A DNA stretch of 64,000 nt. Source: Arthrobacter sp. ok362. GTDB lineage: Bacteria > Actinomycetota > Actinomycetes > Actinomycetales > Micrococcaceae. Of this stretch, positions 1 to 64,000 are shown piece after piece (positions within the stretch are counted from its first letter, which is position 1; each line of letters opens with the position of its first letter). The position numbers and the translations under genes were made by a program. The stretch lies in the NCBI RefSeq assembly GCF_900102785.1, contig NZ_FNGC01000009.1, forward strand, positions 62,001 to 126,000, given 5' to 3'. Below the pieces are notes generated by a model. It was not told where the DNA came from. It made no database searches and was given only the letters and a program-made list of their open reading frames with translations.

Positions 1-497
1 ACTGAATACTCGAATGCTACCGGAATGGTCCGGTAGCATCCGCGAGAGCATGGTCCAGCGAGGGACTGGCCGCTCTTCCATAGCGACTACTGTGCCTGCG
101 TCCAACATGAGGCCGGACGCCGCTGCATCAGGCCGGCTCCATGCACTTGCGGCAGTCAAGGTCCAAGGTGGCGCTATAGGCACAGAAGTCCCAGAATGCA
201 GATCGCCCTAACAACCTGGGCAGCCGTGGCCACACCATAGTGCACTCCGAAACGGCTCTGACCGGCTGACACCGTATAGAGACGCGCTAGCCGTGCCTGA
301 TGGCTGGGAGGATGAGCTTGGCCGGCACGACGCCCATGGCAAGAGACACAGGTGAATCATTAGGCGTAGTAGCAACGTCGGAGAGACGCAGGTGAGCCGG
401 GATCACCGACGCCCATCGTGAGAGACGCAGGTGCGCCGGCGGTCGGGTTGACCTCGTCCCGCAGCATCTGGCAAGCAGTCCACGGACGTCGTTACGC
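1..497. other. Intergenic region with a perfect dyad and degenerate direct repeats
   Basis: I see no convincing gene here. Positions 14-39 form a perfect 11-bp stem with a 4-base loop (arms ATGCTACCGGA and TCCGGTAGCAT), without a following T-run. Positions 327-354 and 404-433 are an imperfect direct repeat built on GACGCCCAT and GAGACGCAGGTG, and a further partial copy lies at 381-400. These could be recombinase or replication-protein sites, but nothing in the sequence decides this. Confidence 0.5.
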
Positions 498-1598
498 CTA
501 CTCCCTCCAAGTGATGTTGTCCCGTATTTGGGTGATGGCGGTTTTGGTCACGCCATATTCCCGGGCCAGACGGTTTATCGTTCCGCGCGGTCCGGGGAGT
601 TGAGCGCGGATGTCCGCGGCTTTTTTCTGCGTGAGCTTTGCATTGGGGTGGGCGGCGCCTCGACGGACTGTTCCGAGCCTAACCCTGTCATGACCGTTCT
701 CTGCCGGTGTCGCCCAGCGGAGGTTGCCGGGGGTGTTGTCCAGGGGATTCCCGTTGTAATGGGCAACGTGCATGCCGGCGGCCGGGCATGGACCGTTCCA
801 CGCCTCGCAGACGAGAGTATGCACCCCTCGAGGATTTCCCTTCCCGCAATCGACGACGGCATAGCCAGGGACCGTGATGTAAGGCTTGAGGATCGTCTTG
901 TGCCTACCGCGGACCCGCCCCAGGGAGCTCACCATGTAGCCTTCGTAAGCGGTCCGCCGCCATTCTTCACCGTCAATCTCGTCATCCGGATGAACCACCG
1001 AGATCTCGGAGATCCGGGTTCGATTGACGCGCGCTTTGGCATCCTGCTCCCTTTTGGCACGGACGGCAGGTGATGGTTGGTCGGTTGGGTGCGTCCGCAG
1101 CTTTCCCGCCGCAAGAAGTCCAACGTAGGAGCGTGAGCATCCGAAGAGCTCGGCAATCCATGGATGGCCGATTCCGGCAGCGATCATCCGCCGCATATGG
1201 AACACCTGTTCATCGGTGAATTTGGCAAATGGGTTGTTCATTCCCCCGGACGTGTCGTAATGGCCGTCGGAAGCCCTGTCCTTCATGTTCTCGGCGTGCG
1301 TACCTATCCGCAGGTGGGAGATTTCCACGCATGGCCGAATGCAACACGAGTGCAACAGAAACTGGTCAGGGGAAAGGATCTCGCCGTACTCGAAGAACCA
1401 TGCCATGCGGTGAGCCAGCATCGTCTTTCCGTGGAACATGAATTTTCCATAGCCACGTGTTGTCAGGCCAGCAGTCCAAAGCAAGCATCCGCCGCCTGCC
1501 GGGCGCGTCTTTTCATAGAACCGCTCACGGTCAGCCGGCACGGCCCAGGACTCGACAGCGTCTCGTGGAGTAATTTCCTCCGGTCGCGGGGTTTCCAT
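498..1598 (-). CDS. Tandem HNH endonuclease-like protein (two HNH modules, NUMOD4)
   Basis: A 366-residue protein from the ATG at 1598; an ATG at 1649 would add 17 residues but has no ribosome site. Residues about 38-107 form a phage-type HNH/zinc-loop endonuclease module (CLLW, AHRMAW, HSCCIRPC, HLRIGTHAENM), followed by a helix-turn-helix near 118-160. Residues about 202-240 match a NUMOD4 motif (EEWRRTAYEGYMVSSLGRVR) and 248-292 a second HNH module (VHTLVCEAW, VAHYNGNPLDN, LRWATPAENGHD), again followed by an HTH segment. Known HNH homing or phage endonucleases usually carry one such unit, so this looks like a fusion of two. It is divergent from the XRE gene. It nicks or cuts DNA by family inference; the target is unknown. 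Confidence 0.75.
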   Translation of the reverse strand: METPRPEEITPRDAVESWAVPADRERFYEKTRPAGGGCLLWTAGLTTRGYGKFMFHGKTMLAHRMAWFFEYGEILSPDQFLLHSCCIRPCVEISHLRIGTHAENMKDRASDGHYDTSGGMNNPFAKFTDEQVFHMRRMIAAGIGHPWIAELFGCSRSYVGLLAAGKLRTHPTDQPSPAVRAKREQDAKARVNRTRISEISVVHPDDEIDGEEWRRTAYEGYMVSSLGRVRGRHKTILKPYITVPGYAVVDCGKGNPRGVHTLVCEAWNGPCPAAGMHVAHYNGNPLDNTPGNLRWATPAENGHDRVRLGTVRRGAAHPNAKLTQKKAADIRAQLPGPRGTINRLAREYGVTKTAITQIRDNITWRE

Positions 1599-1673
1599 CA
1601 CCGCACCTGACCTCTGATTTGCGGGACAAGCCTCGCTCCTGCGATGCATGTATCACTAGTAGAGCAGACAAGG

Positions 1674-1692
1674 CTGACAATGTCAGTTGACA
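1674..1692. promoter_or_regulatory. Overlapping palindromes, probable operator between HNH and XRE genes
   Basis: The sequence TGACAATGTCAGTTGACA lies at about 1675-1692 in the 101-bp gap between the divergent HNH and XRE genes. It contains TGACA-a-TGTCA and TGTCA-gt-TGACA, so the TGTCA/TGACA half-site occurs three times in alternating orientation. This is the layout expected of a self-regulating XRE repressor; binding is inferred, not shown. Confidence 0.45.
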
Positions 1693-1699
1693 TGGATAA

Positions 1700-2011
1700 A
1701 TGCCCACCCGTCCGCACCAGTCCTCCGAGGAGCAGATACAGCGGTGGACGGAACGCCGGACGATGGTCGGGGCGCGAATACGAGAGCTGCGACTGGAACA
1801 GGCACTCTCCCAGGAAGCGTTGGCACTGGAGTCCGGGTTGAGCCGGAACATGATCATAGGGATCGAGTGGGGCCGGAAGAGCGTGGCTTACGAGCGACTT
1901 TGGGATATCGCGGACGTTCTCGATGTTCCAGTGAGCCAGCTTCTGCTCCCACCAGATTCCGCCGCAACGATTTCCCCGTACCGAGGCGGTCGGCGACCCA
2001 TGGGCGGGTAG
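1700..2011 (+). CDS. XRE-family helix-turn-helix transcriptional regulator
   Basis: A 103-residue protein with a Cro/C1-type HTH at about residues 24-80 (GARIRELRLEQALSQEALAL, SGLSRNMIIGIEWG, LWDIADVLDVPVSQLLL). The order of five helices and the conserved Q/S positions fit the XRE family well. The N-terminal 20 residues are polar and the C-terminus is short, so it is essentially a free-standing DNA-binding domain. It lies divergent from the HNH gene with a palindromic site between them, which suggests autoregulation and control of its neighbour. Confidence 0.85.
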   Translation: MPTRPHQSSEEQIQRWTERRTMVGARIRELRLEQALSQEALALESGLSRNMIIGIEWGRKSVAYERLWDIADVLDVPVSQLLLPPDSAATISPYRGGRRPMGG

Positions 2012-2418
2012 CCCGCAGGGGAAACCAGGAAGAGCGCCCACGTACAGGCCCCAATAGCCACCGCAAGGGCCCCGGAACTTTGGCATCCGTTGTGGCGTCC
2101 GTTATCTGGAATGATTAAGTGGCTTCAGCTTGCGCGTGGTCGTTCAGACCGGACATCGGCATCAGGACACGTGATTGCTCCGGTTAGCCCCTGCCGGGCG
2201 CCCCCGCCGCGCCGGACCGCTGCACCCCGCGACGTCGTGGCGATCCGCAGTTGTGGCGGCCCGGAGCCGCTACCGCGTCCTACGGTGATCTCGCCGGACG
2301 TCCCTGCCGACCTGTAGGCAGCCTGGCCGGGGGTTTCCCGTCCTGGCCTTCGGGCTCTGGACCCTTGAACGGCCAGCTCATTCACTTCGTTGTCAGCGGC
2401 GGCTGTTAGGGTCCGGGC
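2012..2418. other. Intergenic, no gene seen
   Basis: High-GC sequence with open frames on both strands but no ribosome site, domain or codon pattern I can support. A -10-like TAGGGT at 2406-2411 lies 7 bases before the ATG at 2419, which suggests a leaderless or short-leader transcript for the nuclease gene. Confidence 0.4.
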
Positions 2419-3312
2419 ATGGATGAACTGTTGCTGGGACCGGGCTCCGCTGCTGCACGCGATCTGTCGGGCCGGTCCGGTTTCGACACCGCCTTCCTCG
2501 GCGTGCCGGTGCCCGTTCCGACCCTGGCAGGGGTCGAGACGGTCCTTCTGCCCTACACACATTTCTCGGTGCTCATGCGGCCGGACGAACGTCTGGCCGC
2601 GGTGACGGCCCTGGGGATTGACGGGGCGAAGCTGATGGACCTGGACCGTTCCGGCATCCGGTGGCGGCTCGATCCCCCGCTGGGCGAAGACCAGCAGACC
2701 TGCGAGAGGGTCTACGCCCGCAACGACATTGACCGCGGTCACCTGGTCCGCCGGGCCTCAGCCGTCTGGGGCGAGACCCGGGACGAGGCAGCCCGCGCCA
2801 ACGAGGACACCTTCCACTACACGAACGCCGCGCCCCAGGCGGCAACCTTCAACCAGGGCCTGAGCCTCTGGCTCGGACTGGAAACCTACCTGCAGGACAA
2901 CGCAGCCGACAACGGCCGGCGGCTCGTCGTGTTCACGGGCCCGATCTTCAGCGACACCGACCCCGCCTACCGGAGCGTAAACATCCCGCTGCAGTTCTTC
3001 AAGGTCGCCGTTTTCCTCCACCACGGGGACCTCGCCGCAACCGGCTACATCGTGGACAGACACCCGAGCTCGCGAACCTGCCCGACGTTCCGCGGCCCGG
3101 CGCCATCGACGAGGCTCCCCCGCTCGGCCCGTTCCGCACCTTCCAGGTCCCCGTCCGAGACATTGCCGCCCTGACAGGCCTGAACCTGGACCAGCTCGTA
3201 GCCCCAGACCGGATGCCAATCTCCCGCGCGCTGACCACCGCACCAGTCACCTCCACCTGGAGACCGCTGAACTCGCCGCTGGACCTCGATCTGGACTTCG
3301 GCCTCAACGACA
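2419..3312 (+). pseudogene. DNA/RNA non-specific endonuclease (NUC1 type), frameshifted
   Basis: The first ~205 residues match the beta-beta-alpha metal endonuclease family (Serratia NucA/NUC1): the DRGH motif with its catalytic histidine (NDIDRGHLVRR), the metal-binding asparagine stretch (FHYTNAAPQ) and the later GPIF strand. At about 3050-3060 the frame changes: after GYIVD the expected continuation (QTPELANLPDV, VPVRDIAALTGLNL, LDLDLDFGL) is found in the next frame. Restoring one C after GTGGAC repairs the reading. The in-frame product of 251 residues therefore ends in an arginine/serine-rich junk tail. It is either a recent pseudogene or a sequencing indel. The natural stop is not obvious because the second frame runs on into the next gene. 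Confidence 0.75.
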
Positions 3313-3530
3313 GGGACTGCCCCCCGACCTGGCCTAACTTCCGGCACCGAAGCCACCCCGGAAGGCAGGCCCCGACGGTGGCAAAAACAACAGTTTGGGC
3401 ACGGCAAAGCCCTGCAACGGCCGGCCCACACCAGACCGGGCCACCGGCCGCATCAGCGGACCGCCATAAGCAGTGCCCAAGGGCCGGGTGCACGCCCGAC
3501 TTGCGGGGAGGGCCGTGGCAGGATGGGCCC

Positions 3531-4187
3531 ATGGACAGGCTGTTGCGGCGCGCCCCGGACGCCGAATGGGTGCTGATGTACCGGCTCGGACTGAGCCGGC
3601 AACGCATCGCTGCCCTCGTCCGCGCCGAGCCCGCCGCCGTCGGATACCACCTGGCCATCGCCCGCCGCCAAGACCCCGGGCTCGAGGCCGAGCACCAGGC
3701 CGCCTCCGCCGCCGCACCCGTGCCGTTCCCCTCCCCCACGGATCTCGCCCGAATGGAAGAGGTCGTCGCCTGGGCCTTGGCCGAAGGCCGGCTGCCTGAA
3801 GGCCGTTCCGGCAACCGGGGCGAAAGGTCGATGGCGCGGTGGCTGTCCGAACGCCGGCGCGAAGCAGCCGAAGGCACCCTGGACCCGGCCTACAGCTCCG
3901 GTCTCTCCCGGGTACCGGGGTGGCTCGAAAACCGCAGGGAAGTTGAGGATGAAGCCCGCTGGCACCATCGCCTCGCCCAGCTCGTGGACTTCCGCGAGGA
4001 AGGCCAGGACTGGCCACGCCACCACGATTATGAGTCAGAGCGCGAACACACTCTCGGAGTCTGGATCCACACCCAGCGCTTCAAACGGCGCCGCGGCGAG
4101 CTCGACTCTGTGAAGGTCAAGCTTTTGGACGCCGCCGCTCCCGGATGGCAGACGGGGAGGACCCGAGGCCGCCCTCGCCGGCAGTAA
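3531..4187 (+). CDS. Helicase-associated (HA) domain protein, copy 1
   Basis: 218 residues from the ATG at 3531; the open frame reaches further upstream, but that part belongs to the shifted end of the nuclease. The front has a helix-turn-helix (YRLGLSRQRIAALVRAEPAAVGYHL). The rear resembles helicase-associated repeats (ARWHHRLAQLVDFREEGQDWP, EREHTLGVWIHTQRFKRRRGEL), which are three-helix nucleic-acid-binding units with conserved W and K/R positions. A close paralogue sits at 26305-26955. Both genes share the motif GTGGCAGGATG just upstream, probably a -10 region of a short-leader promoter. The role is unknown; DNA binding in a mobile element is the likely job. Confidence 0.65.
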   Translation: MDRLLRRAPDAEWVLMYRLGLSRQRIAALVRAEPAAVGYHLAIARRQDPGLEAEHQAASAAAPVPFPSPTDLARMEEVVAWALAEGRLPEGRSGNRGERSMARWLSERRREAAEGTLDPAYSSGLSRVPGWLENRREVEDEARWHHRLAQLVDFREEGQDWPRHHDYESEREHTLGVWIHTQRFKRRRGELDSVKVKLLDAAAPGWQTGRTRGRPRRQ

Positions 4188-4483
4188 GTGTTTGTGCCAG
4201 TCGCTGCTCCTCAGCAGGCCTCGTGCGCGAATGCATATCGCAGGGGCACGAACGCCCGCCCTCGCCAAATCAACTGTGGGATAGCAGCGCCACGCCCCCT
4301 TGGAGGCGAACTTTCGTGAGCACGTGCGGCTACATGCATTACCGGGCCGAGACGGTGAATAATCTGGGGGTTAGTCGGAGAAACGTGTGGCTGACGTCCT
4401 GCTCACGGGATACTCACGGTGAATCGGCCAGTGCGTCCAGGGCGGCGCTTGCATCTGATGCAGCCGTGCGGGCCGGTCGCCGC
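4188..4483. other. Intergenic between convergent genes, no gene seen
   Basis: About 300 bp between the HA-domain gene and the end of the hydroxylation/glycosylation operon on the other strand. I see no convincing coding frame, repeat or structured RNA. Confidence 0.4.
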
Positions 4484-4795
4484 CTAAATGCCGAGGTGCC
4501 CCCTGATCGCCTTGATATCCTTGTTGCTCTTGGAAATCCGACGAGCTATGTCAAGTACAGCCCGCATGATTTCATCCAATCGAGCGGATTCTCCTTCAAA
4601 GCTTGTGGGACCAGGTGGTGGTGGTGGTGGCGGTTGTGGAGGAACACCACCAGGTGAGCCGCCATCGTCTAATTCTGTTTCGAATTGAAACGTGCGGATG
4701 ATATCGATCAGTTCCTGAGGGCGATTATCCAGATCCAACACAGGTCCATACTTGGCAATAACTCGCTTCACAAGTTCTTCTTCGCCTGCCATCAT
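4484..4795 (-). CDS. Small protein with polyproline tract, candidate substrate of the P4H/GT pair
   Basis: 103 residues, third gene of a three-gene operon, 71 bp after the hydroxylase. The ribosome site AGGGGA lies just before the first ATG; a second ATG follows directly. Layout: a predicted helical, charged N-terminus (about 3-40), an acidic/glycine linker, a proline run PPQPPPPPPPGP at 52-63, then an amphipathic helix (about 70-100, ARLDEIMRAVLDIARRIS). No signal peptide, cysteine or enzyme motif. A polyproline segment next to a prolyl 4-hydroxylase and a hydroxyproline-type GlcNAc transferase makes this the obvious candidate target; that link is an inference from context. The family is unknown to me. 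Confidence 0.65.
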   Translation of the reverse strand: MMAGEEELVKRVIAKYGPVLDLDNRPQELIDIIRTFQFETELDDGGSPGGVPPQPPPPPPPGPTSFEGESARLDEIMRAVLDIARRISKSNKDIKAIRGHLGI

Positions 4796-4866
4796 TTGTC
4801 CCCTGAGAAGGCGTCCCTCCCACGGGGGCGCGAGGGCCCTAGCCTACTCCCGCAGCATTGCACCGT

Positions 4867-5469
4867 CTACGTTCTGATTGGGCGCTGTCTTGACCACGTT
4901 GTCAGCACCAGTTTGCGTCCTCGGTGCACGGGGGTAGCGGCGTGCCTGAATCTGTCGTCGGTGGTTCCGTCCGGACGCAGATTATTCCACACCACCAATT
5001 TCCCCGCCGTAGGTGGAATCAGCAGGTCCAGTTCCGGAAAGTACGTTTCCCCACCCTGCTTCGGCCCTTGTAGGTACAGCAGGAATGTCAGCGCCCTCTC
5101 GCCGGCGGCCTCACCACCAAAAAGTCCACCGTCATGGTGCAGCTCGAACTTTCCACCGTTGCGGTACCGGATCGCCTGCCATAACTCCAAATAGGACGGC
5201 TCGGTATCGAACAGGCCACAGACCCGGTTTTCGATTTTGACTAGGTGGGCCATCAACTCCGGGCCGAACCAGCCTTGATCGGCGCTGACACTCTGGCGCT
5301 TGTTACTGGTAAAGCTGACCAGGGAGTCGCCTTCGCCCTTGTCAACGACCTTGCTCTCCCGCCAGAGGCTAAATTTGAGTTCCTCGACGATCTTTCGGCA
5401 TCGCTTCGAGGAAAGAAAACACTCCTCCCAGCCGATTCCATTGAGAGCAACGTCCTGGACTAGACTCAT
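4867..5469 (-). CDS. 2-oxoglutarate/Fe(II)-dependent prolyl 4-hydroxylase
   Basis: 200 residues, the size of a bacterial P4H catalytic domain. The iron ligands are visible as HHD at 111-113 (H111, D113) and H176 (RHAATPV), with K186 (RKLVLT) as the expected 2-oxoglutarate contact ten residues later. The strand GGETYFPEL and the TAGKLVVWNN stretch are also typical. The reaction is hydroxylation of peptidyl proline using O2 and 2-oxoglutarate; no signal peptide, so it should act in the cytoplasm. Its start overlaps the stop of the glycosyltransferase gene (ATGA, 5466-5469), so the two are translationally coupled. The nearby polyproline protein is the probable substrate. Confidence 0.85.
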   Translation of the reverse strand: MSLVQDVALNGIGWEECFLSSKRCRKIVEELKFSLWRESKVVDKGEGDSLVSFTSNKRQSVSADQGWFGPELMAHLVKIENRVCGLFDTEPSYLELWQAIRYRNGGKFELHHDGGLFGGEAAGERALTFLLYLQGPKQGGETYFPELDLLIPPTAGKLVVWNNLRPDGTTDDRFRHAATPVHRGRKLVLTTWSRQRPIRT

Positions 5470-6392
5470 CGGGGCTCCACCAGTTGATGCATGATAAATG
5501 CTTCATAATCGCCAACACTGCGCTGGCAGCCCACAAGGCGCCGGCGGTGCGGCGACTCGGTAAACAGTGCACGCAACTGGTCCAGGGAGTCTTGGTTGAC
5601 CTGTCTCCACTCGGGGTGGGTCTCCCAGTGTGGCTGGCGTGTCGCCCGGCTGTAGGCGTGCCAGCCGATGATCCGGTGCGGATGGAACATGTCCCAACCA
5701 TGCGTATAGGCGCGCATGCTGGTGGCTACCTCGTCCCCAAAAAAATAAATGTCCGGATCGAATGCGATCTCTCTATTGAACTCCGCGCGGGCAAAAATAA
5801 AGTGCAGCGAAAGATACTCAGCCGAAACTGGCTGGTCAAGCGCCTGCCAATTGTAAATGGGATAACTGATTAGTCGAGTGAGAATCCCCTGGTCCCGCTT
5901 CCAAGGATAGATCTTGGAAGCATCCCGACGCCTCGCCCGGGACCCTCCGCCCGGAATGTAGGACGGCAGATAGGCCGTTAAAAGCGGTTTGCTAACCCCC
6001 GCTCTTTGAAGACTGGCATGCATATGAAGCGCCAGCTCATCCCATCCTCGAGAGAATCGATGATGGGAATCCAGTAATAACGTGAATTCCTCGCCTCCGG
6101 CTTCAGCCTGGATTAGATGCCTTGCCCAATTCGGTCCACGGCTGAGCTGGTACGGCGACTCCAGTATCGTTAAGTTCGGCAGCTCGTACACATCGCGGGG
6201 GAGCTTGTCCTCGGGGGCCTTCTGCCAAAGAACGACGGTGCGCAGGCGTTCCGGATGCTCCGCCATGCGATAGAGATTCACCAGGGTACGACCCAACTCG
6301 TTGTCACGGTAGGCCGGAATCTGAACAAAAATCCGCGCGCTCCCCGGAGGGATCCCCCTGTCCATAACCGGGATGATAGCAGCACACTCCAC
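5466..6392 (-). CDS. GT60/Skp1-type (hydroxyproline) GlcNAc-transferase
   Basis: 308 residues. It shows the hallmarks of the GlcNAc family (Pfam GlcNAc, CAZy GT60), typified by Dictyostelium Gnt1, which adds GlcNAc to hydroxyproline of Skp1: FVQIPAYRDNEL at the start, the DxD-like LLLDSHHRFSRGWD (D108-S109-H110), and GDEVATSMRAYTHGWD at 219-234. The start is uncertain: the first codon is GTG at 6392 without a ribosome site; ATG at 6365 is preceded by TATCAT and could be a leaderless start. It leads the operon, overlapping the prolyl hydroxylase by 4 bp. Hydroxylation followed by sugar addition on the same prolines is the natural reading; donor sugar and acceptor are inferred. Confidence 0.82.
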   Translation of the reverse strand: MECAAIIPVMDRGIPPGSARIFVQIPAYRDNELGRTLVNLYRMAEHPERLRTVVLWQKAPEDKLPRDVYELPNLTILESPYQLSRGPNWARHLIQAEAGGEEFTLLLDSHHRFSRGWDELALHMHASLQRAGVSKPLLTAYLPSYIPGGGSRARRRDASKIYPWKRDQGILTRLISYPIYNWQALDQPVSAEYLSLHFIFARAEFNREIAFDPDIYFFGDEVATSMRAYTHGWDMFHPHRIIGWHAYSRATRQPHWETHPEWRQVNQDSLDQLRALFTESPHRRRLVGCQRSVGDYEAFIMHQLVEPR

Positions 6393-6949
6393 CGCTGGTT
6401 AGTGTCTTCACCTGAGAATGTGAGCGACAAGAGACCTGTTATGGATATTGACTAGCGCTCTTCGGCCGATTAAGACGAATCTACGCGACGGAACGCGCAG
6501 CCTGTGCGAGTGCCATGGCTCCCTGCAAGGGCAAAGTAACGGGCCCGGCAGGCTCCGGCGGGGTCTGTTACCGGCATTCGGGCTGACGGGTTTGAGGTCG
6601 TTATTGTCCTGGGCCCATCTGGAGGGCCTGACGGGGGCCGACCTGGGGTGTGTGATGCCGGGTGTTCGCCCGACTCGGCGCCGGGAGGCTGCCCGACGAT
6701 TTCACACTCGGGGCGTACCACGCGCAAAAGGTGCGGAGCTTCGGCTCCTCACCCACAGTCATTTCTGGGAGCTTGGATTAGCACTTCGTTTCGCCATGGC
6801 GGCAGCACACCTAGAAGGGATCGTCTCTTGCCCAAAGACAAATGCCGCGACGACGGACAATCGGGACTCTACGACCATTCCCAGACGTGTCCCTTCGGCG
6901 GTCACCCCTCGTGCTCATGGAGAGGACGGCTTGCAGTTTCTTTTGGGGT
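6393..6949. other. Intergenic, no gene seen
   Basis: About 560 bp between the promoter side of the glycosyltransferase operon and the 3' end of the metalloprotease gene. Open frames are present on both strands but lack ribosome sites and look non-coding. It should hold the promoter of the glycosyltransferase operon. Confidence 0.35.
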
Positions 6950-9900
6950 TCAATGGATGACCGGTGGGTGCTTCGCTTGTGCTGGCGCGGAGCGTGCGCT
7001 GCTGAAAGTCCGGTTCCCGTCGAACCAGGCCACCGCCTCGGCGATGAATGTGTCCCCCTGAGCCGCGCCTGCCCACGAGAAGGCGCCTCCGCTCTGCAAG
7101 CTGGTGGTCTTCCACTCGGCGGCGTGATCGCCGAATTGAACACGTACGCGTACCCTTCCGCCGCCTGGGTCCGGGGCCACGACGCCGGAGAAAACCACGT
7201 TGTTCGCACCGTCCCAGGTACCGCTCAACGTGGCCTGTGTGCGTTGGCGTGGACGGATCTCGTACTCGACACCACCCCAGCGGGCAGAGCTTTCTGGGTC
7301 CTGACGCCAGGCGTGGATGCGGAAGCGCTGGTCGTTCGCGCAGCCGGACTCGATGACGGCATCATCGAGTTCTAGTAAACAGTGGAACCTTACGGTTGAC
7401 CGGGCGGGAATAGTTTGTATCGGCGGAGTAATGGTGAGGGTCATACCCGCAGGGAGACCGTCTGGCTCGAGGTAGGCCACTTCCGGACCCACGCCCTCGT
7501 TGCGCACACTGAAGTCGAATTCGGTTGGAGCGTAGGGGCTGTTCTTGGTTGCCTCGAACTTATCGACGTTCTTCTGCGCGTGGTTGTTGGCGATCCATAC
7601 GTCGTCAGAGCCAAGCGCAGCGCCTGATGAATCCTCGGGGATGCGGTAGTCCTCTATCTGCACCAGCAAGCAGGTGTGGCCACTGAATCCCGCCGGCACA
7701 TCCCAATTCTGCAGGACCAGCTGTGCTGCGTTGCCGCCGGGAACCTCCGGTTGTGTCGTCGACCCGATCAGGTGATACGCGGAGAGATTGTTGACCTCCA
7801 TGGGCTTTTGGCCATCCCCGGCGCCGGGTGGCTCGAAGTAGAAGAAATTCAGCTTGACATCGGTCGCTTTAACTTGCCCCCGGTTACGAAGTCGCGCTAC
7901 CATCCAATGCTTTTCGACACCTGTCGGCGGCACATAGACGGTTTGACCCTGGTCGGTGGGTTGACCGAGGCCATAGGTAGGGGTCAGGTCGCGCGGTGTC
8001 GGCTTGTTGTCGCCCGGCCAATCCACCCACAGATCCGGGTTCTTGTAGTAGACGGGCGGATTTTCGAAATAAAGGTCGACGAACTCCGCGTTCTTCCGGG
8101 TTACCTTAATCCGGTACACATTGGCGTCGCCCTCGACGAGCTTGGTGTCGAGGACTTCGACGGTCATGCCCTTGACGGGAAGCTCAGGCGCGCGCGCCAA
8201 GTCGAAGCTGTCACCAGCGTTGTGCAGCACGTTGGCGGGGTTGAGCCATTGCACCGGGCGCCGGTAGAAGTTGTTAGTGGCGAAGCGCTGGTCCAGTGTC
8301 CAGGAGATGCAGTTGGTTATCAGCACACCGCCGCCGGGCGCTGGCAAGTTGTGGCTGAACCGGGCGCCGCGTTGGTGGGCCTCGATGAGGCCGAAGGTGG
8401 CGCCGTCGCCGCCGAAGTCGATGTATCCCAGCTGCACGACGGGTGTATTGGCCCCTACCGCGAAGGCAGCACGCGCAGATGCGACCAGGCTGTCGCGCCA
8501 CACCTCAAGCGGCACCAGTAGCAGCTCCCAGGTGCGGGTCCGGTCTGCGTCGGGAAGCCCGAGGGGAAATACTCTGGCATAGTCGGCCTCGGTGCTGGCG
8601 CCGTCGGGAATCCAGCGAGACTGTAGTTTGTGATAGCCGCAGTGATGCGGCTCGCCGGGATGGTTATCCATCATGGCCCAGTCGCCGAGGTAGCTCAGCT
8701 CGTCGCGGTACCCTTCTTGGAAGTAAAGGTCGGCGTAGCCGAGGGCGTGGCCGACTTCGTGGATGATCATCGGGGTGTCTGGAACTCCGCTCGGCATGAA
8801 GATCGCCGCCCATGCGCATTGGGCCTGTACCTTCTTGTCGGTCTTGTCGACGACAGTGGTGATGTCTTCGGCGCCACGGAGGTCGAACGGACGGAACAGT
8901 GCGGTGACATTCCACAGCTCGGAGGGCAGGACCGCGTTGGGGTCGAAAGGGTTGGGGGCCCCCGGTTCGACCGGTAGCACCAGGATAGCGGTGTAGTCCT
9001 TGAACGCGTCAGTGGGGCGTCCGTTGTCTCGCAGCCGTTGCACTGCCGCGCTGAACGCGTCCTCGTAGAGCTGACCGCGGTCGCGCAGCGATCGCTTGAG
9101 GTTCTTCGTCGTGGCGCTGTTGGGAACGGTTTTGCTTGTGGTGAAAAGCGATTCAAGGCCAGAGCTGGACTTGAGATTGACGGTGGCACCGGGACCGCCG
9201 AAGCGATCAGAGATCGCGAACGAAGTCGTCAGCGCGCCGCCGGTGAAGGCTGCACTCGGTGGGCTGAGCCGGCGCTCGTTATAGCCGGCGCCGGCGGCCT
9301 CCTGTGCCAGCAGTGTTGCAACGTCGAGATAGCGTTCCAGCGTAAACGTATTGGTGACCGGGATGGTGCCGCTCAGTGTGCTGGCCAGACCGATCGGGTC
9401 CGCGCCCGCCAGTGTGGCCGAAGATGAGGTGACGGAGAGTTTTCCTCCTACGGTTTTTGTGCCGGCGAACGTGACGACTAGCGCGCCGAATTGCAGTCCG
9501 ACCGCCGCTATCCGCACCACTTTCGGTGCGGCAAACGCTCGGGAGGCGATGCCGGAAACGGTCTCGGCGGCGGCCATTACGCCGTCGAGGTAGCCGGCGA
9601 GGTCGTTGAGCTTGGCGGTGACCTGACCGTCGTCTGCGATGTCAATCGTCTTGGCCGTGAACACCAACGTAACGGTTTTTGACATGCCATCGGGAAGTTT
9701 GACTTCAAACTGAAGTTTCTCGGTGCCGACGAACTTGATTTGCGCCGGGTACAGATCGATGTCGCGTCGGAAGCCGATCGCGAAGAACGGCACGGTCAGC
9801 GTCTTGGCCGGCAGGCCTCCGGTAAGCGGCGCAGATTCCAGTACGAGGCTTTCACGCCCGTCGAACTGCACGGTTTCGGTGCCGGTCAGACTTGGGCGGA

Positions 9901-11437
9901 TCAAGTCGACGCGGGCCGGATCGTAATCGGGGAAATAGTAGTCGGCGACCTTGTGCCTAGGCAGCTTCAGCGGTCTCCCCGTGGGCCCGGCGTTCCCGCC
10001 GAAGACGTCGACGCTGACGTCTGTGAGCTGGCCGAAAGAGTTCTCGTCGTAGTAGTCGCGCAGCCGGGGCCCCACGGTGCGCGTCATGTATGCGGTGAAC
10101 CCGGCCAGATCCGGTGAGCTGTATGTCTGGTCGCCTTCGATCACCGGCAGGATAAGCGCCTTGATCTTGGTCGGTGCGCTGGGCTGGCCGTACGACATCA
10201 CGTGGGTTTCGCTGCCGTAGAACGTCTTTGATTCGATCGGGACGAATACGGGACGCTTCAACTCGGGGCGCAACCGGGTGGCGGCGGCGTGCACGTCGGT
10301 GAAGCTCCACCGCTCGGTGCTGCCGCGCAGGCTCAGCATGACCGCTGAATCCGGCGCCGCGGCGACGTGGATGCCGTGGCGTCCGCCCGACCACTCGAAG
10401 AGAAGGTTCATGTCGTCGGAGAGCAGTGACATGGTGTGGGCGCCGGCATCGGCGGCAAGGTAGTAGGCGCCCACGCGGCGAAGCGTGTCGACAGTGTAGA
10501 GAAGACTGCGCCCGCAGGGGCCCTTCCCGATCCCATTCGGAGGGTGGTGGTCGACGCGGGCGCCGTCACCGGTGACCACGCCGCCCTGCGGCGTCTCCAC
10601 GGCGACGTCGCCGGTGCCAGGCTGACGGCCCGGATGCCCGCCGGGGGTCCCAACCGACGGTTGGCCACTCGGCTCACCTTGCCCGACACCCCCCGGGTGC
10701 GCTGGCCGGCTGCAGACCGGAACGCATGAGTAGCAGCCACCGCCCTTTGGGCGATTGTCCCCCTCTTGGCAACTGCATGGCGTCCCGCGCTGGTGGACGG
10801 ACACCGACTGCCACGGCGTTGCGTCGCGGTCTTCGCTCAAAGCGGCAGATAGAACCTTCGTCGCGCGTGCGCGACGGTCTGTGAGCAGGACTCCTCCCTG
10901 TTGGCGTGGTTCGAGTCGAACCTGGCTGTGCTCGAGCGAGGTTCGAGCGAGAGTCTTGCGTTCGCGCAGACCGATTCGCAAGAGAACTGGAAAATGAGCC
11001 TCCTCGACGATATACGCGTCGGCGCCAGTGGCGGCCAAATGTGTTATTGGGTTAGCTGCGTCGTAGACGACTACCTGACGCTCGCCGTCGGTCAACAGCA
11101 GCAGGGTACTTGCGTGGTCGTGTGCGACCGCGACGACTGGGCCTAGTGCGCTATCGGCGATCGCCGTGATCTCACCGGACAGCTCGTGATCGAATGCGCG
11201 ACGCGCCAGTATGGCAGGGCCGCTGGCGGTGAGCTGGTAGATCGTTAGGCGTGTCCCGTCGGATATGGCAACTCGCCTGCCAGCTTCGAGGAGGGTTAGC
11301 TGGACACCGACGCCCAGTGCCGTGGGTAGACCAATCACCTCACCCGATGCGCTCGGAGCTTCGCGATCCTGCGCGTCGCTGTCTGGTTCGCCAGTGCCAT
11401 GTGGATGCCCGCTAGCCGAATCACCATTAAGAATCAC
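6950..11437 (-). CDS. Giant beta-propeller/M6-like zinc metalloprotease-domain protein
   Basis: About 1,495 residues from the GTG at 11437, preceded by GAGGGGGG at good distance; the frame is open 19 codons further up. The first ~400 residues look like beta-propeller blades (repeated VxxAVAHDHAS, LLLLTDGERQVVVYD), interrupted at about 225-330 by a Cys/Gly/Pro-rich insert (CSCQEGDNRPKGGGCYSC). The centre carries HEVGHALGYADLY (H893, E894, H897), a gluzincin-like zinc site followed by DLY as in M6 (immune inhibitor A) peptidases. The C-terminal third is a set of beta-sandwich-like segments. No signal peptide is visible at either start. It stands alone on its strand. Function (proteolysis, probably of an external or target-cell protein) is inferred from the zinc motif only. 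Confidence 0.75.
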   Translation of the reverse strand: MILNGDSASGHPHGTGEPDSDAQDREAPSASGEVIGLPTALGVGVQLTLLEAGRRVAISDGTRLTIYQLTASGPAILARRAFDHELSGEITAIADSALGPVVAVAHDHASTLLLLTDGERQVVVYDAANPITHLAATGADAYIVEEAHFPVLLRIGLRERKTLARTSLEHSQVRLEPRQQGGVLLTDRRARATKVLSAALSEDRDATPWQSVSVHQRGTPCSCQEGDNRPKGGGCYSCVPVCSRPAHPGGVGQGEPSGQPSVGTPGGHPGRQPGTGDVAVETPQGGVVTGDGARVDHHPPNGIGKGPCGRSLLYTVDTLRRVGAYYLAADAGAHTMSLLSDDMNLLFEWSGGRHGIHVAAAPDSAVMLSLRGSTERWSFTDVHAAATRLRPELKRPVFVPIESKTFYGSETHVMSYGQPSAPTKIKALILPVIEGDQTYSSPDLAGFTAYMTRTVGPRLRDYYDENSFGQLTDVSVDVFGGNAGPTGRPLKLPRHKVADYYFPDYDPARVDLIRPSLTGTETVQFDGRESLVLESAPLTGGLPAKTLTVPFFAIGFRRDIDLYPAQIKFVGTEKLQFEVKLPDGMSKTVTLVFTAKTIDIADDGQVTAKLNDLAGYLDGVMAAAETVSGIASRAFAAPKVVRIAAVGLQFGALVVTFAGTKTVGGKLSVTSSSATLAGADPIGLASTLSGTIPVTNTFTLERYLDVATLLAQEAAGAGYNERRLSPPSAAFTGGALTTSFAISDRFGGPGATVNLKSSSGLESLFTTSKTVPNSATTKNLKRSLRDRGQLYEDAFSAAVQRLRDNGRPTDAFKDYTAILVLPVEPGAPNPFDPNAVLPSELWNVTALFRPFDLRGAEDITTVVDKTDKKVQAQCAWAAIFMPSGVPDTPMIIHEVGHALGYADLYFQEGYRDELSYLGDWAMMDNHPGEPHHCGYHKLQSRWIPDGASTEADYARVFPLGLPDADRTRTWELLLVPLEVWRDSLVASARAAFAVGANTPVVQLGYIDFGGDGATFGLIEAHQRGARFSHNLPAPGGGVLITNCISWTLDQRFATNNFYRRPVQWLNPANVLHNAGDSFDLARAPELPVKGMTVEVLDTKLVEGDANVYRIKVTRKNAEFVDLYFENPPVYYKNPDLWVDWPGDNKPTPRDLTPTYGLGQPTDQGQTVYVPPTGVEKHWMVARLRNRGQVKATDVKLNFFYFEPPGAGDGQKPMEVNNLSAYHLIGSTTQPEVPGGNAAQLVLQNWDVPAGFSGHTCLLVQIEDYRIPEDSSGAALGSDDVWIANNHAQKNVDKFEATKNSPYAPTEFDFSVRNEGVGPEVAYLEPDGLPAGMTLTITPPIQTIPARSTVRFHCLLELDDAVIESGCANDQRFRIHAWRQDPESSARWGGVEYEIRPRQRTQATLSGTWDGANNVVFSGVVAPDPGGGRVRVRVQFGDHAAEWKTTSLQSGGAFSWAGAAQGDTFIAEAVAWFDGNRTFSSARSAPAQAKHPPVIH

Positions 11438-11739
11438 TACGGCCCCCCTCGCCTTTATGTGAATCACAGCTAGCGAGCTAGCGGTGCCCAACACGAGAAT
11501 CGTTCGGCGGAAACGGGCCGGCTACGGGAGGCAGCTACTCGAATCTGTCGGATCGGCACCAGGCCCGCTTCCGATGGCATTACCGCCAATGTGACGAGTG
11601 GGAGATGTCAACCGGGACTATCGTTTCACGCGAATGCCGATTGTCAATGCCCATCCCACGGCACCCAGAGCGGCGAACTGGATATTCATGGCCCCTGTCG
11701 AAGTGCAGCCCCCAGGCGCAGCCATATCGCCATCCTGGC
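11438..11739. other. Intergenic, no gene seen
   Basis: Contains the upstream region of the metalloprotease gene (minus strand) and degraded sequence before the broken IYDNP-family gene. No ribosome site or intact frame that I can support. Confidence 0.35.
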
Positions 11740-12016
11740 ATCTACGACAACCCGGACCTGGCCGCCCTCACGCTGACGCGGCTCGCCGCGGAGGAATCCG
11801 AAGGACCCCGGCGCCCTGGAAGGGCGCATGCTCGACTATCGGAACGGCCTGGAACGACGCAACGGCACCCCCTTCCTTGAGCTGGTGGTAATCACCCTTG
11901 CCCGGGTCCACTTCAAATCCCTGGACGATCTGGCCCGGGCCACCGGCGACGACTCGGCAGCCTTGCTGGACGCCGCCGAGGTGGAGGCGCTGGAAGGCCT
12001 CGATGGCCGTAGCTAG
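11740..12016 (+). pseudogene. Frameshifted IYDxP-family small protein (paralogue of the stub at 28026)
   Basis: Two frames together read as one protein: IYDNPDLAALTLTRLAAEE up to about 11805, then, after removal of one C from the C4 run at 11806-11809, EGRMLDYRNGLERRNGTPF and SLDDLARATGDDSAALLDAAE to the stop at 12016. The natural start is not visible. The opening matches MGLIYDDPRLAALTL at 28026. I do not know the family. It directly precedes a DNA ligase fragment, and its paralogue lies in an SOS-box cassette, so a DNA-repair setting is plausible. Confidence 0.55.
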
Positions 12017-12064
12017 ACCGCCGTCCGGGTCCGGGCTGCCGGCGGGCCTTGTCCCCCGCTGAAG

Positions 12065-12649
12065 GTGGCCCTGGCTCGGGCCGTCACGAGGATGCCACGA
12101 GCTGATGCGTTGCCCGGGAGTCTGTCCTATGAGCCCAAATGGGACGGTTACCGCTGCGTCGCGTTCCATGACGATACCGGTGTGACCCTGTGGTCCAGGC
12201 AGGGCAAGGAGCTCACCGGGTACTTCCCCGAGCTCGCTGCAGCCCTCGCGTCAGAGGTCCCGCCCAGGTGCGTGGTCGACGGCGAAGCCGTGATCTGGGC
12301 CGGGGGCAGGCTGGACTTCTCCGCATTGCAGCAGCGCCTGGGTGCCGGCCCTAAGACCGTGCCCGGGCTGGTGCGTCAGACTCTGGCCAGTTACGTCGGC
12401 TTCGATGTTCTGTCCGTGGCCGGACATGATGCGAGGGCGCTGCCGCTGGGTCAGCGGCGGGCGCTCCTGGAAGAACTGGCCCGCGGGTGGGCGCCTCCGC
12501 TCTCGCTCTCCCCCGTCACCACGGATCCGGACGAGGCGGCCAGGTGGTTTGAAGACCTGCCCCAAACCGGGATCGACGGACTGGTCATCAAGGGCAACGA
12601 CCAGCCCTACACACCAGACGCCCGTTCCTCGGTTCCTTGTCCCGGTTGA
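12065..12649 (+). pseudogene. ATP-dependent DNA ligase, truncated adenylation domain
   Basis: The 194-residue frame starts at GTG 12065. It carries the nucleotidyltransferase motif I EPKWDGYR with the AMP-accepting lysine K25, the VDGEAV motif, and DGLVIKG near the end (motif IV). Related stand-alone LigC-type ligases are about 320-360 residues with an OB-fold after the adenylation domain; here homology stops near residue 185 (about 12625), where an IS110 transposase remnant begins. It is therefore a 3'-deleted ligase. It follows the IYDNP-family remnant closely, suggesting a former operon. Confidence 0.8.
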
Positions 12650-13020
12650 ACCGGTTCAGGGTAGTGCCGCTACATAGTCACCGCGCTGGCTCGCAGCGTG
12701 CTGGACCTTCATGCAGAAGTCGCGAAGGTCGATGGGCAGATCGAAGCCCGGTTCCGAGAACACCAGCACGCCGAGATCCTGCTCAGCATGCCCGGCTTCG
12801 GCACGCTCCTTGCGTCCGAAGTCCTCGCCGCTACCGGCGGCGACGTCACCGCGTACGACAGCGCAGCCCGCCTGGCCCGCGTAGCCGGCCTGGCTCCAGT
12901 TCCCCGGGACTCCGGACGCATCAGCGGCGAAAACCACCGGCCCAAACGCTACGACCGCCGGCTCCTCAACGCCTTCTACCTCGCAGCCCAGTCCGCAGCA
13001 CGCTACTGCCCCCAGGAAGT
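12650..13020 (+). pseudogene. IS110-family transposase, C-terminal remnant
   Basis: From 12698 the frame reads as the second half of an IS110 transposase (transposase_20): AEILLSMPGFGTLLASEVLAA, FxxxARLARVAGLAPVPRDSG, RPKRYDRRLLNAFYLAAQSAA. The N-terminal RuvC-like DEDD catalytic part is missing, and homology ends at about 13015, where sequence matching the downstream side of an excisionase-like gene starts. So both ends are lost. The left junction cuts the DNA ligase. Confidence 0.75.
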
Positions 13021-13090
13021 TCCGGTACGCGGACACGGCGAAGGCCTGCACCTTTTCGCGGTGCCGGCCTTCGTTCGTTCTGCAGCCTGT

Positions 13091-13315
13091 TCAGTATTCC
13101 GCGGGGCTGTCGTCTTCCGGGATCTGTCCCGGCGCAATGCGCTCCGCGGTCTTCACGAACGCCGCGTCGATATACGCCACCAAGTCACTCTCCCGCACCC
13201 GCCACACACCCCTTCCAGCAAATTGACCGGCAGGAAGCTCACCGCTGCGGACCAGCGAGTAAACCAGTGCACTCTTCACGTTCAGGATCTCCTGGACCTG
13301 CTCCAGCGTCAGCAT
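13091..13315 (-). CDS. Excisionase-like helix-turn-helix protein, copy 1
   Basis: 74 residues forming one MerR/excisionase-type HTH_17 domain: MLTLEQVQEILNV, ALVYSLVRSGELPAGQF, WRVRESDLVAYI. It is a close paralogue of the gene at 17989-18285. The similarity continues downstream into the sequence GTGCCGGCCTTCGT, half of the hairpin that follows copy 2; the IS110 remnant has replaced the other half. Such proteins act as recombination directionality factors or small DNA-binding regulators; no integrase is found near by, so the partner is unknown. Confidence 0.75.
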   Translation of the reverse strand: MLTLEQVQEILNVKSALVYSLVRSGELPAGQFAGRGVWRVRESDLVAYIDAAFVKTAERIAPGQIPEDDSPAEY

Positions 13316-13464
13316 CCTGGCTGTGAATCAGTAAGCCAGCCAGGCCGGGCGGCCGGGTGGTGCCCGTGGCCGATTGAGGGATCCGGCGTGGGCCCGGTTC
13401 CGGTCGTAACGCCCGAGTAACGCCAGGGGTCCACACTGAATAGAAACCTTCCAAGGAGGCTGCA

Positions 13465-13653
13465 ATGTCGAATAGGTCGTACAGCGGTGAGGAATTCGCA
13501 TGGTCCCTCGCCGAGGGACTTCCGGGTCTTGCGCCACAACTCGTTGGATTCGCAAAGCCGGCAGATGACAGGTCCGAACAGATCCTTTTCTCGCCCGAGG
13601 GTGAGCTCTGCGCGACCTGGGTCTCCCTGCCGGTCGAATTAATTGACGGGTGA
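13465..13653 (+). CDS. Small protein of unknown function, operon gene 1
   Basis: 62 residues with a near-perfect ribosome site (AAGGAGG, 5 bases before ATG). Reads SNRSYSGEEFAWSLAEGLPG then FSPEGELCATWVSLPVEL. No recognised domain, signal peptide or membrane segment. It is the first of four small genes in a row (13465, 13704, 13946, 14371), each with its own good Shine-Dalgarno site and lower GC than the flanks, which supports a real transcription unit. Confidence 0.6.
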   Translation: MSNRSYSGEEFAWSLAEGLPGLAPQLVGFAKPADDRSEQILFSPEGELCATWVSLPVELIDG

Positions 13654-13703
13654 TTGGATGGGTACATTCTGCTGATTTTGCAGCGAGTTCTGGAAGGAGT
13701 GCA

Positions 13704-13940
13704 ATGAGAATTCACGTAGTATATGACGGAGACGGCAATATTATCGCCACAGCAGAGATCGCAAGCGGCCCGGATGAACCCTCGCTTACACCTTTGCCTT
13801 CGCCGGGGCAGGCCTCAGCAGAGTTCGACGTTCCCGGGGATTACGAAGAAATGACCCCTTTAGAGCGGCACAATTCGCTCAAAGTGGATGTGCAAGGCTC
13901 ATCTCCGGCACTCGTCCGTAGAGCGACGTCGGAGGGCTGA
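13704..13940 (+). CDS. Small acidic protein of unknown function, operon gene 2
   Basis: 78 residues from the ATG at 13704, which is preceded by GGAAGGAG; an upstream in-frame start exists but has no site. The N-terminus MRIHVVYDGDGNIIATAEIA looks like a beta-hairpin, followed by a proline/serine-rich acidic stretch and a polar C-terminus. I do not recognise a family. It lies 50 bp after gene 1 and 5 bp before gene 3. Confidence 0.6.
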   Translation: MRIHVVYDGDGNIIATAEIASGPDEPSLTPLPSPGQASAEFDVPGDYEEMTPLERHNSLKVDVQGSSPALVRRATSEG

Positions 13941-13945
13941 TTAAT

Positions 13946-14236
13946 ATGTCTGATGAAGTCGATGTCCTCACGTATGGTGCAATCACCCTCGAACCTGGGG
14001 AAACCGCACGTTTTGGGCATAACTCACCATTCTTCACGCGGTATAGAACGATGCAGCTGGCAACGTCACCGGATAACTTTCCGTCGAGTATAGAGATTAC
14101 GAGGCGCTGGTCTTATACAGACCAGAATCAAATTATCTGGATGGCTGCTGAGTACCACAATAACGGTAGTAATACTGTCGTCTTCAGGCCGAAGGCGTTC
14201 CGAGCCCCGCCGTTTGACTTGATTGTGACTGGTTGA
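13946..14236 (+). CDS. Small beta-rich protein, paralogue A (NFPSS/NNGSNTVVF family)
   Basis: 96 residues; GGAGGG lies before the ATG. The C-terminal two thirds align closely with the next gene: SPDNFPSSIEITRRW, TD, YHNNGSNTVVFRPK and AP. The pattern of alternating hydrophobic residues with a conserved N-N-G-S-N turn suggests a small beta-sandwich. No signal peptide or catalytic motif. Duplicated neighbouring genes with a strongly kept core often code for subunits of a two-component binding or pore-forming complex, but that is only a possibility. Confidence 0.6.
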   Translation: MSDEVDVLTYGAITLEPGETARFGHNSPFFTRYRTMQLATSPDNFPSSIEITRRWSYTDQNQIIWMAAEYHNNGSNTVVFRPKAFRAPPFDLIVTG

Positions 14237-14370
14237 TTTTCTCCGGGGCAAGATCCAAGTCAGAACGCCCCGCGCAACCAGTTGACGTGCGGAACGTGTT
14301 GCGAGCGGTATGCGGGGCAGGAGCGACGGCCCTTGCGCATGGCTCGCTCTATGGGAAAGGTTGGACTTCG

Positions 14371-14649
14371 ATGAGTGTAGAGGTTAACGTGGGTGTCGGC
14401 CCGTCGATAACCCTCGAGGCAAATCAGGAAACTACCTGGAATATCAGCTGGGGTGCAAATCTCAATGCCAGCCGATGGATGAGAATCTCGGCGTCGCCGA
14501 ATAACTTCCCGTCCAGTGTTGAAATTATGAGAGAATGGGCGTCCACTGACGTCACCAATTTTGTTCTACTCTTGACGACTTACCGCAATAACGGTAGCAA
14601 CACGGTCGTATTCACACCGAAAATCGTCATCGCTCCGGCTGCCTTCTAG
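14371..14649 (+). CDS. Small beta-rich protein, paralogue B (NFPSS/NNGSNTVVF family)
   Basis: 92 residues from ATG 14371, with GGAAAGG upstream; the frame is open to 14233 but the ATG at 14371 aligns with the start of paralogue A. It shares SPNNFPSSVEIMREW, TD, YRNNGSNTVVFTPK and the AP near the end. It opens with VEVNVGVGPSITLEANQ, matching ITLEPGE of paralogue A. Function unknown; last gene of the four-gene run. Confidence 0.6.
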   Translation: MSVEVNVGVGPSITLEANQETTWNISWGANLNASRWMRISASPNNFPSSVEIMREWASTDVTNFVLLLTTYRNNGSNTVVFTPKIVIAPAAF

Positions 14650-15133
14650 GAAGCTTTAACGATGGGGTTCCGGCTGGTGACGGCTTGGCTCAGCGACGGT
14701 GGGATTGCCCGGAAGTATCGTGTGAAGCCCGGCAGGGAGCACCGATTGTCCTTGACAATCCCTATTGAGATTCCTTCGGGCTTTTCCCGCACACATCCGG
14801 ACGACGGGACCCAGCTGACCGGCGGCACACAATCGCCAGGAAACCTTGGGACTCTTCACTCACCACCGCGTCCGGCGAGCATGCACAGCCTGGATACTTG
14901 CCGGTCACCAACGGCAACGTTTCCCATGGTCCAAGACGTAGCGCTGCCGCCTCCCCCGCCGCCGTGGCCAGGTCTCTTCCAGCAGGGACGACCCACATCG
15001 GCCCGCGCGGGGCTCGGCCGTCGGTCCACGGGCAGTAGCATTGTTGCTCCCCTTACCGCCGCCGAGATGCCCGCTTAGATTGGGTCTTTGCGGTGTTCCG
15101 GCGGCTTGGGGTGCCCGGCCCCATCAGGTGTGA
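14650..15133. other. Intergenic between convergent units, no gene seen
   Basis: About 480 bp between the small-protein operon and the 3' end of the phosphoesterase gene. Open frames occur, but none has a ribosome site or protein-like composition. Confidence 0.35.
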
Positions 15134-16762
15134 TCAGATCACGGCCCGTCCGCGATACAGAGGGGGCAGGCCGAGGAGCCTCATCGAGGTAACGAAGTCG
15201 GTCCGGTCGAGTTGAACAGCTGGACCAGGAGGAGACGTACGTGAGTGGCATTCAAATCCGGGAATTGGGGGTTTGTCCTGTCTTACGGTGGGCCGATTTA
15301 GTTCGGTAAGGAGTCCGTTCGCAGAGGCCGCGCGCTCGCCAAATACGTCGGCGATGGGGAACTGTGCCGGCGCAAAGCGCTCGACGATTGTCTTGATGAT
15401 TGATGTGTGGTCGAACAGTGTTTTGATCACTGTCCCGGCGTCGATCCATGGCGACACTATGAATGTGGGGACTCGTAGGCCCAGGTGGTCGGCCCCGTCT
15501 GGATGCACGCGAGGCAGTGGAGTTTCGTGCGCGGAGCCAGGCATCCCGGCTGGCACGGAATGGTCGAAAAATCCACCGTGCTCGTCGTAGGTGATCACGA
15601 GGAGTGTGCGATCCCATGTCGGAGCTTTTGAGAGGACGTCGTACAATCCGCGAACGAGTTCTTGCCCCCGACACACATCGGCTGGCGGCAAGTCATCGTT
15701 CGCGGCCCAAGCTGGAGGGATGTCAATAAAGTTGGGGTCGATAAATGTAACCGAGGGCAGGTGCCCCTGCTCGACTCGCGCGATGAAAGTGTCTGATGTC
15801 AATCCGGAGTCGTCCCGGTATGGAATTACCCGCTGAGTGTCGAGCCGGTATCGATCGAACATTCGAATGAAACCGATATTTCCTTCGACGTATGCCCAGT
15901 CCACATCGGATTCCGTGAGTACATCGAACACGGTCCGAGCGCGGTAGTAGGCAATCCGTGGGTCAGTAATGTCGAGGTTATCGAGTTCAGGTGTTCGGCC
16001 CGTGCTAGCGCAGAATCGGTTACATTGCGTTTCGCCTGGGTGAGAACTGTGCCAGCTGTCACATATTGCGAAGTTGTTGGCAAGGAACTCGTACATAGGC
16101 AGTTCTTGGCCCGTGTAGTAACTCATTACCAGCCGCAGATCGTTGCCGGGATCGTTCTTTGCATAGTTTTGAACAAATCCAGACATGGCGCCCTGGGCAA
16201 TTTGCTCGAGCGTCGCGTCCATGCCGTGGTCCGGGCTCGGAATGCCGTATGTCTTCGTGTAATGGAAAACGGGGTATGGAGGTATGTCTGCCGTAAGTCT
16301 GTTGAACTCGTTGCCGCTCAGCCCATTTACTTCCTGGTTGGCAAGACCGCGATAACCAAGCATGTGGTCAAAGGACCTGTTCTCCATCATCAGGAAGACG
16401 ATGTGATCGATCTTATGGTCACTCGCGTCCTGCGTCTGATCATGCGAAGAGGCTACTGTTGGTGAATTTCCTCGCTCGTGCGGGACGGCGGGTGGCCCTT
16501 CTGTGGAGGAGGTATGTGGGAGGATTCCACTCTCTTCCGCATCGTCCGAGGCCTCTGCCGCTGGCGCCCTGGCGGTTAGATCGTTCAAGAAGTCTGTCGC
16601 AGTGGACACTCGGGCGATTTCAATATCTTCCGGAGCTTCGTTCGTGTCGCTCAAGTCGTCTAGGAAGTCCCGGACGCCGGGCTTGCGGTGGTGTTTGACA
16701 ATTAATGCGTCGTTGTCCGCTCGGAGCTGGTACATCACATGGTCGCGCTCGGCAAGATGCAT
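15134..16762 (-). CDS. Phospholipase C/acid phosphatase-type phosphoesterase
   Basis: 542 residues from the ATG at 16762, 8 bp after the stop of the upstream gene; an in-frame codon at 16918 would overlap that gene by 149 bp and is unlikely. Residues 118 onward match the phosphoesterase family of PlcC/AcpA: IDHIVFLMMENRSFDHMLGY (E127, N128), HPGETQCNRF, and DEHGGFFDH. The family hydrolyses phosphatidylcholine or other phosphate esters, usually outside the cell. Oddly, instead of a Tat signal it has about 115 polar N-terminal residues with two similar DFLxDL segments, so cytoplasmic location or non-standard export is suggested. Confidence 0.8.
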   Translation of the reverse strand: MHLAERDHVMYQLRADNDALIVKHHRKPGVRDFLDDLSDTNEAPEDIEIARVSTATDFLNDLTARAPAAEASDDAEESGILPHTSSTEGPPAVPHERGNSPTVASSHDQTQDASDHKIDHIVFLMMENRSFDHMLGYRGLANQEVNGLSGNEFNRLTADIPPYPVFHYTKTYGIPSPDHGMDATLEQIAQGAMSGFVQNYAKNDPGNDLRLVMSYYTGQELPMYEFLANNFAICDSWHSSHPGETQCNRFCASTGRTPELDNLDITDPRIAYYRARTVFDVLTESDVDWAYVEGNIGFIRMFDRYRLDTQRVIPYRDDSGLTSDTFIARVEQGHLPSVTFIDPNFIDIPPAWAANDDLPPADVCRGQELVRGLYDVLSKAPTWDRTLLVITYDEHGGFFDHSVPAGMPGSAHETPLPRVHPDGADHLGLRVPTFIVSPWIDAGTVIKTLFDHTSIIKTIVERFAPAQFPIADVFGERAASANGLLTELNRPTVRQDKPPIPGFECHSRTSPPGPAVQLDRTDFVTSMRLLGLPPLYRGRAVI

Positions 16763-16769
16763 GATGGTG

Positions 16770-17417
16770 TCATAGATGAACTTCGACGTGTGTTGGAGGG
16801 CGCCGTTGAGCGATGCGCGTCTCTTCGATAACTTGAATGGTGTGGGGGTACTCGATTGTGAAGTAAAGATCGGTGTTTTCCACTCCGAAGTACCGGACAC
16901 GAAGCGTCCAGCTGCCAACCGGGTCAGTGCGTGGATCTATGGTGCGGGTGTAAGACTGGCCTCCGCCCCCGCCCCCGCCGCTACCCGGCGGGCGGCCATC
17001 TCCTGGGTCGATGGGAGCCAGTTCTCCACCGAGCCCCCAGTCATGCTCAAACGGATCGTCGATGACGAGCCTCCTGGATGTTCTGCTACTACTAGGACGG
17101 GCCGACTGGCCGCTCGTTTCGTCGCCGGTTCGCTCTACTGTCCATGGGACGAGCGTCCGTTGCATCCTAGCCAGGAGCCTTTCCGGAGGAAGGCCTGGAG
17201 GAATCAGTTCGATTCGTAGGTCGGCCGGGGAGACCGTGCCCCACCATTGGACGCGGATGCTGGGAGGAGGCCCGTGCAGCGTCCCAGAATTGATCGCGTC
17301 GTCGGAAAAATGACATGGGAATGAGATCTCGCGGAGATCGCCCGTGGGGGTATCGTCAATGCTGCGAAAGTTCGCGTGGAGGTTTTGTCTTCCGATTGTG
17401 ATGACGGTGTCGACCAT
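16770..17417 (-). CDS. Hypothetical protein upstream of and coupled to the phosphoesterase
   Basis: 215 residues from the ATG at 17417, preceded by AAGGA; the frame is open to 18065 but the extra part is arginine/proline-rich and looks non-coding. Two apparent beta-rich parts (VDTVITIGRQNLHANFRS, and RTIDPRTDPVGSWTLRVRYF, FTIEYPHTIQVIEE) are joined by a seven-glycine linker. The C-terminal half has the feel of an Ig/C2-like sandwich. No signal peptide. It ends 8 bp before the phosphoesterase start, so both are probably made together; it may be a partner, chaperone or immunity protein. No family recognised. Confidence 0.6.
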   Translation of the reverse strand: MVDTVITIGRQNLHANFRSIDDTPTGDLREISFPCHFSDDAINSGTLHGPPPSIRVQWWGTVSPADLRIELIPPGLPPERLLARMQRTLVPWTVERTGDETSGQSARPSSSRTSRRLVIDDPFEHDWGLGGELAPIDPGDGRPPGSGGGGGGGQSYTRTIDPRTDPVGSWTLRVRYFGVENTDLYFTIEYPHTIQVIEETRIAQRRPPTHVEVHL

Positions 17418-17931
17418 TGGGGGATCCTTCCCACTCTGGACTGCTCTGAGAATCGGTGTTACCACGAATCGTCTGCTGCTCACAAGGGGCCGTGGAGAAG
17501 TTCGGGGGCCGCGTAAGGACAGCCGCGGCAGCGGGCGCCATGCGGGAAGACGCGGAGGAAGGGCCTGTGTGCTTGGTCGTGGAGGCGGCCGCCGGCTGCA
17601 ACTTGCTTTCCCAACCAGGGCATGCTGGCCGGCGTGGTTCGGGGAACCTCCACGAACTCGTACTCCAGACCGTCCAACACGAACGTTCGTTGCACCATAC
17701 TCACGCATCAAGGCTAACGATTGTGGAAGCCCCAGTTCCGGGTCCTTCCCCATGTATCCACCTGATTGGCTCAACCACTCTGGACTGACAGACTCCTTCG
17801 ATAGCCGCCGATTCCCAAGCTGCCCGACTTGACGGATATAGAAGCATCCAAGACACGCCGCCCCGACGTCGGCAGGGCGCTCCGGTTGGCTCTTTTCAGC
17901 CATAGACCACAAGCGGCTCCGGTGGGTAGGT
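17418..17931. other. Region upstream of the phosphoesterase operon; one doubtful small frame
   Basis: The minus-strand frame starting at GTG 17704 begins with a protein-like stretch (MVQRTFVLDGLEYEFVEVPRT) but turns into arginine/proline-rich sequence and ends at 17480. It may be the start of a broken gene. Nothing else is supported. The promoter of the two-gene phosphoesterase operon should lie here. Confidence 0.3.
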
Positions 17932-17975
17932 ACGACGAAGGCCGGCACCATTTCGAGGGTGCCGGCCTTCGTCGT
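17932..17975. terminator. Perfect 18-bp hairpin after excisionase-like gene copy 2
   Basis: Arms ACGACGAAGGCCGGCACC (17932-17949) and its exact complement (17958-17975) enclose an 8-base loop. On the plus strand the hairpin is followed by a T-rich run (17983-17990). It lies 13 bp beyond the stop of the minus-strand HTH gene, so it probably ends transcription from both sides. Confidence 0.7.
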
Positions 17976-17988
17976 ATCTGTGTTCTTT

Positions 17989-18285
17989 TTAGTCTTCCGC
18001 GGTGACGTCATCGTCCTTGATCTGACCGGCTGCGATGCGCTCGGCGGTCTTCGCGAACGCTGCATCGATGTACGCCATCAGGTCACTCTCGCGGACCCGC
18101 CACGCACCGCGTCCACCGAACTGGCCTGCAGGGAGCTCACCACTGCGAACCAGCGAGTAGACGAGGGAGCCTTTGACGTTCAGGACCTCCTGAACCTGCT
18201 CCAAGGTCAGCATCCTAGGAAACACGGGTCCCGGCGTCGGCCCTAGGTTCTCGTTCACGTCCTCTGTCCGTTTCGGTATTCTCAA
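17989..18285 (-). CDS. Excisionase-like helix-turn-helix protein, copy 2
   Basis: The frame from TTG 18285 gives 98 residues; the ATG that aligns with the start of copy 1 (MLTLEQVQEVLNV) is 24 codons further in, so 74 residues are equally possible. A single HTH_17 domain: SLVYSLVRSGELPAGQF, WRVRESDLMAYI. About 80% identical to copy 1 at 13091-13315 by eye. It sits before a replication-like gene on the same strand, so it may regulate a plasmid-type module. Confidence 0.75.
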   Translation of the reverse strand: MRIPKRTEDVNENLGPTPGPVFPRMLTLEQVQEVLNVKGSLVYSLVRSGELPAGQFGGRGAWRVRESDLMAYIDAAFAKTAERIAAGQIKDDDVTAED

Positions 18286-18426
18286 TCCACCTCATTCCGG
18301 TGTTGCAGCTCGTCCCTGGTGCGCCGTCCGCGGCGGAGGGACTCGGCGGGAACCGGCTCTCATTTCTTGCCTTGGTTGTGCTTGCGTTCCAAGTGTTTCA
18401 CTTCGCGCATTAACAGCCGCATGTAG

Positions 18427-19404
18427 CTAGCTGGAGGATTGAGCTTCTTTTTGCGCCTCAACCCATGCGGCGAGGGTCTGCTGGAGGGTGGGTGGCTTTT
18501 TCTTGGTGGCCCCTTTCTTGGTAGCCCCTTTCTTCGAGGTGGGTTTCTCCTCTCCATATACCAGCGCCTGGTTTTGAAGCCTGTACACATTTCGAACGCG
18601 CTCCCTCGCAAAGGTTCGTTTGTTCCCTGGCGGAGCTACGCTGGCCCGTTCAACGTAGAGGAGGTGCATCTCCCTAAGGTCCTTGGTTCCTCTGGATCTC
18701 ATGGAAGGGCTGACGGAGTACTGCTGAGGGAACCTCTCGGTGCTCCACCAAACGTCCTTTCCATCGGTGTCCCCGGCGTTGGCGTCGCCTGACTGCTCTG
18801 CCAAAAGGATCAGCAACATGGTCACCGCGGGTGCCGACATTCGCTGGATAAAGCCTTCGGTCCACAGGGTCGCCGGAACTTTGAAATAGATGTCCCTTGG
18901 CAGTCTTTCCGATGAGTAGGCGGTGGAGGGAAGTGTGTAGGGGCTGTCATCTCCGGATTCATCCCGGAGGGTGATGACTGACGGTTCGCCCCGACGCGGC
19001 AACACCGAGATCAGCTTGCAGTCCTCAAGTATTTTGATCGCTTTTGAAACGCGCCGAGCGCCTTTGAAGTTTGGGTCTTCGAGCGCCAGGAGTCTCGCCC
19101 AGGTTCTTGCGGAGATATCCGTGTCAAAGGCCCCGCCTGAGCATCGCCAGACCAGAGCCAGATACAGCTTCACGATCACACCACCGCCGCGCCCGCCCCT
19201 TCTAACGAGCTCAGCCAGTGGAGGCGAGTCTGCGGCACCCTTCGCTGCTCGCACAAAGCTCTTGCGAATCGGGATCGCGTTGCGTCTCCCGGAGTCTTCG
19301 TCAAGCGCCTTCGCGAGCGATTTCGAGACCTCCAGCAGCTCCTCAGGAACGTCTTGAGCGCCTGCTGGCGGAGCGTTTCCTACGTTGGGCTCCCCGGTAC
19401 TCAT
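18427..19404 (-). CDS. Plasmid replication initiator-like winged-helix protein
   Basis: 325 residues from the ATG at 19404 (GGAGG five bases upstream); TTG 19449 and ATG 19416 are alternatives. After a polar N-terminus, residues about 60-270 show an alpha/beta pattern seen in actinobacterial plasmid Rep-like proteins: LYLALVWRCSGG, SARTWARLLAL, RVSKAIKILEDCKLISVLPR, then VPATLWTEGFIQRMSAPAVTMLLILL. The C-terminus is lysine-rich (KKGATKKGATKKK) and suits DNA binding. No catalytic motif. The assignment rests on general resemblance; together with the ParB-like gene at 24.5-25.8 kb it hints at an integrated plasmid. Confidence 0.5.
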   Translation of the reverse strand: MSTGEPNVGNAPPAGAQDVPEELLEVSKSLAKALDEDSGRRNAIPIRKSFVRAAKGAADSPPLAELVRRGGRGGGVIVKLYLALVWRCSGGAFDTDISARTWARLLALEDPNFKGARRVSKAIKILEDCKLISVLPRRGEPSVITLRDESGDDSPYTLPSTAYSSERLPRDIYFKVPATLWTEGFIQRMSAPAVTMLLILLAEQSGDANAGDTDGKDVWWSTERFPQQYSVSPSMRSRGTKDLREMHLLYVERASVAPPGNKRTFARERVRNVYRLQNQALVYGEEKPTSKKGATKKGATKKKPPTLQQTLAAWVEAQKEAQSSS

Positions 19405-19819
19405 AGAGTCCTCCATACTTCTCAGGTTTACGACTGGGTCAATCGTCAACTAAGACGGTGTGTTGTGTCAACAAAGCCATGAGCAGGTGATCAACTACAG
19501 CACGGGTCGATTTGGACTTCCCAGCAATCATCAGTGTTTCGACGTCCATGGGCTGATAGGGTCGAGTTATCGAGTTCCACAGAGGTAGTTTGCAGCAGGA
19601 ACTGGGTTGTGCGGCACTTGTAGAGCCTCGCATTCCAGGTGACCTGGGTTTAGTTGGGCCGCGGGGCCTATCCACCCCCGCCGGCCGGCAGGACCAGCGG
19701 CGCCGACGTGCGCTCGTAGTGCCGAGAGAGCTCACTCTCCCCGGTAATTGAGTTTTTCTGCGGGAGTACCAGCCGTTCGTTTGGAGCGGAAAGGGGCTCA
19801 CTGCCGCAGCTCTAGGCAC
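19405..19819. other. Upstream region of the Rep-like gene, no gene seen
   Basis: About 415 bp without a supported gene. The minus strand holds TTGACA at 19468-19473 upstream of the Rep-like gene, a possible -35 box. If the Rep-like protein is functional, its origin could lie here, but I see no clear iterons. Confidence 0.3.
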
Positions 19820-19853
19820 CAGGAGGACCCCCATGGGAATGGGGGTCCTCCTG
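19820..19853. terminator. Perfect 15-bp hairpin after the AlbA_2 gene
   Basis: Arms CAGGAGGACCCCCAT and ATGGGGGTCCTCCTG enclose the loop GGGA. It stands 39 bp past the stop of the minus-strand AlbA_2-like gene. There is no T-run, but strong hairpins without one are common terminators in actinobacteria. Confidence 0.65.
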
Positions 19854-19892
19854 CGTTAAGTCCGGAGCCATGATTCGTCATCACAGGCACAC

Positions 19893-20984
19893 CTACTGGG
19901 GAAGTTGGCCGCGTCTCAGGAGAGCCCGGCCGGCAACCATCGTCGAATGTATCTCTTGAGCGGTGGTCGGAACCGATCCCTCGCCTCTACGCCGGACGAT
20001 ACTGATGAATGCCCCGTCCACTTTTCCGTCGATTATGGCCCCAGAAACCAGGAAGGGCTTCAGCTCCTCGGGCTGGGGAGGGATGTCCACCAGAATGATC
20101 TCTGAACCTGGACCGCCCTCAACTGCGCTAATCCGAAGGTCCCGAACCAGCGGAAACAACCGGTTTTCCAGCACTTGGTGGTACTTGCGAACAATGCCGG
20201 GCCTAACGGGCATTGGATTCAGTTGGCGGATATGCTCCCCTGCCGCTGTCTTCTTTGTCGTCATACCAACCACGACGATTCCACCGTCCTCGCTGTTGCA
20301 AAAGCGGGAAACGGCTTGAGCGAGTGAGATCTGGCCGGTGGCCGTCGCAAGGTCGTAATGCTGACTCTTTGCCTCAAGCCAATGTCCTTCGGGCTGACCG
20401 ATCAGCACATCAGCACGTCCGGCACGCACCAGACTTCCAGCTGTCTCTCGGGTTGGATCTCCGCCGGCAAGCGCCTGCATAAGATCGAACAGATCCTGGC
20501 CGGCTCTAAACAACGCCGCCAATTTGCGTCCCGTGAGCTTGAACCCCAGCCGGACGTTCCAAATTCTGGCTACGCCTTCATAGTCCTCCTCATCGATGGA
20601 AAGAAGGGCCGCTCGATGCCGCGCCAGCAAGGGTTGCATAGCCGCGACCATGCGCCCTTCATCTGCTTCTTCCTCTGCATCCGGGAATTCCTCTACGAAC
20701 GTGAACGAGACGGTGAGGGCCCCTTCCTCCAGCTCAAACACAACTGGTTCGACGGGAATACCTTCCATACCGATGTATCGCTCATCAATATCTGAGACGT
20801 GAACTTGCTCCGGCCCTCCTACTTCCTCCGCCCGCCGCAGAGCCCATTGCAGGTCCGTGGCGGTGCATAGATCGAGGTCTGAACGATGGATGATGAGCAG
20901 GTCTGTATGCCTGTCGTAGCTTCTGTCTTTGCCAGCAAAGATCCAGTCGCGATAATCGCTGAAAGAAACGGTTCTGGTGGTCAC
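19893..20984 (-). CDS. AlbA_2/Schlafen-like DNA-binding domain protein
   Basis: 363 residues. The central-C-terminal part carries the AlbA_2 (divergent AAA-4, Schlafen core) signature: HWLEAKSQHYDL (E204, K206), ISLAQAVSRFCNSEDGGIVVVGM (about 219-241), then RPGIVRKYHQVLENRLFPLV and EIILVDIPPQ. The N-terminal 180 residues are acidic and unrecognised. Its GTG start overlaps the stop of the resolvase gene (GTGA, 20981-20984), so it depends on resolvase translation. AlbA_2 proteins occur as regulators and in defence islands; here the tight pairing with a recombinase suggests a mobile-element accessory or defence role. Confidence 0.7.
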   Translation of the reverse strand: MTTRTVSFSDYRDWIFAGKDRSYDRHTDLLIIHRSDLDLCTATDLQWALRRAEEVGGPEQVHVSDIDERYIGMEGIPVEPVVFELEEGALTVSFTFVEEFPDAEEEADEGRMVAAMQPLLARHRAALLSIDEEDYEGVARIWNVRLGFKLTGRKLAALFRAGQDLFDLMQALAGGDPTRETAGSLVRAGRADVLIGQPEGHWLEAKSQHYDLATATGQISLAQAVSRFCNSEDGGIVVVGMTTKKTAAGEHIRQLNPMPVRPGIVRKYHQVLENRLFPLVRDLRISAVEGGPGSEIILVDIPPQPEELKPFLVSGAIIDGKVDGAFISIVRRRGEGSVPTTAQEIHSTMVAGRALLRRGQLPQ

Positions 20985-21583
20985 TGCCGTTCACCAACCG
21001 TTTCGGACGTCATAGTCCGGGGACCAAGGGTCCGCACAACGGTCGAGAGACTAACATCCAACGCGGCCGCAATTTCCTGCAGCGTTTTCTCCTGGGTACG
21101 AAGGTGATGCGCCGCTTCTTCCTTCGCCGGCGTCATGGCTCGGGGGCGCCCCCCTTTTCTGCCTCTGGCCCGTGCTGCAGCCAATCCGGCCCGAGTGCGT
21201 TCGGACAGTCGTGACCGCTCGTACTCAGCAAGCGCAGCGAACATATTAAAGATGAGCTGCCCGTGTGCGGTTGTTGTGTCCAGCCAAGGTTCAGCTAGGG
21301 ATCGAAAGCCGACCCCCATCTCCCCCAGTATGGCCACGATCGACGAGAGGTCCGCGGTGCTCCGCCCCAGCCTCGTAAGGTCGGTTACAACCAGGACGTT
21401 GCCTGGTTGGAGATGGTCGAGACATGCCTGCCATCGCGGCCGGGCCTGCGATACACCAGAGGCGTGCTCTTGGAAGACCTTGACGGCGCCGGCTCCGACC
21501 AAGGCATCGACTTGGGAGATCACTGACTGGTCCTTGGTGCTCACTCTGGCATAGCCAATAACATTGCCTGGCGGCTGCGACAC
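20981..21583 (-). CDS. Serine recombinase (resolvase/invertase family), copy 1
   Basis: 200 residues from GTG 21583 with AGAGGG upstream. The catalytic N-terminus is intact: VIGYARVSTKDQS with the nucleophilic serine, LVVTDLTRLGRST, then the long E-helix (LIFNMFAALAEYERSRLSERT) and a C-terminal HTH (TLQEIAAALDVSLSTVVRTL). Size and layout match Tn3-type resolvases and invertases. It precedes and overlaps the AlbA_2 gene. Repeated GTCAAAAAC/GTTTTTGAC half-sites upstream are likely its crossover site. Confidence 0.9.
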   Translation of the reverse strand: MSQPPGNVIGYARVSTKDQSVISQVDALVGAGAVKVFQEHASGVSQARPRWQACLDHLQPGNVLVVTDLTRLGRSTADLSSIVAILGEMGVGFRSLAEPWLDTTTAHGQLIFNMFAALAEYERSRLSERTRAGLAAARARGRKGGRPRAMTPAKEEAAHHLRTQEKTLQEIAAALDVSLSTVVRTLGPRTMTSETVGERQ

Positions 21584-21719
21584 GTCAAAAACCCTCTTAA
21601 TCCTGTTCTGACCCGCTTTGTTTACGGCAACGGGTTTTGACCAAGAATAGGAGGCGATCTCGACTTTTTCGGGCTCCTTGTCGGCGGGTCGTCAAAAACG
21701 GTCGTTTTTGAGGGGCACG
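21584..21719. promoter_or_regulatory. Probable res/crossover site of resolvase copy 1
   Basis: The 136-bp gap has GTCAAAAACCC at about 21584, the inverse GGGTTTTGAC near 21632, and CGTCAAAAACGGTCGTTTTTGA at about 21691-21712, whose two arms (TCAAAAAC and GTTTTTGA) are inverted. Repeated inverted half-sites next to a resolvase start are typical of a res site that also controls the gene. Exact subsites are not proven. Confidence 0.5.
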
Positions 21720-22607
21720 TTAGCGGAAGGGGACCTTCGAGACTCTGATTTCCACTGAGGAAGCTACCTCGGCAGGCAAACTCTCATCAATGAGCTGGAT
21801 AAGCGCTCTTCGCCGCAGTAGGTTGTCGCCGCCTGGGCCGATCGTGACGGACACAAGAGCCTCCGCAGGGAACTTGCGTGCCACATATGGGACGATTCCC
21901 AGTCCTCCGGATCGGAACTCTAGACTGAAATGCTCCTTCTCAGGGGCAAATGCGGCGGCCCCATATTTTCGTTTGTTGTAGTGAGAGGTGGTCACTGTCC
22001 GCCATTCGCGTTCCTCGGCGAACCCGGGGTTCTTGACGGTTGCGAGCATTCTCAGAACGTTAATCTCCTCGTGCCACGCTTGGACTCCGGGGTGTGCGGT
22101 GGGGCTGCCTGCCAGTTTCGTTACCACCTCATCCAGCGCCTCCCTCGCTTGCACTGCTCCGTAGAGAACGCGCATCATTCGGGGGGTAAAGAGCCCGTCG
22201 CTTTGAACAGGATCCAACTTAAGGGAGTTGAAACCGAGCGCGTAGCCGCCGGCGCCTGCGTACCCGCGCCATTGGCTGAGAAGGTCGTCCTTTTCGCAAA
22301 AACAGGTGATGTAGGCCCTCTCCTCGTTTTCGTGCGCCTGCACGAATCCGATGTATTCGCGCAGCTTTAGCAGCACGAGAATTTGAGAGCTCCGAGGATC
22401 CTCCCGGTCGTTCTGGATCTGAGCGCCGCCAAGACTCAGGATCTTCGAGTCGATCCGTTCGGTGAGCTCAGCCGACACGTGGGTGAGTTCTTCAGAATCG
22501 TTGAGGTACTCGATGTCAGTTGCCCAGAGTTCTTGGTTCCTGACGATTCCTATCAGTCCGTCGGTTGACGTGTAGTGATAAAGAACGGGCGGAAAATCAG
22601 GGAGCAT
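21720..22607 (-). CDS. DUF2971 protein, divergent neighbour of the Pycsar genes
   Basis: 295 residues from ATG 22607 with AAGGA 8 bases upstream; the frame is open to 23069 but that overlaps the cyclase gene. The opening PPVLYHYTSTDGLIGIVRN, LWATDIEYLNDSEEL is the DUF2971 signature, and later ACFCEKDDLLSQWRGYAGAG-like and EEREWRTV segments also fit (observed: YITCFCEKDDLLSQWRGYA; FAEEREWRTV). DUF2971 proteins are of unknown activity and often sit in defence islands; the fold has been compared with ADP-ribosyl/TIR-type enzymes, which I cannot judge here. It is divergent from the cyclase with a 235-bp shared control region. Confidence 0.75.
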   Translation of the reverse strand: MLPDFPPVLYHYTSTDGLIGIVRNQELWATDIEYLNDSEELTHVSAELTERIDSKILSLGGAQIQNDREDPRSSQILVLLKLREYIGFVQAHENEERAYITCFCEKDDLLSQWRGYAGAGGYALGFNSLKLDPVQSDGLFTPRMMRVLYGAVQAREALDEVVTKLAGSPTAHPGVQAWHEEINVLRMLATVKNPGFAEEREWRTVTTSHYNKRKYGAAAFAPEKEHFSLEFRSGGLGIVPYVARKFPAEALVSVTIGPGGDNLLRRRALIQLIDESLPAEVASSVEIRVSKVPFR

Positions 22608-22842
22608 TCGTTTTTTCCTTGCTGTGGACGCATCGGCGTCGGCAGTTTCGCCTTCTGCGACTATACGAGCAATTGCCCCTCCATCGTGCGACAAGTTAGG
22701 TGCGCACGGCTTGTGGCGCCACGGAGTTTGAGCCAACAAAGACGGCAGCCCTGGTTCCCTCTGCAAAGGAATCAGGTCCTTCGACACGCCCAGAGAGTGT
22801 CGGTGCCAGCAACTAAGGTTTGTAAAAAAGAAGGGGAAATAA
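22608..22842. promoter_or_regulatory. Shared divergent control region, DUF2971 / Pycsar
   Basis: No gene seen. It must hold promoters for the DUF2971 gene (leftward) and the cyclase operon (rightward). The cyclase ribosome site GAAGGGG lies at its right end. No clear palindrome is visible. Confidence 0.4.
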
Positions 22843-23820
22843 ATGGCGCTTGAGTTGGACATACTTATGAAGACCTTGTCAGAGCGAACGGCGGAGAAGT
22901 TCGAGCGAATGCCCTCCGTTGTACTCAAGGACGGCTCATTCGACGTCGCCAAGCTTCCGGTCGACAAGGCGGAGTGGCACAGGTTATCGGACCTGGTGAC
23001 GGTCATGTTCGATCTCAAGTCTTCGACAAACTTGGAGAAGGGCCGTCGGCCGGCCAGCACGGCGAGCATCTATGACGCTGGCGTTGGTGGTGTCGTACAG
23101 ATCTTCGGCGCCCTTGATGCGGATTTTGTGGACATCCAGGGCGATGGCGGCTTCGGCTTGTTCTGGGGTGAGCGCCGGTATGAGCGCGCTTTGTGCGCAG
23201 CTATTTCTATCCATACCTTCAGCGATGACTTCGAGAACCAGCTAAAGGCGAAGTGGCCTGAGGCACCTTCTACGGGTTTCAAAGTCGGAATTGCGAGCGG
23301 GCCCATTTTGGCCAAACGCGTTGGCCTCCCTAGGCACTTGGACATGCAGGAGCCTGTTTGGGCTGGGCGACCGGTTAACTATGCCGCCAAGGCTGCACAG
23401 CAGACAGAACCCGGTAAGACCCTGGTGACGGGCAGTGTGTGGGACGCCGTTGCGGGGAACGACTACCTTGTATTCTCTTGTGGATGTAATGGCGGAGTTA
23501 AAGGAGGCGAGCCGTCCTTGCTCTGGGAGGAGCAGACCCTGGACAAGATTCCGGATGCTGAAAGATTTGGCCAGGCACTCAAGAGTGGCTGGTGTATCAA
23601 CCACAGGGAAGAATACTGCAACGCCATCTTGCAGGGAGCCACGTACCGCTCAGATATTCCAGAAAGGCTGAGGAGCAAGCAGACCCTGCTTGCCTCAGGC
23701 TCAGAAGGAACAAAGGTTGAAGCGCGGAAGGAACGCGAACAGCTGCGTAAGAGCCTCGCAGAGGAGGTCCAAGTCCTGAGAGGGGACCCTCGTTTTTCGC
23801 CTCGATCGGGCCAACGTTGA
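22843..23820 (+). CDS. pycC: Pycsar-type pyrimidine cyclase (class III nucleotidyl cyclase)
   Basis: 325 residues. A class III cyclase domain spans about 45-215, with the two metal-binding aspartates visible in VMFDLKSST (D57) and VDIQGDGGFGLFWG (D101), and GIASGPILAKRVG and VNYAAKAAQ at the expected later positions. The C-terminal 100 residues are an extension of unclear role. The next gene starts inside its stop codon (TGATG) and codes for a Pycsar-type membrane effector, so this should be a PycC that makes cCMP or cUMP on phage infection. The base specificity cannot be read from the sequence alone. GAAGGGG supports the start. Confidence 0.85.
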   Translation: MALELDILMKTLSERTAEKFERMPSVVLKDGSFDVAKLPVDKAEWHRLSDLVTVMFDLKSSTNLEKGRRPASTASIYDAGVGGVVQIFGALDADFVDIQGDGGFGLFWGERRYERALCAAISIHTFSDDFENQLKAKWPEAPSTGFKVGIASGPILAKRVGLPRHLDMQEPVWAGRPVNYAAKAAQQTEPGKTLVTGSVWDAVAGNDYLVFSCGCNGGVKGGEPSLLWEEQTLDKIPDAERFGQALKSGWCINHREEYCNAILQGATYRSDIPERLRSKQTLLASGSEGTKVEARKEREQLRKSLAEEVQVLRGDPRFSPRSGQR

Positions 23821-24347
23821 TGGGCTGGGGTAAAGAGCCGCCGCAACAGCCTCCTCATCTCCTGCTTGCCTCAAACATTCTGCGCGAGGCTCGCGAAGAA
23901 CTGGGTCGCGCCGATGGAAAGGCGTCGTTGCTGCTTGCAGCTACTGGCATAATCATCGGCGCGCTGTTGGCCGCATTTCTCGCCGGCACCTGGCATCCTA
24001 CCAAGCTGAAGGACTGTGTGGAGTGGCTTTGGTGGTCAGGGACAGCTGTCGGTTCCCTCGGAACACTGGCTCTCGCCGCTGCCGTCTTTCCCCGCACGAA
24101 GTATCGGTCCAATCGCCGCCCTGGGATAGTCGCTTACTTCGGAGACGTCGTTGGGTTGTCCCCAGAAGAGCTCCGGAGGGGCCTGGAAGGGACGGCTAAG
24201 AATGAGGGCAGCGCCATCTTGGATCAGGTGAAAGCTGTGTCGTTCGTCGTAGATAAGAAGTACCGGTGGATCCAGACGGGCATGGTTTTGTTGGGTGTCG
24301 CTGCCCTGTCCTGTGTTCTAGCAGTCCTCATTGACGGCTGGCTTTAA
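23820..24347 (+). CDS. Pycsar transmembrane effector (PycTM type)
   Basis: 175 residues from ATG 23820, overlapping the cyclase stop by one base. Features of the Pycsar effector family: a conserved N-terminal amphipathic helix (LLLASNILREAREELGRADGKAS), then two membrane spans (about 36-57 and 70-90) followed by FPRTKYRSNRRPGIVAYFGDV, a soluble loop, and a last span (about 151-172). In the family, cyclic pyrimidine binding makes the effector disrupt the inner membrane and abort infection. Its translational coupling to the cyclase supports a working two-gene defence unit. Confidence 0.85.
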   Translation: MGWGKEPPQQPPHLLLASNILREAREELGRADGKASLLLAATGIIIGALLAAFLAGTWHPTKLKDCVEWLWWSGTAVGSLGTLALAAAVFPRTKYRSNRRPGIVAYFGDVVGLSPEELRRGLEGTAKNEGSAILDQVKAVSFVVDKKYRWIQTGMVLLGVAALSCVLAVLIDGWL

Positions 24348-24408
24348 AGAGAACACGCAAGTCCGCGAAGGCGGATCAGCGAGAGCATACCTTCCTTGTA
24401 GGTGTTGG

Positions 24409-24436
24409 AGGTCCCGCGCTGGTCGGTGCGGGACCT
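24409..24436 (+). terminator. Hairpin terminator after the Pycsar operon
   Basis: Arms AGGTCCCGC (24409-24417) and GCGGGACCT (24428-24436) enclose a 10-base loop, followed by TCTGCTTCGCT. It stands 61 bp after the effector stop and just before the convergent ParB-like gene, so it may serve both. Confidence 0.6.
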
Positions 24437-24483
24437 TCTGCTTCGCTCTGCAAAAAGAGATCAGCCGCCCGGCCCACTTCAAG

Positions 24484-25803
24484 TTATTCGGTGTCGGCGG
24501 TGTGCTTGTCGAGGATGATTTTTTCGACGGCGCTGGCGGTGTAACCCCAAGCGGTGAGCTGGTTCAGGTAGTCGAAGTGTCGCTTCTCGGCGGACCGCCA
24601 AGAGTCTTTCTGGATGGTCTCCTCGTACCCGGCGCAGATCAGTGCGATCAGGGAGAACTCGGGGCGGGAGGTGGTTTTGGCGGTGTGGTCCCGGAGCGGG
24701 TTCCAGCCCCACCGGTCGGTGTCCTCCCCGGTCTTGGCTCCGATCATTTCGGTGGCGACCTTGCCGTCGTAGCCGCTGGCCGTTTCGGAGTGGTGGGTGA
24801 TGGCGTGGACGGTGAAGTACTGCCAGCCCTTCGGCGCGGTCTTCCGCGAGAGCACGGTTTTCACGAACTCGCGCCTAACCTTGGTCGCGCTTTCCATCTC
24901 GCGGTTGTTCGTGATCAGGGTCTTCCGCTCGGCTTTCTGGTCCTCGGTCATCGGGCCTTTCTCGGACTGGGTGCCCCCGTCGTAACGGGCGTAGCGCGTC
25001 GTGAAGCCCAGGTCTTTCCAGCCGGTGATGACGGGGTTGGCGGTGTGCTGGCCCCGGTAATCGGTGCTGATCTTGTAGGCGTTGGCATCCTCGTCGGTGG
25101 CCGGTTCCCCGTCGGCACGCTTGGCGGAGCTGACGTACAGGTTCTCGTCGTCGTCGTAGTACCCGGCGTCCTCCACGATGGTCTTGCCTGCCGCCCCAAG
25201 CTCGGCAACGAGCGCGGCACGTGCGGCCTCGCTGGCCCGGCGGTCGTGCAGGAGCGGGGCGACGTGCAGGAGCTGGTCGGCTTCGTCCGCGATCACGGAC
25301 TCCAGTTCCTCGGTCGCTTCCTCATCGCCCTCAAACTCGGCCATGATAAGCGCTTCATCGATGGTGTACCCCTTGCCCAGGGCGGCGGCTCCGGCGTCGG
25401 AGGCTTTGGCCTTCAGTGCACCCTCGACCGTGGTTTTGGTCCGGCCGGTCTTCTTGGCGATCGCGGCGGCCGAGACACCGATCAGGGACAGCTGGTGGTA
25501 GGCGTCGGCTTCGTCCGCTTCGGTCAGCTCGGCCCGCTGGATGTTCTCCACAACCTGGGTCACGGTGCGTTCGGCTTCCTCGGGGGATTCGATGATCATC
25601 ACCGGAATCTGGGGCCGGGCGGCTTCGACGGCGGCGCGGGTGCGGCGCTGTCCCATCAGGACATGGACGGTGCCGTCTTCTTTGCGGTGGGCGATCACTG
25701 GTTCCATGACGCCGTGTTCTTTGATGCTGGCGATGAAGTCCGGGGTCAGGGCCGCGTCTTTGCGGACGTTGATGTCGACGGTCAGGGTGGCGGGGTCGAG
25801 CAT
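24484..25803 (-). CDS. ParB/RepB/Spo0J-type partition protein, probable 5' frameshift
   Basis: 439 residues from ATG 25803. The ParB N-terminal domain is clear: INVRKDAALTPDFIASIKEHG, VHVLMGQRRTRAAVEAA, then the HTH (LSLIGVSAAAIAKKTGRTKTTVEGAL). The rest is a long family-specific C-terminal half. The ATG at 25803 has no ribosome site, whereas AAAGGAG precedes the ATG at 25828 in another frame; deleting one base of the five-C run (plus-strand G 25813-25817) would join that start to MLDPATL. So either a one-base error or a real frameshift affects the start. ParB-like proteins of this type are plasmid or phage borne; no ParA is present here. Confidence 0.75.
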   Translation of the reverse strand: MLDPATLTVDINVRKDAALTPDFIASIKEHGVMEPVIAHRKEDGTVHVLMGQRRTRAAVEAARPQIPVMIIESPEEAERTVTQVVENIQRAELTEADEADAYHQLSLIGVSAAAIAKKTGRTKTTVEGALKAKASDAGAAALGKGYTIDEALIMAEFEGDEEATEELESVIADEADQLLHVAPLLHDRRASEAARAALVAELGAAGKTIVEDAGYYDDDENLYVSSAKRADGEPATDEDANAYKISTDYRGQHTANPVITGWKDLGFTTRYARYDGGTQSEKGPMTEDQKAERKTLITNNREMESATKVRREFVKTVLSRKTAPKGWQYFTVHAITHHSETASGYDGKVATEMIGAKTGEDTDRWGWNPLRDHTAKTTSRPEFSLIALICAGYEETIQKDSWRSAEKRHFDYLNQLTAWGYTASAVEKIILDKHTADTE

Positions 25804-25828
25804 TTCGAGGGTGGGGGTTGGTGTTCAT

Positions 25829-26304
25829 GGTGTTGCTCCTTTTGCAGAGGATTCCGGTGGGTGGGGTGCGGTTGGTCACCGGCCAGCTCCCCTCCCCCGT
25901 TGTTTTTTGGCTGCTGGCGGAGCTTGCGGAGCTGTGCCCGACGGAGGCCTGTCTACCCACAGGCTCAAGGGGCAGGGGGTGTCCGAAGGAAATAAGCGCC
26001 GAAGGAGCGCCGCAGGGACATTACCTGCACCGCAGGCCCCGACGAAGGAGGGGCTAGACGGGCCGGAGCGGGCACGTACGATCCGAAGGACAGCAGCCAA
26101 AAACGTCGAAGACGTAAACAACAGGGCCAGGGATCCCGGAGCTCTGCGACGGAAGCACTGGACCCAACAGCCGGCCGCGCCAGCGGACGCCCGATAACTG
26201 GTTGGAGCGCAGCGGAAACCAGGCAGAACCAGTTGGCAGCACCGGTGCTGCGCCACGGCTGGGGCCCCGCTGGGCCAGCCCTCCGTGGCAGGATGAGCCT
26301 CATC
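25829..26304. other. Intergenic, no gene seen
   Basis: About 475 bp between the divergent ParB-like and HA-domain genes. Contains the ParB ribosome site (AAAGGAG on the minus strand, about 25836-25843) and, at 26285-26298, the motif GTGGCAGGATGAGC shared with the other HA-domain gene. No protein-like frame. Confidence 0.4.
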
Positions 26305-26955
26305 ATGGACAAACGTCTACGGCGCGCTCCTGACGCGGAATGGGTACTGATGTACCGGCTCGGATTGAGCCGGCAACGCATCGCTGAGTTGGTGCGCGCC
26401 GAACCCGCTACCGTCGGCTACCACCTGGTCATCGCCCGCCGCCAGGACCCCGGACTCGAGCCCGCACACCAGGCTGCCACGGTGACCCAGACCGGGCCCT
26501 CCCCCGCGGACCTTGCCCGGATGGACGAGGTCATCGCCTGGATCATGGCCCAGGGCCGGTTCCCCCGTGACCGCTCCGGGGACAAGGAGGAACGGTCGAT
26601 GGCCCGGTGGCTGTCCGATCGCCGGCGCGAAGCAGCCAAGGGCACCTTGTCCCCGGCCTACAGGGACGGCCTGGCCCGGGTCCCGGAGTGGGCCGGCAAT
26701 CCCAGGGCAGCGGCCGATGAGGCCAGGTGGCATGACCGGCTCGCCCAGCTGGCGGACTTCCGCGCCGAAGGCAACGACTGGCCCCGCCACCAGCAGGCTG
26801 ACTCGGAGCGCGAACACACTCTCGGGGTGTGGATCCACGTCCAGCGGCAAAAGCACCGCCGCGGCGGGCTCGACGCCGAAAAGCTCAGGCTCCTGGACTG
26901 TGCCGCACCCGGTTGGCGGACCGGAAGGACCCGGGGCCGCCCGCTCCGGCAATAG
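26305..26955 (+). CDS. Helicase-associated (HA) domain protein, copy 2
   Basis: 216 residues from ATG 26305; an in-frame ATG at 26293 would add four residues. It is a close paralogue of the gene at 3531-4187, with the same HTH (LGLSRQRIAELVRAEPATVGYHL) and the same tandem HA-like repeats (ARWHDRLAQLADFRAEGNDWP, EREHTLGVWIHVQRQKHRRGGL). The two differ mainly in the linker near residues 50-70. The shared upstream motif indicates that promoter and gene were copied together. Likely nucleic-acid binding; role unknown. Confidence 0.65.
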   Translation: MDKRLRRAPDAEWVLMYRLGLSRQRIAELVRAEPATVGYHLVIARRQDPGLEPAHQAATVTQTGPSPADLARMDEVIAWIMAQGRFPRDRSGDKEERSMARWLSDRRREAAKGTLSPAYRDGLARVPEWAGNPRAAADEARWHDRLAQLADFRAEGNDWPRHQQADSEREHTLGVWIHVQRQKHRRGGLDAEKLRLLDCAAPGWRTGRTRGRPLRQ

Positions 26956-27347
26956 ACACGGGTCCTGCGGCGTACCGGCAGACTCCCCAGAAACGTTCCG
27001 CCGGCCGCTAGACTCTTTGAGGCTCTCCAGTCCCCCCAGCTTGGAGAGCCGGGAGCCTCCAAGCTTGAGTCCCTGGATTCGCGCGGAGGCTTCCTCATAC
27101 CTTCGCTTAAGGCACCGCCGGGCATCCGGTCAACAACAGCACGCTGTTCCGCCGGGTTGTGCCCATTGGGGGCAGGTGGAGCCCTCCGCACAGCTCGGGC
27201 TGTCCCCGCTGGCGTGCAACCCGTCCGGCCGAAGACGGCCAGAACCCCCGGATCGCTGATTGTCGTAGCCGCCCTCCATACTTAGATCCGCGTGGCCCAT
27301 GCATCAGGAGCAATACCGCATGGTCCCGCTTTTCTTCGGCGTGTCTA
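26956..27347. other. Intergenic with a hairpin, no gene seen
   Basis: An inverted repeat GGCTCTCCA (27021-27029) / TGGAGAGCC (27042-27050) lies 66 bp after the HA-domain gene and may be its terminator. The rest, up to the SOS box, has no supported gene. Confidence 0.45.
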
Positions 27348-27365
27348 TTCGAATATATATTCGAA
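27348..27365. promoter_or_regulatory. LexA-type SOS box
   Basis: TTCGAATATATATTCGAA is a perfect 18-bp palindrome of the actinobacterial/Gram-positive SOS-box type (CGAAC-N4-GTTCG consensus, with A/T at the inner positions). It ends 9 bp before the ATG at 27375. The inner TATATT could itself be the -10 element of a leaderless transcript, so LexA would block it directly. Binding is inferred. Confidence 0.65.
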
Positions 27366-27374
27366 AGTGGTGGT

Positions 27375-27707
27375 ATGGGACCGGAACAGGCGAGCAGGCT
27401 GCAGGCGCAGTATGCCCGGCGGGCCGGCCCGATCGGACTGACGGTGGAAGAGCTCGCTTTCGAGCACTTCCCCGCAAAGAACGGCTTCCCCGGGATCCCG
27501 GTGAAGGCATGGATCCGGTTCCCGAACTGCGCCGAACTGGTCGACGGCGAGGTATACGCCTGGACGGCCAAGGCCGTCGAAGTGACATGGAAAGACGGTC
27601 CGGTGACCTACCGGACCTGGGTGTGGAGTTCGGCGGTCACCCGTCGGGAAGAAATGATGAGCAGGAACTTGGGAGAACGTGTAAACCGTGACAGCAACAC
27701 TGAATGA
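27375..27707 (+). CDS. Hypothetical protein, first gene of the SOS-box cassette
   Basis: 110 residues from ATG 27375, which has no Shine-Dalgarno site but directly follows the SOS box, as expected of a leaderless gene. Contains VKAWIRFPNCAELVDGEVYAWTAKAVEVTW and YRTWVWSSAVTRR, giving an impression of a small beta-barrel with conserved tryptophans. I do not recognise a named domain; similar small genes accompany DUF6504 and error-prone polymerase cassettes in actinobacteria (recollection, not checked). It overlaps the start of the next gene by 20 bp. Confidence 0.6.
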   Translation: MGPEQASRLQAQYARRAGPIGLTVEELAFEHFPAKNGFPGIPVKAWIRFPNCAELVDGEVYAWTAKAVEVTWKDGPVTYRTWVWSSAVTRREEMMSRNLGERVNRDSNTE

Positions 27708-27999
27708 AACAACCCTGGACGTCCCCGTGGACGTCCGGTTCACCCCGGCCGGCACTCCCCTGGCCGTCCGGCACGAGGGCCGCATCTGGGCCGTGGCCGC
27801 CGAACCGGTGCACTGGTTCGACCGGGACTCCTGGTGGGACACCCAAAGCACCGCGGCCGTCGGCAGCGGCGACCTGGTCAGCATCGAATACTGGCGCCTG
27901 CAGGTCCGCCTCAGCACGAACTCCGTCCTGCGGACCTTTGACCTGCGGCGCGATCCGTTGTCGGATCAGTGGCTGCTGGAGTCCATCACCGACAACTAA
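27688..27999 (+). CDS. DUF6504-like protein of the SOS cassette
   Basis: 103 residues from GTG 27688, within the end of the preceding gene. The core DVRFTPAGTPLAVRHEGRIW, VAAEPVHWFDRDSWWDT and VSIEYWRLQVRL matches the DUF6504 pattern (a small domain usually found beside ImuB/DnaE2 mutasome genes). The polymerase genes themselves are absent from the window, so the cassette is either a remnant or works in trans. Family assignment from motif memory only. Confidence 0.6.
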   Translation: MTATLNETTLDVPVDVRFTPAGTPLAVRHEGRIWAVAAEPVHWFDRDSWWDTQSTAAVGSGDLVSIEYWRLQVRLSTNSVLRTFDLRRDPLSDQWLLESITDN

Positions 28000-28025
28000 A
28001 CCCGGCCTGCGTATAGCGTGGGGCC

Positions 28026-28109
28026 ATGGGACTGATCTACGACGACCCGCGGCTGGCCGCGCTCACGCTGCTGGGCAGTTACGGCTTGCCGCTTTTCAGC
28101 TCCAGATAG
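28026..28109 (+). pseudogene. 5' stub of an IYDDP-family gene cut by insertion
   Basis: The frame reads MGLIYDDPRLAALTLLGSYG and stops after 27 codons. The first 15 residues match the frameshifted relative at 11740-12016, which continues for about 90 residues. Homology breaks near 28070, exactly where the end of the opposite-strand HEPN gene begins, so the third gene of the SOS cassette was interrupted by the incoming HEPN/resolvase/restriction module. Confidence 0.6.
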
Positions 28110-29113
28110 TCAAGGAGGTGATTCATCGCGCGGATAGATTCCAGGGCGTCCTGCTGTTCGACTCTTGTGCCGCCCTCATGGACGGCGACATGGCGCTGGG
28201 CATAAAGGGCGTCGCCGGCTGCCGAAACAACCTGGGGTGCCCCGGCGAGACGACGCTTCACATCCGCAGCACGCCCGCCGCTGGCCATCTCGACCGCGAG
28301 ACGTGCGGAGAGCACGGCCTCGCGGTAGAGGCCTCTCTCGAAATGCGCCATGGCTGTACGTGAGTGTGCCGCGGCCGCAGACTCCTCTTCCAGAACGCGG
28401 AACGCGTCCCGGTACGCGGTATCCGGCGTCGGGCCGAGCAGGTATGTGAGCTCGGCGCCGCCTTTGAAGAGAAGCACATCATAGGAGTCCACGGCAGTCC
28501 CGCCAGACACCAGAACGTAGTCGTCGTATCCGTCCTTCTCATAGAGGTTTGGCATGAGCTCGGACGCGCCAGTAAAGAGCGTGCTGGCAAGGAACTCGGT
28601 CAAGTGTTTCTTAGTCTTGCCGTACATCTCGACCTTTCGGCCGGTGACCTTCTGCCGGAGTCGAAGGCCGAGACTCCCATTCCCGCCCGGGTACTCCTCG
28701 ACGTAGCACCAGACGGAGAGGGGCGGAGAGGTTATTCGCGTGGACAAGATGTTAACAGACACGGAAAGCTTGTTACCGAGCAGCACCGCGATCTCTTGCG
28801 AGTTCTGAGAAAAGATTGGCGCGACGATGGCGACATGCTCCTTGCGGTTCCGAGGCTCGATAAGCCCCCCGCCGTGGGCATAGCAGTCCTGCAGAAGGTT
28901 CGACAGTGGCGACAACGACTGAAGCATCCGCTGGTCAGTAAGAACCCGAACCGTCCGCCGGGTCAACTTCTCACGAAGGCGGAGGTCAGGCGTTCCGTCA
29001 TTGTGTTCGAAGCGCTCCACGTAACACTTGATCATGCCGGAACTCTGCGCGCTGCGGGCCGTGACTTTCGCGGCGTGCGCCGCGCGCCGCGCTTTCGAAC
29101 TCCGTGAGCTCAC
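28079..29113 (-). CDS. HEPN-domain protein, putative defence RNase
   Basis: 344 residues from GTG 29113 (AGAGGA upstream); the frame is open to 29329. Residues about 27-230 contain two similar halves (MIKCYVERFEHNDGTPDLRLREKL and VWCYVEEYPGGNGSLGLRLRQKV), an internal repeat. The C-terminal ~100 residues look like a HEPN four-helix domain: AHFERGLYREAVLSARLAVE and the Rx4H motif in QRHVAVHEGG (R307, H312). HEPN proteins are commonly RNases of toxin-antitoxin and abortive-infection systems. No antitoxin gene is adjacent. Divergent from a serine recombinase. Confidence 0.6.
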   Translation of the reverse strand: MSSRSSKARRAAHAAKVTARSAQSSGMIKCYVERFEHNDGTPDLRLREKLTRRTVRVLTDQRMLQSLSPLSNLLQDCYAHGGGLIEPRNRKEHVAIVAPIFSQNSQEIAVLLGNKLSVSVNILSTRITSPPLSVWCYVEEYPGGNGSLGLRLRQKVTGRKVEMYGKTKKHLTEFLASTLFTGASELMPNLYEKDGYDDYVLVSGGTAVDSYDVLLFKGGAELTYLLGPTPDTAYRDAFRVLEEESAAAAHSRTAMAHFERGLYREAVLSARLAVEMASGGRAADVKRRLAGAPQVVSAAGDALYAQRHVAVHEGGTRVEQQDALESIRAMNHLLDYLELKSGKP

Positions 29114-29386
29114 TCTGACGTCCTCTCGCTCACGTTCGTGGACGGTTTTTCCACGAGTGAAGCTAACCACAATACGTCTGCGACGGGTGTTCCACCTCCA
29201 AGGAAGTGGAACGCGCAGGGACGGCCCTTCGAAAGATGGCGACACGCGGGGGGAGACCGTTCCGGAACTATCCTCTTTCAAACGACCCGTGAGTAGCGTG
29301 CAGGATAAGCAACGGTGCAGTGGCTCCATGGATAGCTGGAGCAGCCCCGCAAGAACTCAAGGTTCCATAACTGCAACACTAGGCCA
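29114..29386. other. Divergent gap between HEPN gene and resolvase copy 2
   Basis: No gene seen in 273 bp. It should contain promoters for both genes and, by analogy with resolvase copy 1, the crossover site of the recombinase, although I cannot mark clear half-sites. Confidence 0.3.
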
Positions 29387-29977
29387 GTGACTGCACTGAA
29401 AATCGGATACGCGCGCGTCTCCACGAACGGCCAAGACCTCACCGCCCAACGCGAAGGCCTCATTGCACTCGGCGTCGACCCCGAGAACATCCACGTCGAC
29501 CACGGACTCACCGGCACCAACAGGACCCGACCAGGTCTCCGCGAAACGATGGCCGCGGTGCGTTCCGGTGACACTCTTGTCGTCACCAAACTCGACCGCC
29601 TGGCACGCTCTCTTCCAGACGCCCGCGATATCGCTGACGAACTAACACGGAAGGGCGTTGCGCTTAGCCTTGGCGGATCGATTTACGATCCCGCCGATCC
29701 CGTGGGCCGGCTGCTGTTCAACGTCCTTGGCATGGTCGCAGAGTTCGAGGCCGATCTGATCCGGATGCGAACCCGCGAGGGGATGGCGATCGCGAAAGCC
29801 AAGGGCAAGCTCCGCGGGAAGCAACCCAAACTTACCGCCGCCAAACGTCGCCACCTACTCGCCGTCCACGCTGCCGGCACCCACACCCAAACGGAGCTGG
29901 CAGAACTCTTCGACGTCTCCCGCGCCACCATCTACCGTGAGCTCCAGCGCGCGCAACCAAGGGACGTTCTGAGCTGA
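29387..29977 (+). CDS. Serine recombinase (resolvase family), copy 2
   Basis: 196 residues from GTG 29387. Intact catalytic domain: KIGYARVSTNGQDL with the nucleophile serine, VVTKLDRLARS, and GRLLFNVLGMVAEFEADLIRMRTREG, then a C-terminal HTH (HTQTELAELFDVSRATIYREL). Typical resolvase length. It lies between the HEPN gene and the 3' end of the restriction operon and only about 30-40% similar by eye to copy 1, so the copies came from different elements. Confidence 0.9.
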   Translation: MTALKIGYARVSTNGQDLTAQREGLIALGVDPENIHVDHGLTGTNRTRPGLRETMAAVRSGDTLVVTKLDRLARSLPDARDIADELTRKGVALSLGGSIYDPADPVGRLLFNVLGMVAEFEADLIRMRTREGMAIAKAKGKLRGKQPKLTAAKRRHLLAVHAAGTHTQTELAELFDVSRATIYRELQRAQPRDVLS

Positions 29978-30025
29978 CGCCACCAGACCTTGCGCTGGGC
30001 CCATGGTCGAAGCCGTTCGGATCGA

Positions 30026-32962
30026 CTAGTAGTATTCGCGGACGTAGCCGAGGGCCTTCTCGAAGACGTCGTTGTCGCGGATCTTGAACTGGACGTAGAG
30101 GGTCTTGCGGAGGGCCTGTCGGACCTCCTGATCGCCCCGAATGGTGGACTGCCACCCGTCGAAGCGGATAGCTCGGACAACTTCGTCGATCCGGTTGACG
30201 ATGTTGTCGACGATGATGGGTGTCTCGTCGGTCTTGAGGGCCTCGAAGAGGTCGGACAGCGCGGCCTTGCCCTGCTCCTCCCTCGGGACCTCGTTCACGG
30301 TCTTCTCAGCGGCGACGGTGTCACGGGCGAGCTCGAGCAGTTCGCGGAGGAAATCGAGGCTTGACTGCTGGATGTCGGTGTACTTGTCGCGGAGGGCGTT
30401 GAGACGCTGCCCGAGCTCAACGAAGACTGGGTTGTTCAGATGCCGGGCTATCCGGGCAGTGATCTGCTTCTCGAGCTCTGCGGCTGGGATGTCGTGGCGC
30501 TTGCCCAGCATGAGGTCCTCGATCGTCTGGGCATCCAGCACGATAGTTTCCGCCCCTTGTGGGATCTCGACCTGCACATGCTCGTTGATGAGATCGACCG
30601 TCTTCGCGCCGAGCGCGTGCCACACCAGCCGGCCGGTGATGTCAGAGGGGCGGACGGACTCATAGACGTCGGTGAGCCAGCGGTAGTCGTCGCGGTATTG
30701 CGCGAGCATCGGATCGGGACTGAGGGCCTCCCAGAGCTGGGAGACGATGCTATACGCGAGTCCGAACGCGTCCTTGGTGGTGTCGTCGGCAACGGCCGAC
30801 TGTGCCTGAACGAGCCCCTCGTAGCCGCCCACTGTCCGGTCGACCCCGGGGAAGAACACCAGAACGGCGGCGATCGCGGGTGCAAGCTGGCTTTTGAGCT
30901 CCTCGATGTTGGAGATGACCTGCCGCACGGACTTCTCGTCGAAGGCCAGCGACTTGGCGACGTCGTCGAAGATGCCCAGGTAGTCCACGATCAGGCCATG
31001 GGTCTTGTTCGGCGGGTAGACACGGTTGGTGCGTGTGATCGCCTGGAGGAGAGTGTGCTCCTTGAGCGGCTTGTCCAGGTACTGGCAGTAGAGTATCGGG
31101 GCGTCGAAGCCTGTGAGGAGCTTGGCGGTGACGACGATGATCTTCAGTGGGTCGGCTGGATCATTGAAGCGCGCGAGGACCTGCTCCAGGTCTTCAGCGT
31201 CAGGAGTCCACTTCGCCACGTCAGGGGAGTCGCCGCGGGACTTGGACATGACGATCGTCGATGTCTCGGGGCCGAAGTGCTTGTCGAACTCCTCCTTGTA
31301 GGCCATGCAGGACGCCCTGTCGTAGGCGACGACCTGTGCCTTTAACCCTTCCGGTTCGACTTTGGCGCTGAAATGGTCCGCGATGTCGGCAGCAATCTTG
31401 GTGATGCGCGACGGGGTCTTGATGAGGACCTCGATCGAGGCGGCTTTCTTCGAGAGTGTGATCTTGTCGCTCTCTGACAGATCCCGGTCGGCCGCGAGCT
31501 CCTCGAAGGCGGCGTCGATCGCCTCCTGGTCGATATGGATCTCCGACAGGCGCGGTTCGAAGTGTAGCGGCAGCGTTGCGCCGTCACGGATCGAATCGTG
31601 GAAGGAGTAACGCGACAGATAGCCGCCCTCGTCCTCGGGCGAGCCGAACCACATGAAGGTGTTGCGGTCCCTCTTGTTGATGGGGGTGCCTGTCAGGCCG
31701 AAGAGGAACGCGTTCGGCAGGGCCTCGCGCATCTTCTGCCCGTAGTCGCCCTCCTGCGAGCGGTGGGCCTCGTCGACCATCGCGATGATGTTGTCGCGGG
31801 AGTCGAGCACGCCGGGCGCCTCGCCGAACTTGTGGATCGTCGTGATGATGACTTTTCGGGCTCCTTGGCTCAACAAGGTCTGCAGCTGAGCTCGCGAGTC
31901 CGTCGACACCAGCCCGGGCACGTCGGATGCGTTGAAGGTTCCTGTGATCTGGGTGTCGAGGTCGATGCGGTCGACAACGATCAGGATCGTCGGGTTCGTC
32001 AACTCCGCCATCGCCCGCAGCTTGAGCGCGGTGAAGACCATCAGCAGTGACTTGCCGGATCCCTGGAAGTGCCAGATAAGTCCCTGCTTGATCTGGCCGT
32101 GCAGCACGCGCTGGACGATGAGGTTGGTCGCCTGGAACTGCTGGAAGCGGGCGATGATTTTGATCTTGCGGTGCTTCCTGTCGGTCGCGTAGATCGTGAA
32201 GAACCGCAGGAAGTCCAGCACCGCGGCCGGCTTCAGGACACCCTCGACGGCATCCTCGACCGCCACGAGACCGATCTTGGCGGGCGCGTCGTCGTCGGTA
32301 GCCTCCTCGCGCCATGGCCCCCAGAGCTCGATGGGCATACCGACTGTGCCGTAGCGGAAGTCCTTGCCTTCTGTTGCGAACGAGAAGACGTTTGGCACGA
32401 AGAACTGCGGCACGCTCTGCTCGTAGTCATCGTGGATCTGAGCGGCACCGTCGATCCACGTGTACGCCGGCCGGATCGGCGTCTTTGCCTCACCGACGAC
32501 GAGGGGGAACCCGTTGCACCACAGCACCAGGTCGAACCGCTTCTCCAACCGCCCCTGCTTGAAGGTGACCTCTGTCGAGATCACCCACTGGTTTGACGAG
32601 TCTTCGTCGGGGTGGTTGAAGTCGATCAGTCGGACGGTTGTGTGTTCGCCGTTCGGGCCGAACGGCATCGACTTCTGACCGGTCAACCAAGCCATGAACT
32701 CTCCGTTGGCGACCACCGGATGCGGGCTCGTGCGGGCGGCAATCAGTATCGCTCGGAGGTTGTAGATGACCTCGTCGGCCTTTTCCGGATCGGCCCCGAT
32801 CTCCGGGTTCAACCGGATGAGCGCAGCCTTCACCATGCCTTCCAGCAGCACCTGGTCGGTGCTTCGCGGCAGCTCGTTGCCCGGGACGAACTGGATGTCG
32901 ATCGACTTCACCAGGTCGCGGATGAAGTCGCGGACCGAGTTGGCCTCGTTGAACTGGGCCAT
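30026..32962 (-). CDS. hsdR: Type I restriction enzyme R subunit
   Basis: 978 residues, normal for HsdR. The N-terminal nuclease shows the PD-(D/E)xK pattern RFDLVLWCNG...VVGEAK (D144, E158, K160). The SF2 motor follows: FQGSGKSLL (301-305, Walker A), VDEAHRSQEG (397-400) and LTGTP (423-427), then the helical C-terminal part that binds the methylase. Its ATG overlaps the stop of hsdS (TGATG), closing a coupled operon. It translocates and cuts DNA lacking the host methylation when joined to HsdM and HsdS. Confidence 0.95.
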   Translation of the reverse strand: MAQFNEANSVRDFIRDLVKSIDIQFVPGNELPRSTDQVLLEGMVKAALIRLNPEIGADPEKADEVIYNLRAILIAARTSPHPVVANGEFMAWLTGQKSMPFGPNGEHTTVRLIDFNHPDEDSSNQWVISTEVTFKQGRLEKRFDLVLWCNGFPLVVGEAKTPIRPAYTWIDGAAQIHDDYEQSVPQFFVPNVFSFATEGKDFRYGTVGMPIELWGPWREEATDDDAPAKIGLVAVEDAVEGVLKPAAVLDFLRFFTIYATDRKHRKIKIIARFQQFQATNLIVQRVLHGQIKQGLIWHFQGSGKSLLMVFTALKLRAMAELTNPTILIVVDRIDLDTQITGTFNASDVPGLVSTDSRAQLQTLLSQGARKVIITTIHKFGEAPGVLDSRDNIIAMVDEAHRSQEGDYGQKMREALPNAFLFGLTGTPINKRDRNTFMWFGSPEDEGGYLSRYSFHDSIRDGATLPLHFEPRLSEIHIDQEAIDAAFEELAADRDLSESDKITLSKKAASIEVLIKTPSRITKIAADIADHFSAKVEPEGLKAQVVAYDRASCMAYKEEFDKHFGPETSTIVMSKSRGDSPDVAKWTPDAEDLEQVLARFNDPADPLKIIVVTAKLLTGFDAPILYCQYLDKPLKEHTLLQAITRTNRVYPPNKTHGLIVDYLGIFDDVAKSLAFDEKSVRQVISNIEELKSQLAPAIAAVLVFFPGVDRTVGGYEGLVQAQSAVADDTTKDAFGLAYSIVSQLWEALSPDPMLAQYRDDYRWLTDVYESVRPSDITGRLVWHALGAKTVDLINEHVQVEIPQGAETIVLDAQTIEDLMLGKRHDIPAAELEKQITARIARHLNNPVFVELGQRLNALRDKYTDIQQSSLDFLRELLELARDTVAAEKTVNEVPREEQGKAALSDLFEALKTDETPIIVDNIVNRIDEVVRAIRFDGWQSTIRGDQEVRQALRKTLYVQFKIRDNDVFEKALGYVREYY

Positions 32963-34140
32963 CAGTTGCCTCCAAAGATCTCGGCCATAATTGCCGTTGA
33001 GAGGGACTTGAGCGCAAGAAATTCAGATTCGATAGCCCGAACTGACGCTTCCGCAGCGGAAGTGTCGGCGATGAACGCCCTCTGCTCGTCCAAGGGTGGG
33101 CAACGAAGGCGCATTGAGGTGGCGCCACCGACGCCGATGTGCCGAATATTCGTACCCGATGCTGCGGCCAAGAACTGTCCGGTCTCGAATGCCCAGTTGC
33201 AATACTGCTCGACAAAGGCGGGCAAGGTGACACCTTCGATTGCCCGATAGCGCAGCAGCGTGTTCTGGAAGCACACCACCCCGGACAGTTCCCCATTCCA
33301 GGCGGCAGGCATTCCGACGGAAGGTGCGCTGGCACTCGCCTCCGAGACGAGTACGTCGCCGGGTCGAAGTGAGAACTTCGCCTGTTCTCTTGGTGTGAAG
33401 TTCATCGACTTGACGTCAGAGACGTCGATGCCGCCGAGAGTGACATTTGCGGAGCGGAGGTAGGAGACGATGTGATCGCCAACTTCATGCTTCGGTGATC
33501 GTTGCCGGCCAATCGTGATTTCGAATACCTCGTTCGCCATGACGCCATCCTCGTCGCCATCGAACATTGCAGAGCGCACCTTCTCAAGGAGACTATTCGC
33601 TCGCTGCCGTGAAGACACTACTTCTGACCGGTGCCGTTCGATCGCCCAGAGAAGGTCCGCGATTCGCTTCTGTTCATCAAGAGGAGGGAGATCCAACTCG
33701 AATCGCTGGAGCGGTCCCCACAGCAACCGTGGGTTCATCGAACCGGTCGCCTGATTGTTGGCGTACTCGATGAATGGGTCAGAGGAGACCAGGAACGGCA
33801 AGAACTCCTGGAGGAGCCCGTTCTCGGGAATTGCATCGAGAACGTAGGTCTTGTCGGCCACGACACCGGCGAAGTCGACGACCCCGGACTTGCGCAGGTA
33901 AGGACGGGCAGAGACGAAGAGGACCTGGCCCGGCCCAAAGACGTACCGGAAGGTTGAACCCATCTGGCCATCTGTCGGGTCACCCCAACGGCCGATGGTG
34001 ATCGAATCGCTGTCGATGTGGCCGCCGGCGACGTAGCGTTGGACGCCCTCTGCGAGGGGATCCACTTGCTTTCGGGATCGGTGGATCACGTCGCCAAGGC
34101 GAACGCGCTTCCAGGTGGATTTGTCTAGGTTGAGATTCAC
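32962..34140 (-). CDS. hsdS: Type I restriction enzyme specificity subunit S
   Basis: 392 residues from GTG 34140, which overlaps the stop of hsdM2 (GTGA); the frame extends to 34212 but that part is inside hsdM2. Two target-recognition domains are each closed by the conserved segment: LDLPPLDEQKRIADLLWAIERH near 175-195 and LRCPPLDEQRAFIADTSAAE near the C-terminus. This gives a bipartite recognition sequence that cannot be predicted from the sequence. It is encoded between the second HsdM and HsdR. Confidence 0.92.
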   Translation of the reverse strand: MNLNLDKSTWKRVRLGDVIHRSRKQVDPLAEGVQRYVAGGHIDSDSITIGRWGDPTDGQMGSTFRYVFGPGQVLFVSARPYLRKSGVVDFAGVVADKTYVLDAIPENGLLQEFLPFLVSSDPFIEYANNQATGSMNPRLLWGPLQRFELDLPPLDEQKRIADLLWAIERHRSEVVSSRQRANSLLEKVRSAMFDGDEDGVMANEVFEITIGRQRSPKHEVGDHIVSYLRSANVTLGGIDVSDVKSMNFTPREQAKFSLRPGDVLVSEASASAPSVGMPAAWNGELSGVVCFQNTLLRYRAIEGVTLPAFVEQYCNWAFETGQFLAAASGTNIRHIGVGGATSMRLRCPPLDEQRAFIADTSAAEASVRAIESEFLALKSLSTAIMAEIFGGN

Positions 34141-35630
34141 TTGGTCCCGCCCGCAAGCAACTCTTGGATATCGTCTAGTGCGACGTCGGCCGCGGCGGAA
34201 GCCGAGCGCCATGCCGCGACTGCATCGGCGACGCTTAGAGAGTCCGCCTCTCCGGCGGCCGCTCGTGCTACTGGGACGTATGCGGGGATAGCGAGCGTGT
34301 GCCCCTTGGACCTGATTTCGTCGAGGCAGGAGACGGCGGCAAAGCCGAGTTCAGGCGAGAAGTGCCGGTAGGCGTCGAGGATCCTCGTCTGGTGCGCATC
34401 GCTCAGGAACGACTGAACCCCCTCGCGGAAATATTCGTTCTTGGCGTTGATGAAGAGCACCTGGCCTTGGCGCTCAACGGGTTTGTTGGCGTTGAGCACG
34501 AGGACGATCGCTTCCATGCCCGAGTTGTAGAACAGCCCGTGTGCGAGCCCGATGACCGCCTCGACCAGGTCAGATTCAATCATCGCGCGACGTACCTCAG
34601 CCTCGGCTAGGCGGTGAAGGATGCCGTGAGGAAGCAGGACAGCGGCACGACCGGTCTTGGGGTCCAGGCTCTTGGTGATGTGTTGGATGAAGGCGTAGTC
34701 CGCAGCGTTCTGGGGCGGAACGCCCCAGATGTTCCGACCGTAGGCGTCCCTGGCGAACGCAGCTCGATTCCATGCCCTAATGGAGTAGGGTGGGTTCGCG
34801 AGTACGACGTCGAAGGTCTGCAGGTCACCCTTTGAGTTCAGAAAGTCTGGCCGGGCGAGGGTGTCGCCATGGGCGATGTGGCCGTCGGTGATGCCGTGCA
34901 GGAACAGGTTCATGCGGGCGATAGCGGAGGTCCCGTGGTTGAGCTCCTGGCCGTAGAGGCGTAGGTTCCGCCACTCCTTGCCTTGGCGCTTCATCTCGGC
35001 GGCAGTGGAGATGAGCATTCCGCCGGTGCCACATGTGGGGTCATAGACCGACTCACCCGGCTGAGGTTCCAGCATGAGCGTCATCAGATGGACGAGGGTG
35101 CGGTTGGTGTAGAACTCCTGCGCGGTGTGGCCGGAGTCGTCGGCGAACTTCTTGATGAGGTACTCGTAACCGTTGCCGAGCTCGTCCTCCGGCAGATTGG
35201 CGATCGAGAGCGTCTTGCTCGAGAAGTGCTCGATCAGATCCGACAGCGTCGAGTCCGGCAGCAGGTTCTTGTTGCCCCAGTCGCCGTCGCCGAACACGCC
35301 GGGCAGGGTGTCGGGGTTGGCGGATTCGATGGCGCGCATGGCCTTGAGAACCGTGGAGCCGATGTCGCTGGTGACAGCGCGAATGTCGTCCCAGTGGCAA
35401 CCGCCGGGGATGGCGAAGCGGTGGTTCTCGGGGAGGTCTGCAAGCAGCTCGTCGCCGTAGATCTCCATGGCGGCGGCGTGCTCCTCGTCGTACACGTCCG
35501 AGATCCGCTTCAGGAAGACAAGCGGGAAGATGTACTGCTTGTAGTCGCCGGCATCGATGAGGCCGCGCAGCACGGTGGCGGCGCCCCATAGATAGTTCTC
35601 CAGCTCATGTTGGGTGATGCGGCTACTCAT
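34137..35630 (-). CDS. hsdM: Type I DNA adenine methylase, second HsdM
   Basis: 497 residues from ATG 35630, overlapping the stop of the other hsdM (ATGA). The N-terminal HsdM helical domain is followed by the methylase: VYDPTCGTGGM (CGTGG 200-204, SAM binding) and VVLANPPYS (NPPY 279-282, catalysis). The usual (G)EFxTPR motif before the SAM site reads QEFYTNR here. It is roughly 45% similar by eye to the adjacent HsdM. Two different HsdM subunits with one HsdS suggest a mixed M1M2S enzyme, in which each could serve one half-site. Confidence 0.92.
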   Translation of the reverse strand: MSSRITQHELENYLWGAATVLRGLIDAGDYKQYIFPLVFLKRISDVYDEEHAAAMEIYGDELLADLPENHRFAIPGGCHWDDIRAVTSDIGSTVLKAMRAIESANPDTLPGVFGDGDWGNKNLLPDSTLSDLIEHFSSKTLSIANLPEDELGNGYEYLIKKFADDSGHTAQEFYTNRTLVHLMTLMLEPQPGESVYDPTCGTGGMLISTAAEMKRQGKEWRNLRLYGQELNHGTSAIARMNLFLHGITDGHIAHGDTLARPDFLNSKGDLQTFDVVLANPPYSIRAWNRAAFARDAYGRNIWGVPPQNAADYAFIQHITKSLDPKTGRAAVLLPHGILHRLAEAEVRRAMIESDLVEAVIGLAHGLFYNSGMEAIVLVLNANKPVERQGQVLFINAKNEYFREGVQSFLSDAHQTRILDAYRHFSPELGFAAVSCLDEIRSKGHTLAIPAYVPVARAAAGEADSLSVADAVAAWRSASAAADVALDDIQELLAGGTK

Positions 35631-37183
35631 ACCGTCACGTCCTGTCCGAGGCCCCACTTGGCTAACTCGGCCTCCAGTGCGGCGCGAGTCTCTGCTGCCA
35701 TTGTGTGAGCGGCATTGAGATCGATGAGAGCCTGCTCCTGGGTGATCCGTTTGCCGGTGTCGGCGGGCGCGACGTATAGCGGGATGTTTAGGTTGTAGCC
35801 GTTGCCAGCGATCTCTTCGAGGTCAATGACGCGCGCCCGGCCCTCGATGTCGGTGAACGACTCATAGGTGTCCAGAAGCTCCTCGGCGTGCTCCGACTCA
35901 AGGGTGTTCTGGTTGCGGCCGCGCTTGAAGAGGTTCTCGCCGTTAATGAAGAGCACCTTGCCCATCTCGTCGGCCTGCTTCTGCTGGCGAAGGATGAGGA
36001 CGCACGCGGCGAGGCCGGTGCCATAGAACAGGTTGGGCGCCAGACCGATGACGGCGTCGACGACGTCTGACTTGAGCATGTGCGTGCGGATCCTCGCCTC
36101 GGCACCTTGCCTGAACAGAGCACCCTGGGGCAAGACCACCGCGACGCGGCCGGTCTTGGGTCGGGCGGAGGTGAGCATGTGCTGGACCCATGCCCAGTCT
36201 GCGTATCCCTTCGGCGGGACGCCTCCGAGGCCGTTGCGGCCCCACTTGTCGGAAGCCCACTCGCTCTCGCCCCAGTTCTTCAGCGAGAAGGGCGGGTTGG
36301 CGACCACGCAGTCGAACTGTGCGAGGTGGTTGCCCGTGTAGAAGGCCGGGTCCCGCAGAGTGTCTTCGCGGACGATGCTGAAGTCCTCGATGCCGTGGAG
36401 CAAGAGGTTCATGCGGGCGATCGCGGACGTCGCGAGCACCTTCTCCTGACCATAGAGTTTGCCCCACAGCGTCTTGGGGCTGCCTCCGGCAGCCTTTACG
36501 TGTTCGATGACTTCGATAAGCATGCCGCCGGTGCCGCATGCCGGATCGTAGACGCTTTCACCTTCCTTAGGATCGAGGATGTTGATGAGCAGCCTGACCA
36601 CCGAACGCGGGGTGTAGTACTCACCGGCCTTCTTGTTCGACTGGTCGGCGAAGCGTTTGATGAGGTATTCGTATGCGTTGCCGAACACGTCCGGGGCGAC
36701 GCTGGCGTTCGACAGCGTCTTGGTCGAGAAGTGCTCGATCAGGTCGGCGAGTTTTCGGTCGGGCAGCTTGTCCTTGTTGGTCCAGTTGGCGTTGCCGAAG
36801 ATGCCGTATAGCGTCTCGGGGTTGGCCTTCTCGATCTCACGGAACGCGGTCTGCAACGCGGTGCCGATGTTCTCGGTGTGGCCACGCACGTCATCCCACA
36901 GGGTGCCCTCGGGAATCGCGAACCGGTGGTTCTCGGCGAAGGCCGCGAACGCGTGGTCACCTGCGGACTCCTCCAGCGCGTGGGCGAACTCCTCTAGGTA
37001 GACGTCGTTGATCCGCTTGAAGAACATCAGCGGGAAGATGTACGCCTTGAAGTCGGCCTGGTCGATGCTCCCGCGTAGGAGATCGGCTGCCTTGGCCAGA
37101 TAGTTTTCCAGCTCTGACAGTGACAGCGGCTGAACTGTCACCAGAGAGCTGTTCACGTACTCCCTCGCTTGGTCCTCAGTCAT
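35627..37183 (-). CDS. hsdM: Type I DNA adenine methylase, first HsdM
   Basis: 518 residues; GGGAGA precedes the ATG. HsdM N-terminal domain (ELENYLAKAADLLRGSIDQAD), the motif GEYYTPRSVVRLL (187-199), SAM site VYDPACGTGGM (211-221) and catalytic NPPF at 296-299, so all N6-adenine methylase motifs are intact. It overlaps the downstream hsdM by 4 bp and follows the methylase-specificity fusion gene by 144 bp, where an internal promoter may lie. Confidence 0.93.
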   Translation of the reverse strand: MTEDQAREYVNSSLVTVQPLSLSELENYLAKAADLLRGSIDQADFKAYIFPLMFFKRINDVYLEEFAHALEESAGDHAFAAFAENHRFAIPEGTLWDDVRGHTENIGTALQTAFREIEKANPETLYGIFGNANWTNKDKLPDRKLADLIEHFSTKTLSNASVAPDVFGNAYEYLIKRFADQSNKKAGEYYTPRSVVRLLINILDPKEGESVYDPACGTGGMLIEVIEHVKAAGGSPKTLWGKLYGQEKVLATSAIARMNLLLHGIEDFSIVREDTLRDPAFYTGNHLAQFDCVVANPPFSLKNWGESEWASDKWGRNGLGGVPPKGYADWAWVQHMLTSARPKTGRVAVVLPQGALFRQGAEARIRTHMLKSDVVDAVIGLAPNLFYGTGLAACVLILRQQKQADEMGKVLFINGENLFKRGRNQNTLESEHAEELLDTYESFTDIEGRARVIDLEEIAGNGYNLNIPLYVAPADTGKRITQEQALIDLNAAHTMAAETRAALEAELAKWGLGQDVTV

Positions 37184-37327
37184 TTTCTCCCTTACCTCAA
37201 AACCTGGTATCAGCGGCGGAACCGTCGATGTCCTCGAACACGCCCCTTGAAATCACATCCGGATTCTTCCAATTCCGACGCTCAAGTTCGGACCCCATAA
37301 TGCAGTTGACAGTCATTTGGCTCCCCC

Positions 37328-39301
37328 TTATTCGTCGCGTTCGTCTTGGCCGGAGTTGTGGACTGGAATCGTCGACTTCGCGAGAGGAGCGTTGTATCGG
37401 ACGCCATCCAAGAGCGCCGTCCGGACGGCCCCAGCCTCGGCCGCGATGCTCTTTACTTGCTCGTGGAGTAACTGAAGCGAATGCACAGCAAGTTCGATTT
37501 CCTGCTGCTGTGACTTGGGCACTAGGGGCACTTCGAGATCACGTATCGACGCGCGCTGGATGGTGCTCCCCCCCTGGAAGCGCTCATTCCAACTTCCCGT
37601 CAGCGCGATAGCAAGGTACGACGGCGAGAGCACTTCATCGTCGAGCACGCGGAGCCGATAGACGCCGGTGGAAGGCAGATGTCCGCCTGCGGTGTCCACG
37701 CAGGCACGGATGGTGTTCATCGCCGTCGCCAGAACATCACCTTCAATTGTGAGCTCGGGGTAGTTGTCGTACTTTGTGTCGATGCCGGTTCGGCGGAGGG
37801 TGCTGTCGCGAACATCGGCGGCAGTCACAATCCTCTCTCGCAGCTCCCCCGGCGCGTCCTCATAGCGATCTTTAGGCCGACCAAGCCGGAGCTCCAAAAC
37901 CTCCTGCTCAACAAGCTCACCGACCGTCATCACACGTGACTTGGGGAAGCCCTCGAAGCGCTGAAACGACGGCAGGTCCTTCGTCAGCTGTCCGATCGTT
38001 TCGTTGATTGAAGTCCAGCCCCCGAAGTATGCCTTCGTGATCTCCCTCGGGTTACGTTCCGTGCGGTCAACCCACCGCTGCGGGACGAGGACTGACTCTG
38101 CCGCTAGCACGTCGGTGATCGGCACCACCGCGTGAGGGGCATCGTCCTGGGCCGCGGGTTCGGTGAGCCATGCCGCAATGTGGTTCTCCGGCGCGACCGA
38201 GTCGGAGGCGTCGATGAAAAGGACGCTTTCGGTGAGCGCATCTTTGACGGGGTGTCGGAGGACCCATAGCGCCAGTGGGATCGAAGTTTGCGGCAGAAGC
38301 TTTCCGGGGAGCCCCACGACCGCTTCAACGCACCCGCGGCGGACGAACTCTGTGCGGATCTTCCCCTCTTCCCCTCCACGAAACAGTGGGCCGGCTGGAC
38401 TGAGTACGTAGGCGCGCCCGGTTTCAGTCAGATGAGCGACGGCGTGCTGAAGCCATGCAGTGTCAGCAGAGGATCGCGGTGGCGCCCCGAAGTCGAAGCG
38501 GGCGTCTGTCAGGCGCATGGAGCCGTCCAATCTGACTCCGAATGGCGGTTCAAGGAGGATCACATCTGCACGCAGACTCGGTTCGATGTCTTCGGCCAAC
38601 ACGTTGGTCTTTGTTAGCTCGATGTCGACTCCGTGTAATTCCGCTCGCTGCGCGGCGATCCTAAGGGCGCGCGGGTTGATGTCGTGACCGATGACTTTCA
38701 CGGGTCGAGCTCCGAGCTTGACTGACTCGATGAGCGCGGCTCCGATACCGCATGCGGGGTCGTAAAGGACGCCGTCCGGCCGCGCGGCCGCTAGGTTGGC
38801 GAGCAAGGTCGAGGTGCGTGAGCCGACGAAACCGAGATGCGCACCAAGCTTGCCCTGTGCCTTGGCCAAGCGTTCGAGGGCGAAGTCTGCGGCGGAGCCG
38901 AGAGCGGAAATGTCGACTCGCGCGATTGCGTCCTCTAGCCGAGTGAGGGTTTCGGGCGCGACGTGCGGGATGTCGGCTGCCGCAGAGGCGCCCGTCTTGC
39001 GAGCAACGGCGAGCGACAGAACTAGGTCAGCGGCGTCGTCCGCGGAGAGTTCTCCACGCACGAGGTTAAGGGCTGCCCATACGCCGGTTTCGCCAGCGTC
39101 CGTCCTCTGACTGTGTCCGCGGCGTTCAAGCCATGCGGTTACCTCCTGCCGAGAGAACAAGGGCTTAGATTCTGTGCCGGCGACCCGTTTCGGGAAGTCG
39201 TCCATCCGCCTACGCCAATTACTCACAGCTCCCCGCGAGACTTCAGCGATGTCCGCGATGTCGCTTGGAGAAACCAGACCTTGGTTTCGGTTCTGAATCA
39301 A
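37328..39301 (-). CDS. N6-adenine methylase with N-terminal HTH and C-terminal HsdS-like domain
   Basis: 657 residues from TTG 39301, overlapping the NYN gene stop (TTGA). Layout: an HTH at about 9-40 (SPSDIADIAEVSRGAVSNWRRR), a helical linker, a methylase with SAM motif LYDPACGIGAALIE (179-192), and a specificity-like tail (STIQRASIRDLEVPLVPKSQQ, coiled helix after). The catalytic tetrapeptide is EPPF (251-254) instead of N/D/S-PP-Y/F. Proteins of this shape are frequent in actinobacteria. Whether this one methylates DNA or only reads it is open, because of the altered motif. Confidence 0.8.
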   Translation of the reverse strand: MIQNRNQGLVSPSDIADIAEVSRGAVSNWRRRMDDFPKRVAGTESKPLFSRQEVTAWLERRGHSQRTDAGETGVWAALNLVRGELSADDAADLVLSLAVARKTGASAAADIPHVAPETLTRLEDAIARVDISALGSAADFALERLAKAQGKLGAHLGFVGSRTSTLLANLAAARPDGVLYDPACGIGAALIESVKLGARPVKVIGHDINPRALRIAAQRAELHGVDIELTKTNVLAEDIEPSLRADVILLEPPFGVRLDGSMRLTDARFDFGAPPRSSADTAWLQHAVAHLTETGRAYVLSPAGPLFRGGEEGKIRTEFVRRGCVEAVVGLPGKLLPQTSIPLALWVLRHPVKDALTESVLFIDASDSVAPENHIAAWLTEPAAQDDAPHAVVPITDVLAAESVLVPQRWVDRTERNPREITKAYFGGWTSINETIGQLTKDLPSFQRFEGFPKSRVMTVGELVEQEVLELRLGRPKDRYEDAPGELRERIVTAADVRDSTLRRTGIDTKYDNYPELTIEGDVLATAMNTIRACVDTAGGHLPSTGVYRLRVLDDEVLSPSYLAIALTGSWNERFQGGSTIQRASIRDLEVPLVPKSQQQEIELAVHSLQLLHEQVKSIAAEAGAVRTALLDGVRYNAPLAKSTIPVHNSGQDERDE

Positions 39302-39798
39302 GCCGCACCGTCGACTTCGGCCGCACCGTAGTTGAGGAAAACAGTACAGCTGGCTGCCATACGCAACCGCTTCGAGCAGTGACCTGCCAGTGCTACAACG
39401 GTGACGTTGACTCCCGCTGTTCCGAGCGCAGCGACCGCTTCGCTGAAAATGCCGTCGCCGGAAACGAGTACGACCTCATCAAACCGCTCCTCGACGTGCT
39501 CCTCCGTCAGAACTTCGAGAAGGGCCATGTCCGCACCATTCCGGCCGGACCGCGCCAAGATCCGCGGCCCGCGCCAGCCAAGTCCCGTGGCCATCACGCC
39601 GAAATGACTAGTGCCAATGACGACTTGCTCGCCCCCCACCAGGGAAACGGCCTCAGCGATGGCCACATGAGCATTCGCAGCCTGCTCAACCAACATTACG
39701 GCTCCTCCCACGACGTTCTCGATGTCTACTAGCACGAGGCGACGGCCCCGCATAACGCGCTTCTTGAGCGGGAGCGCAACCGCCGCGGATGTAAACAT
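39298..39798 (-). CDS. NYN-domain (LabA/DUF88, PIN-like) nuclease
   Basis: 166 residues; GGAGGG precedes the ATG. The NYN fold motifs are visible: LVLVDIENVVGG (first metal-binding Asp), RSGRNGADMALLEVL (the NGAD acidic site) and VVLVSGDGIFSEAVAAL (GDG/SGD site). NYN proteins are metal-dependent RNases of the PIN class. It is the first gene of the restriction-modification operon and is translationally coupled to the methylase fusion, which suggests a defence function linked to the system, for instance RNA cleavage when modification fails. That link is inferred. Confidence 0.8.
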   Translation of the reverse strand: MFTSAAVALPLKKRVMRGRRLVLVDIENVVGGAVMLVEQAANAHVAIAEAVSLVGGEQVVIGTSHFGVMATGLGWRGPRILARSGRNGADMALLEVLTEEHVEERFDEVVLVSGDGIFSEAVAALGTAGVNVTVVALAGHCSKRLRMAASCTVFLNYGAAEVDGAA

Positions 39799-40040
39799 TA
39801 CATTACCCTCCGACCCCTGTGAATCACATTTTCACTCACTATCAGAGGCTATTACTGGATGAGGATGCGTGTCAAGTGTTTATCTAATAAACAGGAAGAG
39901 GAGTAATCATGCTGTTCACAAACATCGCCCGCGAAAGCGCGACCTGCTTATAAGGAGTGAGGCCAGCCAAAAGGCAGGCCCGAAGCCGCGACAAGCCCCT
40001 CTCCTGCTCCAAGCCCTGGGAGTCAAGGCACTTATGCAGG
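39799..40040. other. Gap left of the ISL3 element, no gene seen
   Basis: Includes the promoter side of the NYN/restriction operon. An AT-rich stretch near 39830-39910 (TATCAGAGGCTATTACTGG, TGTTTATCTAATAAACA) is unlike the surrounding GC-rich DNA; TGTTTAT-cta-ATAAACA is an inverted repeat at about 39876-39892 and could be an operator. Confidence 0.4.
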
Positions 40041-41505
40041 ACTTTGGCGGCTCTTCACGGTTCGTGGGGAATTGATTTCGTGTCGTAGCTAAAAAAGGGG
40101 CCCGTGGCCCTGCTGGGATGAGTGTGTCTAGCATTCAACCAAGAACAGGACCACGAGCCTTGACTGAGCCTATCGTTGCGGCGGCTGACGCTGCCACCAG
40201 TATCTTCAACCTGCCCGACTACCGCGTCATCTCCGCCACCGTTCTGGACGACGGCAGGCGCCGGGTCATTGTCGAAACCGACCAGCCACCGGGCTGCCCC
40301 AGCTGCGGTGTCGTGGCATCGCGGCGCAAGGAGCGGCGCTTCCAGCGGATCCGGGACATCCCCGTCGCCGGCGCAGTGGAGGTCCTCTGGTCCAAGTACC
40401 GCTGGCACTGCGAGGAACGCAAGTGTGCCCGGCTCTCGTTCTTCGAATCCACCGCCCAGGTCCCGCGCCGTGCCCGCTCCACCGCCCGGCTCCGGGACCA
40501 GGTCGTTGATGCCGTCATCAATTCCGGCCGGGCCGTGTCCGAGACTGCTGCAGCGTTCGCGGTCTCCTGGTGGATGGTCCGCGCCGCGCTGACCGAGGCC
40601 TGTTTTCTCACGCTGCCGGAGGTGGATGAGCTCAGCCCGCGGATGCTCGGCATCGACGAACACCGGTTCCGGTCCGTGCGCTACTTCCGCGGCCCTGACT
40701 CCACGTCGTGGGTCAGGCATGAGCCATGGATGACGACCATCGTTGACCTGGACACCGGCCAGGTCCTGGGGATCGTGGACGGCCGGGACCACAAGGGAGT
40801 CGGGGACTGGCTCTTCGCCCGCCCGCTTCAGTGGCGACTCGGCGTCCAAGTCGTCGCGATCGACCCGTCGGCGGCGTTCCGGAAAGCCCTGAGGATGTGG
40901 CTGCCCCGCACCGCCGTGGCCGTTGACCACTTCCACCTGGTCTCCCTGGCCAACCAGGCCGTGACCGAGGCCCGGCAGAACCTGTCCCAGCAGGTCAAGG
41001 GCCGCCGCGGCCGCGGGATCGACAAGGCCTGGGCCCACCGGATGCTGCTCCTGCGAGCCGGCGACACACTCACCGGGAACGCGGCACGCCGCCTGGCCGA
41101 GGTCTTCGCCGCCGATGACGCTACCGGTAAGCTGCAGGCCGTGTGGAAGGTCAAGGAACAGCTGCGGATACTGCTGCGAACGAGTTCTCTTGCCGACGCC
41201 GCCGCCGCCGCAAAAGAGGAACTGAAGATGCTCGTGGAAGCTGCCGAACGGCCGGAGACCAACAAGCTCTACCGCACCGTGTGCCGATGGTGGAACGAGA
41301 TCGAAGTCCTCATCGTCACCGGCGCCACCACCGGCAAGGTCGAGGCAAACAACACCGGCATCAAACACATCAAACGAACCGCCCGCGGCTACCGCAACCC
41401 CGCCAACTACAAATCGGTTATTCTCATGCGAAGTGCCGTCCGGACGGCGGCATGACACTCATCCGGGAATCCATTTCCCCACGAACCTTGAAGAGCCACT
41501 TTGGC
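40041..41505 (+). mobile_element. Complete ISL3-family insertion sequence with 8-bp target duplication
   Basis: The element spans 40049-41497 (1,449 bp). Left end GGCTCTTCACGGTTCGTGGG (40049 on) and right end GGCTCTTCAAGGTTCGTGGG (41497 backward) are parts of 31-bp inverted repeats with few mismatches. The 8 bases ACTTTGGC occur directly outside both ends (40041-40048 and 41498-41505), the duplication length known for ISL3. It encodes one intact transposase. The perfect target copy indicates a recent insertion. Confidence 0.95.
40118..41455 (+). CDS. ISL3 family transposase
   Basis: 445 residues. N-terminal zinc-finger (GCPSCGVVASRRKERRF ... YRWHCEERKC; four cysteines), an HTH region, and the DDE domain of ISL3 transposases: LGIDEHRFRS (D), VVAIDPSAAFRKAL (second D), AVAVDHFHLV, and the late glutamate in GKVEANNTGIKHIKRTARGY. 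It fills the IS element between its terminal repeats. Full-length and apparently active. Confidence 0.95.
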   Translation: MSVSSIQPRTGPRALTEPIVAAADAATSIFNLPDYRVISATVLDDGRRRVIVETDQPPGCPSCGVVASRRKERRFQRIRDIPVAGAVEVLWSKYRWHCEERKCARLSFFESTAQVPRRARSTARLRDQVVDAVINSGRAVSETAAAFAVSWWMVRAALTEACFLTLPEVDELSPRMLGIDEHRFRSVRYFRGPDSTSWVRHEPWMTTIVDLDTGQVLGIVDGRDHKGVGDWLFARPLQWRLGVQVVAIDPSAAFRKALRMWLPRTAVAVDHFHLVSLANQAVTEARQNLSQQVKGRRGRGIDKAWAHRMLLLRAGDTLTGNAARRLAEVFAADDATGKLQAVWKVKEQLRILLRTSSLADAAAAAKEELKMLVEAAERPETNKLYRTVCRWWNEIEVLIVTGATTGKVEANNTGIKHIKRTARGYRNPANYKSVILMRSAVRTAA

Positions 41506-41667
41506 TGGACCGGAGGCTCCCATATCTTGCGCGCTTTCGCGGTCCCCGCAAGCCGCAGCGTCGCCTCGTCTCTGGGGGCGCCCAGCCGTACCTGCACGGC
41601 CTCATGGTCGGCGCCGTCTTCCAACCCACACCTGCCCAGCCGTGGAAGGGGATCAGGCCGTGCCGCT

Positions 41668-41901
41668 TCAGCTGTCTTTGAGCCGCCTGCCCACTGGAAG
41701 GTTTTCGCCCCAGGACGGGTATATCTCGCCCTCGTTATGCTCGGCTTCGCGACGGGCCGTCTCTGCTTCGATCGCCTTCGCCGCGAAGTGACTCCAGGTG
41801 TTATCCCCTTCGGCGTAGCTGGTCGCCCGGTACGCGGCCCGCGCCCGGTTCCGCAGCGCGGCGGGGATACTCACCGTCAACCGCTTTGGACGGAGTCGCA
41901 T
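41668..41901 (-). CDS. ParB C-terminal-like/centromere-binding fragment
   Basis: 77 residues: KRLTVSIPAALRNRARAAYRAT, AIEAETARREAEHNEGE, and LPVGRR. This resembles the C-terminal ribbon/helix segment of actinobacterial plasmid ParB-like proteins (VSxPxxLxxRxRAAxxxT ... EaxRxEaeHNxGexfP). It overlaps the C-terminal end of resolvase copy 3 in another frame, so it may be a fragment fused there by recombination rather than a complete gene; a free-standing small centromere-binding protein is also possible. Confidence 0.45.
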   Translation of the reverse strand: MRLRPKRLTVSIPAALRNRARAAYRATSYAEGDNTWSHFAAKAIEAETARREAEHNEGEIYPSWGENLPVGRRLKDS

Positions 41902-42448
41902 CTAGAAGGTATCGGCAGACCGTTGCGCGGGAAACTCCAAGCATCTTGCCAATGTCAGAGGCGCTGATTCCTTTTCTTTTGAGCTCCCGGACCCTGGCAG
42001 CGGCAGCGTCATCGACTTTGCGTGGCCTGCCGCCGTGGCGGTTGTTAGCCGCGGCCGCCGTGAGACCTGCTCTGGTGCGTTCGATCATCGTGTCGCGCTC
42101 CAGCTGCGCGAACGCGGCCATAATCGTTAACATCGCGGTCCCCATGGGCCCAGTTGTGTCCAGACCTTCCGTCGGGGAACGGAAGCCAGCTCCCCGTTCC
42201 TTGATGCCCTCGATGACGTCCAGGACGTGCCGGGTGTTCGGACCCAGGCGGTCAAGCTTCCACACGGTGAGCACATCGCCGGCCTCCAGCCGGTCCAGCG
42301 CCTTGGACAACTGAGGACGTTCCACCATTGATCCGCTGACGCCATTGTCGGCAAAGGTCCGGGCTGCGCCGGCGGACTTGAGTGCAGCGAGCTGCAGATC
42401 AAGGTTTTGTTCCGTGGTGGAAACCCTCGCGTACCCGATCACAGCCAT
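41801..42448 (-). CDS. Serine recombinase (resolvase family), copy 3
   Basis: 215 residues from ATG 42448 (GGGGAG upstream). Intact catalytic core: VIGYARVSTTEQNLD, LTVWKLDRLGPN, GTAMLTIMAAFAQLERDTMIERT, and a C-terminal HTH (ISASDIGKMLGVSRATVCRYL). The expected protein ends at about residue 185; the last 30 residues (SKAVDGEYPRRAAEPG) are read out of frame through the ParB-like fragment, so the native 3' end was replaced at about 41900. Still probably active. It separates the ISL3 region from the lanthipeptide locus. Confidence 0.85.
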   Translation of the reverse strand: MAVIGYARVSTTEQNLDLQLAALKSAGAARTFADNGVSGSMVERPQLSKALDRLEAGDVLTVWKLDRLGPNTRHVLDVIEGIKERGAGFRSPTEGLDTTGPMGTAMLTIMAAFAQLERDTMIERTRAGLTAAAANNRHGGRPRKVDDAAAARVRELKRKGISASDIGKMLGVSRATVCRYLLDATPSKAVDGEYPRRAAEPGAGRVPGDQLRRRG

Positions 42449-42690
42449 TGGCTGTCTCCCCGTTCTCTTAATGCCGAACAATTTGCAGTTTTGTGACTAT
42501 CTGTTGTTGGACGGCATTACGAGACGTCGGGCGTCCGTGTCGCGACGGGAAGTCCTGAAGTCCCAGGCAACGCGGCCCGACTGTCTCATTAATCGATCGT
42601 TTATCAGGACGCGGAGTCCGCACCGGCCGGCCGGACTCTTGGCTTCCCGCGGTGCGACTGTTGGACGTAAGTGGCGGCGTCCTGACGGAG

Positions 42691-45600
42691 TTACTTAATA
42701 CTAGGCGGAGCCAACACGAGGACGGATGGAACGGTCCTCGGAGCTGCCACGCGCAGGAGCTCATACCCTACCCCGGCAAGTCCGGTCATGAGTCCGGGGC
42801 AAAGCACATTCCGGTCATCGGAATACTCGCCGACATCGTATCCTGGCGGAACCAGCAATCCGGCTATCACCTTCTTTAGTTGCCCCCTGCTCCAGCCAAT
42901 CTTTTCTCCTGCCTCGATGACGAGGTCGGCAACACCGGCGGTACCGTGACACAAGCTCACATCTGTCGACTCGTCTCCGCACGCCGCAGCCTGCATCGCA
43001 CGGTCAACTTCTTCCTGGAACTCGTCGAAGGCGGTTTGGTGTGGCACCTGCAGCCGTGTCACTCCAATTCCGACAGGCCCATGACACCACGCTGCTCGAT
43101 TAGCATTTGCTACGGCGCTTCCCGGTGTCGCACGCAGTTCGCTCGTTAATGCGGCCTGCGCCATTGAACGAACTTGATTACGCTCCCAGGAGATCGTAGC
43201 CAAGGCTGCCGATCTATGACGCTGCAGGCGCGAGATGCCGTACAACCTTAGGAGTGACAACGCCACACCGGCCGAGCCGTGGGCGGCGCCAGTCAGGGCG
43301 AACCCGGGCCCGCTGCTGGTGATCCATGAGATCCCAGCCGTGTCCCTCATGGCACTCTCCAAAAGGTGGTCCGCGCACACCGTAGCTGTTTGGATCAAAC
43401 TCTCAGCTGGCGCGACGTTATTAAGGGCCAATAAGCCTAGGACGCAGCCCGCACTGCCGTGGATCAGGTCGAACTCCTCATCGTCTCCGATCTTATCGGA
43501 TACTGAATCGGCCAGTCTTTTGGCTGCGACAGCAAATCTTTCGTCTCGCTGCAGCACCGCGAGGCATGATAGGCAATAAATCAGTCCCCCAAGCCCCGAG
43601 AACCCTCCGATGCTCGGAGGCAAATCAGCTTCCCGGTGCACAGCTCGGAGAACCGCTTCAGCTGTCTCATCTGCTAGTTGATCGATCCAGGGGCAGTCCA
43701 GCAGCAGACTCGTGTATCCGAAGAACAACGCTAGACCGGGTAACCCGTCGTAAAGGTCAAGGGCGAGCTCAGAGATCACGTTTCGATCGTCGCTGTTGGC
43801 TTTGACGCATATCCAAGTTAAGCCATTATCTCCTTCCAGTGACAGTTCGCCTAAGTAGTGGGCGATACTCTCCACGGTCTCTAGCGCAATGTCCCCAAGA
43901 TTGTTACGAGTGACGTCGTATCTTCCCGCGCCCTGCAAGCCTATCGACGACCCTCGACCGCTACTATTACGGACGTTAGGGGGAATGGCCGCGCGAATCA
44001 GCCACTGCTGCAAAGTGCGATCGCGACAGGTCATTCGACGCGCCTTTGATAGAGCCCGCTCAAATCCGGACTCAGTAAAGAATTCCGGTTGGACTTGCTG
44101 CTCACGCCAGTTCAGAGCACGCGAATTAACACGGGCCGTAAAATGCGGAATATCTCCATTCCAGAGGTCGGCCGACTCTAACGGCACGACAGAGCGGAAA
44201 AGTGAATCATCAGCCCCTAGGCACCAAAGCCGGTCGAACAGCCTCTCGCGATCCAAGGATTCCCTCAGCAGGTTTGGATGAAAGGATTCGTCAAGGAGAG
44301 ATGCGTACGCTTCGGTAGGTCGCAAGATTCGTCTTACCTCGTCTGAGCGAAATCCAGACAACGGACCCCTAGGATCTGACAGTTCCTTCTTATTTCGGAG
44401 CATCACGTCATATATCCCACCAAAACCATCCGTGATTTCACTGCGGTAGGCCGCTGCGTCGACCTCGGAACCGTCGAAGACAGGCCGATTTATCGATTGG
44501 TCCAACGAGGCGATTTCACGAATTACGTGCATATGATCTGTTCCGATTCCGACTAGTTCGGGCGCAGTCCTGGAGGTGTGTTGTGCGGCAGACCCTGTGA
44601 TCCCACTGAGATCATCCTCAGGAAAGCGGTCGTCCATGATGCACGAAGGTAACATCCCCTGAATCAGGACAGATTCCCGCAAGATTTTGCCAATCGCAGT
44701 GACATGATCGTGACCATTCGCAAAGGCGTAAGGCACGTGGAAGAGCCCCTCAAGATCTACGAGCATGGGATGCTCGCCCGAAGCGATGACGTTTTGCAGG
44801 TGTAAGTCTGACCCGAGAAGCGAATGGAGTATCGCCAAGTAACCACCCTGTCTCCTGAAAAATCTCGCTAGTTGATCAGTATCGGTACATGGCGAATGGT
44901 GCACGAATTCCGACCAGCCATATGTCTCCCGGTCAACAAGCTCGAGTACACGGTATTGCGGATTAACACCCGCTTCATTGAGCCAGTGGATAAATTCATA
45001 AAAATGTTTCTCGATGGCAATGGCGCGTGGTTTATATACCATCGATATATTATTGGTGAATTGCAAAATGCATACGGACTGTCCGTCGTTGTGCCTGTCA
45101 CCAACTTCAGGGCGGAAATCCTGCAAATCTCCGAGGTCTCCGTACTTTAGGCACAGCATTTCGTAGTCACTGGATAATCGAGTTAAGAGAAGAATTGTAG
45201 CATCTCGCCATTGCTGGGCGGCTCGAAGGCATTGGTGAGCGAGAACGGGATACTCGTCGAATAGGCGACCGATACTCTGCGGCTTTGTGAGGTCGTTGAT
45301 GAAGTAGAGGAATCTGGCTTGGCTCGTGCCACCGTAGAGCTGTCCTTGGATTCTTGCCGCCCCCAACTCTAGGGCGATGGTCCTGGCAATAATTCGCGCT
45401 AGCCGTTGGTCAAGAGATCCTTCAGAGCTAGATAACGCTGACGACAATACTTCGAAACCCCGACGCATACGTCGACTGTGTTCGATATGAGCGTTTACGG
45501 ATGCCTGGACATTCTCTATTATTGGCAAAATCGGTGACAATAATTGGCGGCGCAACGTGGTTCTTGGTTCCTCGATAACTTTCGAGGACGCATTGCTCTG

Positions 45601-45954
45601 GGTTGCGTAGATCTGCCGTAACTGCCCGACCCAAGGCGCTGAGCCGCCGTTGCCTTTTCCCGCAATTTCATCCAAGTTCCAGCGTCTAAGAGTGCCTTCA
45701 GAAACACCGGCGCAGCTTAGTCGGTACGCAAATAGATCTGCACGGCCTCGGAACGGCTCTTGCTCTTTCCACGCTTCCAGCCTCTTGACCGCCCGGTCAT
45801 GCTCATCCATTTGTTCCCAATGAGACGGAATCTGCTCAATAATTACGGCGAGTGGCATTCCGCCCCAGCCTGTGATTCGATTCCAATGGTCGTCAGGTGT
45901 GTAAGTGAACAACGTCCCGCCCAAAATCTCTGATTGCCCGGATTGTGCTGGCAA
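42691..45954 (-). CDS. lanM: Class II lanthipeptide synthetase LanM
   Basis: 1,087 residues from TTG 45954, supported by GAGGGG five bases upstream. The N-terminal ~650 residues are the DUF4135 dehydratase (VCILQFTNNISMVYKPRA, HSLLGSDLHLQNVIASGEHPMLVDLEGLF), which phosphorylates and eliminates Ser/Thr. The C-terminal part is a LanC cyclase: GLPGLALFFGY, HGSAG repeats, and the zinc ligands C957 (WCHGPVG), C1002 and H1003 (LCHGTAG). It therefore makes Dha/Dhb and closes lanthionine rings on the peptide encoded 61 bp upstream. GC is lower than the flanks. No transporter, protease or immunity gene accompanies it. Confidence 0.95.
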   Translation of the reverse strand: MPAQSGQSEILGGTLFTYTPDDHWNRITGWGGMPLAVIIEQIPSHWEQMDEHDRAVKRLEAWKEQEPFRGRADLFAYRLSCAGVSEGTLRRWNLDEIAGKGNGGSAPWVGQLRQIYATQSNASSKVIEEPRTTLRRQLLSPILPIIENVQASVNAHIEHSRRMRRGFEVLSSALSSSEGSLDQRLARIIARTIALELGAARIQGQLYGGTSQARFLYFINDLTKPQSIGRLFDEYPVLAHQCLRAAQQWRDATILLLTRLSSDYEMLCLKYGDLGDLQDFRPEVGDRHNDGQSVCILQFTNNISMVYKPRAIAIEKHFYEFIHWLNEAGVNPQYRVLELVDRETYGWSEFVHHSPCTDTDQLARFFRRQGGYLAILHSLLGSDLHLQNVIASGEHPMLVDLEGLFHVPYAFANGHDHVTAIGKILRESVLIQGMLPSCIMDDRFPEDDLSGITGSAAQHTSRTAPELVGIGTDHMHVIREIASLDQSINRPVFDGSEVDAAAYRSEITDGFGGIYDVMLRNKKELSDPRGPLSGFRSDEVRRILRPTEAYASLLDESFHPNLLRESLDRERLFDRLWCLGADDSLFRSVVPLESADLWNGDIPHFTARVNSRALNWREQQVQPEFFTESGFERALSKARRMTCRDRTLQQWLIRAAIPPNVRNSSGRGSSIGLQGAGRYDVTRNNLGDIALETVESIAHYLGELSLEGDNGLTWICVKANSDDRNVISELALDLYDGLPGLALFFGYTSLLLDCPWIDQLADETAEAVLRAVHREADLPPSIGGFSGLGGLIYCLSCLAVLQRDERFAVAAKRLADSVSDKIGDDEEFDLIHGSAGCVLGLLALNNVAPAESLIQTATVCADHLLESAMRDTAGISWITSSGPGFALTGAAHGSAGVALSLLRLYGISRLQRHRSAALATISWERNQVRSMAQAALTSELRATPGSAVANANRAAWCHGPVGIGVTRLQVPHQTAFDEFQEEVDRAMQAAACGDESTDVSLCHGTAGVADLVIEAGEKIGWSRGQLKKVIAGLLVPPGYDVGEYSDDRNVLCPGLMTGLAGVGYELLRVAAPRTVPSVLVLAPPSIK

Positions 45955-46015
45955 TAGTCCCCTCAGCCCCGGCTAGGCCACTGAGCGGGTTCGGCTGCCA
46001 AGCAGGTTGTGATGC

Positions 46016-46273
46016 CTAACATTTTGAAACAGACAGACAGCGCCAGCCTTCAGAGCACTTAGTCCCGTAAGTGGATGGAACAGCTGATACCTCCGGATCC
46101 AGTCCGAGTTCACCAGCGAGCATGTCCACTACTCCCGCGGGATTCTCAGGTACCAGGCGAGCTAGGTCCTCTGGAAGACTCTTCTTGTACTCATCATCCT
46201 TCCAAGCCCTGATGATGGCTCGCACTAACAGCCCGTCTTCCTTTAACTCCTGCGTGTTCTCAGGCTTGTCCAT
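46016..46273 (-). CDS. lanA: Lanthipeptide precursor LanA
   Basis: 85 residues; AAGGAG lies 6 bases before the ATG. The acidic leader (residues 1 to about 60-66) includes RAIIRAWKDDEYKKSL and VDMLAGELGLDPE, with resemblance to NHLP-type leaders. The C-terminal core reads STYGTKCSEGWRCLSVSKC, with three cysteines and five Ser/Thr, enough for up to three lanthionine/methyllanthionine rings. The cleavage site is not obvious: no double glycine; VSAVPS precedes the core. First gene of the two-gene locus. I do not recognise the core as a known lantibiotic. Confidence 0.88.
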   Translation of the reverse strand: MDKPENTQELKEDGLLVRAIIRAWKDDEYKKSLPEDLARLVPENPAGVVDMLAGELGLDPEVSAVPSTYGTKCSEGWRCLSVSKC

Positions 46274-46518
46274 GATGCTCTCCTTGTCGGTCTGCTTGCG
46301 GTCATTGATTGCCTTGGGTATCCGCCTCGCCTCCGGCGATTGCGTCCTCAGCCCTATATAACGACGCCGCCGTTACTGGGCCGTTACGGCTCGAAAAATT
46401 GCGTCCGGGCCGTTGGCCTGGATGCATCCGCGGCCAGACGTGGACGACTCTCGCTGTTGGCCGAAAGCTGTGCCCCGGCCCGAAAGATGTTCGGACATAC
46501 CGAGGCGAATGAGGCAAG
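46274..46518. promoter_or_regulatory. Promoter region of the lanthipeptide locus
   Basis: No gene seen. On the minus strand a TATATA at 46355-46360 lies about 80 bp before the lanA start and is the best -10 candidate; a matching -35 box is not clear. Confidence 0.3.
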
Positions 46519-46874
46519 GTGATCCGGGAGGGCCGGCGCCACCTGCACGATGTCGTCTGGAAGCAGGGCACGGCTAAGTACGGGCAACTGAATAACTACT
46601 TAATGGAAGCCACCGGGCTTCCCTGGTTCGACTTCACCCAATCGGACGGCCGCACCTCCACGCGACCTGCCCGACCGGATCGTGGTTCGCGGCCGCGAGG
46701 GGAACGACTTCATAATGGGGAAGCGTGTGAATTCGTCGAATCGACCACAGTGTCCGGTATGCCCTGCGCCGTTCCGCCTCACCGATGGCCATAGCCGCCT
46801 ACACCTACAACGAACTGCCGGCCGAAGAACAGCTCACCATCGCCCTGGACGCCCCGCCCAATGAGGAAGCCTAG
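46519..46874 (+). pseudogene. Remnant of a hypothetical accessory gene
   Basis: The frame from GTG 46519 is protein-like at first (RRHLHDVVWKQGTAKYGQLN, YLMEATGLPWFDFTQ) but loses sense after about 46650. A short frame at 46785-46874 (MAIAAYTYNELPAEEQLTIALDAP, stop) looks like an unrelated or displaced tail. Probably a gene disrupted by deletion next to the lanthipeptide locus. Family unknown. Confidence 0.4.
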
Positions 46875-47212
46875 CGGTATCGGTCCGTCCGACGGACCAA
46901 ACTCCCGCCTGTTCTCCGCACACCGTCGCCGTCTCCTCAAAGCAGCGTTTGTGAGACTGAGGTGCGGCCAGGATGTGGACGGCGCCTGACACTGCGGTGG
47001 CAATCTGGGAACACGACGAGTATCCCCGAAGTTGTTCTGCACGTTTTCGTGGAACAACTTCATTGAACTTAGCTGAGGAACAGGAACGCCGGCGCGAGTC
47101 GCCGCATTCCGAAGGACCAATCCTGGCGTTCCACTGCCTAGGAACTGAGACAGCGGCTATTTAGGAAACTTGCCCAGTCTAGGATGGATGAATTCGTGTT
47201 TCAGGAGACAAA
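46875..47212. other. Intergenic, no gene seen
   Basis: About 340 bp with no supported gene. The ribosome site CAGGAGAC of the following TTG-start gene lies at its right end. Confidence 0.35.
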
Positions 47213-48442
47213 TTGAGAAAACCGTATTCCGAAGAAGTTCCAGATTTCGCACGGGACTCCAACGTAGTTGTGTTCGTTGTCGAAGGCCTTCTGACCGCTG
47301 ACGCCCCGTGGGAGCGCAGGGTCAACCCCGAGCGGTTGGCCATGGCCTTGAGGGAGGCTGGGGTCAATGTTTCGCTGCATGCACTGGGAATGCGGGACAC
47401 CCTCTCGTTGGCCAAGAGCATTACCGAGTATGCCTCGACCGCAGCGCCACAGGTCGCTGATGCGCTCGATGAGCTAGAACTGGCATGGGCAATCGAAACT
47501 GATCTGTCTCCGCGGGCAGGGCTGAGAGAAGTAGTTTTGCACCTACAGGCCTGCGGAAAATCGGTGCTATTTGCTTCCGCAATGGGGGAACGAATTGCCA
47601 AACAGGTAGTCACAAATGGTCTGAGAGTTTCAGGACTACCGGTTTTTGGCCGCTCTAAGCCCGGCACGTTTGCGGAGACACTTCAGGGTGCGCTGCAACG
47701 TGCCTTCGACTCAGCACAGCCTGGGGACCGTTGTCTAGTAATCACACATCACGGCCTTGGTCAGCAGCCCGTCAACTCAAATAGCGGGCTCCTAACTCTT
47801 GGGCGCGGTGAACCAATTAGCGGGATTCAGGGGCTTGACGCCATAGACCTCGCGGCACAGTGCGCCCTGACAGAAGCCGAAAGACAGGACATCACGCGGC
47901 GCGTTAAAAAGCGGGACCGTGCACGGGAACTGAAGAATAAGCAGAGTCTGACGTCGGAAGAGCTCGCCGAGTACTTTGACCTGACCGGCGGCGGACGCCT
48001 CATCGGAAATTCGGCCCAGTCGGGGTACGTTGATGAGAAAAAGGGCATCGAGAACACGAACTTGATGCGTCACATCCGCAACGATGCAGCTGACAGGCAA
48101 CATCTGCTGGAAGTGATATCAATTGATGCAGCTCTCATTGAGGTTGAGCTTAGGAACTGGCTTATCGTCCATCACGACTACTCATTCGCAGCCAAAGAAA
48201 GACTCACTTTCGGACAGACTGTTGGCCTTGTGGCGGACCGTGGTTTTCCCGCGAGCCTCATAGGCCGTCTTAACCTGTTCAACAGACGGAGAAACGATGC
48301 GGTTCATCATTTGTCCATGGGAGTCGAAAGCTACCATCAGATGACGGACGACTACATGGCTGATTGCTCCTTGCTCTTCGACGTGCAAGATTTTGTCCTG
48401 GATTCAGCACCCGTCGTCGGTCGCGGCGCAGACAACTACTAA
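47213..48442 (+). CDS. Degenerate HAD-like domain fused to HEPN-type C-terminus
   Basis: 409 residues from TTG 47213 with AGGAGA upstream. Residues about 15-185 look like a HAD phosphatase (VNPERLAMALREAGV; LREVVLHLQACGKSVLFASAMG; GDRCLVITHHG), but the motif-I aspartates are absent (VVVFVVEGLL where VxFDxDGxL is expected). The C-terminal ~130 residues contain a helical domain ending in NRRRNDAVHHL, a HEPN Rx4H motif (R360, H365). So it may sense a ligand with the dead HAD fold and act as an RNase. This is inference from motifs; there is no separate antitoxin. It lies alone between a gene remnant and a broken resolvase. Confidence 0.55.
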   Translation: MRKPYSEEVPDFARDSNVVVFVVEGLLTADAPWERRVNPERLAMALREAGVNVSLHALGMRDTLSLAKSITEYASTAAPQVADALDELELAWAIETDLSPRAGLREVVLHLQACGKSVLFASAMGERIAKQVVTNGLRVSGLPVFGRSKPGTFAETLQGALQRAFDSAQPGDRCLVITHHGLGQQPVNSNSGLLTLGRGEPISGIQGLDAIDLAAQCALTEAERQDITRRVKKRDRARELKNKQSLTSEELAEYFDLTGGGRLIGNSAQSGYVDEKKGIENTNLMRHIRNDAADRQHLLEVISIDAALIEVELRNWLIVHHDYSFAAKERLTFGQTVGLVADRGFPASLIGRLNLFNRRRNDAVHHLSMGVESYHQMTDDYMADCSLLFDVQDFVLDSAPVVGRGADNY

Positions 48443-48504
48443 CTAGGATCGCCGGGCAACAGGCTTGGGCCCAGTGCATATGACTTCTGACGTTTAGTGC
48501 AGTT

Positions 48505-49074
48505 GGCTTCTGAAACTGACAACAGCGAAACAAGATCTGACCCGACGGTTAGACGCCCTAGCGGCCGCTGGCGTTGATCCCGCCCGCATCCACGTGGACA
48601 AGAAGTCCGGAGCCTCCACCGCCCGCCCAGGGCTCCAGGCGGCTTTGACCCACGCCCGAGCGGGAGACGTGCGTGGTCCACACCCTGGACCGGCTGGGCC
48701 GGACCGTGCGGGACACACTAAACTTGGTCCACGACCTCAAAGAACGTGGCATCGGCGTGCGGACTCTCGCCGATCCCCTCGCCATCAACATCGCTGAGCC
48801 GGGCGGGCCCATGAGCCAGCTGGCGTTCCTCATGCTGGCCCTCGTCGGACAGATGGAACGCACCTACGCTGCCGAACGCGCGGCGCACGCCCGGGCTGTA
48901 GCCACCGCGAACGGCCGGCGCACCGGGCGGCCGTCCGTAGTCGATGCTGACACGCTCGAACACGCTGCCCTGCTCCGGGCCAGCGGTTCCACGATCAGTC
49001 AGATAACGGCAAAAACGGGCCTGAAACGCACGACCCTGTATAGGCATCTACCTCCCCGCGCCGCGCCAGAATAG
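48505..49074 (+). pseudogene. Serine recombinase copy 4, truncated and frameshifted
   Basis: The sequence reads TAKQDLTRRLDALAAAGVDP, HVDKKSGASTARPGLQAALTHA up to about 48668, then continues in another frame as VVHTLDRLGRTVRDTLNLV, SQLAFLMLALVGQMERTYAAERA and an HTH (STISQITAKTGLKRTTLYRHL) to 49074. The first residues, including the YARVS nucleophile serine, are missing and one frameshift is present. It cannot be active. Confidence 0.8.
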
Positions 49075-49126
49075 ATCGCCATGAATGCTCCAAGCTTCGC
49101 GGGCCGACTCATGGCTCATACAGAAG

Positions 49127-50431
49127 CTAATCCTGCACGGCTCTGTACGGGAGCGTCTTTTCCATTAGCCCTACGCGCTCCAGATGTTTCAAAAAGGCAT
49201 TGATCTTTCGGATGAGATCGTCTGCACCCGCATCTGGGTTCCAAGACTTTACCCAGACTTTTTCGGTGGATGCATCGAGCTTCCTCGACTCGCTCAAGGA
49301 GGGCGACCACGTAGGGGATATTGCTAGGACAGGACGTCCTTGCCGAGTCAGTTCTGCCACGCGCTTCAGTGCCCTGTCCTTATCCCAGGGCAGCGCGACG
49401 ATGGTGTATCTGCCGCGGCCGCGTTTAATGGTGATCCCGTCAGCGTTACCGTCAGGGTGATTCATCTGTAGGGCAGCGCTTATACCCGCCCTTGTCAGTT
49501 CTGTCGCGATCTGGTGTCGAAGGACAAAGACCTCAGCCTCTGGCGAGCTGCTTGCCTTACCTTGAGTGCTCTCCACATACTCATGCAATGCCTCAAACGC
49601 GCGCTGTGAAGCCCAGCCATTTTTCGCCGCACGGATAGCCCCAGCGTCAAAGGAAGTGTTTGACGACTTAGCAGCACGGTCCGGAACACTCACCGGTGCG
49701 TCCGCTTGCACCCCACCCGGCTGGTCACCCGGCTCCTCCACCGAAACGTCCGCTTGCACCCCACCCGGCTGGTCACCCGGCTCCTCCACCGAAACGTCCG
49801 CTTGCACCCCACCCGGCTGGTCACCCGGCTCCTCCACCGAAACGTCCGCTTGCACCCCACCCGGCTGGTCACCCGGCTCCTCCACCGAAACGTCCGTGAG
49901 CTGATCTTCAGCCCCGCCACTTTCTAGCGCCAAATTTTCTTTCCGCACAACGAGCGACATGAAGTTTGCACATGCCTTCTCTTGAAGGTGGGTGATCGCC
50001 TCACTCTGCAGCTGATTCAGTAGAGTCCGTGCGAACTCCTCCGAGACGGCGTTGCCGTTGTTCTCAGTTTTTGATGGGAATGCTCGTTCTGTTATCCACT
50101 CGTATCTCTCCCACCAGTTAGCTTCCCGGTCCTTTGCCTTCGTGTGCCGCAGTTGCGCGAGTAGAACAAGGGCTGTGACGGCCGCTGCCATGAACGCCGC
50201 AATTCCACCTACCGCTGGGCTGACAAAAAGCTTTCCGAGATACGACTGCACCCTCTGCTCTGTCTGCTGAACAATGAAGGCTTTAACGGTTTGGTCGCCG
50301 ATGTTTGCCAGGATTGCCATGACGACAATGAGAGCAGCACCGGCGGCGACGCTTATGAGAACGGTTTTCCACTCGTTGACCAAGGTCTGACCAAGGTCTC
50401 TAAACGTTCGGGGACGCGCATCTGCAGTCAT
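49127..50431 (-). CDS. Two-TM membrane protein with 4 x 16-residue repeat linker
   Basis: 434 residues; AAGG before ATG 50431. Two membrane spans (about 23-44 and 68-92) anchor it, then a soluble helical part. Residues 180-243 are four identical copies of DVSVEEPGDQPGGVQA, an acidic proline/glycine linker. The C-terminal domain (about 255-434) contains EVFVLRHQIATELTRAGIS, ADGITIKRGRGRYTIVALPW and PVLAISPTW, with an alpha/beta pattern I do not recognise; a nuclease-like or nucleotide-sensing fold is possible. A membrane-anchored effector domain on a flexible stalk would suit a defence role, but no partner gene is evident. Confidence 0.65.
   Translation of the reverse strand: MTADARPRTFRDLGQTLVNEWKTVLISVAAGAALIVVMAILANIGDQTVKAFIVQQTEQRVQSYLGKLFVSPAVGGIAAFMAAAVTALVLLAQLRHTKAKDREANWWERYEWITERAFPSKTENNGNAVSEEFARTLLNQLQSEAITHLQEKACANFMSLVVRKENLALESGGAEDQLTDVSVEEPGDQPGGVQADVSVEEPGDQPGGVQADVSVEEPGDQPGGVQADVSVEEPGDQPGGVQADAPVSVPDRAAKSSNTSFDAGAIRAAKNGWASQRAFEALHEYVESTQGKASSSPEAEVFVLRHQIATELTRAGISAALQMNHPDGNADGITIKRGRGRYTIVALPWDKDRALKRVAELTRQGRPVLAISPTWSPSLSESRKLDASTEKVWVKSWNPDAGADDLIRKINAFLKHLERVGLMEKTLPYRAVQD
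49701..49892. repeat. Perfect tandem repeat, 4 copies of 48 bp (in frame)
   Basis: Copies start at 49701, 49749, 49797 and 49845, each beginning TCCGCTTGCACCCCACCCGG. The four copies look identical, and 48 bp is a multiple of three, so gain or loss of copies keeps the reading frame of the membrane protein on the minus strand. Identity of the copies implies recent expansion or ongoing homogenisation. Confidence 0.97.
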
Positions 50432-50577
50432 ACTGGCCTTGGTTCCATACCTCTGTGTGGGTCCACTTCCGCAGAGCGCCGCTTATATCGGTTTGATACT
50501 ACCTTTATGTTCTTTCGGTATTACTGATCCGAGGCCTGGGTTGGCATCCCTCACGTCCCTCCCCAGATGCTTCCAAT

Positions 50578-50880
50578 ATGAAGCTCAGCAAACATTTCCA
50601 TCCCGACCAGCCCCCCACACTCGCAGATGTGTGCAAGAGGCTCAGCATCGAGGCAGGTGACGCGCATACCGCCATGGCCGATGCGACAGCGGCGGCGAAG
50701 GTACTAGCGGCGTACCTGCGCCTCAGTAGCGAAAAGGGGCAGTACGGACATCTTCGCTGCTCCTACGACGCCGGTGGCACCCGCCTGGCGACCCCTCAAT
50801 CTTCCCGAACCGACGTCCAGCGCAGCCAAGCCGCGAAACGGGACGTGATATATCTCCGTCTAGGGCCTCATATTCGCTGA
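50578..50880 (+). pseudogene. C-terminal fragment of a DnaQ/RNase T-type exonuclease
   Basis: The stretch PTLADVCKRLSIEAGDAHTAMADATAAAKVLAAYL has the last exonuclease motif (HxxxxD: H, then D within AMADA) of the DEDDh family. The first two acidic motifs are missing and the tail after about residue 55 is not protein-like, so it is a remnant. The start is arbitrary. Confidence 0.55.
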
Positions 50881-51356
50881 TTCCTTCCTACTCAGAAGCC
50901 GTCAACGGCGGCTGGTTACGTCGAGGCGTCTCTGCTTATCATCAAGGCTGGTTCCGCGACTGACGATTACCAGTTCTCTGGCGATCAACGCGTCTGTCGC
51001 GTGCCAGGCTGAGCTTTAAGACAACCGGCGACGCGTGTCAACAAATACGGCACACCACCCTGACCTGACTTGAGAGCTGGCCCTGCCTGACGCCCGTTTG
51101 GGGTATGCCCTAATCCGACGTCAAAAAAGGTCCGCAACGGCCGTTGGCCACCTTTGATACCGACTTCGGATTCTGACTAGCTACGCTGCATCATCCTGAT
51201 TCGGCGTTCTGGCCGCTCAACCCCAGCGGCCGACATATGCCCCGGGTTGGCTTATCCCGCCGGATGGCCGGGCTGCCGTTCAAGGAAATGCTTTCACCCG
51301 TTCTACGTTCATGCAGGGTTGCGGAGTTGGCCGGTGGTCTAGGGCAGGATGAAGCC
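50881..51356. other. Intergenic, no gene seen
   Basis: About 475 bp. Part of it (51060-51180) is less GC-rich and contains CGTCAAAAAAGG and CCTTTGATACCG-like inverted elements, perhaps an old recombination site. A -10-like CAGGAT at 51345-51350 precedes the next small gene. Confidence 0.3.
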
Positions 51357-51533
51357 ATGACTCCCGAAGAACTTGCCAGACGCTCCGCCGAGGTAGCCGA
51401 ATCTGCTGCCCATGCCGCATGGTGGGCCGCCGCAGGCTCCATCCTTACGGCCCTTCTGACGCTTGGCTTACTTGTGGGCGAAACGGGCAACGAAGTTGGA
51501 GACTCCGGCGATAGCCAATGCCAAGACGGCTAA
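51357..51533 (+). CDS. Small membrane protein
   Basis: 58 residues: a charged amphipathic helix (TPEELARRSAEVAESAAHAA) followed by a membrane span (WWAAAGSILTALLTLGLLVG). It resembles small phage- or plasmid-borne membrane proteins. The 3' part overlaps the tail of the convergent gene. CAGGAT six bases before the ATG suggests a short-leader promoter. Low confidence in function. Confidence 0.4.
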   Translation: MTPEELARRSAEVAESAAHAAWWAAAGSILTALLTLGLLVGETGNEVGDSGDSQCQDG

Positions 51534-51818
51534 CGCGATGAGGGGTTTCTTGAGTTTCGCTCCGAGCGGGACGAGCTCTACCGTGGCCACGCCATCGACC
51601 CACGGGCCCACCCGGCGGAAGCCGGCGTTCCGGATGTGGTTGTCGGCAGCCTTCTCGGTGTCCTCGGTCTGCTTCGTGTAGACGATCTTGCCCGCGGCGT
51701 CCGTGATGGTGATGGGCCGGCTGGTGGAAACCGCGGAAGTGACGTTGCTGAAGCCGTGGGCGTCGCGGTCGCCTGGTTCTCCCAGAACGGCCCTCAGCGC
51801 GTGCAGAATATCGGTCAT
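51468..51818 (-). CDS. Tail-anchored small protein of unknown function
   Basis: 116 residues with GGGGGA before ATG 51818. N-terminal soluble part with strands (SRPITITDAAGKIVYTKQTE, KAADNHIRNAGFRRVGPW) and a C-terminal membrane span (LIALAVLALAIAGVSNFVARF). The layout suggests a tail-anchored protein. No family recognised. Confidence 0.6.
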   Translation of the reverse strand: MTDILHALRAVLGEPGDRDAHGFSNVTSAVSTSRPITITDAAGKIVYTKQTEDTEKAADNHIRNAGFRRVGPWVDGVATVELVPLGAKLKKPLIALAVLALAIAGVSNFVARFAHK

Positions 51819-51976
51819 GGTGAATCCCCCAAGTCAGTGCCGCCCCAGCGGCGACTTCGCCTGTATCCTAACCGCTCGGGAGAAAGGCGGCGCCGGCAGC
51901 CCCGGAGTAGGCGGCCGACGAGGGCCGCATACGACGCTGCGTGTCGTGGGGCGGAGGCGCCGGGGTCACTCGATCA

Positions 51977-52408
51977 CTACGCGTTCAACCGCGGCTGATT
52001 CTTCCGGAAATTCTCTATGTCTCCCCAGGGAATCCGGACTCTGGATGTCCGGCCGGACTCCGCCCTGTACGCGTTGGGGAACACGCCCGCCGCAACCAAC
52101 GCCGCAACGGTGGACGTGTGCAGGGACAGGGCGGCGGCCACTTCGCGAGCTGTGGCATCGTCAGCACTCGGGCGGGTTCTTGCGAGGCAGGCCTCGACGT
52201 CAGCCCACGGGATAGCGATCGGCGATCCCCTGCCCCGCATGACGGCACGGGGGAACGCTCTTGAGCGCGCCAGCGCCCGGACAGTCTCCGGATGCAGGTT
52301 GAGGGCAGCCGCCACTTGCTTCACGGTGGCGTACGGGGGATGTGGAGAGAGCCACGCTACTCGGCCGCCCGCGGCTGCAGCTGGCGGTAGTCCTCCACGT
52401 CCGCCCAC
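51977..52408 (-). CDS. Tandem HTH_17/excisionase-like DNA-binding protein
   Basis: Up to 143 residues (start uncertain: GTG 52408 lies within the upstream gene; later GTG codons are possible). Two similar HTH modules: KQVAAALNLHPETVRALARS ... IAIPWADVEACL, and REVAAALSLHTSTVAALVAA ... VRIPWGDIENFR. The same module occurs once more in the next gene, so three units lie in a row. Such modules read DNA in excisionases and small regulators; the role here is unknown. Confidence 0.6.
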   Translation of the reverse strand: MGGRGGLPPAAAAGGRVAWLSPHPPYATVKQVAAALNLHPETVRALARSRAFPRAVMRGRGSPIAIPWADVEACLARTRPSADDATAREVAAALSLHTSTVAALVAAGVFPNAYRAESGRTSRVRIPWGDIENFRKNQPRLNA

Positions 52409-52572
52409 GGGATGCGGATCCGCGCCGACGGCCCGCCTGTACCTGTCTTGTAGGCGTTCGGGAAGGCACCAGACCGTGCCAGGATCCGGACCGTCTCGGG
52501 GTGGAGAGAAAGGGTGTCCGCGGCGGCCAGGGCGGTCATGTCCGGTTCACGTCCGCTGGGTGGGTTGCTCAT
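52357..52572 (-). CDS. Single HTH_17-like DNA-binding protein
   Basis: 71 residues from ATG 52572 (the frame is open to 52665). One module: AADTLSLHPETVRILARSGAFPNAYK ... IRIPWADVEDYRQLQP. It is clearly related to the two modules of the following gene, which it overlaps by about 50 bp. Likely a small transcriptional regulator or recombination directionality factor. Confidence 0.6.
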   Translation of the reverse strand: MSNPPSGREPDMTALAAADTLSLHPETVRILARSGAFPNAYKTGTGGPSARIRIPWADVEDYRQLQPRAAE

Positions 52573-52691
52573 GCGCCCGAACTTACCCGGGTCTACGTCC
52601 CCGGCACGGTGTTCCGCGGTCCGCTCGGCGAGGCTCCCCAATGTTCCGCCGGGCTCCTCACCCAATCTTCAGCAGACATGGCGAGAGTGGG

Positions 52692-52835
52692 TCAGCGAAG
52701 CCGCCGAGCCTCGGGGGCAAGGAATTCGTAGTCCGGTTCCGTCTCCTCGAATTCGGAGCGGCGGATCACTGGTGCCGGCGGCGCCAACATCTCGTCGAGC
52801 ATCCGGCCGACCGCTTCCACATCTATCTTCACCAT
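52692..52835 (-). CDS. Small acidic protein
   Basis: 47 residues starting at ATG 52835: MVKIDVEAVGRMLDEMLAPP then RRSEFEETEPDYEFLAPEAR. Too short for most gene callers. The regular amphipathic start and acidic composition look protein-like. It is divergent from a frameshifted gene 22 bp away. No family recognised. Confidence 0.45.
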   Translation of the reverse strand: MVKIDVEAVGRMLDEMLAPPAPVIRRSEFEETEPDYEFLAPEARRLR

Positions 52836-52857
52836 TCCAGGACCCTAGCTGGAGGCC

Positions 52858-53044
52858 ATGGCAAAGGCGAAGGAGCTACCCAGGCCGGCTGAATTGCTGG
52901 GCGGGCAGCCCTGCACGCCGCCGCCGGCCCGCAAGCCACGCAGGCCCAGGCGCAGCTTCGCGCCAAGCAGTCAGAGTTCAAGCCTGGCGCGAAGACAACG
53001 AACGGAAGAACCTCAGCTACCGGACGTCACTGACCGCTCGCTAG
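52858..53044 (+). pseudogene. Frameshifted small basic protein
   Basis: Three frames in sequence read like one protein: MAKAKELPRPAELLGGQ, then ATQAQAQLRAKQSEF, then AWREDNERKNLSYRTSLTAR followed by a stop at 53042-53044. GGAGG precedes the ATG. Two one-base shifts are needed, so it is a decayed gene or carries sequencing indels. Function unknown. Confidence 0.4.
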
Positions 53045-53310
53045 GACACAATGAGCCGACCGCTTTTTGCCCGGGCCCTGCTTGCCTTGCCGAAGAACCC
53101 CTCAAGTCGTTCGGTCTCGCCAACGAACCGCGTGCCCTGCACCTCGAACCAGGCCGCCGGCGAGAATTCAAAGAGGACCGTCCATGTCGGATCTTCAAAT
53201 TTGAGTAGCAGCAGAACCCCAGAGGCCAGCACCTTATACGCGTACTGATCCGTCTCGTGCTCGTAGACCTCATTGCGGCCGTCGCTGAAACCAACAATCA
53301 CAGATGACAA
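53041..53310 (-). CDS. Hypothetical protein
   Basis: 89 residues from TTG 53310, preceded by GGGGGA; longer starts up to 53433 are possible. The sequence (SSVIVGFSDGRNEVYEHETD, YAYKVLASGVLLLLKFEDPTW, FEFSPAAWFEVQGTRF) has the alternating pattern of a small beta-barrel with conserved tryptophans. No family recognised. Confidence 0.5.
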   Translation of the reverse strand: MSSVIVGFSDGRNEVYEHETDQYAYKVLASGVLLLLKFEDPTWTVLFEFSPAAWFEVQGTRFVGETERLEGFFGKASRARAKSGRLIVS

Positions 53311-53713
53311 ATCGACATCCCCCTTCGTCTGCGCCCGGCACCGTGCCCGGCGTGAGGCAAACACTACCCACCGAATCGACCCTTGGAGGAAACGCCATGA
53401 CGAGAAGACGATTATGAGTCGCTCTCTCATCAACCACTACGACTCCAACAACAGGAAGTGGCTGCCGCCAGCCCCGCCTTTGCGAGCTTAAGGTTGGCCT
53501 TGAGCGGAATGTGTTTGGTCATGTCGATATCCCCCCAAGTCCAGCCGGGGGGTCAGACCAACGCCACGGAACGCAATCGGCCGGGCCTCTCGTCTTCTAC
53601 GCCGGCGGCCTTCTGCCAGTGTCCCCTTCTACCAAGGGAATACCAGAGGCCTGTCTCATAACTTGGCTGATTCTGGCTGATCGAGCCTGAATGGTCATGT
53701 CCATCAGGCAACG
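53311..53713. other. Intergenic at the island/chromosome border, no gene seen
   Basis: About 400 bp with only short, unconvincing frames. No integrase gene or copy of the tRNA-Phe 3' end is visible that would mark an attachment site. Confidence 0.35.
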
Positions 53714-53755
53714 AAAAAACCCCGCAGTCCCGTGTAAACACTGGGAACTACGGGG
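53714..53755 (-). terminator. Rho-independent terminator of the tRNA operon
   Basis: On the minus strand ACCCCGTAGTTCCC and CGGGACTGCGGGGT form a long stem (with two mismatches) followed by a run of six T. It lies 8 bp after the tRNA-Phe 3' end. Confidence 0.9.
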
Positions 53756-53762
53756 TCCTAGC

Positions 53763-53838
53763 TGGTGGCTCCGACCGGCGTCGATCCGGTGACCTTTCGA
53801 TTTTCAGTCGAACGCTCTACCAACTGAGCTACAGAGCC
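53763..53838 (-). tRNA. tRNA-Phe (GAA)
   Basis: 76 nt including an encoded CCA. Acceptor GGCTCTG/CGGAGCC, D-loop AGCTCAGTTGGTAGAGC, anticodon loop ACTGAAAAT with anticodon GAA, and T-loop GGATCGACGCC are all in place. Last gene of the Glu-Asp-Phe cluster. Confidence 0.96.
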
Positions 53839-53886
53839 TAGGTGACATGCCACCTTGACGGCCGAAATTTCTTCCGGCAATCAGAG

Positions 53887-53960
53887 CGACCCTGACGGGA
53901 CTTGAACCCGCGACCTCCGCCGTGACAGGGCGGCGCGCTAACCAACTGCGCTACAGGGCC
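53887..53960 (-). tRNA. tRNA-Asp (GTC)
   Basis: 74 nt without an encoded CCA. Acceptor GGCCCTG pairs with CAGGGTC (one G-U), D-arm GCGCAGTTGGTTAGCGC, anticodon loop CCTGTCACG with anticodon GTC, T-loop GGTTCAAGTCC. Middle gene of the cluster. Confidence 0.95.
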
Positions 53961-54074
53961 TTGCTTGTTTATTGCTTGTACTGCGCATTCTTGCTGCTTG
54001 CGGTATCGCTACCGCAAATTTTCAAGGCCTTTAGCCTACCAGACTTTTCCATCCGGTTTGACCAGTTCCTTGCG

Positions 54075-54147
54075 TACCCCCAACGGGATTCGAACCCGTG
54101 CCGCCGCCGTGAAAGGGCGGTGTCCTAGGCCGCTAGACGATGGGGGC
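54075..54147 (-). tRNA. tRNA-Glu (TTC)
   Basis: 73 nt. Acceptor GCCCCCA/TGGGGGT, D-arm CGTCTAGCGGCCTAGGACA, anticodon loop CCTTTCACG with anticodon TTC, T-loop GGTTCGAATCC. First gene of the cluster, with transcription running Glu to Asp to Phe. Confidence 0.95.
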
Positions 54148-54312
54148 CAGGACGCCATCCGGTTGAACATTTCAGGGCAAAAATTAAGGGCCGAAGCCTG
54201 TCATTTTTGTCCTTCGGGTTCCTCCGAACTGGACTATAAAACTATAAGGGCAGACCCCCGGATTATCCAAAATCGGCCCCGCACGGGTGCAAGGTGGGTG
54301 CAAGATGGACGA

Positions 54313-55332
54313 ATGGATGCCGTTGATGCCCTCAATGAGATTGCGTTCTGGCTGGAACGCGAGCTCGCCCCCACGTTCAAGATTCAGGCGTTCCGAAAGG
54401 CAGCTGGGATTATCGGCGCCTTGGACCCGGACGAGGTCGCAGCGCGGGCCCGCAACGGCAGGCTGAAGAGCATGAAGGGGATCGGGGACAGAACTTTCGA
54501 AGTCATCAGGCAGGCGGTCGACGGCGGCGTACCCGACTACCTTGAGGGCCTGCGGCAACGCGGACAGCAGCCCCTCGCCACCGGCGGCCTCGAACTGCGC
54601 TCCGCCCTCCGAGGGGACCTGCACAGCCACAGCGACTGGTCCGACGGCGGGTCCCCGATCGGACTCATGGCTGACGCCGCCCGGACCCTGGGCCGGGACT
54701 ACCTCGCCCTGACGGACCACTCTCCCAGCCTCAAGATCGCCAACGGCCTGAGCGCCGAACGCCTTCGGGAACAGCTGGCCGTTGTTGCGGATATCAACGG
54801 GAACGGCGAGGACTTCCGCCTCCTGGCCGGGATCGAGGTGGACATCCTGGAGGACGGCACCCTGGACCAGTCCCCGGACATGCTGGAGCAGCTGGACATC
54901 GTGGTGGCGAGCGTACACTCGAAGCTCCGTTCCGACCGGCGCACCATGACCGAGAGAATGCTGGGCGCCATCAACGATCCGCATATGAACGTCCTCGGCC
55001 ACTGCACCGGCCGGCTGTTGCAGGGGTCGAGGGGAACCCGGCCGCAGTCCGAGTTCGACGCCGAACGCGTGTTCGCGGCGTGCGCCGAGAATGATGTGGC
55101 CGTCGAAATCAATTCCCGCCCCGAACGGCAGGATCCGCCGGACGAGCTGATCCGGCTGGCCCTCGAAGCCGGCTGCCTCTTCAGCATCGACAGTGACGCC
55201 CACGCACCGGGCCAGCTGGATTTCCTGCAGTACGGCGCCGAGCGCGCGGCCGCGAACGGCGTGCCCGCCGAGCGAATTGTCACCACCTGGCCGCTGGACC
55301 GGCTGCTGGAGTGGTCCGGACGCGGGAAGTAG
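54313..55332 (+). CDS. PHP-domain phosphoesterase with helix-hairpin-helix N-terminus
   Basis: 339 residues from ATG 54313. The N-terminus resembles the DNA-binding 8-kDa/HhH part of PolX (LERELAPTFKIQAFRKAA, LKSMKGIGDRTFEVI). The PHP domain follows with its metal ligands: GDLHSHSDWSDG, LALTDHS, GIEVDI, VASVHS, GHCTGR and IDSDAHAP. The polymerase core of PolX is absent, which is the normal layout for this actinobacterial family. A phosphoesterase or exonuclease in DNA repair is likely. First protein gene of the chromosomal flank. Confidence 0.85.
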   Translation: MDAVDALNEIAFWLERELAPTFKIQAFRKAAGIIGALDPDEVAARARNGRLKSMKGIGDRTFEVIRQAVDGGVPDYLEGLRQRGQQPLATGGLELRSALRGDLHSHSDWSDGGSPIGLMADAARTLGRDYLALTDHSPSLKIANGLSAERLREQLAVVADINGNGEDFRLLAGIEVDILEDGTLDQSPDMLEQLDIVVASVHSKLRSDRRTMTERMLGAINDPHMNVLGHCTGRLLQGSRGTRPQSEFDAERVFAACAENDVAVEINSRPERQDPPDELIRLALEAGCLFSIDSDAHAPGQLDFLQYGAERAAANGVPAERIVTTWPLDRLLEWSGRGK

Positions 55333-55372
55333 CGGGCCGAGCCCCGGCCCTAGCCCCGGCCGAGCCCCGGCC

Positions 55373-55936
55373 CTAGCCCTCCGCCGACAGCCTAGCCCGG
55401 GACGGTTCCGGACCCTCGGGCCGCCACGGCGTGAGCCTGGGCAGCCAGCGCGGGACGTTGCGGCGGTACTCCTCGTAGGCCGCACCGAACTTCCGGGTCA
55501 GTGTCGGCTCCTCGTACAGCCGGACGAAGGCCACCACCGGGACGGCGCCGATGCCCAGTGCCACAAAGAGCTTCGGCTGGCCCAGCAGGAGTCCCTGCCC
55601 GGCGATGGCCGCGGCAATGGACACGTACATCGGATTCCGCACGTACCGGTAGAGCCCGCCAACCACCAGCTGCTTGGGCGGGGCAAAAGGCGCGGGGGTC
55701 CCGATGCCCTCCACGGCGAAATGCACAAAGGAGTTCGCGATCACCGCCGCCCCCGCGCCGATCAGCAGGGCGCCGGTGATCTGCGCAGGCATCCCGCCGG
55801 GGACCGGAGCCTCCACTTTCCAGCGGGTCAGAAGCCACGGCACCACGCCGGCGGCCGTTGCGGGGGCAGCCGCAAAGACGGCTGTACCGATGGCTGCACG
55901 CTGTCTTTCGCGGGCCGAAACTGGGGATGCGGTCAT
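55373..55936 (-). CDS. Isoprenylcysteine carboxyl methyltransferase-like membrane protein
   Basis: 187 residues from ATG 55936 (a longer start at 55972 is possible). Four to five membrane spans and the C-terminal ICMT/PEMT signature LVVGGLYRYVRNPMYVSI followed by EEPTLTRKFGAAYEEYRRNVPRWLPR. The family methylates small or lipid substrates with SAM at the membrane. It is the most common form annotated as methyltransferase family or NnrU-like; the substrate cannot be told. Confidence 0.85.
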   Translation of the reverse strand: MTASPVSARERQRAAIGTAVFAAAPATAAGVVPWLLTRWKVEAPVPGGMPAQITGALLIGAGAAVIANSFVHFAVEGIGTPAPFAPPKQLVVGGLYRYVRNPMYVSIAAAIAGQGLLLGQPKLFVALGIGAVPVVAFVRLYEEPTLTRKFGAAYEEYRRNVPRWLPRLTPWRPEGPEPSRARLSAEG

Positions 55937-56065
55937 ACCAGCAATCGTTATCCCGCCACGTTCAGCGGACAAGGGCCTACCGGCCCCTGCCCTGAGGGCC
56001 GGCTCTGGATCAGCTTGGTCTTCCCCCGCACCGTGCGCCGGCGGAACGGCAGGCAGTCGCGGCGC

Positions 56066-56671
56066 TCAGGCAAGCAACAGCACGGCAAGGGTGACCATCA
56101 CGACGGCGATTCCGGCGTCGAGCACCCGCCAGGCCGCCCGGCGCCGGAACAGGGACGTCAGGAAACGCGCCCCCGCCCCGAGGGCGGTGAACCAGGCAAT
56201 GCTTCCCAGGCCGGCCCCGGCGGCGAACCACCAGCGGCCGGCTTCGCCCTGGGCGGCGGCGAGGGACCCGAGCAGCAACACCGTGTCCAAATAGACGTGG
56301 GGGTTCAGCCAGGTGAAGGCCAGGCAGGTGCCCAGCACGGCGGCCCGGCCACCGGCCGGTTTGTCGCCGGGATTCTCCAATTGTTCCCCCCGGACGGCGC
56401 GCCAGGCCGCGAGCGCTCCGTAGACGAGGAGGAACGCGGCCCCGACCCACCGGATCACCACGAGGGCAGCCGGCGCCCGGTCCAGGACGACACCGATGCC
56501 CGCGACGCCGAGCAGGATCAGCACGAGGTCCGACACCGCGCAGACTGCCACCACCATGACCACATGGGAGCGCTGGATGCCCTGGCGGAGGACAAAAGCG
56601 TTCTGCGCGCCGATGGCAACGATGAGGGACAGCCCGGCGGAGAGGCCGGAGAAAAGGGGGAGGATCACCAT
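56066..56671 (-). CDS. lysE: LysE/ArgO-type amino acid exporter
   Basis: 201 residues with six membrane spans and the LysE signature near the start (AGLSLIVAIGAQNAFVLRQG) and in the middle (TWLNPHVYLDTVLLLG). Exports basic amino acids (lysine or arginine). Divergent from the LysG/ArgP-type regulator across 65 bp, the standard arrangement in which the regulator senses intracellular lysine/arginine and switches the exporter on. Confidence 0.9.
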   Translation of the reverse strand: MVILPLFSGLSAGLSLIVAIGAQNAFVLRQGIQRSHVVMVVAVCAVSDLVLILLGVAGIGVVLDRAPAALVVIRWVGAAFLLVYGALAAWRAVRGEQLENPGDKPAGGRAAVLGTCLAFTWLNPHVYLDTVLLLGSLAAAQGEAGRWWFAAGAGLGSIAWFTALGAGARFLTSLFRRRAAWRVLDAGIAVVMVTLAVLLLA

Positions 56672-56736
56672 TCCACGGTAGGGGGCCGCCGAAGATGAAG
56701 CCAGTTAAAGTTTCTACCGATACATAAGATGGACTA

Positions 56737-57618
56737 ATGATGGAAATTAGTCCCGAGCAGGCCAGGACGCTGGCCGCGATCGTGGCACACGGCAGCTTCG
56801 ACGCCGCCGCCGCCCACCTGTCCGTGACCCCCTCGGCCATCAGCCAGCGTGTCCGGGCCCTGGAGACCGCCGTCGGCCGGCCGGTCCTGACCCGCGCGCG
56901 GCCGCCCGGGCTTACGGAGCCCGGCGAAGCCGTGGTGCGGTTCGCCCGGCAGTTGGAATTGCTCTCCGCGGACCTGGCCGAGGAACTGCAGCCCGAGCAG
57001 CCCCGCGGGGGAACGCGCCTGACGCTGGTGATCAACAGCGACTCCTTGCACACCTGGGCGTTGGCCGGCCTCGCGGCGGCCAGTGAAAACGTCCAGCTGG
57101 AGATCCTGCGCGAAGACCAGGAGCACTCCTTGGACCTGCTGCGCGCCGGCGCCGCCGCCGCCGCCATCACGGAGACAGCCAAGCCCGTGCCCGGCTGCGC
57201 GTCCAGCAAGCTGGGCATCATGCGCTATTTTCCGGTGTGCGCTCCGGACTTCACCCGCCGCTGGTTTGGGGACGGGGTAAGCGCCGCGACGCTGGCCGCG
57301 GCTCCCGTCGTGGTCTTTGACCGCAAGGACGATTTGCAGGACCGCTGGTTGCGCCGGTTCAGCCGCGCAGCCCTGCAGCCGCCGCGCCACTATGTGCCGG
57401 CGGCCCAGGAGTTTGGCGATGCCATCCGCTGGGGCATGGGCTGGGGCATGATGCCTGAGATCGAAATCGGCGAAGACCTCGACAGTGGCAGGCTCGAGAC
57501 GCTCTCTGCCGGCGCGCACGTGGACGTCGCCCTCTACTGGCAGCAGTGGCGGCGCGGCTCGGCGGCGCTGACCGAAGTCGCGGACGCTGTCCGGACGGCG
57601 GCGCGAGTCCTCCGCTGA
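56737..57618 (+). CDS. lysG: LysR-family regulator LysG/ArgP
   Basis: 293 residues. N-terminal winged HTH of the LysR type (LAAIVAHGSFDAAAAHLSVTPSAISQRVRALE) and the ArgP/LysG-like effector domain (LVINSDSLHTW, WGMGWGMMPEIEI). Divergent from lysE; the 65-bp spacer has ATCGGTAGAAACTTT-type AT-rich sequence where such regulators bind. Activates the exporter when lysine or arginine accumulates (family knowledge). Confidence 0.9.
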   Translation: MMEISPEQARTLAAIVAHGSFDAAAAHLSVTPSAISQRVRALETAVGRPVLTRARPPGLTEPGEAVVRFARQLELLSADLAEELQPEQPRGGTRLTLVINSDSLHTWALAGLAAASENVQLEILREDQEHSLDLLRAGAAAAAITETAKPVPGCASSKLGIMRYFPVCAPDFTRRWFGDGVSAATLAAAPVVVFDRKDDLQDRWLRRFSRAALQPPRHYVPAAQEFGDAIRWGMGWGMMPEIEIGEDLDSGRLETLSAGAHVDVALYWQQWRRGSAALTEVADAVRTAARVLR

Positions 57619-57716
57619 GGCCTTCCGGCATCGTGGCGGCATCTTTGGCGGTAAACCGCGGAGACGTGACCGATTTCCGCCAGTACTGACCGTGCGGGAA
57701 CGGCTAGATTGGCAGC

Positions 57717-58721
57717 ATGGCAACAACCAAAACAGGCTCACCCAGTCCGGACCACACCCAGCCGGCCGGCACCCATGAAGTGCCCTCCCAGGCGGCCACC
57801 CCCGCCCCCGCCCAGCCGAACCGCCCGCCGCATCCGAGCGGCGCCGGACAACCGGCCCCGATCAGCAGGCTCGGCATCGCCGCCGTCGTCGTCACCGTGG
57901 TCCTGTGGGCCTCTGCGTTCGTGGGCATCCGGGCCGTGGGCCCGAGCTTCTCCCCGGGCTCCCTGACGCTCGGCCGCCTGTCAGTTGCCGCCGTCGTGCT
58001 GGGCCTGCTGGTGGTGCCGAAGCTCAGGGGGCTGCCCCGGGGCCGCGAATGGTGGCCCATCCTGGCGTACGGCGTCATGTGGTTCGGCGGCTACAACGTG
58101 GCCCTGAACGCCGCCGAGCACATGCTCGACGCCGGCACGGCCGCCCTGCTGATCAACGTCAACCCCATCCTGGTCGCCGTGATGGCCGGCGTGATCCTGA
58201 AAGAGGGCTTCCCGCGCTGGCTGATCATCGGCAGCCTGATCGCCTTTGGCGGCGTGGCCGTGATTGCGCTTGGTTCCGGCCAGCGGTCGTCGGCGGACGT
58301 GGCCGGCGTGCTGCTGTGCCTGCTCGCGGCCGGGCTGGCCGCAGTGAGCGTGATCGTCCAAAAGCCGGTGCTCCGCAAGTTCCCGGCAGCCCAGGCCACA
58401 TGGTTCGGCATCATGGTGGGCGCCGTCTGCTGCCTGCCCTTCAGCGGCCAGTTGATCACCGAGCTGCAGGCCGCTCCCCTGCCGGCCACGCTGGGCCTGG
58501 TCTACTTGGGCATCTTCCCCACTGCGATCGCGTTCACCACATGGGCCTACGCGCTCTCCCTCATTGACGCGGGGCGCCTCGCCGCCACCACCTATCTGGT
58601 TCCGGGCACCACGATCCTGATCTCCTGGCTGGTCCTGGGCGAGATTCCGACCATCTGGGGCCTGGTGGGCGGCGTGATCTGCCTTGTGGGCGTGGGGCTG
58701 ACCCGGCGCCGGTCCCGTTAG
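57717..58721 (+). CDS. EamA/DMT-superfamily transporter
   Basis: 334 residues: a polar, proline-rich N-terminus of about 45 residues and then ten membrane spans in two EamA repeats (SRLGIAAVVVTVVLWASAFVGIRAVGPSFS; LGLVYLGIFPTAIAFTTWAYALS). Likely a metabolite exporter; substrate unknown. TAGATT seven bases before the ATG points to a leaderless transcript. Its own stop TAG is part of the -10-like TAGAGT of the next gene. Confidence 0.85.
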   Translation: MATTKTGSPSPDHTQPAGTHEVPSQAATPAPAQPNRPPHPSGAGQPAPISRLGIAAVVVTVVLWASAFVGIRAVGPSFSPGSLTLGRLSVAAVVLGLLVVPKLRGLPRGREWWPILAYGVMWFGGYNVALNAAEHMLDAGTAALLINVNPILVAVMAGVILKEGFPRWLIIGSLIAFGGVAVIALGSGQRSSADVAGVLLCLLAAGLAAVSVIVQKPVLRKFPAAQATWFGIMVGAVCCLPFSGQLITELQAAPLPATLGLVYLGIFPTAIAFTTWAYALSLIDAGRLAATTYLVPGTTILISWLVLGEIPTIWGLVGGVICLVGVGLTRRRSR

Positions 58722-58730
58722 AGTTTCCCT

Positions 58731-59186
58731 ATGCCTTCGTCCCTCCCGCCCGGCCTGCCGATCGTTCCGAACGGCGGGGACGGCGGGGACGGCAGCGACG
58801 GCGGGCACGACGCTGCACCCTTCCCGATGTCCGAGGCCGATTTCGAGGCCGCGGTGAGTGACGCCCTGGACCGGATCCCGCCGGACCTGGCGAAGACCAT
58901 GAGCAATGTCGCGATCTTCATCGAGGACGACTACACCCCGCAGCCCGGGGAGGATCCGGACACCGTGCTGCTGGGGCTCTATGAGGGGGTTCCCCTGACC
59001 GAGCGGGACTCCTGGTGGGACGCTGGCTCGCTGCCGGACCGGATCACCATCTTCCGCCGGCCCATCCTGGACATCTGCGCCACCCGGGAGGACGTGATCG
59101 AGGAAGTCACCGTCACTGTGGTGCATGAGATAGCCCACCACTTCGGCATCAGCGACGCGCGCCTGCACGAGCTCGGCTGGGGCTAG
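58731..59186 (+). CDS. Minimal zincin-type metallopeptidase family protein
   Basis: 151 residues. The C-terminal HExxH is in VTVTVVHEIAHHFGISDARLHELGW, the signature of the small actinobacterial/proteobacterial zincin (DUF1025-like) family. Earlier conserved parts: FEAAVSDALDRIPPDLAKTMSNVAIFIED and LLGLYEGVPLTERD. Intracellular; biological substrate unknown. -10-like TAGAGT (58719-58724) six bases before the ATG. Confidence 0.88.
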   Translation: MPSSLPPGLPIVPNGGDGGDGSDGGHDAAPFPMSEADFEAAVSDALDRIPPDLAKTMSNVAIFIEDDYTPQPGEDPDTVLLGLYEGVPLTERDSWWDAGSLPDRITIFRRPILDICATREDVIEEVTVTVVHEIAHHFGISDARLHELGWG

Positions 59187-59196
59187 CCTTGTAGGC

Positions 59197-60117
59197 ATGG
59201 GACACGACCACAGCCACTCGCACGGCATCACCGCCACCGGGAAGCACCGCAAGCGCCTGGTTGCCGTCCTCGCCATCACGCTCGCCGTGGTGGTCGTGCA
59301 GACGATTGGCGCCGTGGTCTCCGGATCCCTGGCCCTGCTCGCCGACGCCGGGCACATGCTCTCCGACGCGGCCGGCGTCTTCATCGCCCTGCTGGCCGCG
59401 TGGATCGCCACCCGGCCCGCCAGCGATCTGCGCACCTACGGTTACCAGCGCGCCGAGGTCCTGGCGGCGCTGGCAAACGCCCTGGTCCTGATCGTCATCT
59501 CGGTGGTCATCTTCACCGAGGCCATCCGCCGGCTCGGCGCCACCCCGGAGGTCCACACCGACATCATGCTCGCGGCGGCGGTCCTCGGCGCCGTCGCCAA
59601 CCTGGTATCCCTGCTGATCCTGCGCGGCGCCCAGAAGGAAAGCCTGAATGTCCGCGGCGCCTACCTGGAGGTACTGGGGGACCTGCTGGGGTCCTTTGCC
59701 GTCATTGCGGCGGCGGTGGTCATCATGGTCACCGGGTTCCAGGCGGCCGACACGATTGCTTCGATCCTCATCGCCCTCATGATCCTGCCCAGGGCCTGGC
59801 ACCTGCTCCGCGACGTCGTGGACGTGCTCCTCGAGGCCACGCCCAAGGGCGTGGACGTTCAGATGATCCGCGAGCACATCCTCGCGGTGGACGGAGTGGT
59901 GTCCGTCCACGACATCCACATCTGGACCATTACCTCGGGCGTTCCCGTCTTCTCCGCCCACGTGGTGGTGGAGGACGCGGCCCTCGGGGCCCGGGGCGCC
60001 GACCGGATCCTCGACAAGCTCACCAGCTGTCTGGGCTCCCATTTCGACACCGAACACTGCACGTTCCAGCTCGAGCCCGCCACGCACTCGGAGCACGAGG
60101 CGCACCAGCACGCCTGA
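59197..60117 (+). CDS. czcD: Cation diffusion facilitator (zinc/cobalt efflux)
   Basis: 306 residues. His-rich N-terminus (GHDHSHSHG), six membrane spans with the metal-site motifs SLALLADAGHMLSDAAGVF (H and D ligands in span II) and AYLEVLGDLLGSF (span V), and a C-terminal cytoplasmic domain (VSVHDIHIWTITSG). Exchanges Zn/Co/Cd for protons. Probably leaderless: TAGCCT at 59184-59189 lies 7 bases before the ATG and includes the stop codon of the preceding gene. Confidence 0.9.
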   Translation: MGHDHSHSHGITATGKHRKRLVAVLAITLAVVVVQTIGAVVSGSLALLADAGHMLSDAAGVFIALLAAWIATRPASDLRTYGYQRAEVLAALANALVLIVISVVIFTEAIRRLGATPEVHTDIMLAAAVLGAVANLVSLLILRGAQKESLNVRGAYLEVLGDLLGSFAVIAAAVVIMVTGFQAADTIASILIALMILPRAWHLLRDVVDVLLEATPKGVDVQMIREHILAVDGVVSVHDIHIWTITSGVPVFSAHVVVEDAALGARGADRILDKLTSCLGSHFDTEHCTFQLEPATHSEHEAHQHA

Positions 60118-60445
60118 CCGGGCACCAGCGTGCGGCCGCGTCCCGCGGCGTGCGGCGGCGTCCTGCGGCGGTCGGCCGCGTCCCGCGGCGTGTCCGGCGG
60201 CATACGGCAGTGTCCGGGGGTGTCCGCCGCGTCCGGGATGGGGCAGCGGCTCGGCGGGAGCACGACACACCCCCCGCGTGCGTGGCCAAATGACACCAGT
60301 GTTGTTTATGTTATTCATGTGACTCGTGTTGCCAAAGTGACCTTTGGCACGTAGCCTCATGCCTGCTGGATGATCCGCAGAGGGGCTTGCACGCGCCAAA
60401 ATCCGACCTCGCTCATTCCAGCCCGAGACTTCGCGAGGTTTGCCC
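60118..60445. promoter_or_regulatory. Upstream region of the NlpC/P60 gene with GCG-rich repeats and hairpin
   Basis: 60130-60230 is a low-complexity CGTCC/GCGGC-type repeat stretch. TGCCAAAG-tgac-CTTTGGCA is a perfect 8-bp dyad at 60330-60349, and TTGCCA (60329-60334) with TAGCCT (60352-60357) about 17 bp apart looks like a sigma-70 promoter overlapping it, so the dyad could be an operator. No riboswitch consensus recognised. Confidence 0.45.
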
Positions 60446-61951
60446 ATGAGTTGGACCGGATCCGGTCGCAAGACGGCTGTGCTCTGCACCGCCGTCGTCC
60501 TCCTTGGAACGCTCGCGCTCCCGGCCCAGGCCGCACCACTGCGTTCTGCGCCGGGGCGCCTACCGCTGTCAGCGGCCGGCCAGGTTCCGACGTCGCCCGA
60601 GATCCCCTCACCGGAAGAGATCGCAGCCGCCAAGTCCAGTGAAAGCGCGACGGCGGCGGAGGTCACCAGGATCGACGGGCTTCTGGCCGACGCGTCGGCC
60701 GGCCAGGAAGCCAGCCTCGCCGCATCCCTGCAAGCAAACAACGCCTACGGCGAGGCCCTCGTGGAGCTGGCCACGCGCCGTGACGCGGCGGCTGTGGCGG
60801 CCGCCAGGGCTGCTGCCGCCGAAGCGGAACAGGCCAAGACCCGCAAGCAGGTCGGCCAGCTGGCCGGGGATCTGTACCGCAACGGCGGACTGAATCCTGC
60901 GCTCAGCAGCTTTGTCAGCGGCAGCGGACAGGCCCTCGAAGATGCGGCCACGCTGGAGGCTGTAACGGCCGGACGCGCACGGGCGTTTCAGTCCGCGGAA
61001 ACTGCGGCCGCTGCTGCGCAATCGCTGACCGAGGCCGCAGCGGACGCCAACCGCGCCGCCGACGAGGCGGCCACGACCGCGGAAGCCCGCAAGACCGACG
61101 CCGACCGTGCCACCGCGGCCCAGCGACAGGCCGTGACGGATGCCAAAGCGCAGCGCGGCGCGCTGGTAGACCAGCTGGCAAACCTTAAGCACACCACCGC
61201 GGCGCTGGAATCGGCCCGCGTGGACGCCCTCGACCGCCAGCGCCAGCAGGAGCGGCTGGCGGCACTGACCGCGGCCGCCGCCGCGGCGCCGCAGCCAGCC
61301 ACCGGCTCACAGCCTGCCGCTGCAGCACCGGGACGGAACGATTCGGCCGCGCAGCAACCGGCAGCACCGGCTCCGGCCGAAGTGCCGGCGGCTCCCGTTC
61401 CGGCACCTGCACCGGCTCCGGCACCGGCACCTGCACCGGCTTCCGCGCCGAATCCCGCTCCGGCCCCCGACCCCGCGCCTGCTCCGGCGCCGATTCACGT
61501 TCCGGTTCCTGCGCCTGTTCCGGTACCGGCCCCTGTTCCTGTGCCCGCGCCCGCGCCCGTGCCAGCGCCGATTTCCGGCGGGTCGAACCAGACCGCGATT
61601 TCAGTTGCCCTGGGCAAGACCGGATCGCCGTTCTTCTACCAGTACGGCGGAACCGGCGCCTACGGGTTTGACTGCTCGGGCCTGGTGCAGAACGCGTTCG
61701 CCGCTGCCGGCAAGTACCTGCCCCGCACTGCCTCCCAGCAGTTCGCCCAGGCCCCCGTCCACGTCCCGCTCTCCCAGGCGCGACCTGGCGATTTGCTCGT
61801 CTGGGGTTCCTCCCCGGGCTTCTACCACGTGGCCATCTACCTCGGTGGCGGCCGCGTGGTCCAGGCACTCAACCCCGACGCCGGCATCACTGTGACCGAT
61901 GTTGCCGCCATGTCCGGGATGCAGCTCTACGGCTACGTGGCCCGCTACTGA
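60446..61951 (+). CDS. Secreted NlpC/P60 peptidoglycan endopeptidase with coiled coil
   Basis: 501 residues from ATG 60446 (GAGG upstream; TTG 60440 also in frame). A signal peptide (TAVLCTAVVLLGTLALPAQA) is followed by a long alanine/glutamate-rich coiled coil (about 55-275), a Pro/Ala linker (about 310-385), and the NlpC/P60 domain: YGFDCSGLVQNAF with the catalytic cysteine and FYHVAIYLGGGRVV with the histidine. Layout as in RipA/RpfB-associated hydrolases. Cuts the peptide stems of peptidoglycan during growth and division. The coiled coil probably links it to FtsEX-type regulators or self-inhibits. Confidence 0.92.
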   Translation: MSWTGSGRKTAVLCTAVVLLGTLALPAQAAPLRSAPGRLPLSAAGQVPTSPEIPSPEEIAAAKSSESATAAEVTRIDGLLADASAGQEASLAASLQANNAYGEALVELATRRDAAAVAAARAAAAEAEQAKTRKQVGQLAGDLYRNGGLNPALSSFVSGSGQALEDAATLEAVTAGRARAFQSAETAAAAAQSLTEAAADANRAADEAATTAEARKTDADRATAAQRQAVTDAKAQRGALVDQLANLKHTTAALESARVDALDRQRQQERLAALTAAAAAAPQPATGSQPAAAAPGRNDSAAQQPAAPAPAEVPAAPVPAPAPAPAPAPAPASAPNPAPAPDPAPAPAPIHVPVPAPVPVPAPVPVPAPAPVPAPISGGSNQTAISVALGKTGSPFFYQYGGTGAYGFDCSGLVQNAFAAAGKYLPRTASQQFAQAPVHVPLSQARPGDLLVWGSSPGFYHVAIYLGGGRVVQALNPDAGITVTDVAAMSGMQLYGYVARY

Positions 61952-61995
61952 GACCCCGTTCCAGAGACGCCGTCCAGGGCCGGCGTCTCCGGCGC

Positions 61996-62943
61996 CTAGG
62001 AGAGCACGTCCTTGGTGATGAACCTGCCGTATGCCAGTGCGCCGAAGGCGGCGATGTAGCCGCCCTGCAGGAGGGCGTTGCCGACAAAGGAGTCCCAGGA
62101 AACCGGCTGGCGGAGCAGATCGCCAAAGTCCAGCCAGTAGTGGCTGAACAGCCAGGGATGCAGCCACTCAAGCTGCGGCAGCGCGTCCAGGACCTGGGCG
62201 ACGACCGAGAGCACCACGGTGGCCGCCATAGCCCCCACCGGAACGTCCGTCAGGGTCGAGACGAACAGGCCGATCGCCGACAATCCCAGCAGTGAAACCG
62301 CCAGGTAAGCGGCGATCAGCAGGAGCCGGACCACTGCCTCGCCGGGGTCGATCGTGTCGCCGGAAAGCAGGGTCACCGGCCCCACAGGGAAGAGCGCCGC
62401 GCCGATTCCGGCCCCGGTCAGGGCCACCACGAGCGGGGCAACGACCACGAACACAGCCGTCCCGGCATATTTGACGATCAATAGACGGATCCGCCCGGCC
62501 GGGCCCACGAGCAGGTAGCGCAGGGTCCCCTGCCCTGCCTCACCGGCGATCGTGTCTCCGGCCACGACACCGACGGTTAGCGGCAGGAACAGCGGAACGG
62601 AAACCACCATGGCCGTGACGCCCACGAACAGGCCGTTCTGGGCGATCCGGTCCAGGAAGGCGGGCCCGCGGCCCGGCGGCACGGCCGAGGAGACCCGCAC
62701 CGCGACGGCGATCAGGACCGGGATGGCCGCCAGCGCGCACAACATGGCCCATGTCCTGCGGCGGCGGAACAGCACGCCGAGCTCGGACGCCAGCAGTCCG
62801 CCGGTCAGGGACCCGCGCCGGGCCGGCGGGCCGGCTGCCCCGACGTCGCCGCTTGCGCCGGCGGGCGCTCCCCTGCGGCCGCCGGCCGGGGCGGCTGATG
62901 GGCCGGCTGGTGGTTCGCCCAAAGATGAGCTGTTATTGGACAA
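61996..62943 (-). CDS. ABC-2 type transporter permease
   Basis: 315 residues with a disordered, proline/glycine-rich N-terminus (about 1-45) and six membrane spans (for example TWAMLCALAAIPVLIAVAVRV, LFLPLTVGVVAGDTIAGEA, LLIVKYAGTAVFVVVAPLVVALTG). The motif GDTIAGEAGQGTLRYLLVGP is typical of ABC-2 permeases. It overlaps the end of the ATPase gene by 11 bp, so both form one exporter; substrate unknown (drug, lipid or peptide). Confidence 0.88.
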   Translation of the reverse strand: MSNNSSSLGEPPAGPSAAPAGGRRGAPAGASGDVGAAGPPARRGSLTGGLLASELGVLFRRRRTWAMLCALAAIPVLIAVAVRVSSAVPPGRGPAFLDRIAQNGLFVGVTAMVVSVPLFLPLTVGVVAGDTIAGEAGQGTLRYLLVGPAGRIRLLIVKYAGTAVFVVVAPLVVALTGAGIGAALFPVGPVTLLSGDTIDPGEAVVRLLLIAAYLAVSLLGLSAIGLFVSTLTDVPVGAMAATVVLSVVAQVLDALPQLEWLHPWLFSHYWLDFGDLLRQPVSWDSFVGNALLQGGYIAAFGALAYGRFITKDVLS

Positions 62944-64000
62944 CGTCGAACCCCTCCCCCGTCAATGCCACAAACCGGTCCTCGAGGCTGGCCTGTTCGG
63001 TCGCGAAGCCGCGGACCCGGACCCCCGCGGCCACGAGGGCCGCCACCACAGCTTCCGGTTCCACGGCCAGATCCGACCCTGCGTCCCGGGCTGCCCCGAC
63101 TGGCCGCGCCGCAGGCAGTGACGCGAACAGGGCCGCGTCCGCCCCGGAGACGGCGGCACCGGAAGCAGCGCCTGCGGAAGTGCGGCCGTCGGCGCTCAAG
63201 GTCGCGGTCAGACCCAAGCCGGTCAGCACCTGCGCCGCGGTACCCGGGTCCGGGGTCAGCACGCGGATCCTTGCGTGGCCCGCCCCGCGCAGTTCCGCCA
63301 GGGTTCCCTGCGCCACAAGCCGGCCCGCGCTCATGATGGCCGCGTGCGTGCAGATCTGCTCGACCTCGGCCAGCAGGTGGCTGGAGACGAACACCGTAGC
63401 GCCGCCCGCCGCGAGCGATCGCACGAGGCTCCGCACTTCACGCGTGCCCTGGGGATCCAGCCCATTGGTGGGCTCGTCCAGCACCAGGAGCTCCCGCGGA
63501 GCGAGCAGGGCGTTGGCGATCCCCAGCCGCTGCTTCATGCCCAGCGAATAGGCCCGGACCAGCTTGTCCGCCGCGTGCGTTAGACCCACCCGTTCCAGGG
63601 CTGACTGGACGCGGGCATGCCGCGTCGCCGCCGAACCGAAGGGGTCCGCGGCGTCCATGCGGCGCAGGTTGGCCGCGCCGGAGAGGAACGGGTAGAACGC
63701 CGGTCCCTCGACCAGCGCCCCGACCCGGGGAAGCACGTCAGCCAGTTTTCGGGGCATCTCCTCGCCCAGGACGCGCATGGAGCCGCCGGTGGCCGTGGCC
63801 AGGCCGAGCAGGAGCCTGATGGTGGTGGTCTTCCCCGAGCCGTTCGGGCCCAGAAAGCCGAAGACCGCGCCTTTCGGCACGGCCAGATCGACGCCGTCGA
63901 CAGCCAACTGCTGGCCGAACCGTTTGGTCAGGCCCCCGGTCTCGATACTCAGCTCGATACCCGGCCCGGCCCCCAGCCCGGCCCCCGGCCCGCCGGCGCT
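62933..64000 (-). CDS. ABC transporter ATP-binding protein (5' end beyond the window)
   Basis: The frame stays open to the right edge without a start codon, reading SIETGGLTKRFGQQLAVDGVDL before the Walker A (GFLGPNGSGKTTTIRLLLG). Further: SLGMKQRLGIANALLAP (signature), LLVLDEPTNGLDPQGT (Walker B), VFVSSHLLAEVEQI (H-loop). The C-terminal 110 residues are a family-specific alanine-rich extension. It powers the adjacent ABC-2 permease. Partial because the start lies past 64000. Confidence 0.92.
   Translation of the reverse strand, partial: SAGGPGAGLGAGPGIELSIETGGLTKRFGQQLAVDGVDLAVPKGAVFGFLGPNGSGKTTTIRLLLGLATATGGSMRVLGEEMPRKLADVLPRVGALVEGPAFYPFLSGAANLRRMDAADPFGSAATRHARVQSALERVGLTHAADKLVRAYSLGMKQRLGIANALLAPRELLVLDEPTNGLDPQGTREVRSLVRSLAAGGATVFVSSHLLAEVEQICTHAAIMSAGRLVAQGTLAELRGAGHARIRVLTPDPGTAAQVLTGLGLTATLSADGRTSAGAASGAAVSGADAALFASLPAARPVGAARDAGSDLAVEPEAVVAALVAAGVRVRGFATEQASLEDRFVALTGEGFDVVQ

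Follow-up and report, generated by a model that had tools for sequence, protein, structure and literature searches.

A conserved bacterial gene trio pairs a collagen/algal-type prolyl 4-hydroxylase and a GT60 glycosyltransferase with a small protein as candidate substrate

A three-gene operon on the minus strand (positions 6392-4484) of a 64,000-nucleotide stretch of the Arthrobacter sp. ok362 genome, hereafter the window, encodes in order a GT60-type polypeptide glycosyltransferase, a prolyl 4-hydroxylase (P4H) and a small proline-rich protein. The same trio was found at 17 loci, the window and 16 others, always on one strand, and constitutes a real, conserved bacterial cassette that is undescribed in the literature searched; titles and abstract starts of open-access papers, a body of text that most subscription papers fall outside, contained no bacterial P4H and GT60 cassette. 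The chemistry we infer for it is that the three genes probably make a hydroxyproline-linked sugar on one private protein, a reading we favour with some reserve, and that the small protein would represent a new private substrate family for hydroxyproline-O-glycosylation.

A first-pass annotation of the window had described three open reading frames here and an ATGA overlap between the first two, and all are present in the sequence on the minus strand. The GT60 gene (5466..6392, 308 aa, with a GTG start, the true start being uncertain) and the P4H gene (4867..5469, 200 aa) share a stop-start overlap at 5466..5469, and the small gene (4484..4795, 103 aa), the proposed dedicated substrate, starts 71 nt past the P4H gene with AGGGG preceding its ATG by four bases. 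Using the starts chosen in this analysis, the GT60 and P4H genes overlap at all 17 trio loci, by 4 nt at ten of the 16 loci other than the window, while the distance from P4H to small gene ranges from -31 to 12 nt at all but three loci (the window, L034 and L035), where it is 71 to 77 nt. The order of GT60, P4H and small gene is kept at 16 of the 17 loci, the small gene coming first in Kineococcus (L043).

The window P4H matched PF13640 in Pfam with an E-value of 2.4e-13 (51.3 bits, cut-off 27). Residues H111, D113 and H176, named beforehand as its key residues, are invariant in all 17 aligned trio P4Hs, as is K186 (HxD...H...K); we take the first three to be the Fe-binding HxD...H and the last to be the 2-oxoglutarate-binding lysine. 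A profile built from the 17 relatives was compared with PDB sequences and matched nine distinct entries with E-values from 2.9e-27 to 9.5e-16, eight of which are named prolyl 4-hydroxylases or procollagen-proline dioxygenases and one, 3gze, 'Predicted protein'. Algal, collagen, bacterial and viral P4Hs scored from 2.9e-27 to 7e-23, including the algal 2jig/3gze (2.9e-27), the collagen P4H subunit alpha-2 (8.5e-27) and the bacterial P4Hs 3itq/5hv0 (2.6e-23), whereas Dictyostelium PhyA (6t8m) reached only 0.079. Because of this difference, a PhyA/PHD (Skp1-type) identity was rejected, and the trio hydroxylase is by profile similarity of the collagen/algal type. Enzymes of this type act on proline-rich chains, and collagen-type P4Hs modify X-Pro-Gly sites. 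The excerpted text of PMC7864055 identifies 3gze as CrP4H, 5c5t as vCPH and 6t8m as DdPhyA, and a bacterial P4H acts on (PPG)n peptides according to an excerpt of PMC8968730.

The glycosyltransferase is of the Gnt1 kind, as judged by its family match to PF11397 (E 3.1e-56, 191.8 bits, cut-off 21). D108, which had been singled out as the key residue, is invariant together with S109 and H110 in all 20 aligned GT60 rows; we take this Asp-x-His to be the metal/nucleotide motif. A PDB sequence search with the GT60 protein returned no match. Its AlphaFold2 model (mean pLDDT 92.2) has a predicted GT-A fold like that of polypeptide GalNAc-transferases, which were the best PDB fold matches in Foldseek (E 5.5e-11, TM-score over query 0.60). 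GT60 includes Gnt1, which needs PhyA, according to the excerpted text of PMC6939170.

The small protein, encoded by the ORF at 4795-4484, contains PPQPPPPPPPGP and the stretch PPQPPPPPPPGPTS, in keeping with the 103-residue product with a polyproline tract described in the first-pass annotation. No Pfam or NCBIfam family scored above its cut-off for this protein, and PHROGs gave none at E 0.001; a Skp1-like identity was rejected because no Pfam family passed the cut-off, and no Skp1 name occurs among the 37 PDB sequences listed for the small-protein profile. Members of the family are 89-111 aa long. An AlphaFold2 model of the window protein from 15 sequences (pLDDT 77.5, pTM 0.33) predicts helices at residues 2-16 and 27-41, giving an N-terminal helical hairpin (residues 2-41, 4673..4792), then an unstructured stretch that includes a disordered Pro/Gly linker with a variable polyproline run (residues 43-65, 4601..4669), and a long C-terminal helix (residues 73-101, 4493..4579) with mean pLDDT of 85, 96 and 92 for residues 71-80, 81-90 and 91-100, respectively. 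The C-terminal part, a probable coiled coil, weakly matches designed and GCN4 coiled coils in profile searches (E 0.0014 and 0.0057).

Across the 17 aligned small proteins, G17, L22, P26 and I32 of the hairpin and P48, G49 and P63 of the linker are invariant; the N-terminal part is conserved, Gly-Gly stands ahead of the linker and the remainder is more variable, with a helix-like C-terminal pattern kept throughout. Proline makes up 114 of 312 linker residues (37%) compared with 55 of 1325 elsewhere (4%), summed over the 17 proteins. The polyproline tract, taken as the target in the first-pass annotation, is not what the family conserves, the longest proline run ranging from 1 to 10 residues; what is constant in 17/17 is P48 in an X-Pro-Gly setting (codon 4652-4654; PPG in eight proteins, KPG in three, LPG in three, and SPG, TPG and VPG) and P63 (codon 4607-4609), the alignment of the latter being uncertain in L046 and L048. 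Thr64 directly follows P63 in 12 of the 17 and Ser65 is present in 14. The linker of the Spirosoma-family member L073, DGGLPGGVGPVGPTS, holds only three prolines, so there would be little to modify in some members. From sequence comparison, the small ORF is more than a chance reading frame, because homologues lie beside the same enzymes at 16 loci and the closely related L036/L037 pair gives a dN of 0.094 and a dS of 0.964 (dN/dS ~0.1).

Whether the small gene is conserved beside these enzymes had been set beforehand as a refuting test for the proposal, and the genome survey found it so at the 17 loci, which belong to Actinomycetota, Pseudomonadota (including Rhizobiales, Caulobacteraceae and Saccharophagus) and Bacteroidota (Spirosoma). 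Within the window's order, three genomes out of 248 have a PF11397 match, and each of them carries the trio. A contig scan with these three GT60s recovered 23 loci, 14 of them with P4H and small gene (L034-L046, L048), including two already found (L034 being L012, and L043 being L013) that were counted once. At L047 (Rhizobium lusitanum) the GT60 is a decayed copy, the P4H is broken and the small gene is absent, and at eight further GT60 loci (L049-L056, two on contigs <7 kb) no adjoining P4H or small gene was found, L055 apart. On its other strand, L055 carries a weak P4H match, a divergent 2OG oxygenase. Three weak partial matches to the GT60 profile (L022-L024) were set aside.

Two further trios, L072 from the family of Mycolicibacterium and L073 from that of Spirosoma, came from small-protein profile searches of genomes, which gave matches in 4 of 251 and 2 of 150 genomes of these families, respectively. 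In the class to which the SZAS-4 genome belongs, 2 of 240 genomes gave a match, of which one is weak and false; the other seven matches all lie within trios. Among 16 genomes searched, exactly one small gene was found in each of the 15 trio genomes and none in the L047 genome. Searched against 295 genomes of its own family, the window small protein recovered, apart from its own gene, three matches that are weak and partial. Since a single-sequence query can miss distant relatives, this is no more than a hint that the trio either reached the window's genome by transfer or survived there while related genomes lost it. Weak partial proline-rich matches (L003-L005 and L074) were dropped. Single-sequence small-protein scans of genome contigs and plasmids gave no match; the small-gene family was reached only through GT60. 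In a viral scan with an alignment of three small proteins, none of the 600 pattern matches was confirmed.

In a tree of 42 GT60 rows, three of which duplicate others, the 17 trio enzymes and the decayed L047 copy form one clade with a support of 100/99, and none of the 24 other rows falls inside it; L033, L054 and the second GT60 of L053 were left out of the tree owing to stops or a length <240 aa. Identity to the window GT60 is no clean separator, at 37.8% for L046 (a trio), 37.0% for L025 and 36.9% for L055. Caulobacteraceae groups with Spirosoma in this tree and the SZAS-4 genome with Actinomycetota, both forks being poorly supported; transfer of the trio as a unit across phyla appears likely from the sequences. 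Distances among the three proteins are correlated over the 17 loci (Mantel r of 0.857, 0.861 and 0.864, values that none of 9999 permutations reached), although part of this correlation must stem from shared ancestry. Such co-inheritance looks alike for an adaptor or a substrate, which counts against certainty in reading the small protein as the substrate.

GT60 genes also occur without the other two. At seven plasmid/phage loci with GT60s outside the trio clade (L014-L020), tblastn over roughly 4-5 kb detected neither a P4H nor a small gene; this control covered seven of 11 GT60 records, one of them unannotated, H10 and H11 (plasmid) and H2 and H3 (phage) being left out. Neither gene was found at L025-L033, and several of the loci with GT60s outside the trio are short contigs. 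Stand-alone GT60s adjoin type VI secretion genes or DUF4255 and tail-sheath genes, or sit in phage, and their occurrence in bacteria and phages indicates that GT60 as such needs neither partner.

The first-pass proposal that these genes are a self-contained bacterial system which brings along its own target is thus supported by the 17 trio loci, the single GT60 clade and the one small gene per genome searched. Further arguments for hydroxyproline glycosylation of the small protein are the pairing of a collagen/algal-type P4H with an invariant P48-Gly, the proline-rich linker, the absence of the small gene at L047 where the P4H is broken as well, the GalNAc-transferase-like fold of the GT60 model, the plasmid/phage GT60s with neither partner nearby, and the correlated distances. 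In the proposed mechanism the P4H, dependent on Fe(II)/2-oxoglutarate and O2, would hydroxylate linker prolines, P48 first of all and probably P63, plus the polyproline run where present. The GT60 would then put a HexNAc, probably GlcNAc, on the hydroxyproline oxygen, as Gnt1 does on Skp1. The N-terminal hairpin may be a docking element for both enzymes and the C-terminal helix may oligomerise or bind a partner, in which case the glycan could change how the small protein links the hairpin-docked enzymes with the partner of that helix.

Alternatively, the enzymes could act independently, with the P4H modifying proline and the GT60 glycosylating Thr64 or Ser65 of the P-T-S sequence. The polypeptide GlcNAc-transferase of Trypanosoma cruzi acts on threonine. 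That enzyme belongs to GT60 according to the excerpted text of PMC6939170, and Thr64 and Ser65 are present in 12 and 14 of the 17 proteins. Both are exceeded by P48 and P63, found in all 17, and the invariance of P63 against the 12 occurrences of Thr64 points to proline rather than threonine as the acceptor that is required; we therefore regard separate action of the two enzymes as very unlikely.

Upstream of the trio in the window, on the same strand and across a 557-nt gap, lies a gene for a 1514-aa M6-like peptidase (6950..11494) with HEVGHALG at residue 912, which matched TIGR03296 in NCBIfam under the cut-off (E 6.6e-10, 39.3 bits, cut-off 110.8), had no Pfam match and is a possible trio partner. 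As a raw count, a peptidase-like gene is found within two genes of the trio at seven of the 17 loci, the classes being unrelated: besides the window, these are Neprosin at L036 and L037 (E about 1e-44), FG-GAP proteins with HExxH at L040 (M10 E 0.0035, under cut-off, plus the motif) and L043 (assigned by the motif and 60% identity to L040 only), a papain-like protein with BTRD1 repeats at L048 and an M43 peptidase at L073. Weaker cases outside the seven are a gamma-glutamyltranspeptidase at L045 and an M64-like protein on the other strand at L046 (E 0.008, under cut-off). L072 has an FG-GAP fragment, and no peptidase-like neighbour was seen at L034, L035, L038, L039, L041, L042 or L044. Neighbouring genes were called by a custom script, first neighbours being checked by Pfam and L035 and second neighbours by eye; the Pfam scan covered ten genes chosen by eye, 20 further first neighbours and the window's two. 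It took in second neighbours at L040 and L043, and all first neighbours except the upstream ones at L035, L043 and L072.

An esterase upstream at L034 scored 22.4 bits against Peptidase_S9 (cut-off 22.6) and was counted as none. Elsewhere, L044 adjoins an ABC/UvrA-like protein, L043 a LysE-type translocator and L042 a polysaccharide-synthesis protein. In both Rhodococcus tukisamuensis and Kineococcus the trio is accompanied by genes for an FG-GAP and a HEAT protein, which makes a five-gene set with identities of 60% for FG-GAP and 45% for HEAT, the upstream neighbour at L043 matching the L040 HEAT protein by tblastn. No signal peptide was seen by eye in the window M6-like protein (start uncertain) or in the FG-GAP, Neprosin and papain-like proteins. 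The M43 and M64-like proteins have lipoprotein-like N-termini. The idea that Neprosin is a constant fourth member of the cassette was rejected, its relatives also occurring without the trio: they are present in three of 201 genomes of the family of Mycolicibacterium. Of these three, G912 alone belongs to the four (of 251) that carry the small gene, G938 gave no small-gene match, and the short loci around the relatives in G938 and G965 (L076, L077) contain no GT60, P4H or small gene.

These neighbours are relevant to a possible adaptor role, in which the hairpin gathers P4H and GT60 and the coiled coil presents another protein, for example the neighbouring peptidase. Peptidase-like genes at seven of 17 loci, two more weakly (L045, L046), and the five-gene set are in keeping with an adaptor, but seven loci have no such visible neighbour and the invariant prolines belong to the small protein itself, leaving this role improbable in our estimation. 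A further, doubtful proposal is that of a mobile oxygen-dependent switch, a hydroxyproline-linked sugar on a helix-linker-helix protein controlling an exchangeable co-encoded peptidase, with a P4H and GT60 pairing that arose independently of the protist Skp1 pathway; the glycan might license the peptidase, protect from it or target it, its class being exchanged from lineage to lineage.

Neprosin is a post-proline peptidase, and nearby peptidase-like genes could also serve maturation of a released RiPP-like peptide, with a leader, cleavage at DGG and a hydroxylated and glycosylated core. The conserved N-terminal part, the Gly-Gly before the linker and the more variable remainder resemble such a precursor. 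A variable core would be expected, however, and the C-terminal helix-like stretch is kept in all 17 proteins; the small gene is single-copy per genome, no dedicated peptide exporter occurs among the first neighbours scanned, and the peptidases differ in class, with none visible at seven loci. We give a released peptide little credence.

Hydroxyproline-O-glycosylation is known from plants and protists. If the substrate reading is true, the trio would provide a minimal and genetically simple model of it, in which the conserved target prolines are testable singly, as well as a route to sugar on hydroxyproline in E. coli. It would also define a joint task for GT60 and collagen-type P4Hs in bacteria, and mean that GT60 enzymes partner with P4Hs of two distinct types.

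In the Skp1 pathway of Dictyostelium and Toxoplasma, PhyA and then the GT60 enzyme Gnt1 act on one protein, as described in the excerpted text of PMC6939170. The trio likewise pairs a prolyl 4-hydroxylase with a GT60 that are expected to act in turn, but its P4H is of the algal/collagen rather than the PhyA/PHD type, its candidate substrate is an unrelated, operon-encoded bacterial protein of 89-111 aa, and it includes no further sugar-adding gene. The Skp1-type pairing suggested earlier therefore stands for the GT60, through PF11397, and fails for the hydroxylase (E 0.079 to PhyA) and for the substrate, which is not Skp1. With the algal and bacterial collagen-type P4Hs (2jig/3gze, 3itq/5hv0) the trio P4H shares sequence family, HxD...H...K and the X-Pro-Gly site type, differing in its fixed association with a GT60 and a small protein and in a target without collagen repeat. 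GT27 polypeptide GalNAc-transferases carry a DxH metal motif and a lectin domain; the trio GT60 resembles them in fold and DxH motif, whereas identity is 10-15% in the rows listed, the 308-aa enzyme has no lectin domain and its expected acceptor is hydroxyproline. Pseudomonas PPHD, a PHD-type enzyme, hydroxylates EF-Tu according to an excerpt of PMC7864055, and bacterial protein prolyl hydroxylation is likewise predicted for the trio; as far as that excerpt describes the Pseudomonas system, the trio differs in including a glycosyltransferase and in a P4H that is not PHD-type. Stand-alone bacterial and phage GT60s are of the PF11397 type like the trio enzyme, yet fall outside the trio clade.

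In the Rhizobium lusitanum locus (L047), whose GT60 glycosyltransferase groups on the same tree branch as those of the 17 trios, the prolyl 4-hydroxylase (P4H) gene at about positions 8870-9640 is disrupted by an in-frame stop, and the C-terminal part of the enzyme has been swapped for unrelated, insertion-like sequence. The small proline-rich protein gene is missing alongside this broken P4H; the P4H and the small gene have decayed jointly in this genome.

The part of the window from 1 to 54150 looks like a genomic island, because it carries three tRNA genes (53763-54147), two resolvases (20981-21583 and 29387-29977), an HsdM-type methylase (35627-37183) and a ParB-like protein (24484-25803). 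A DNA/RNA non-specific endonuclease gene is found a short way past the trio (2419-3174, plus strand; PF01223, E = 3.4e-38). Another gene codes for a protein with a Helicase-associated domain (3213-4187, plus strand; PF03457, E = 2.2e-10). By eye, this protein shares a stretch like LRRAPDAEWVLMYRLGLSRQRI with the product of 26233-26955 (plus strand). The window also includes a class II lanthipeptide synthetase gene (42691-45954, minus strand), the product of which matched DUF4135 (E = 1.2e-112) and LANC_like (E = 1.4e-48) in the domain search and which, from these domains, we take to be a LanM.

Tandem GT60 matches, two each, were observed in two viral contigs and a Burkholderiaceae MAG (L025, L026 and L053). 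Among the stand-alone GT60 genes of L014, L017 and L016, those on Burkholderia and Paraburkholderia plasmids are located at type VI secretion clusters, and that of Azospirillum adjoins DUF4255 and tail-sheath genes. In an Ignavibacteria MAG (L055), a GT60 outside the trio clade is faced by a divergent 2OG oxygenase-like protein (1958-2554, minus strand; 29% identity to the window P4H, 95 residues), perhaps representing a second pairing.
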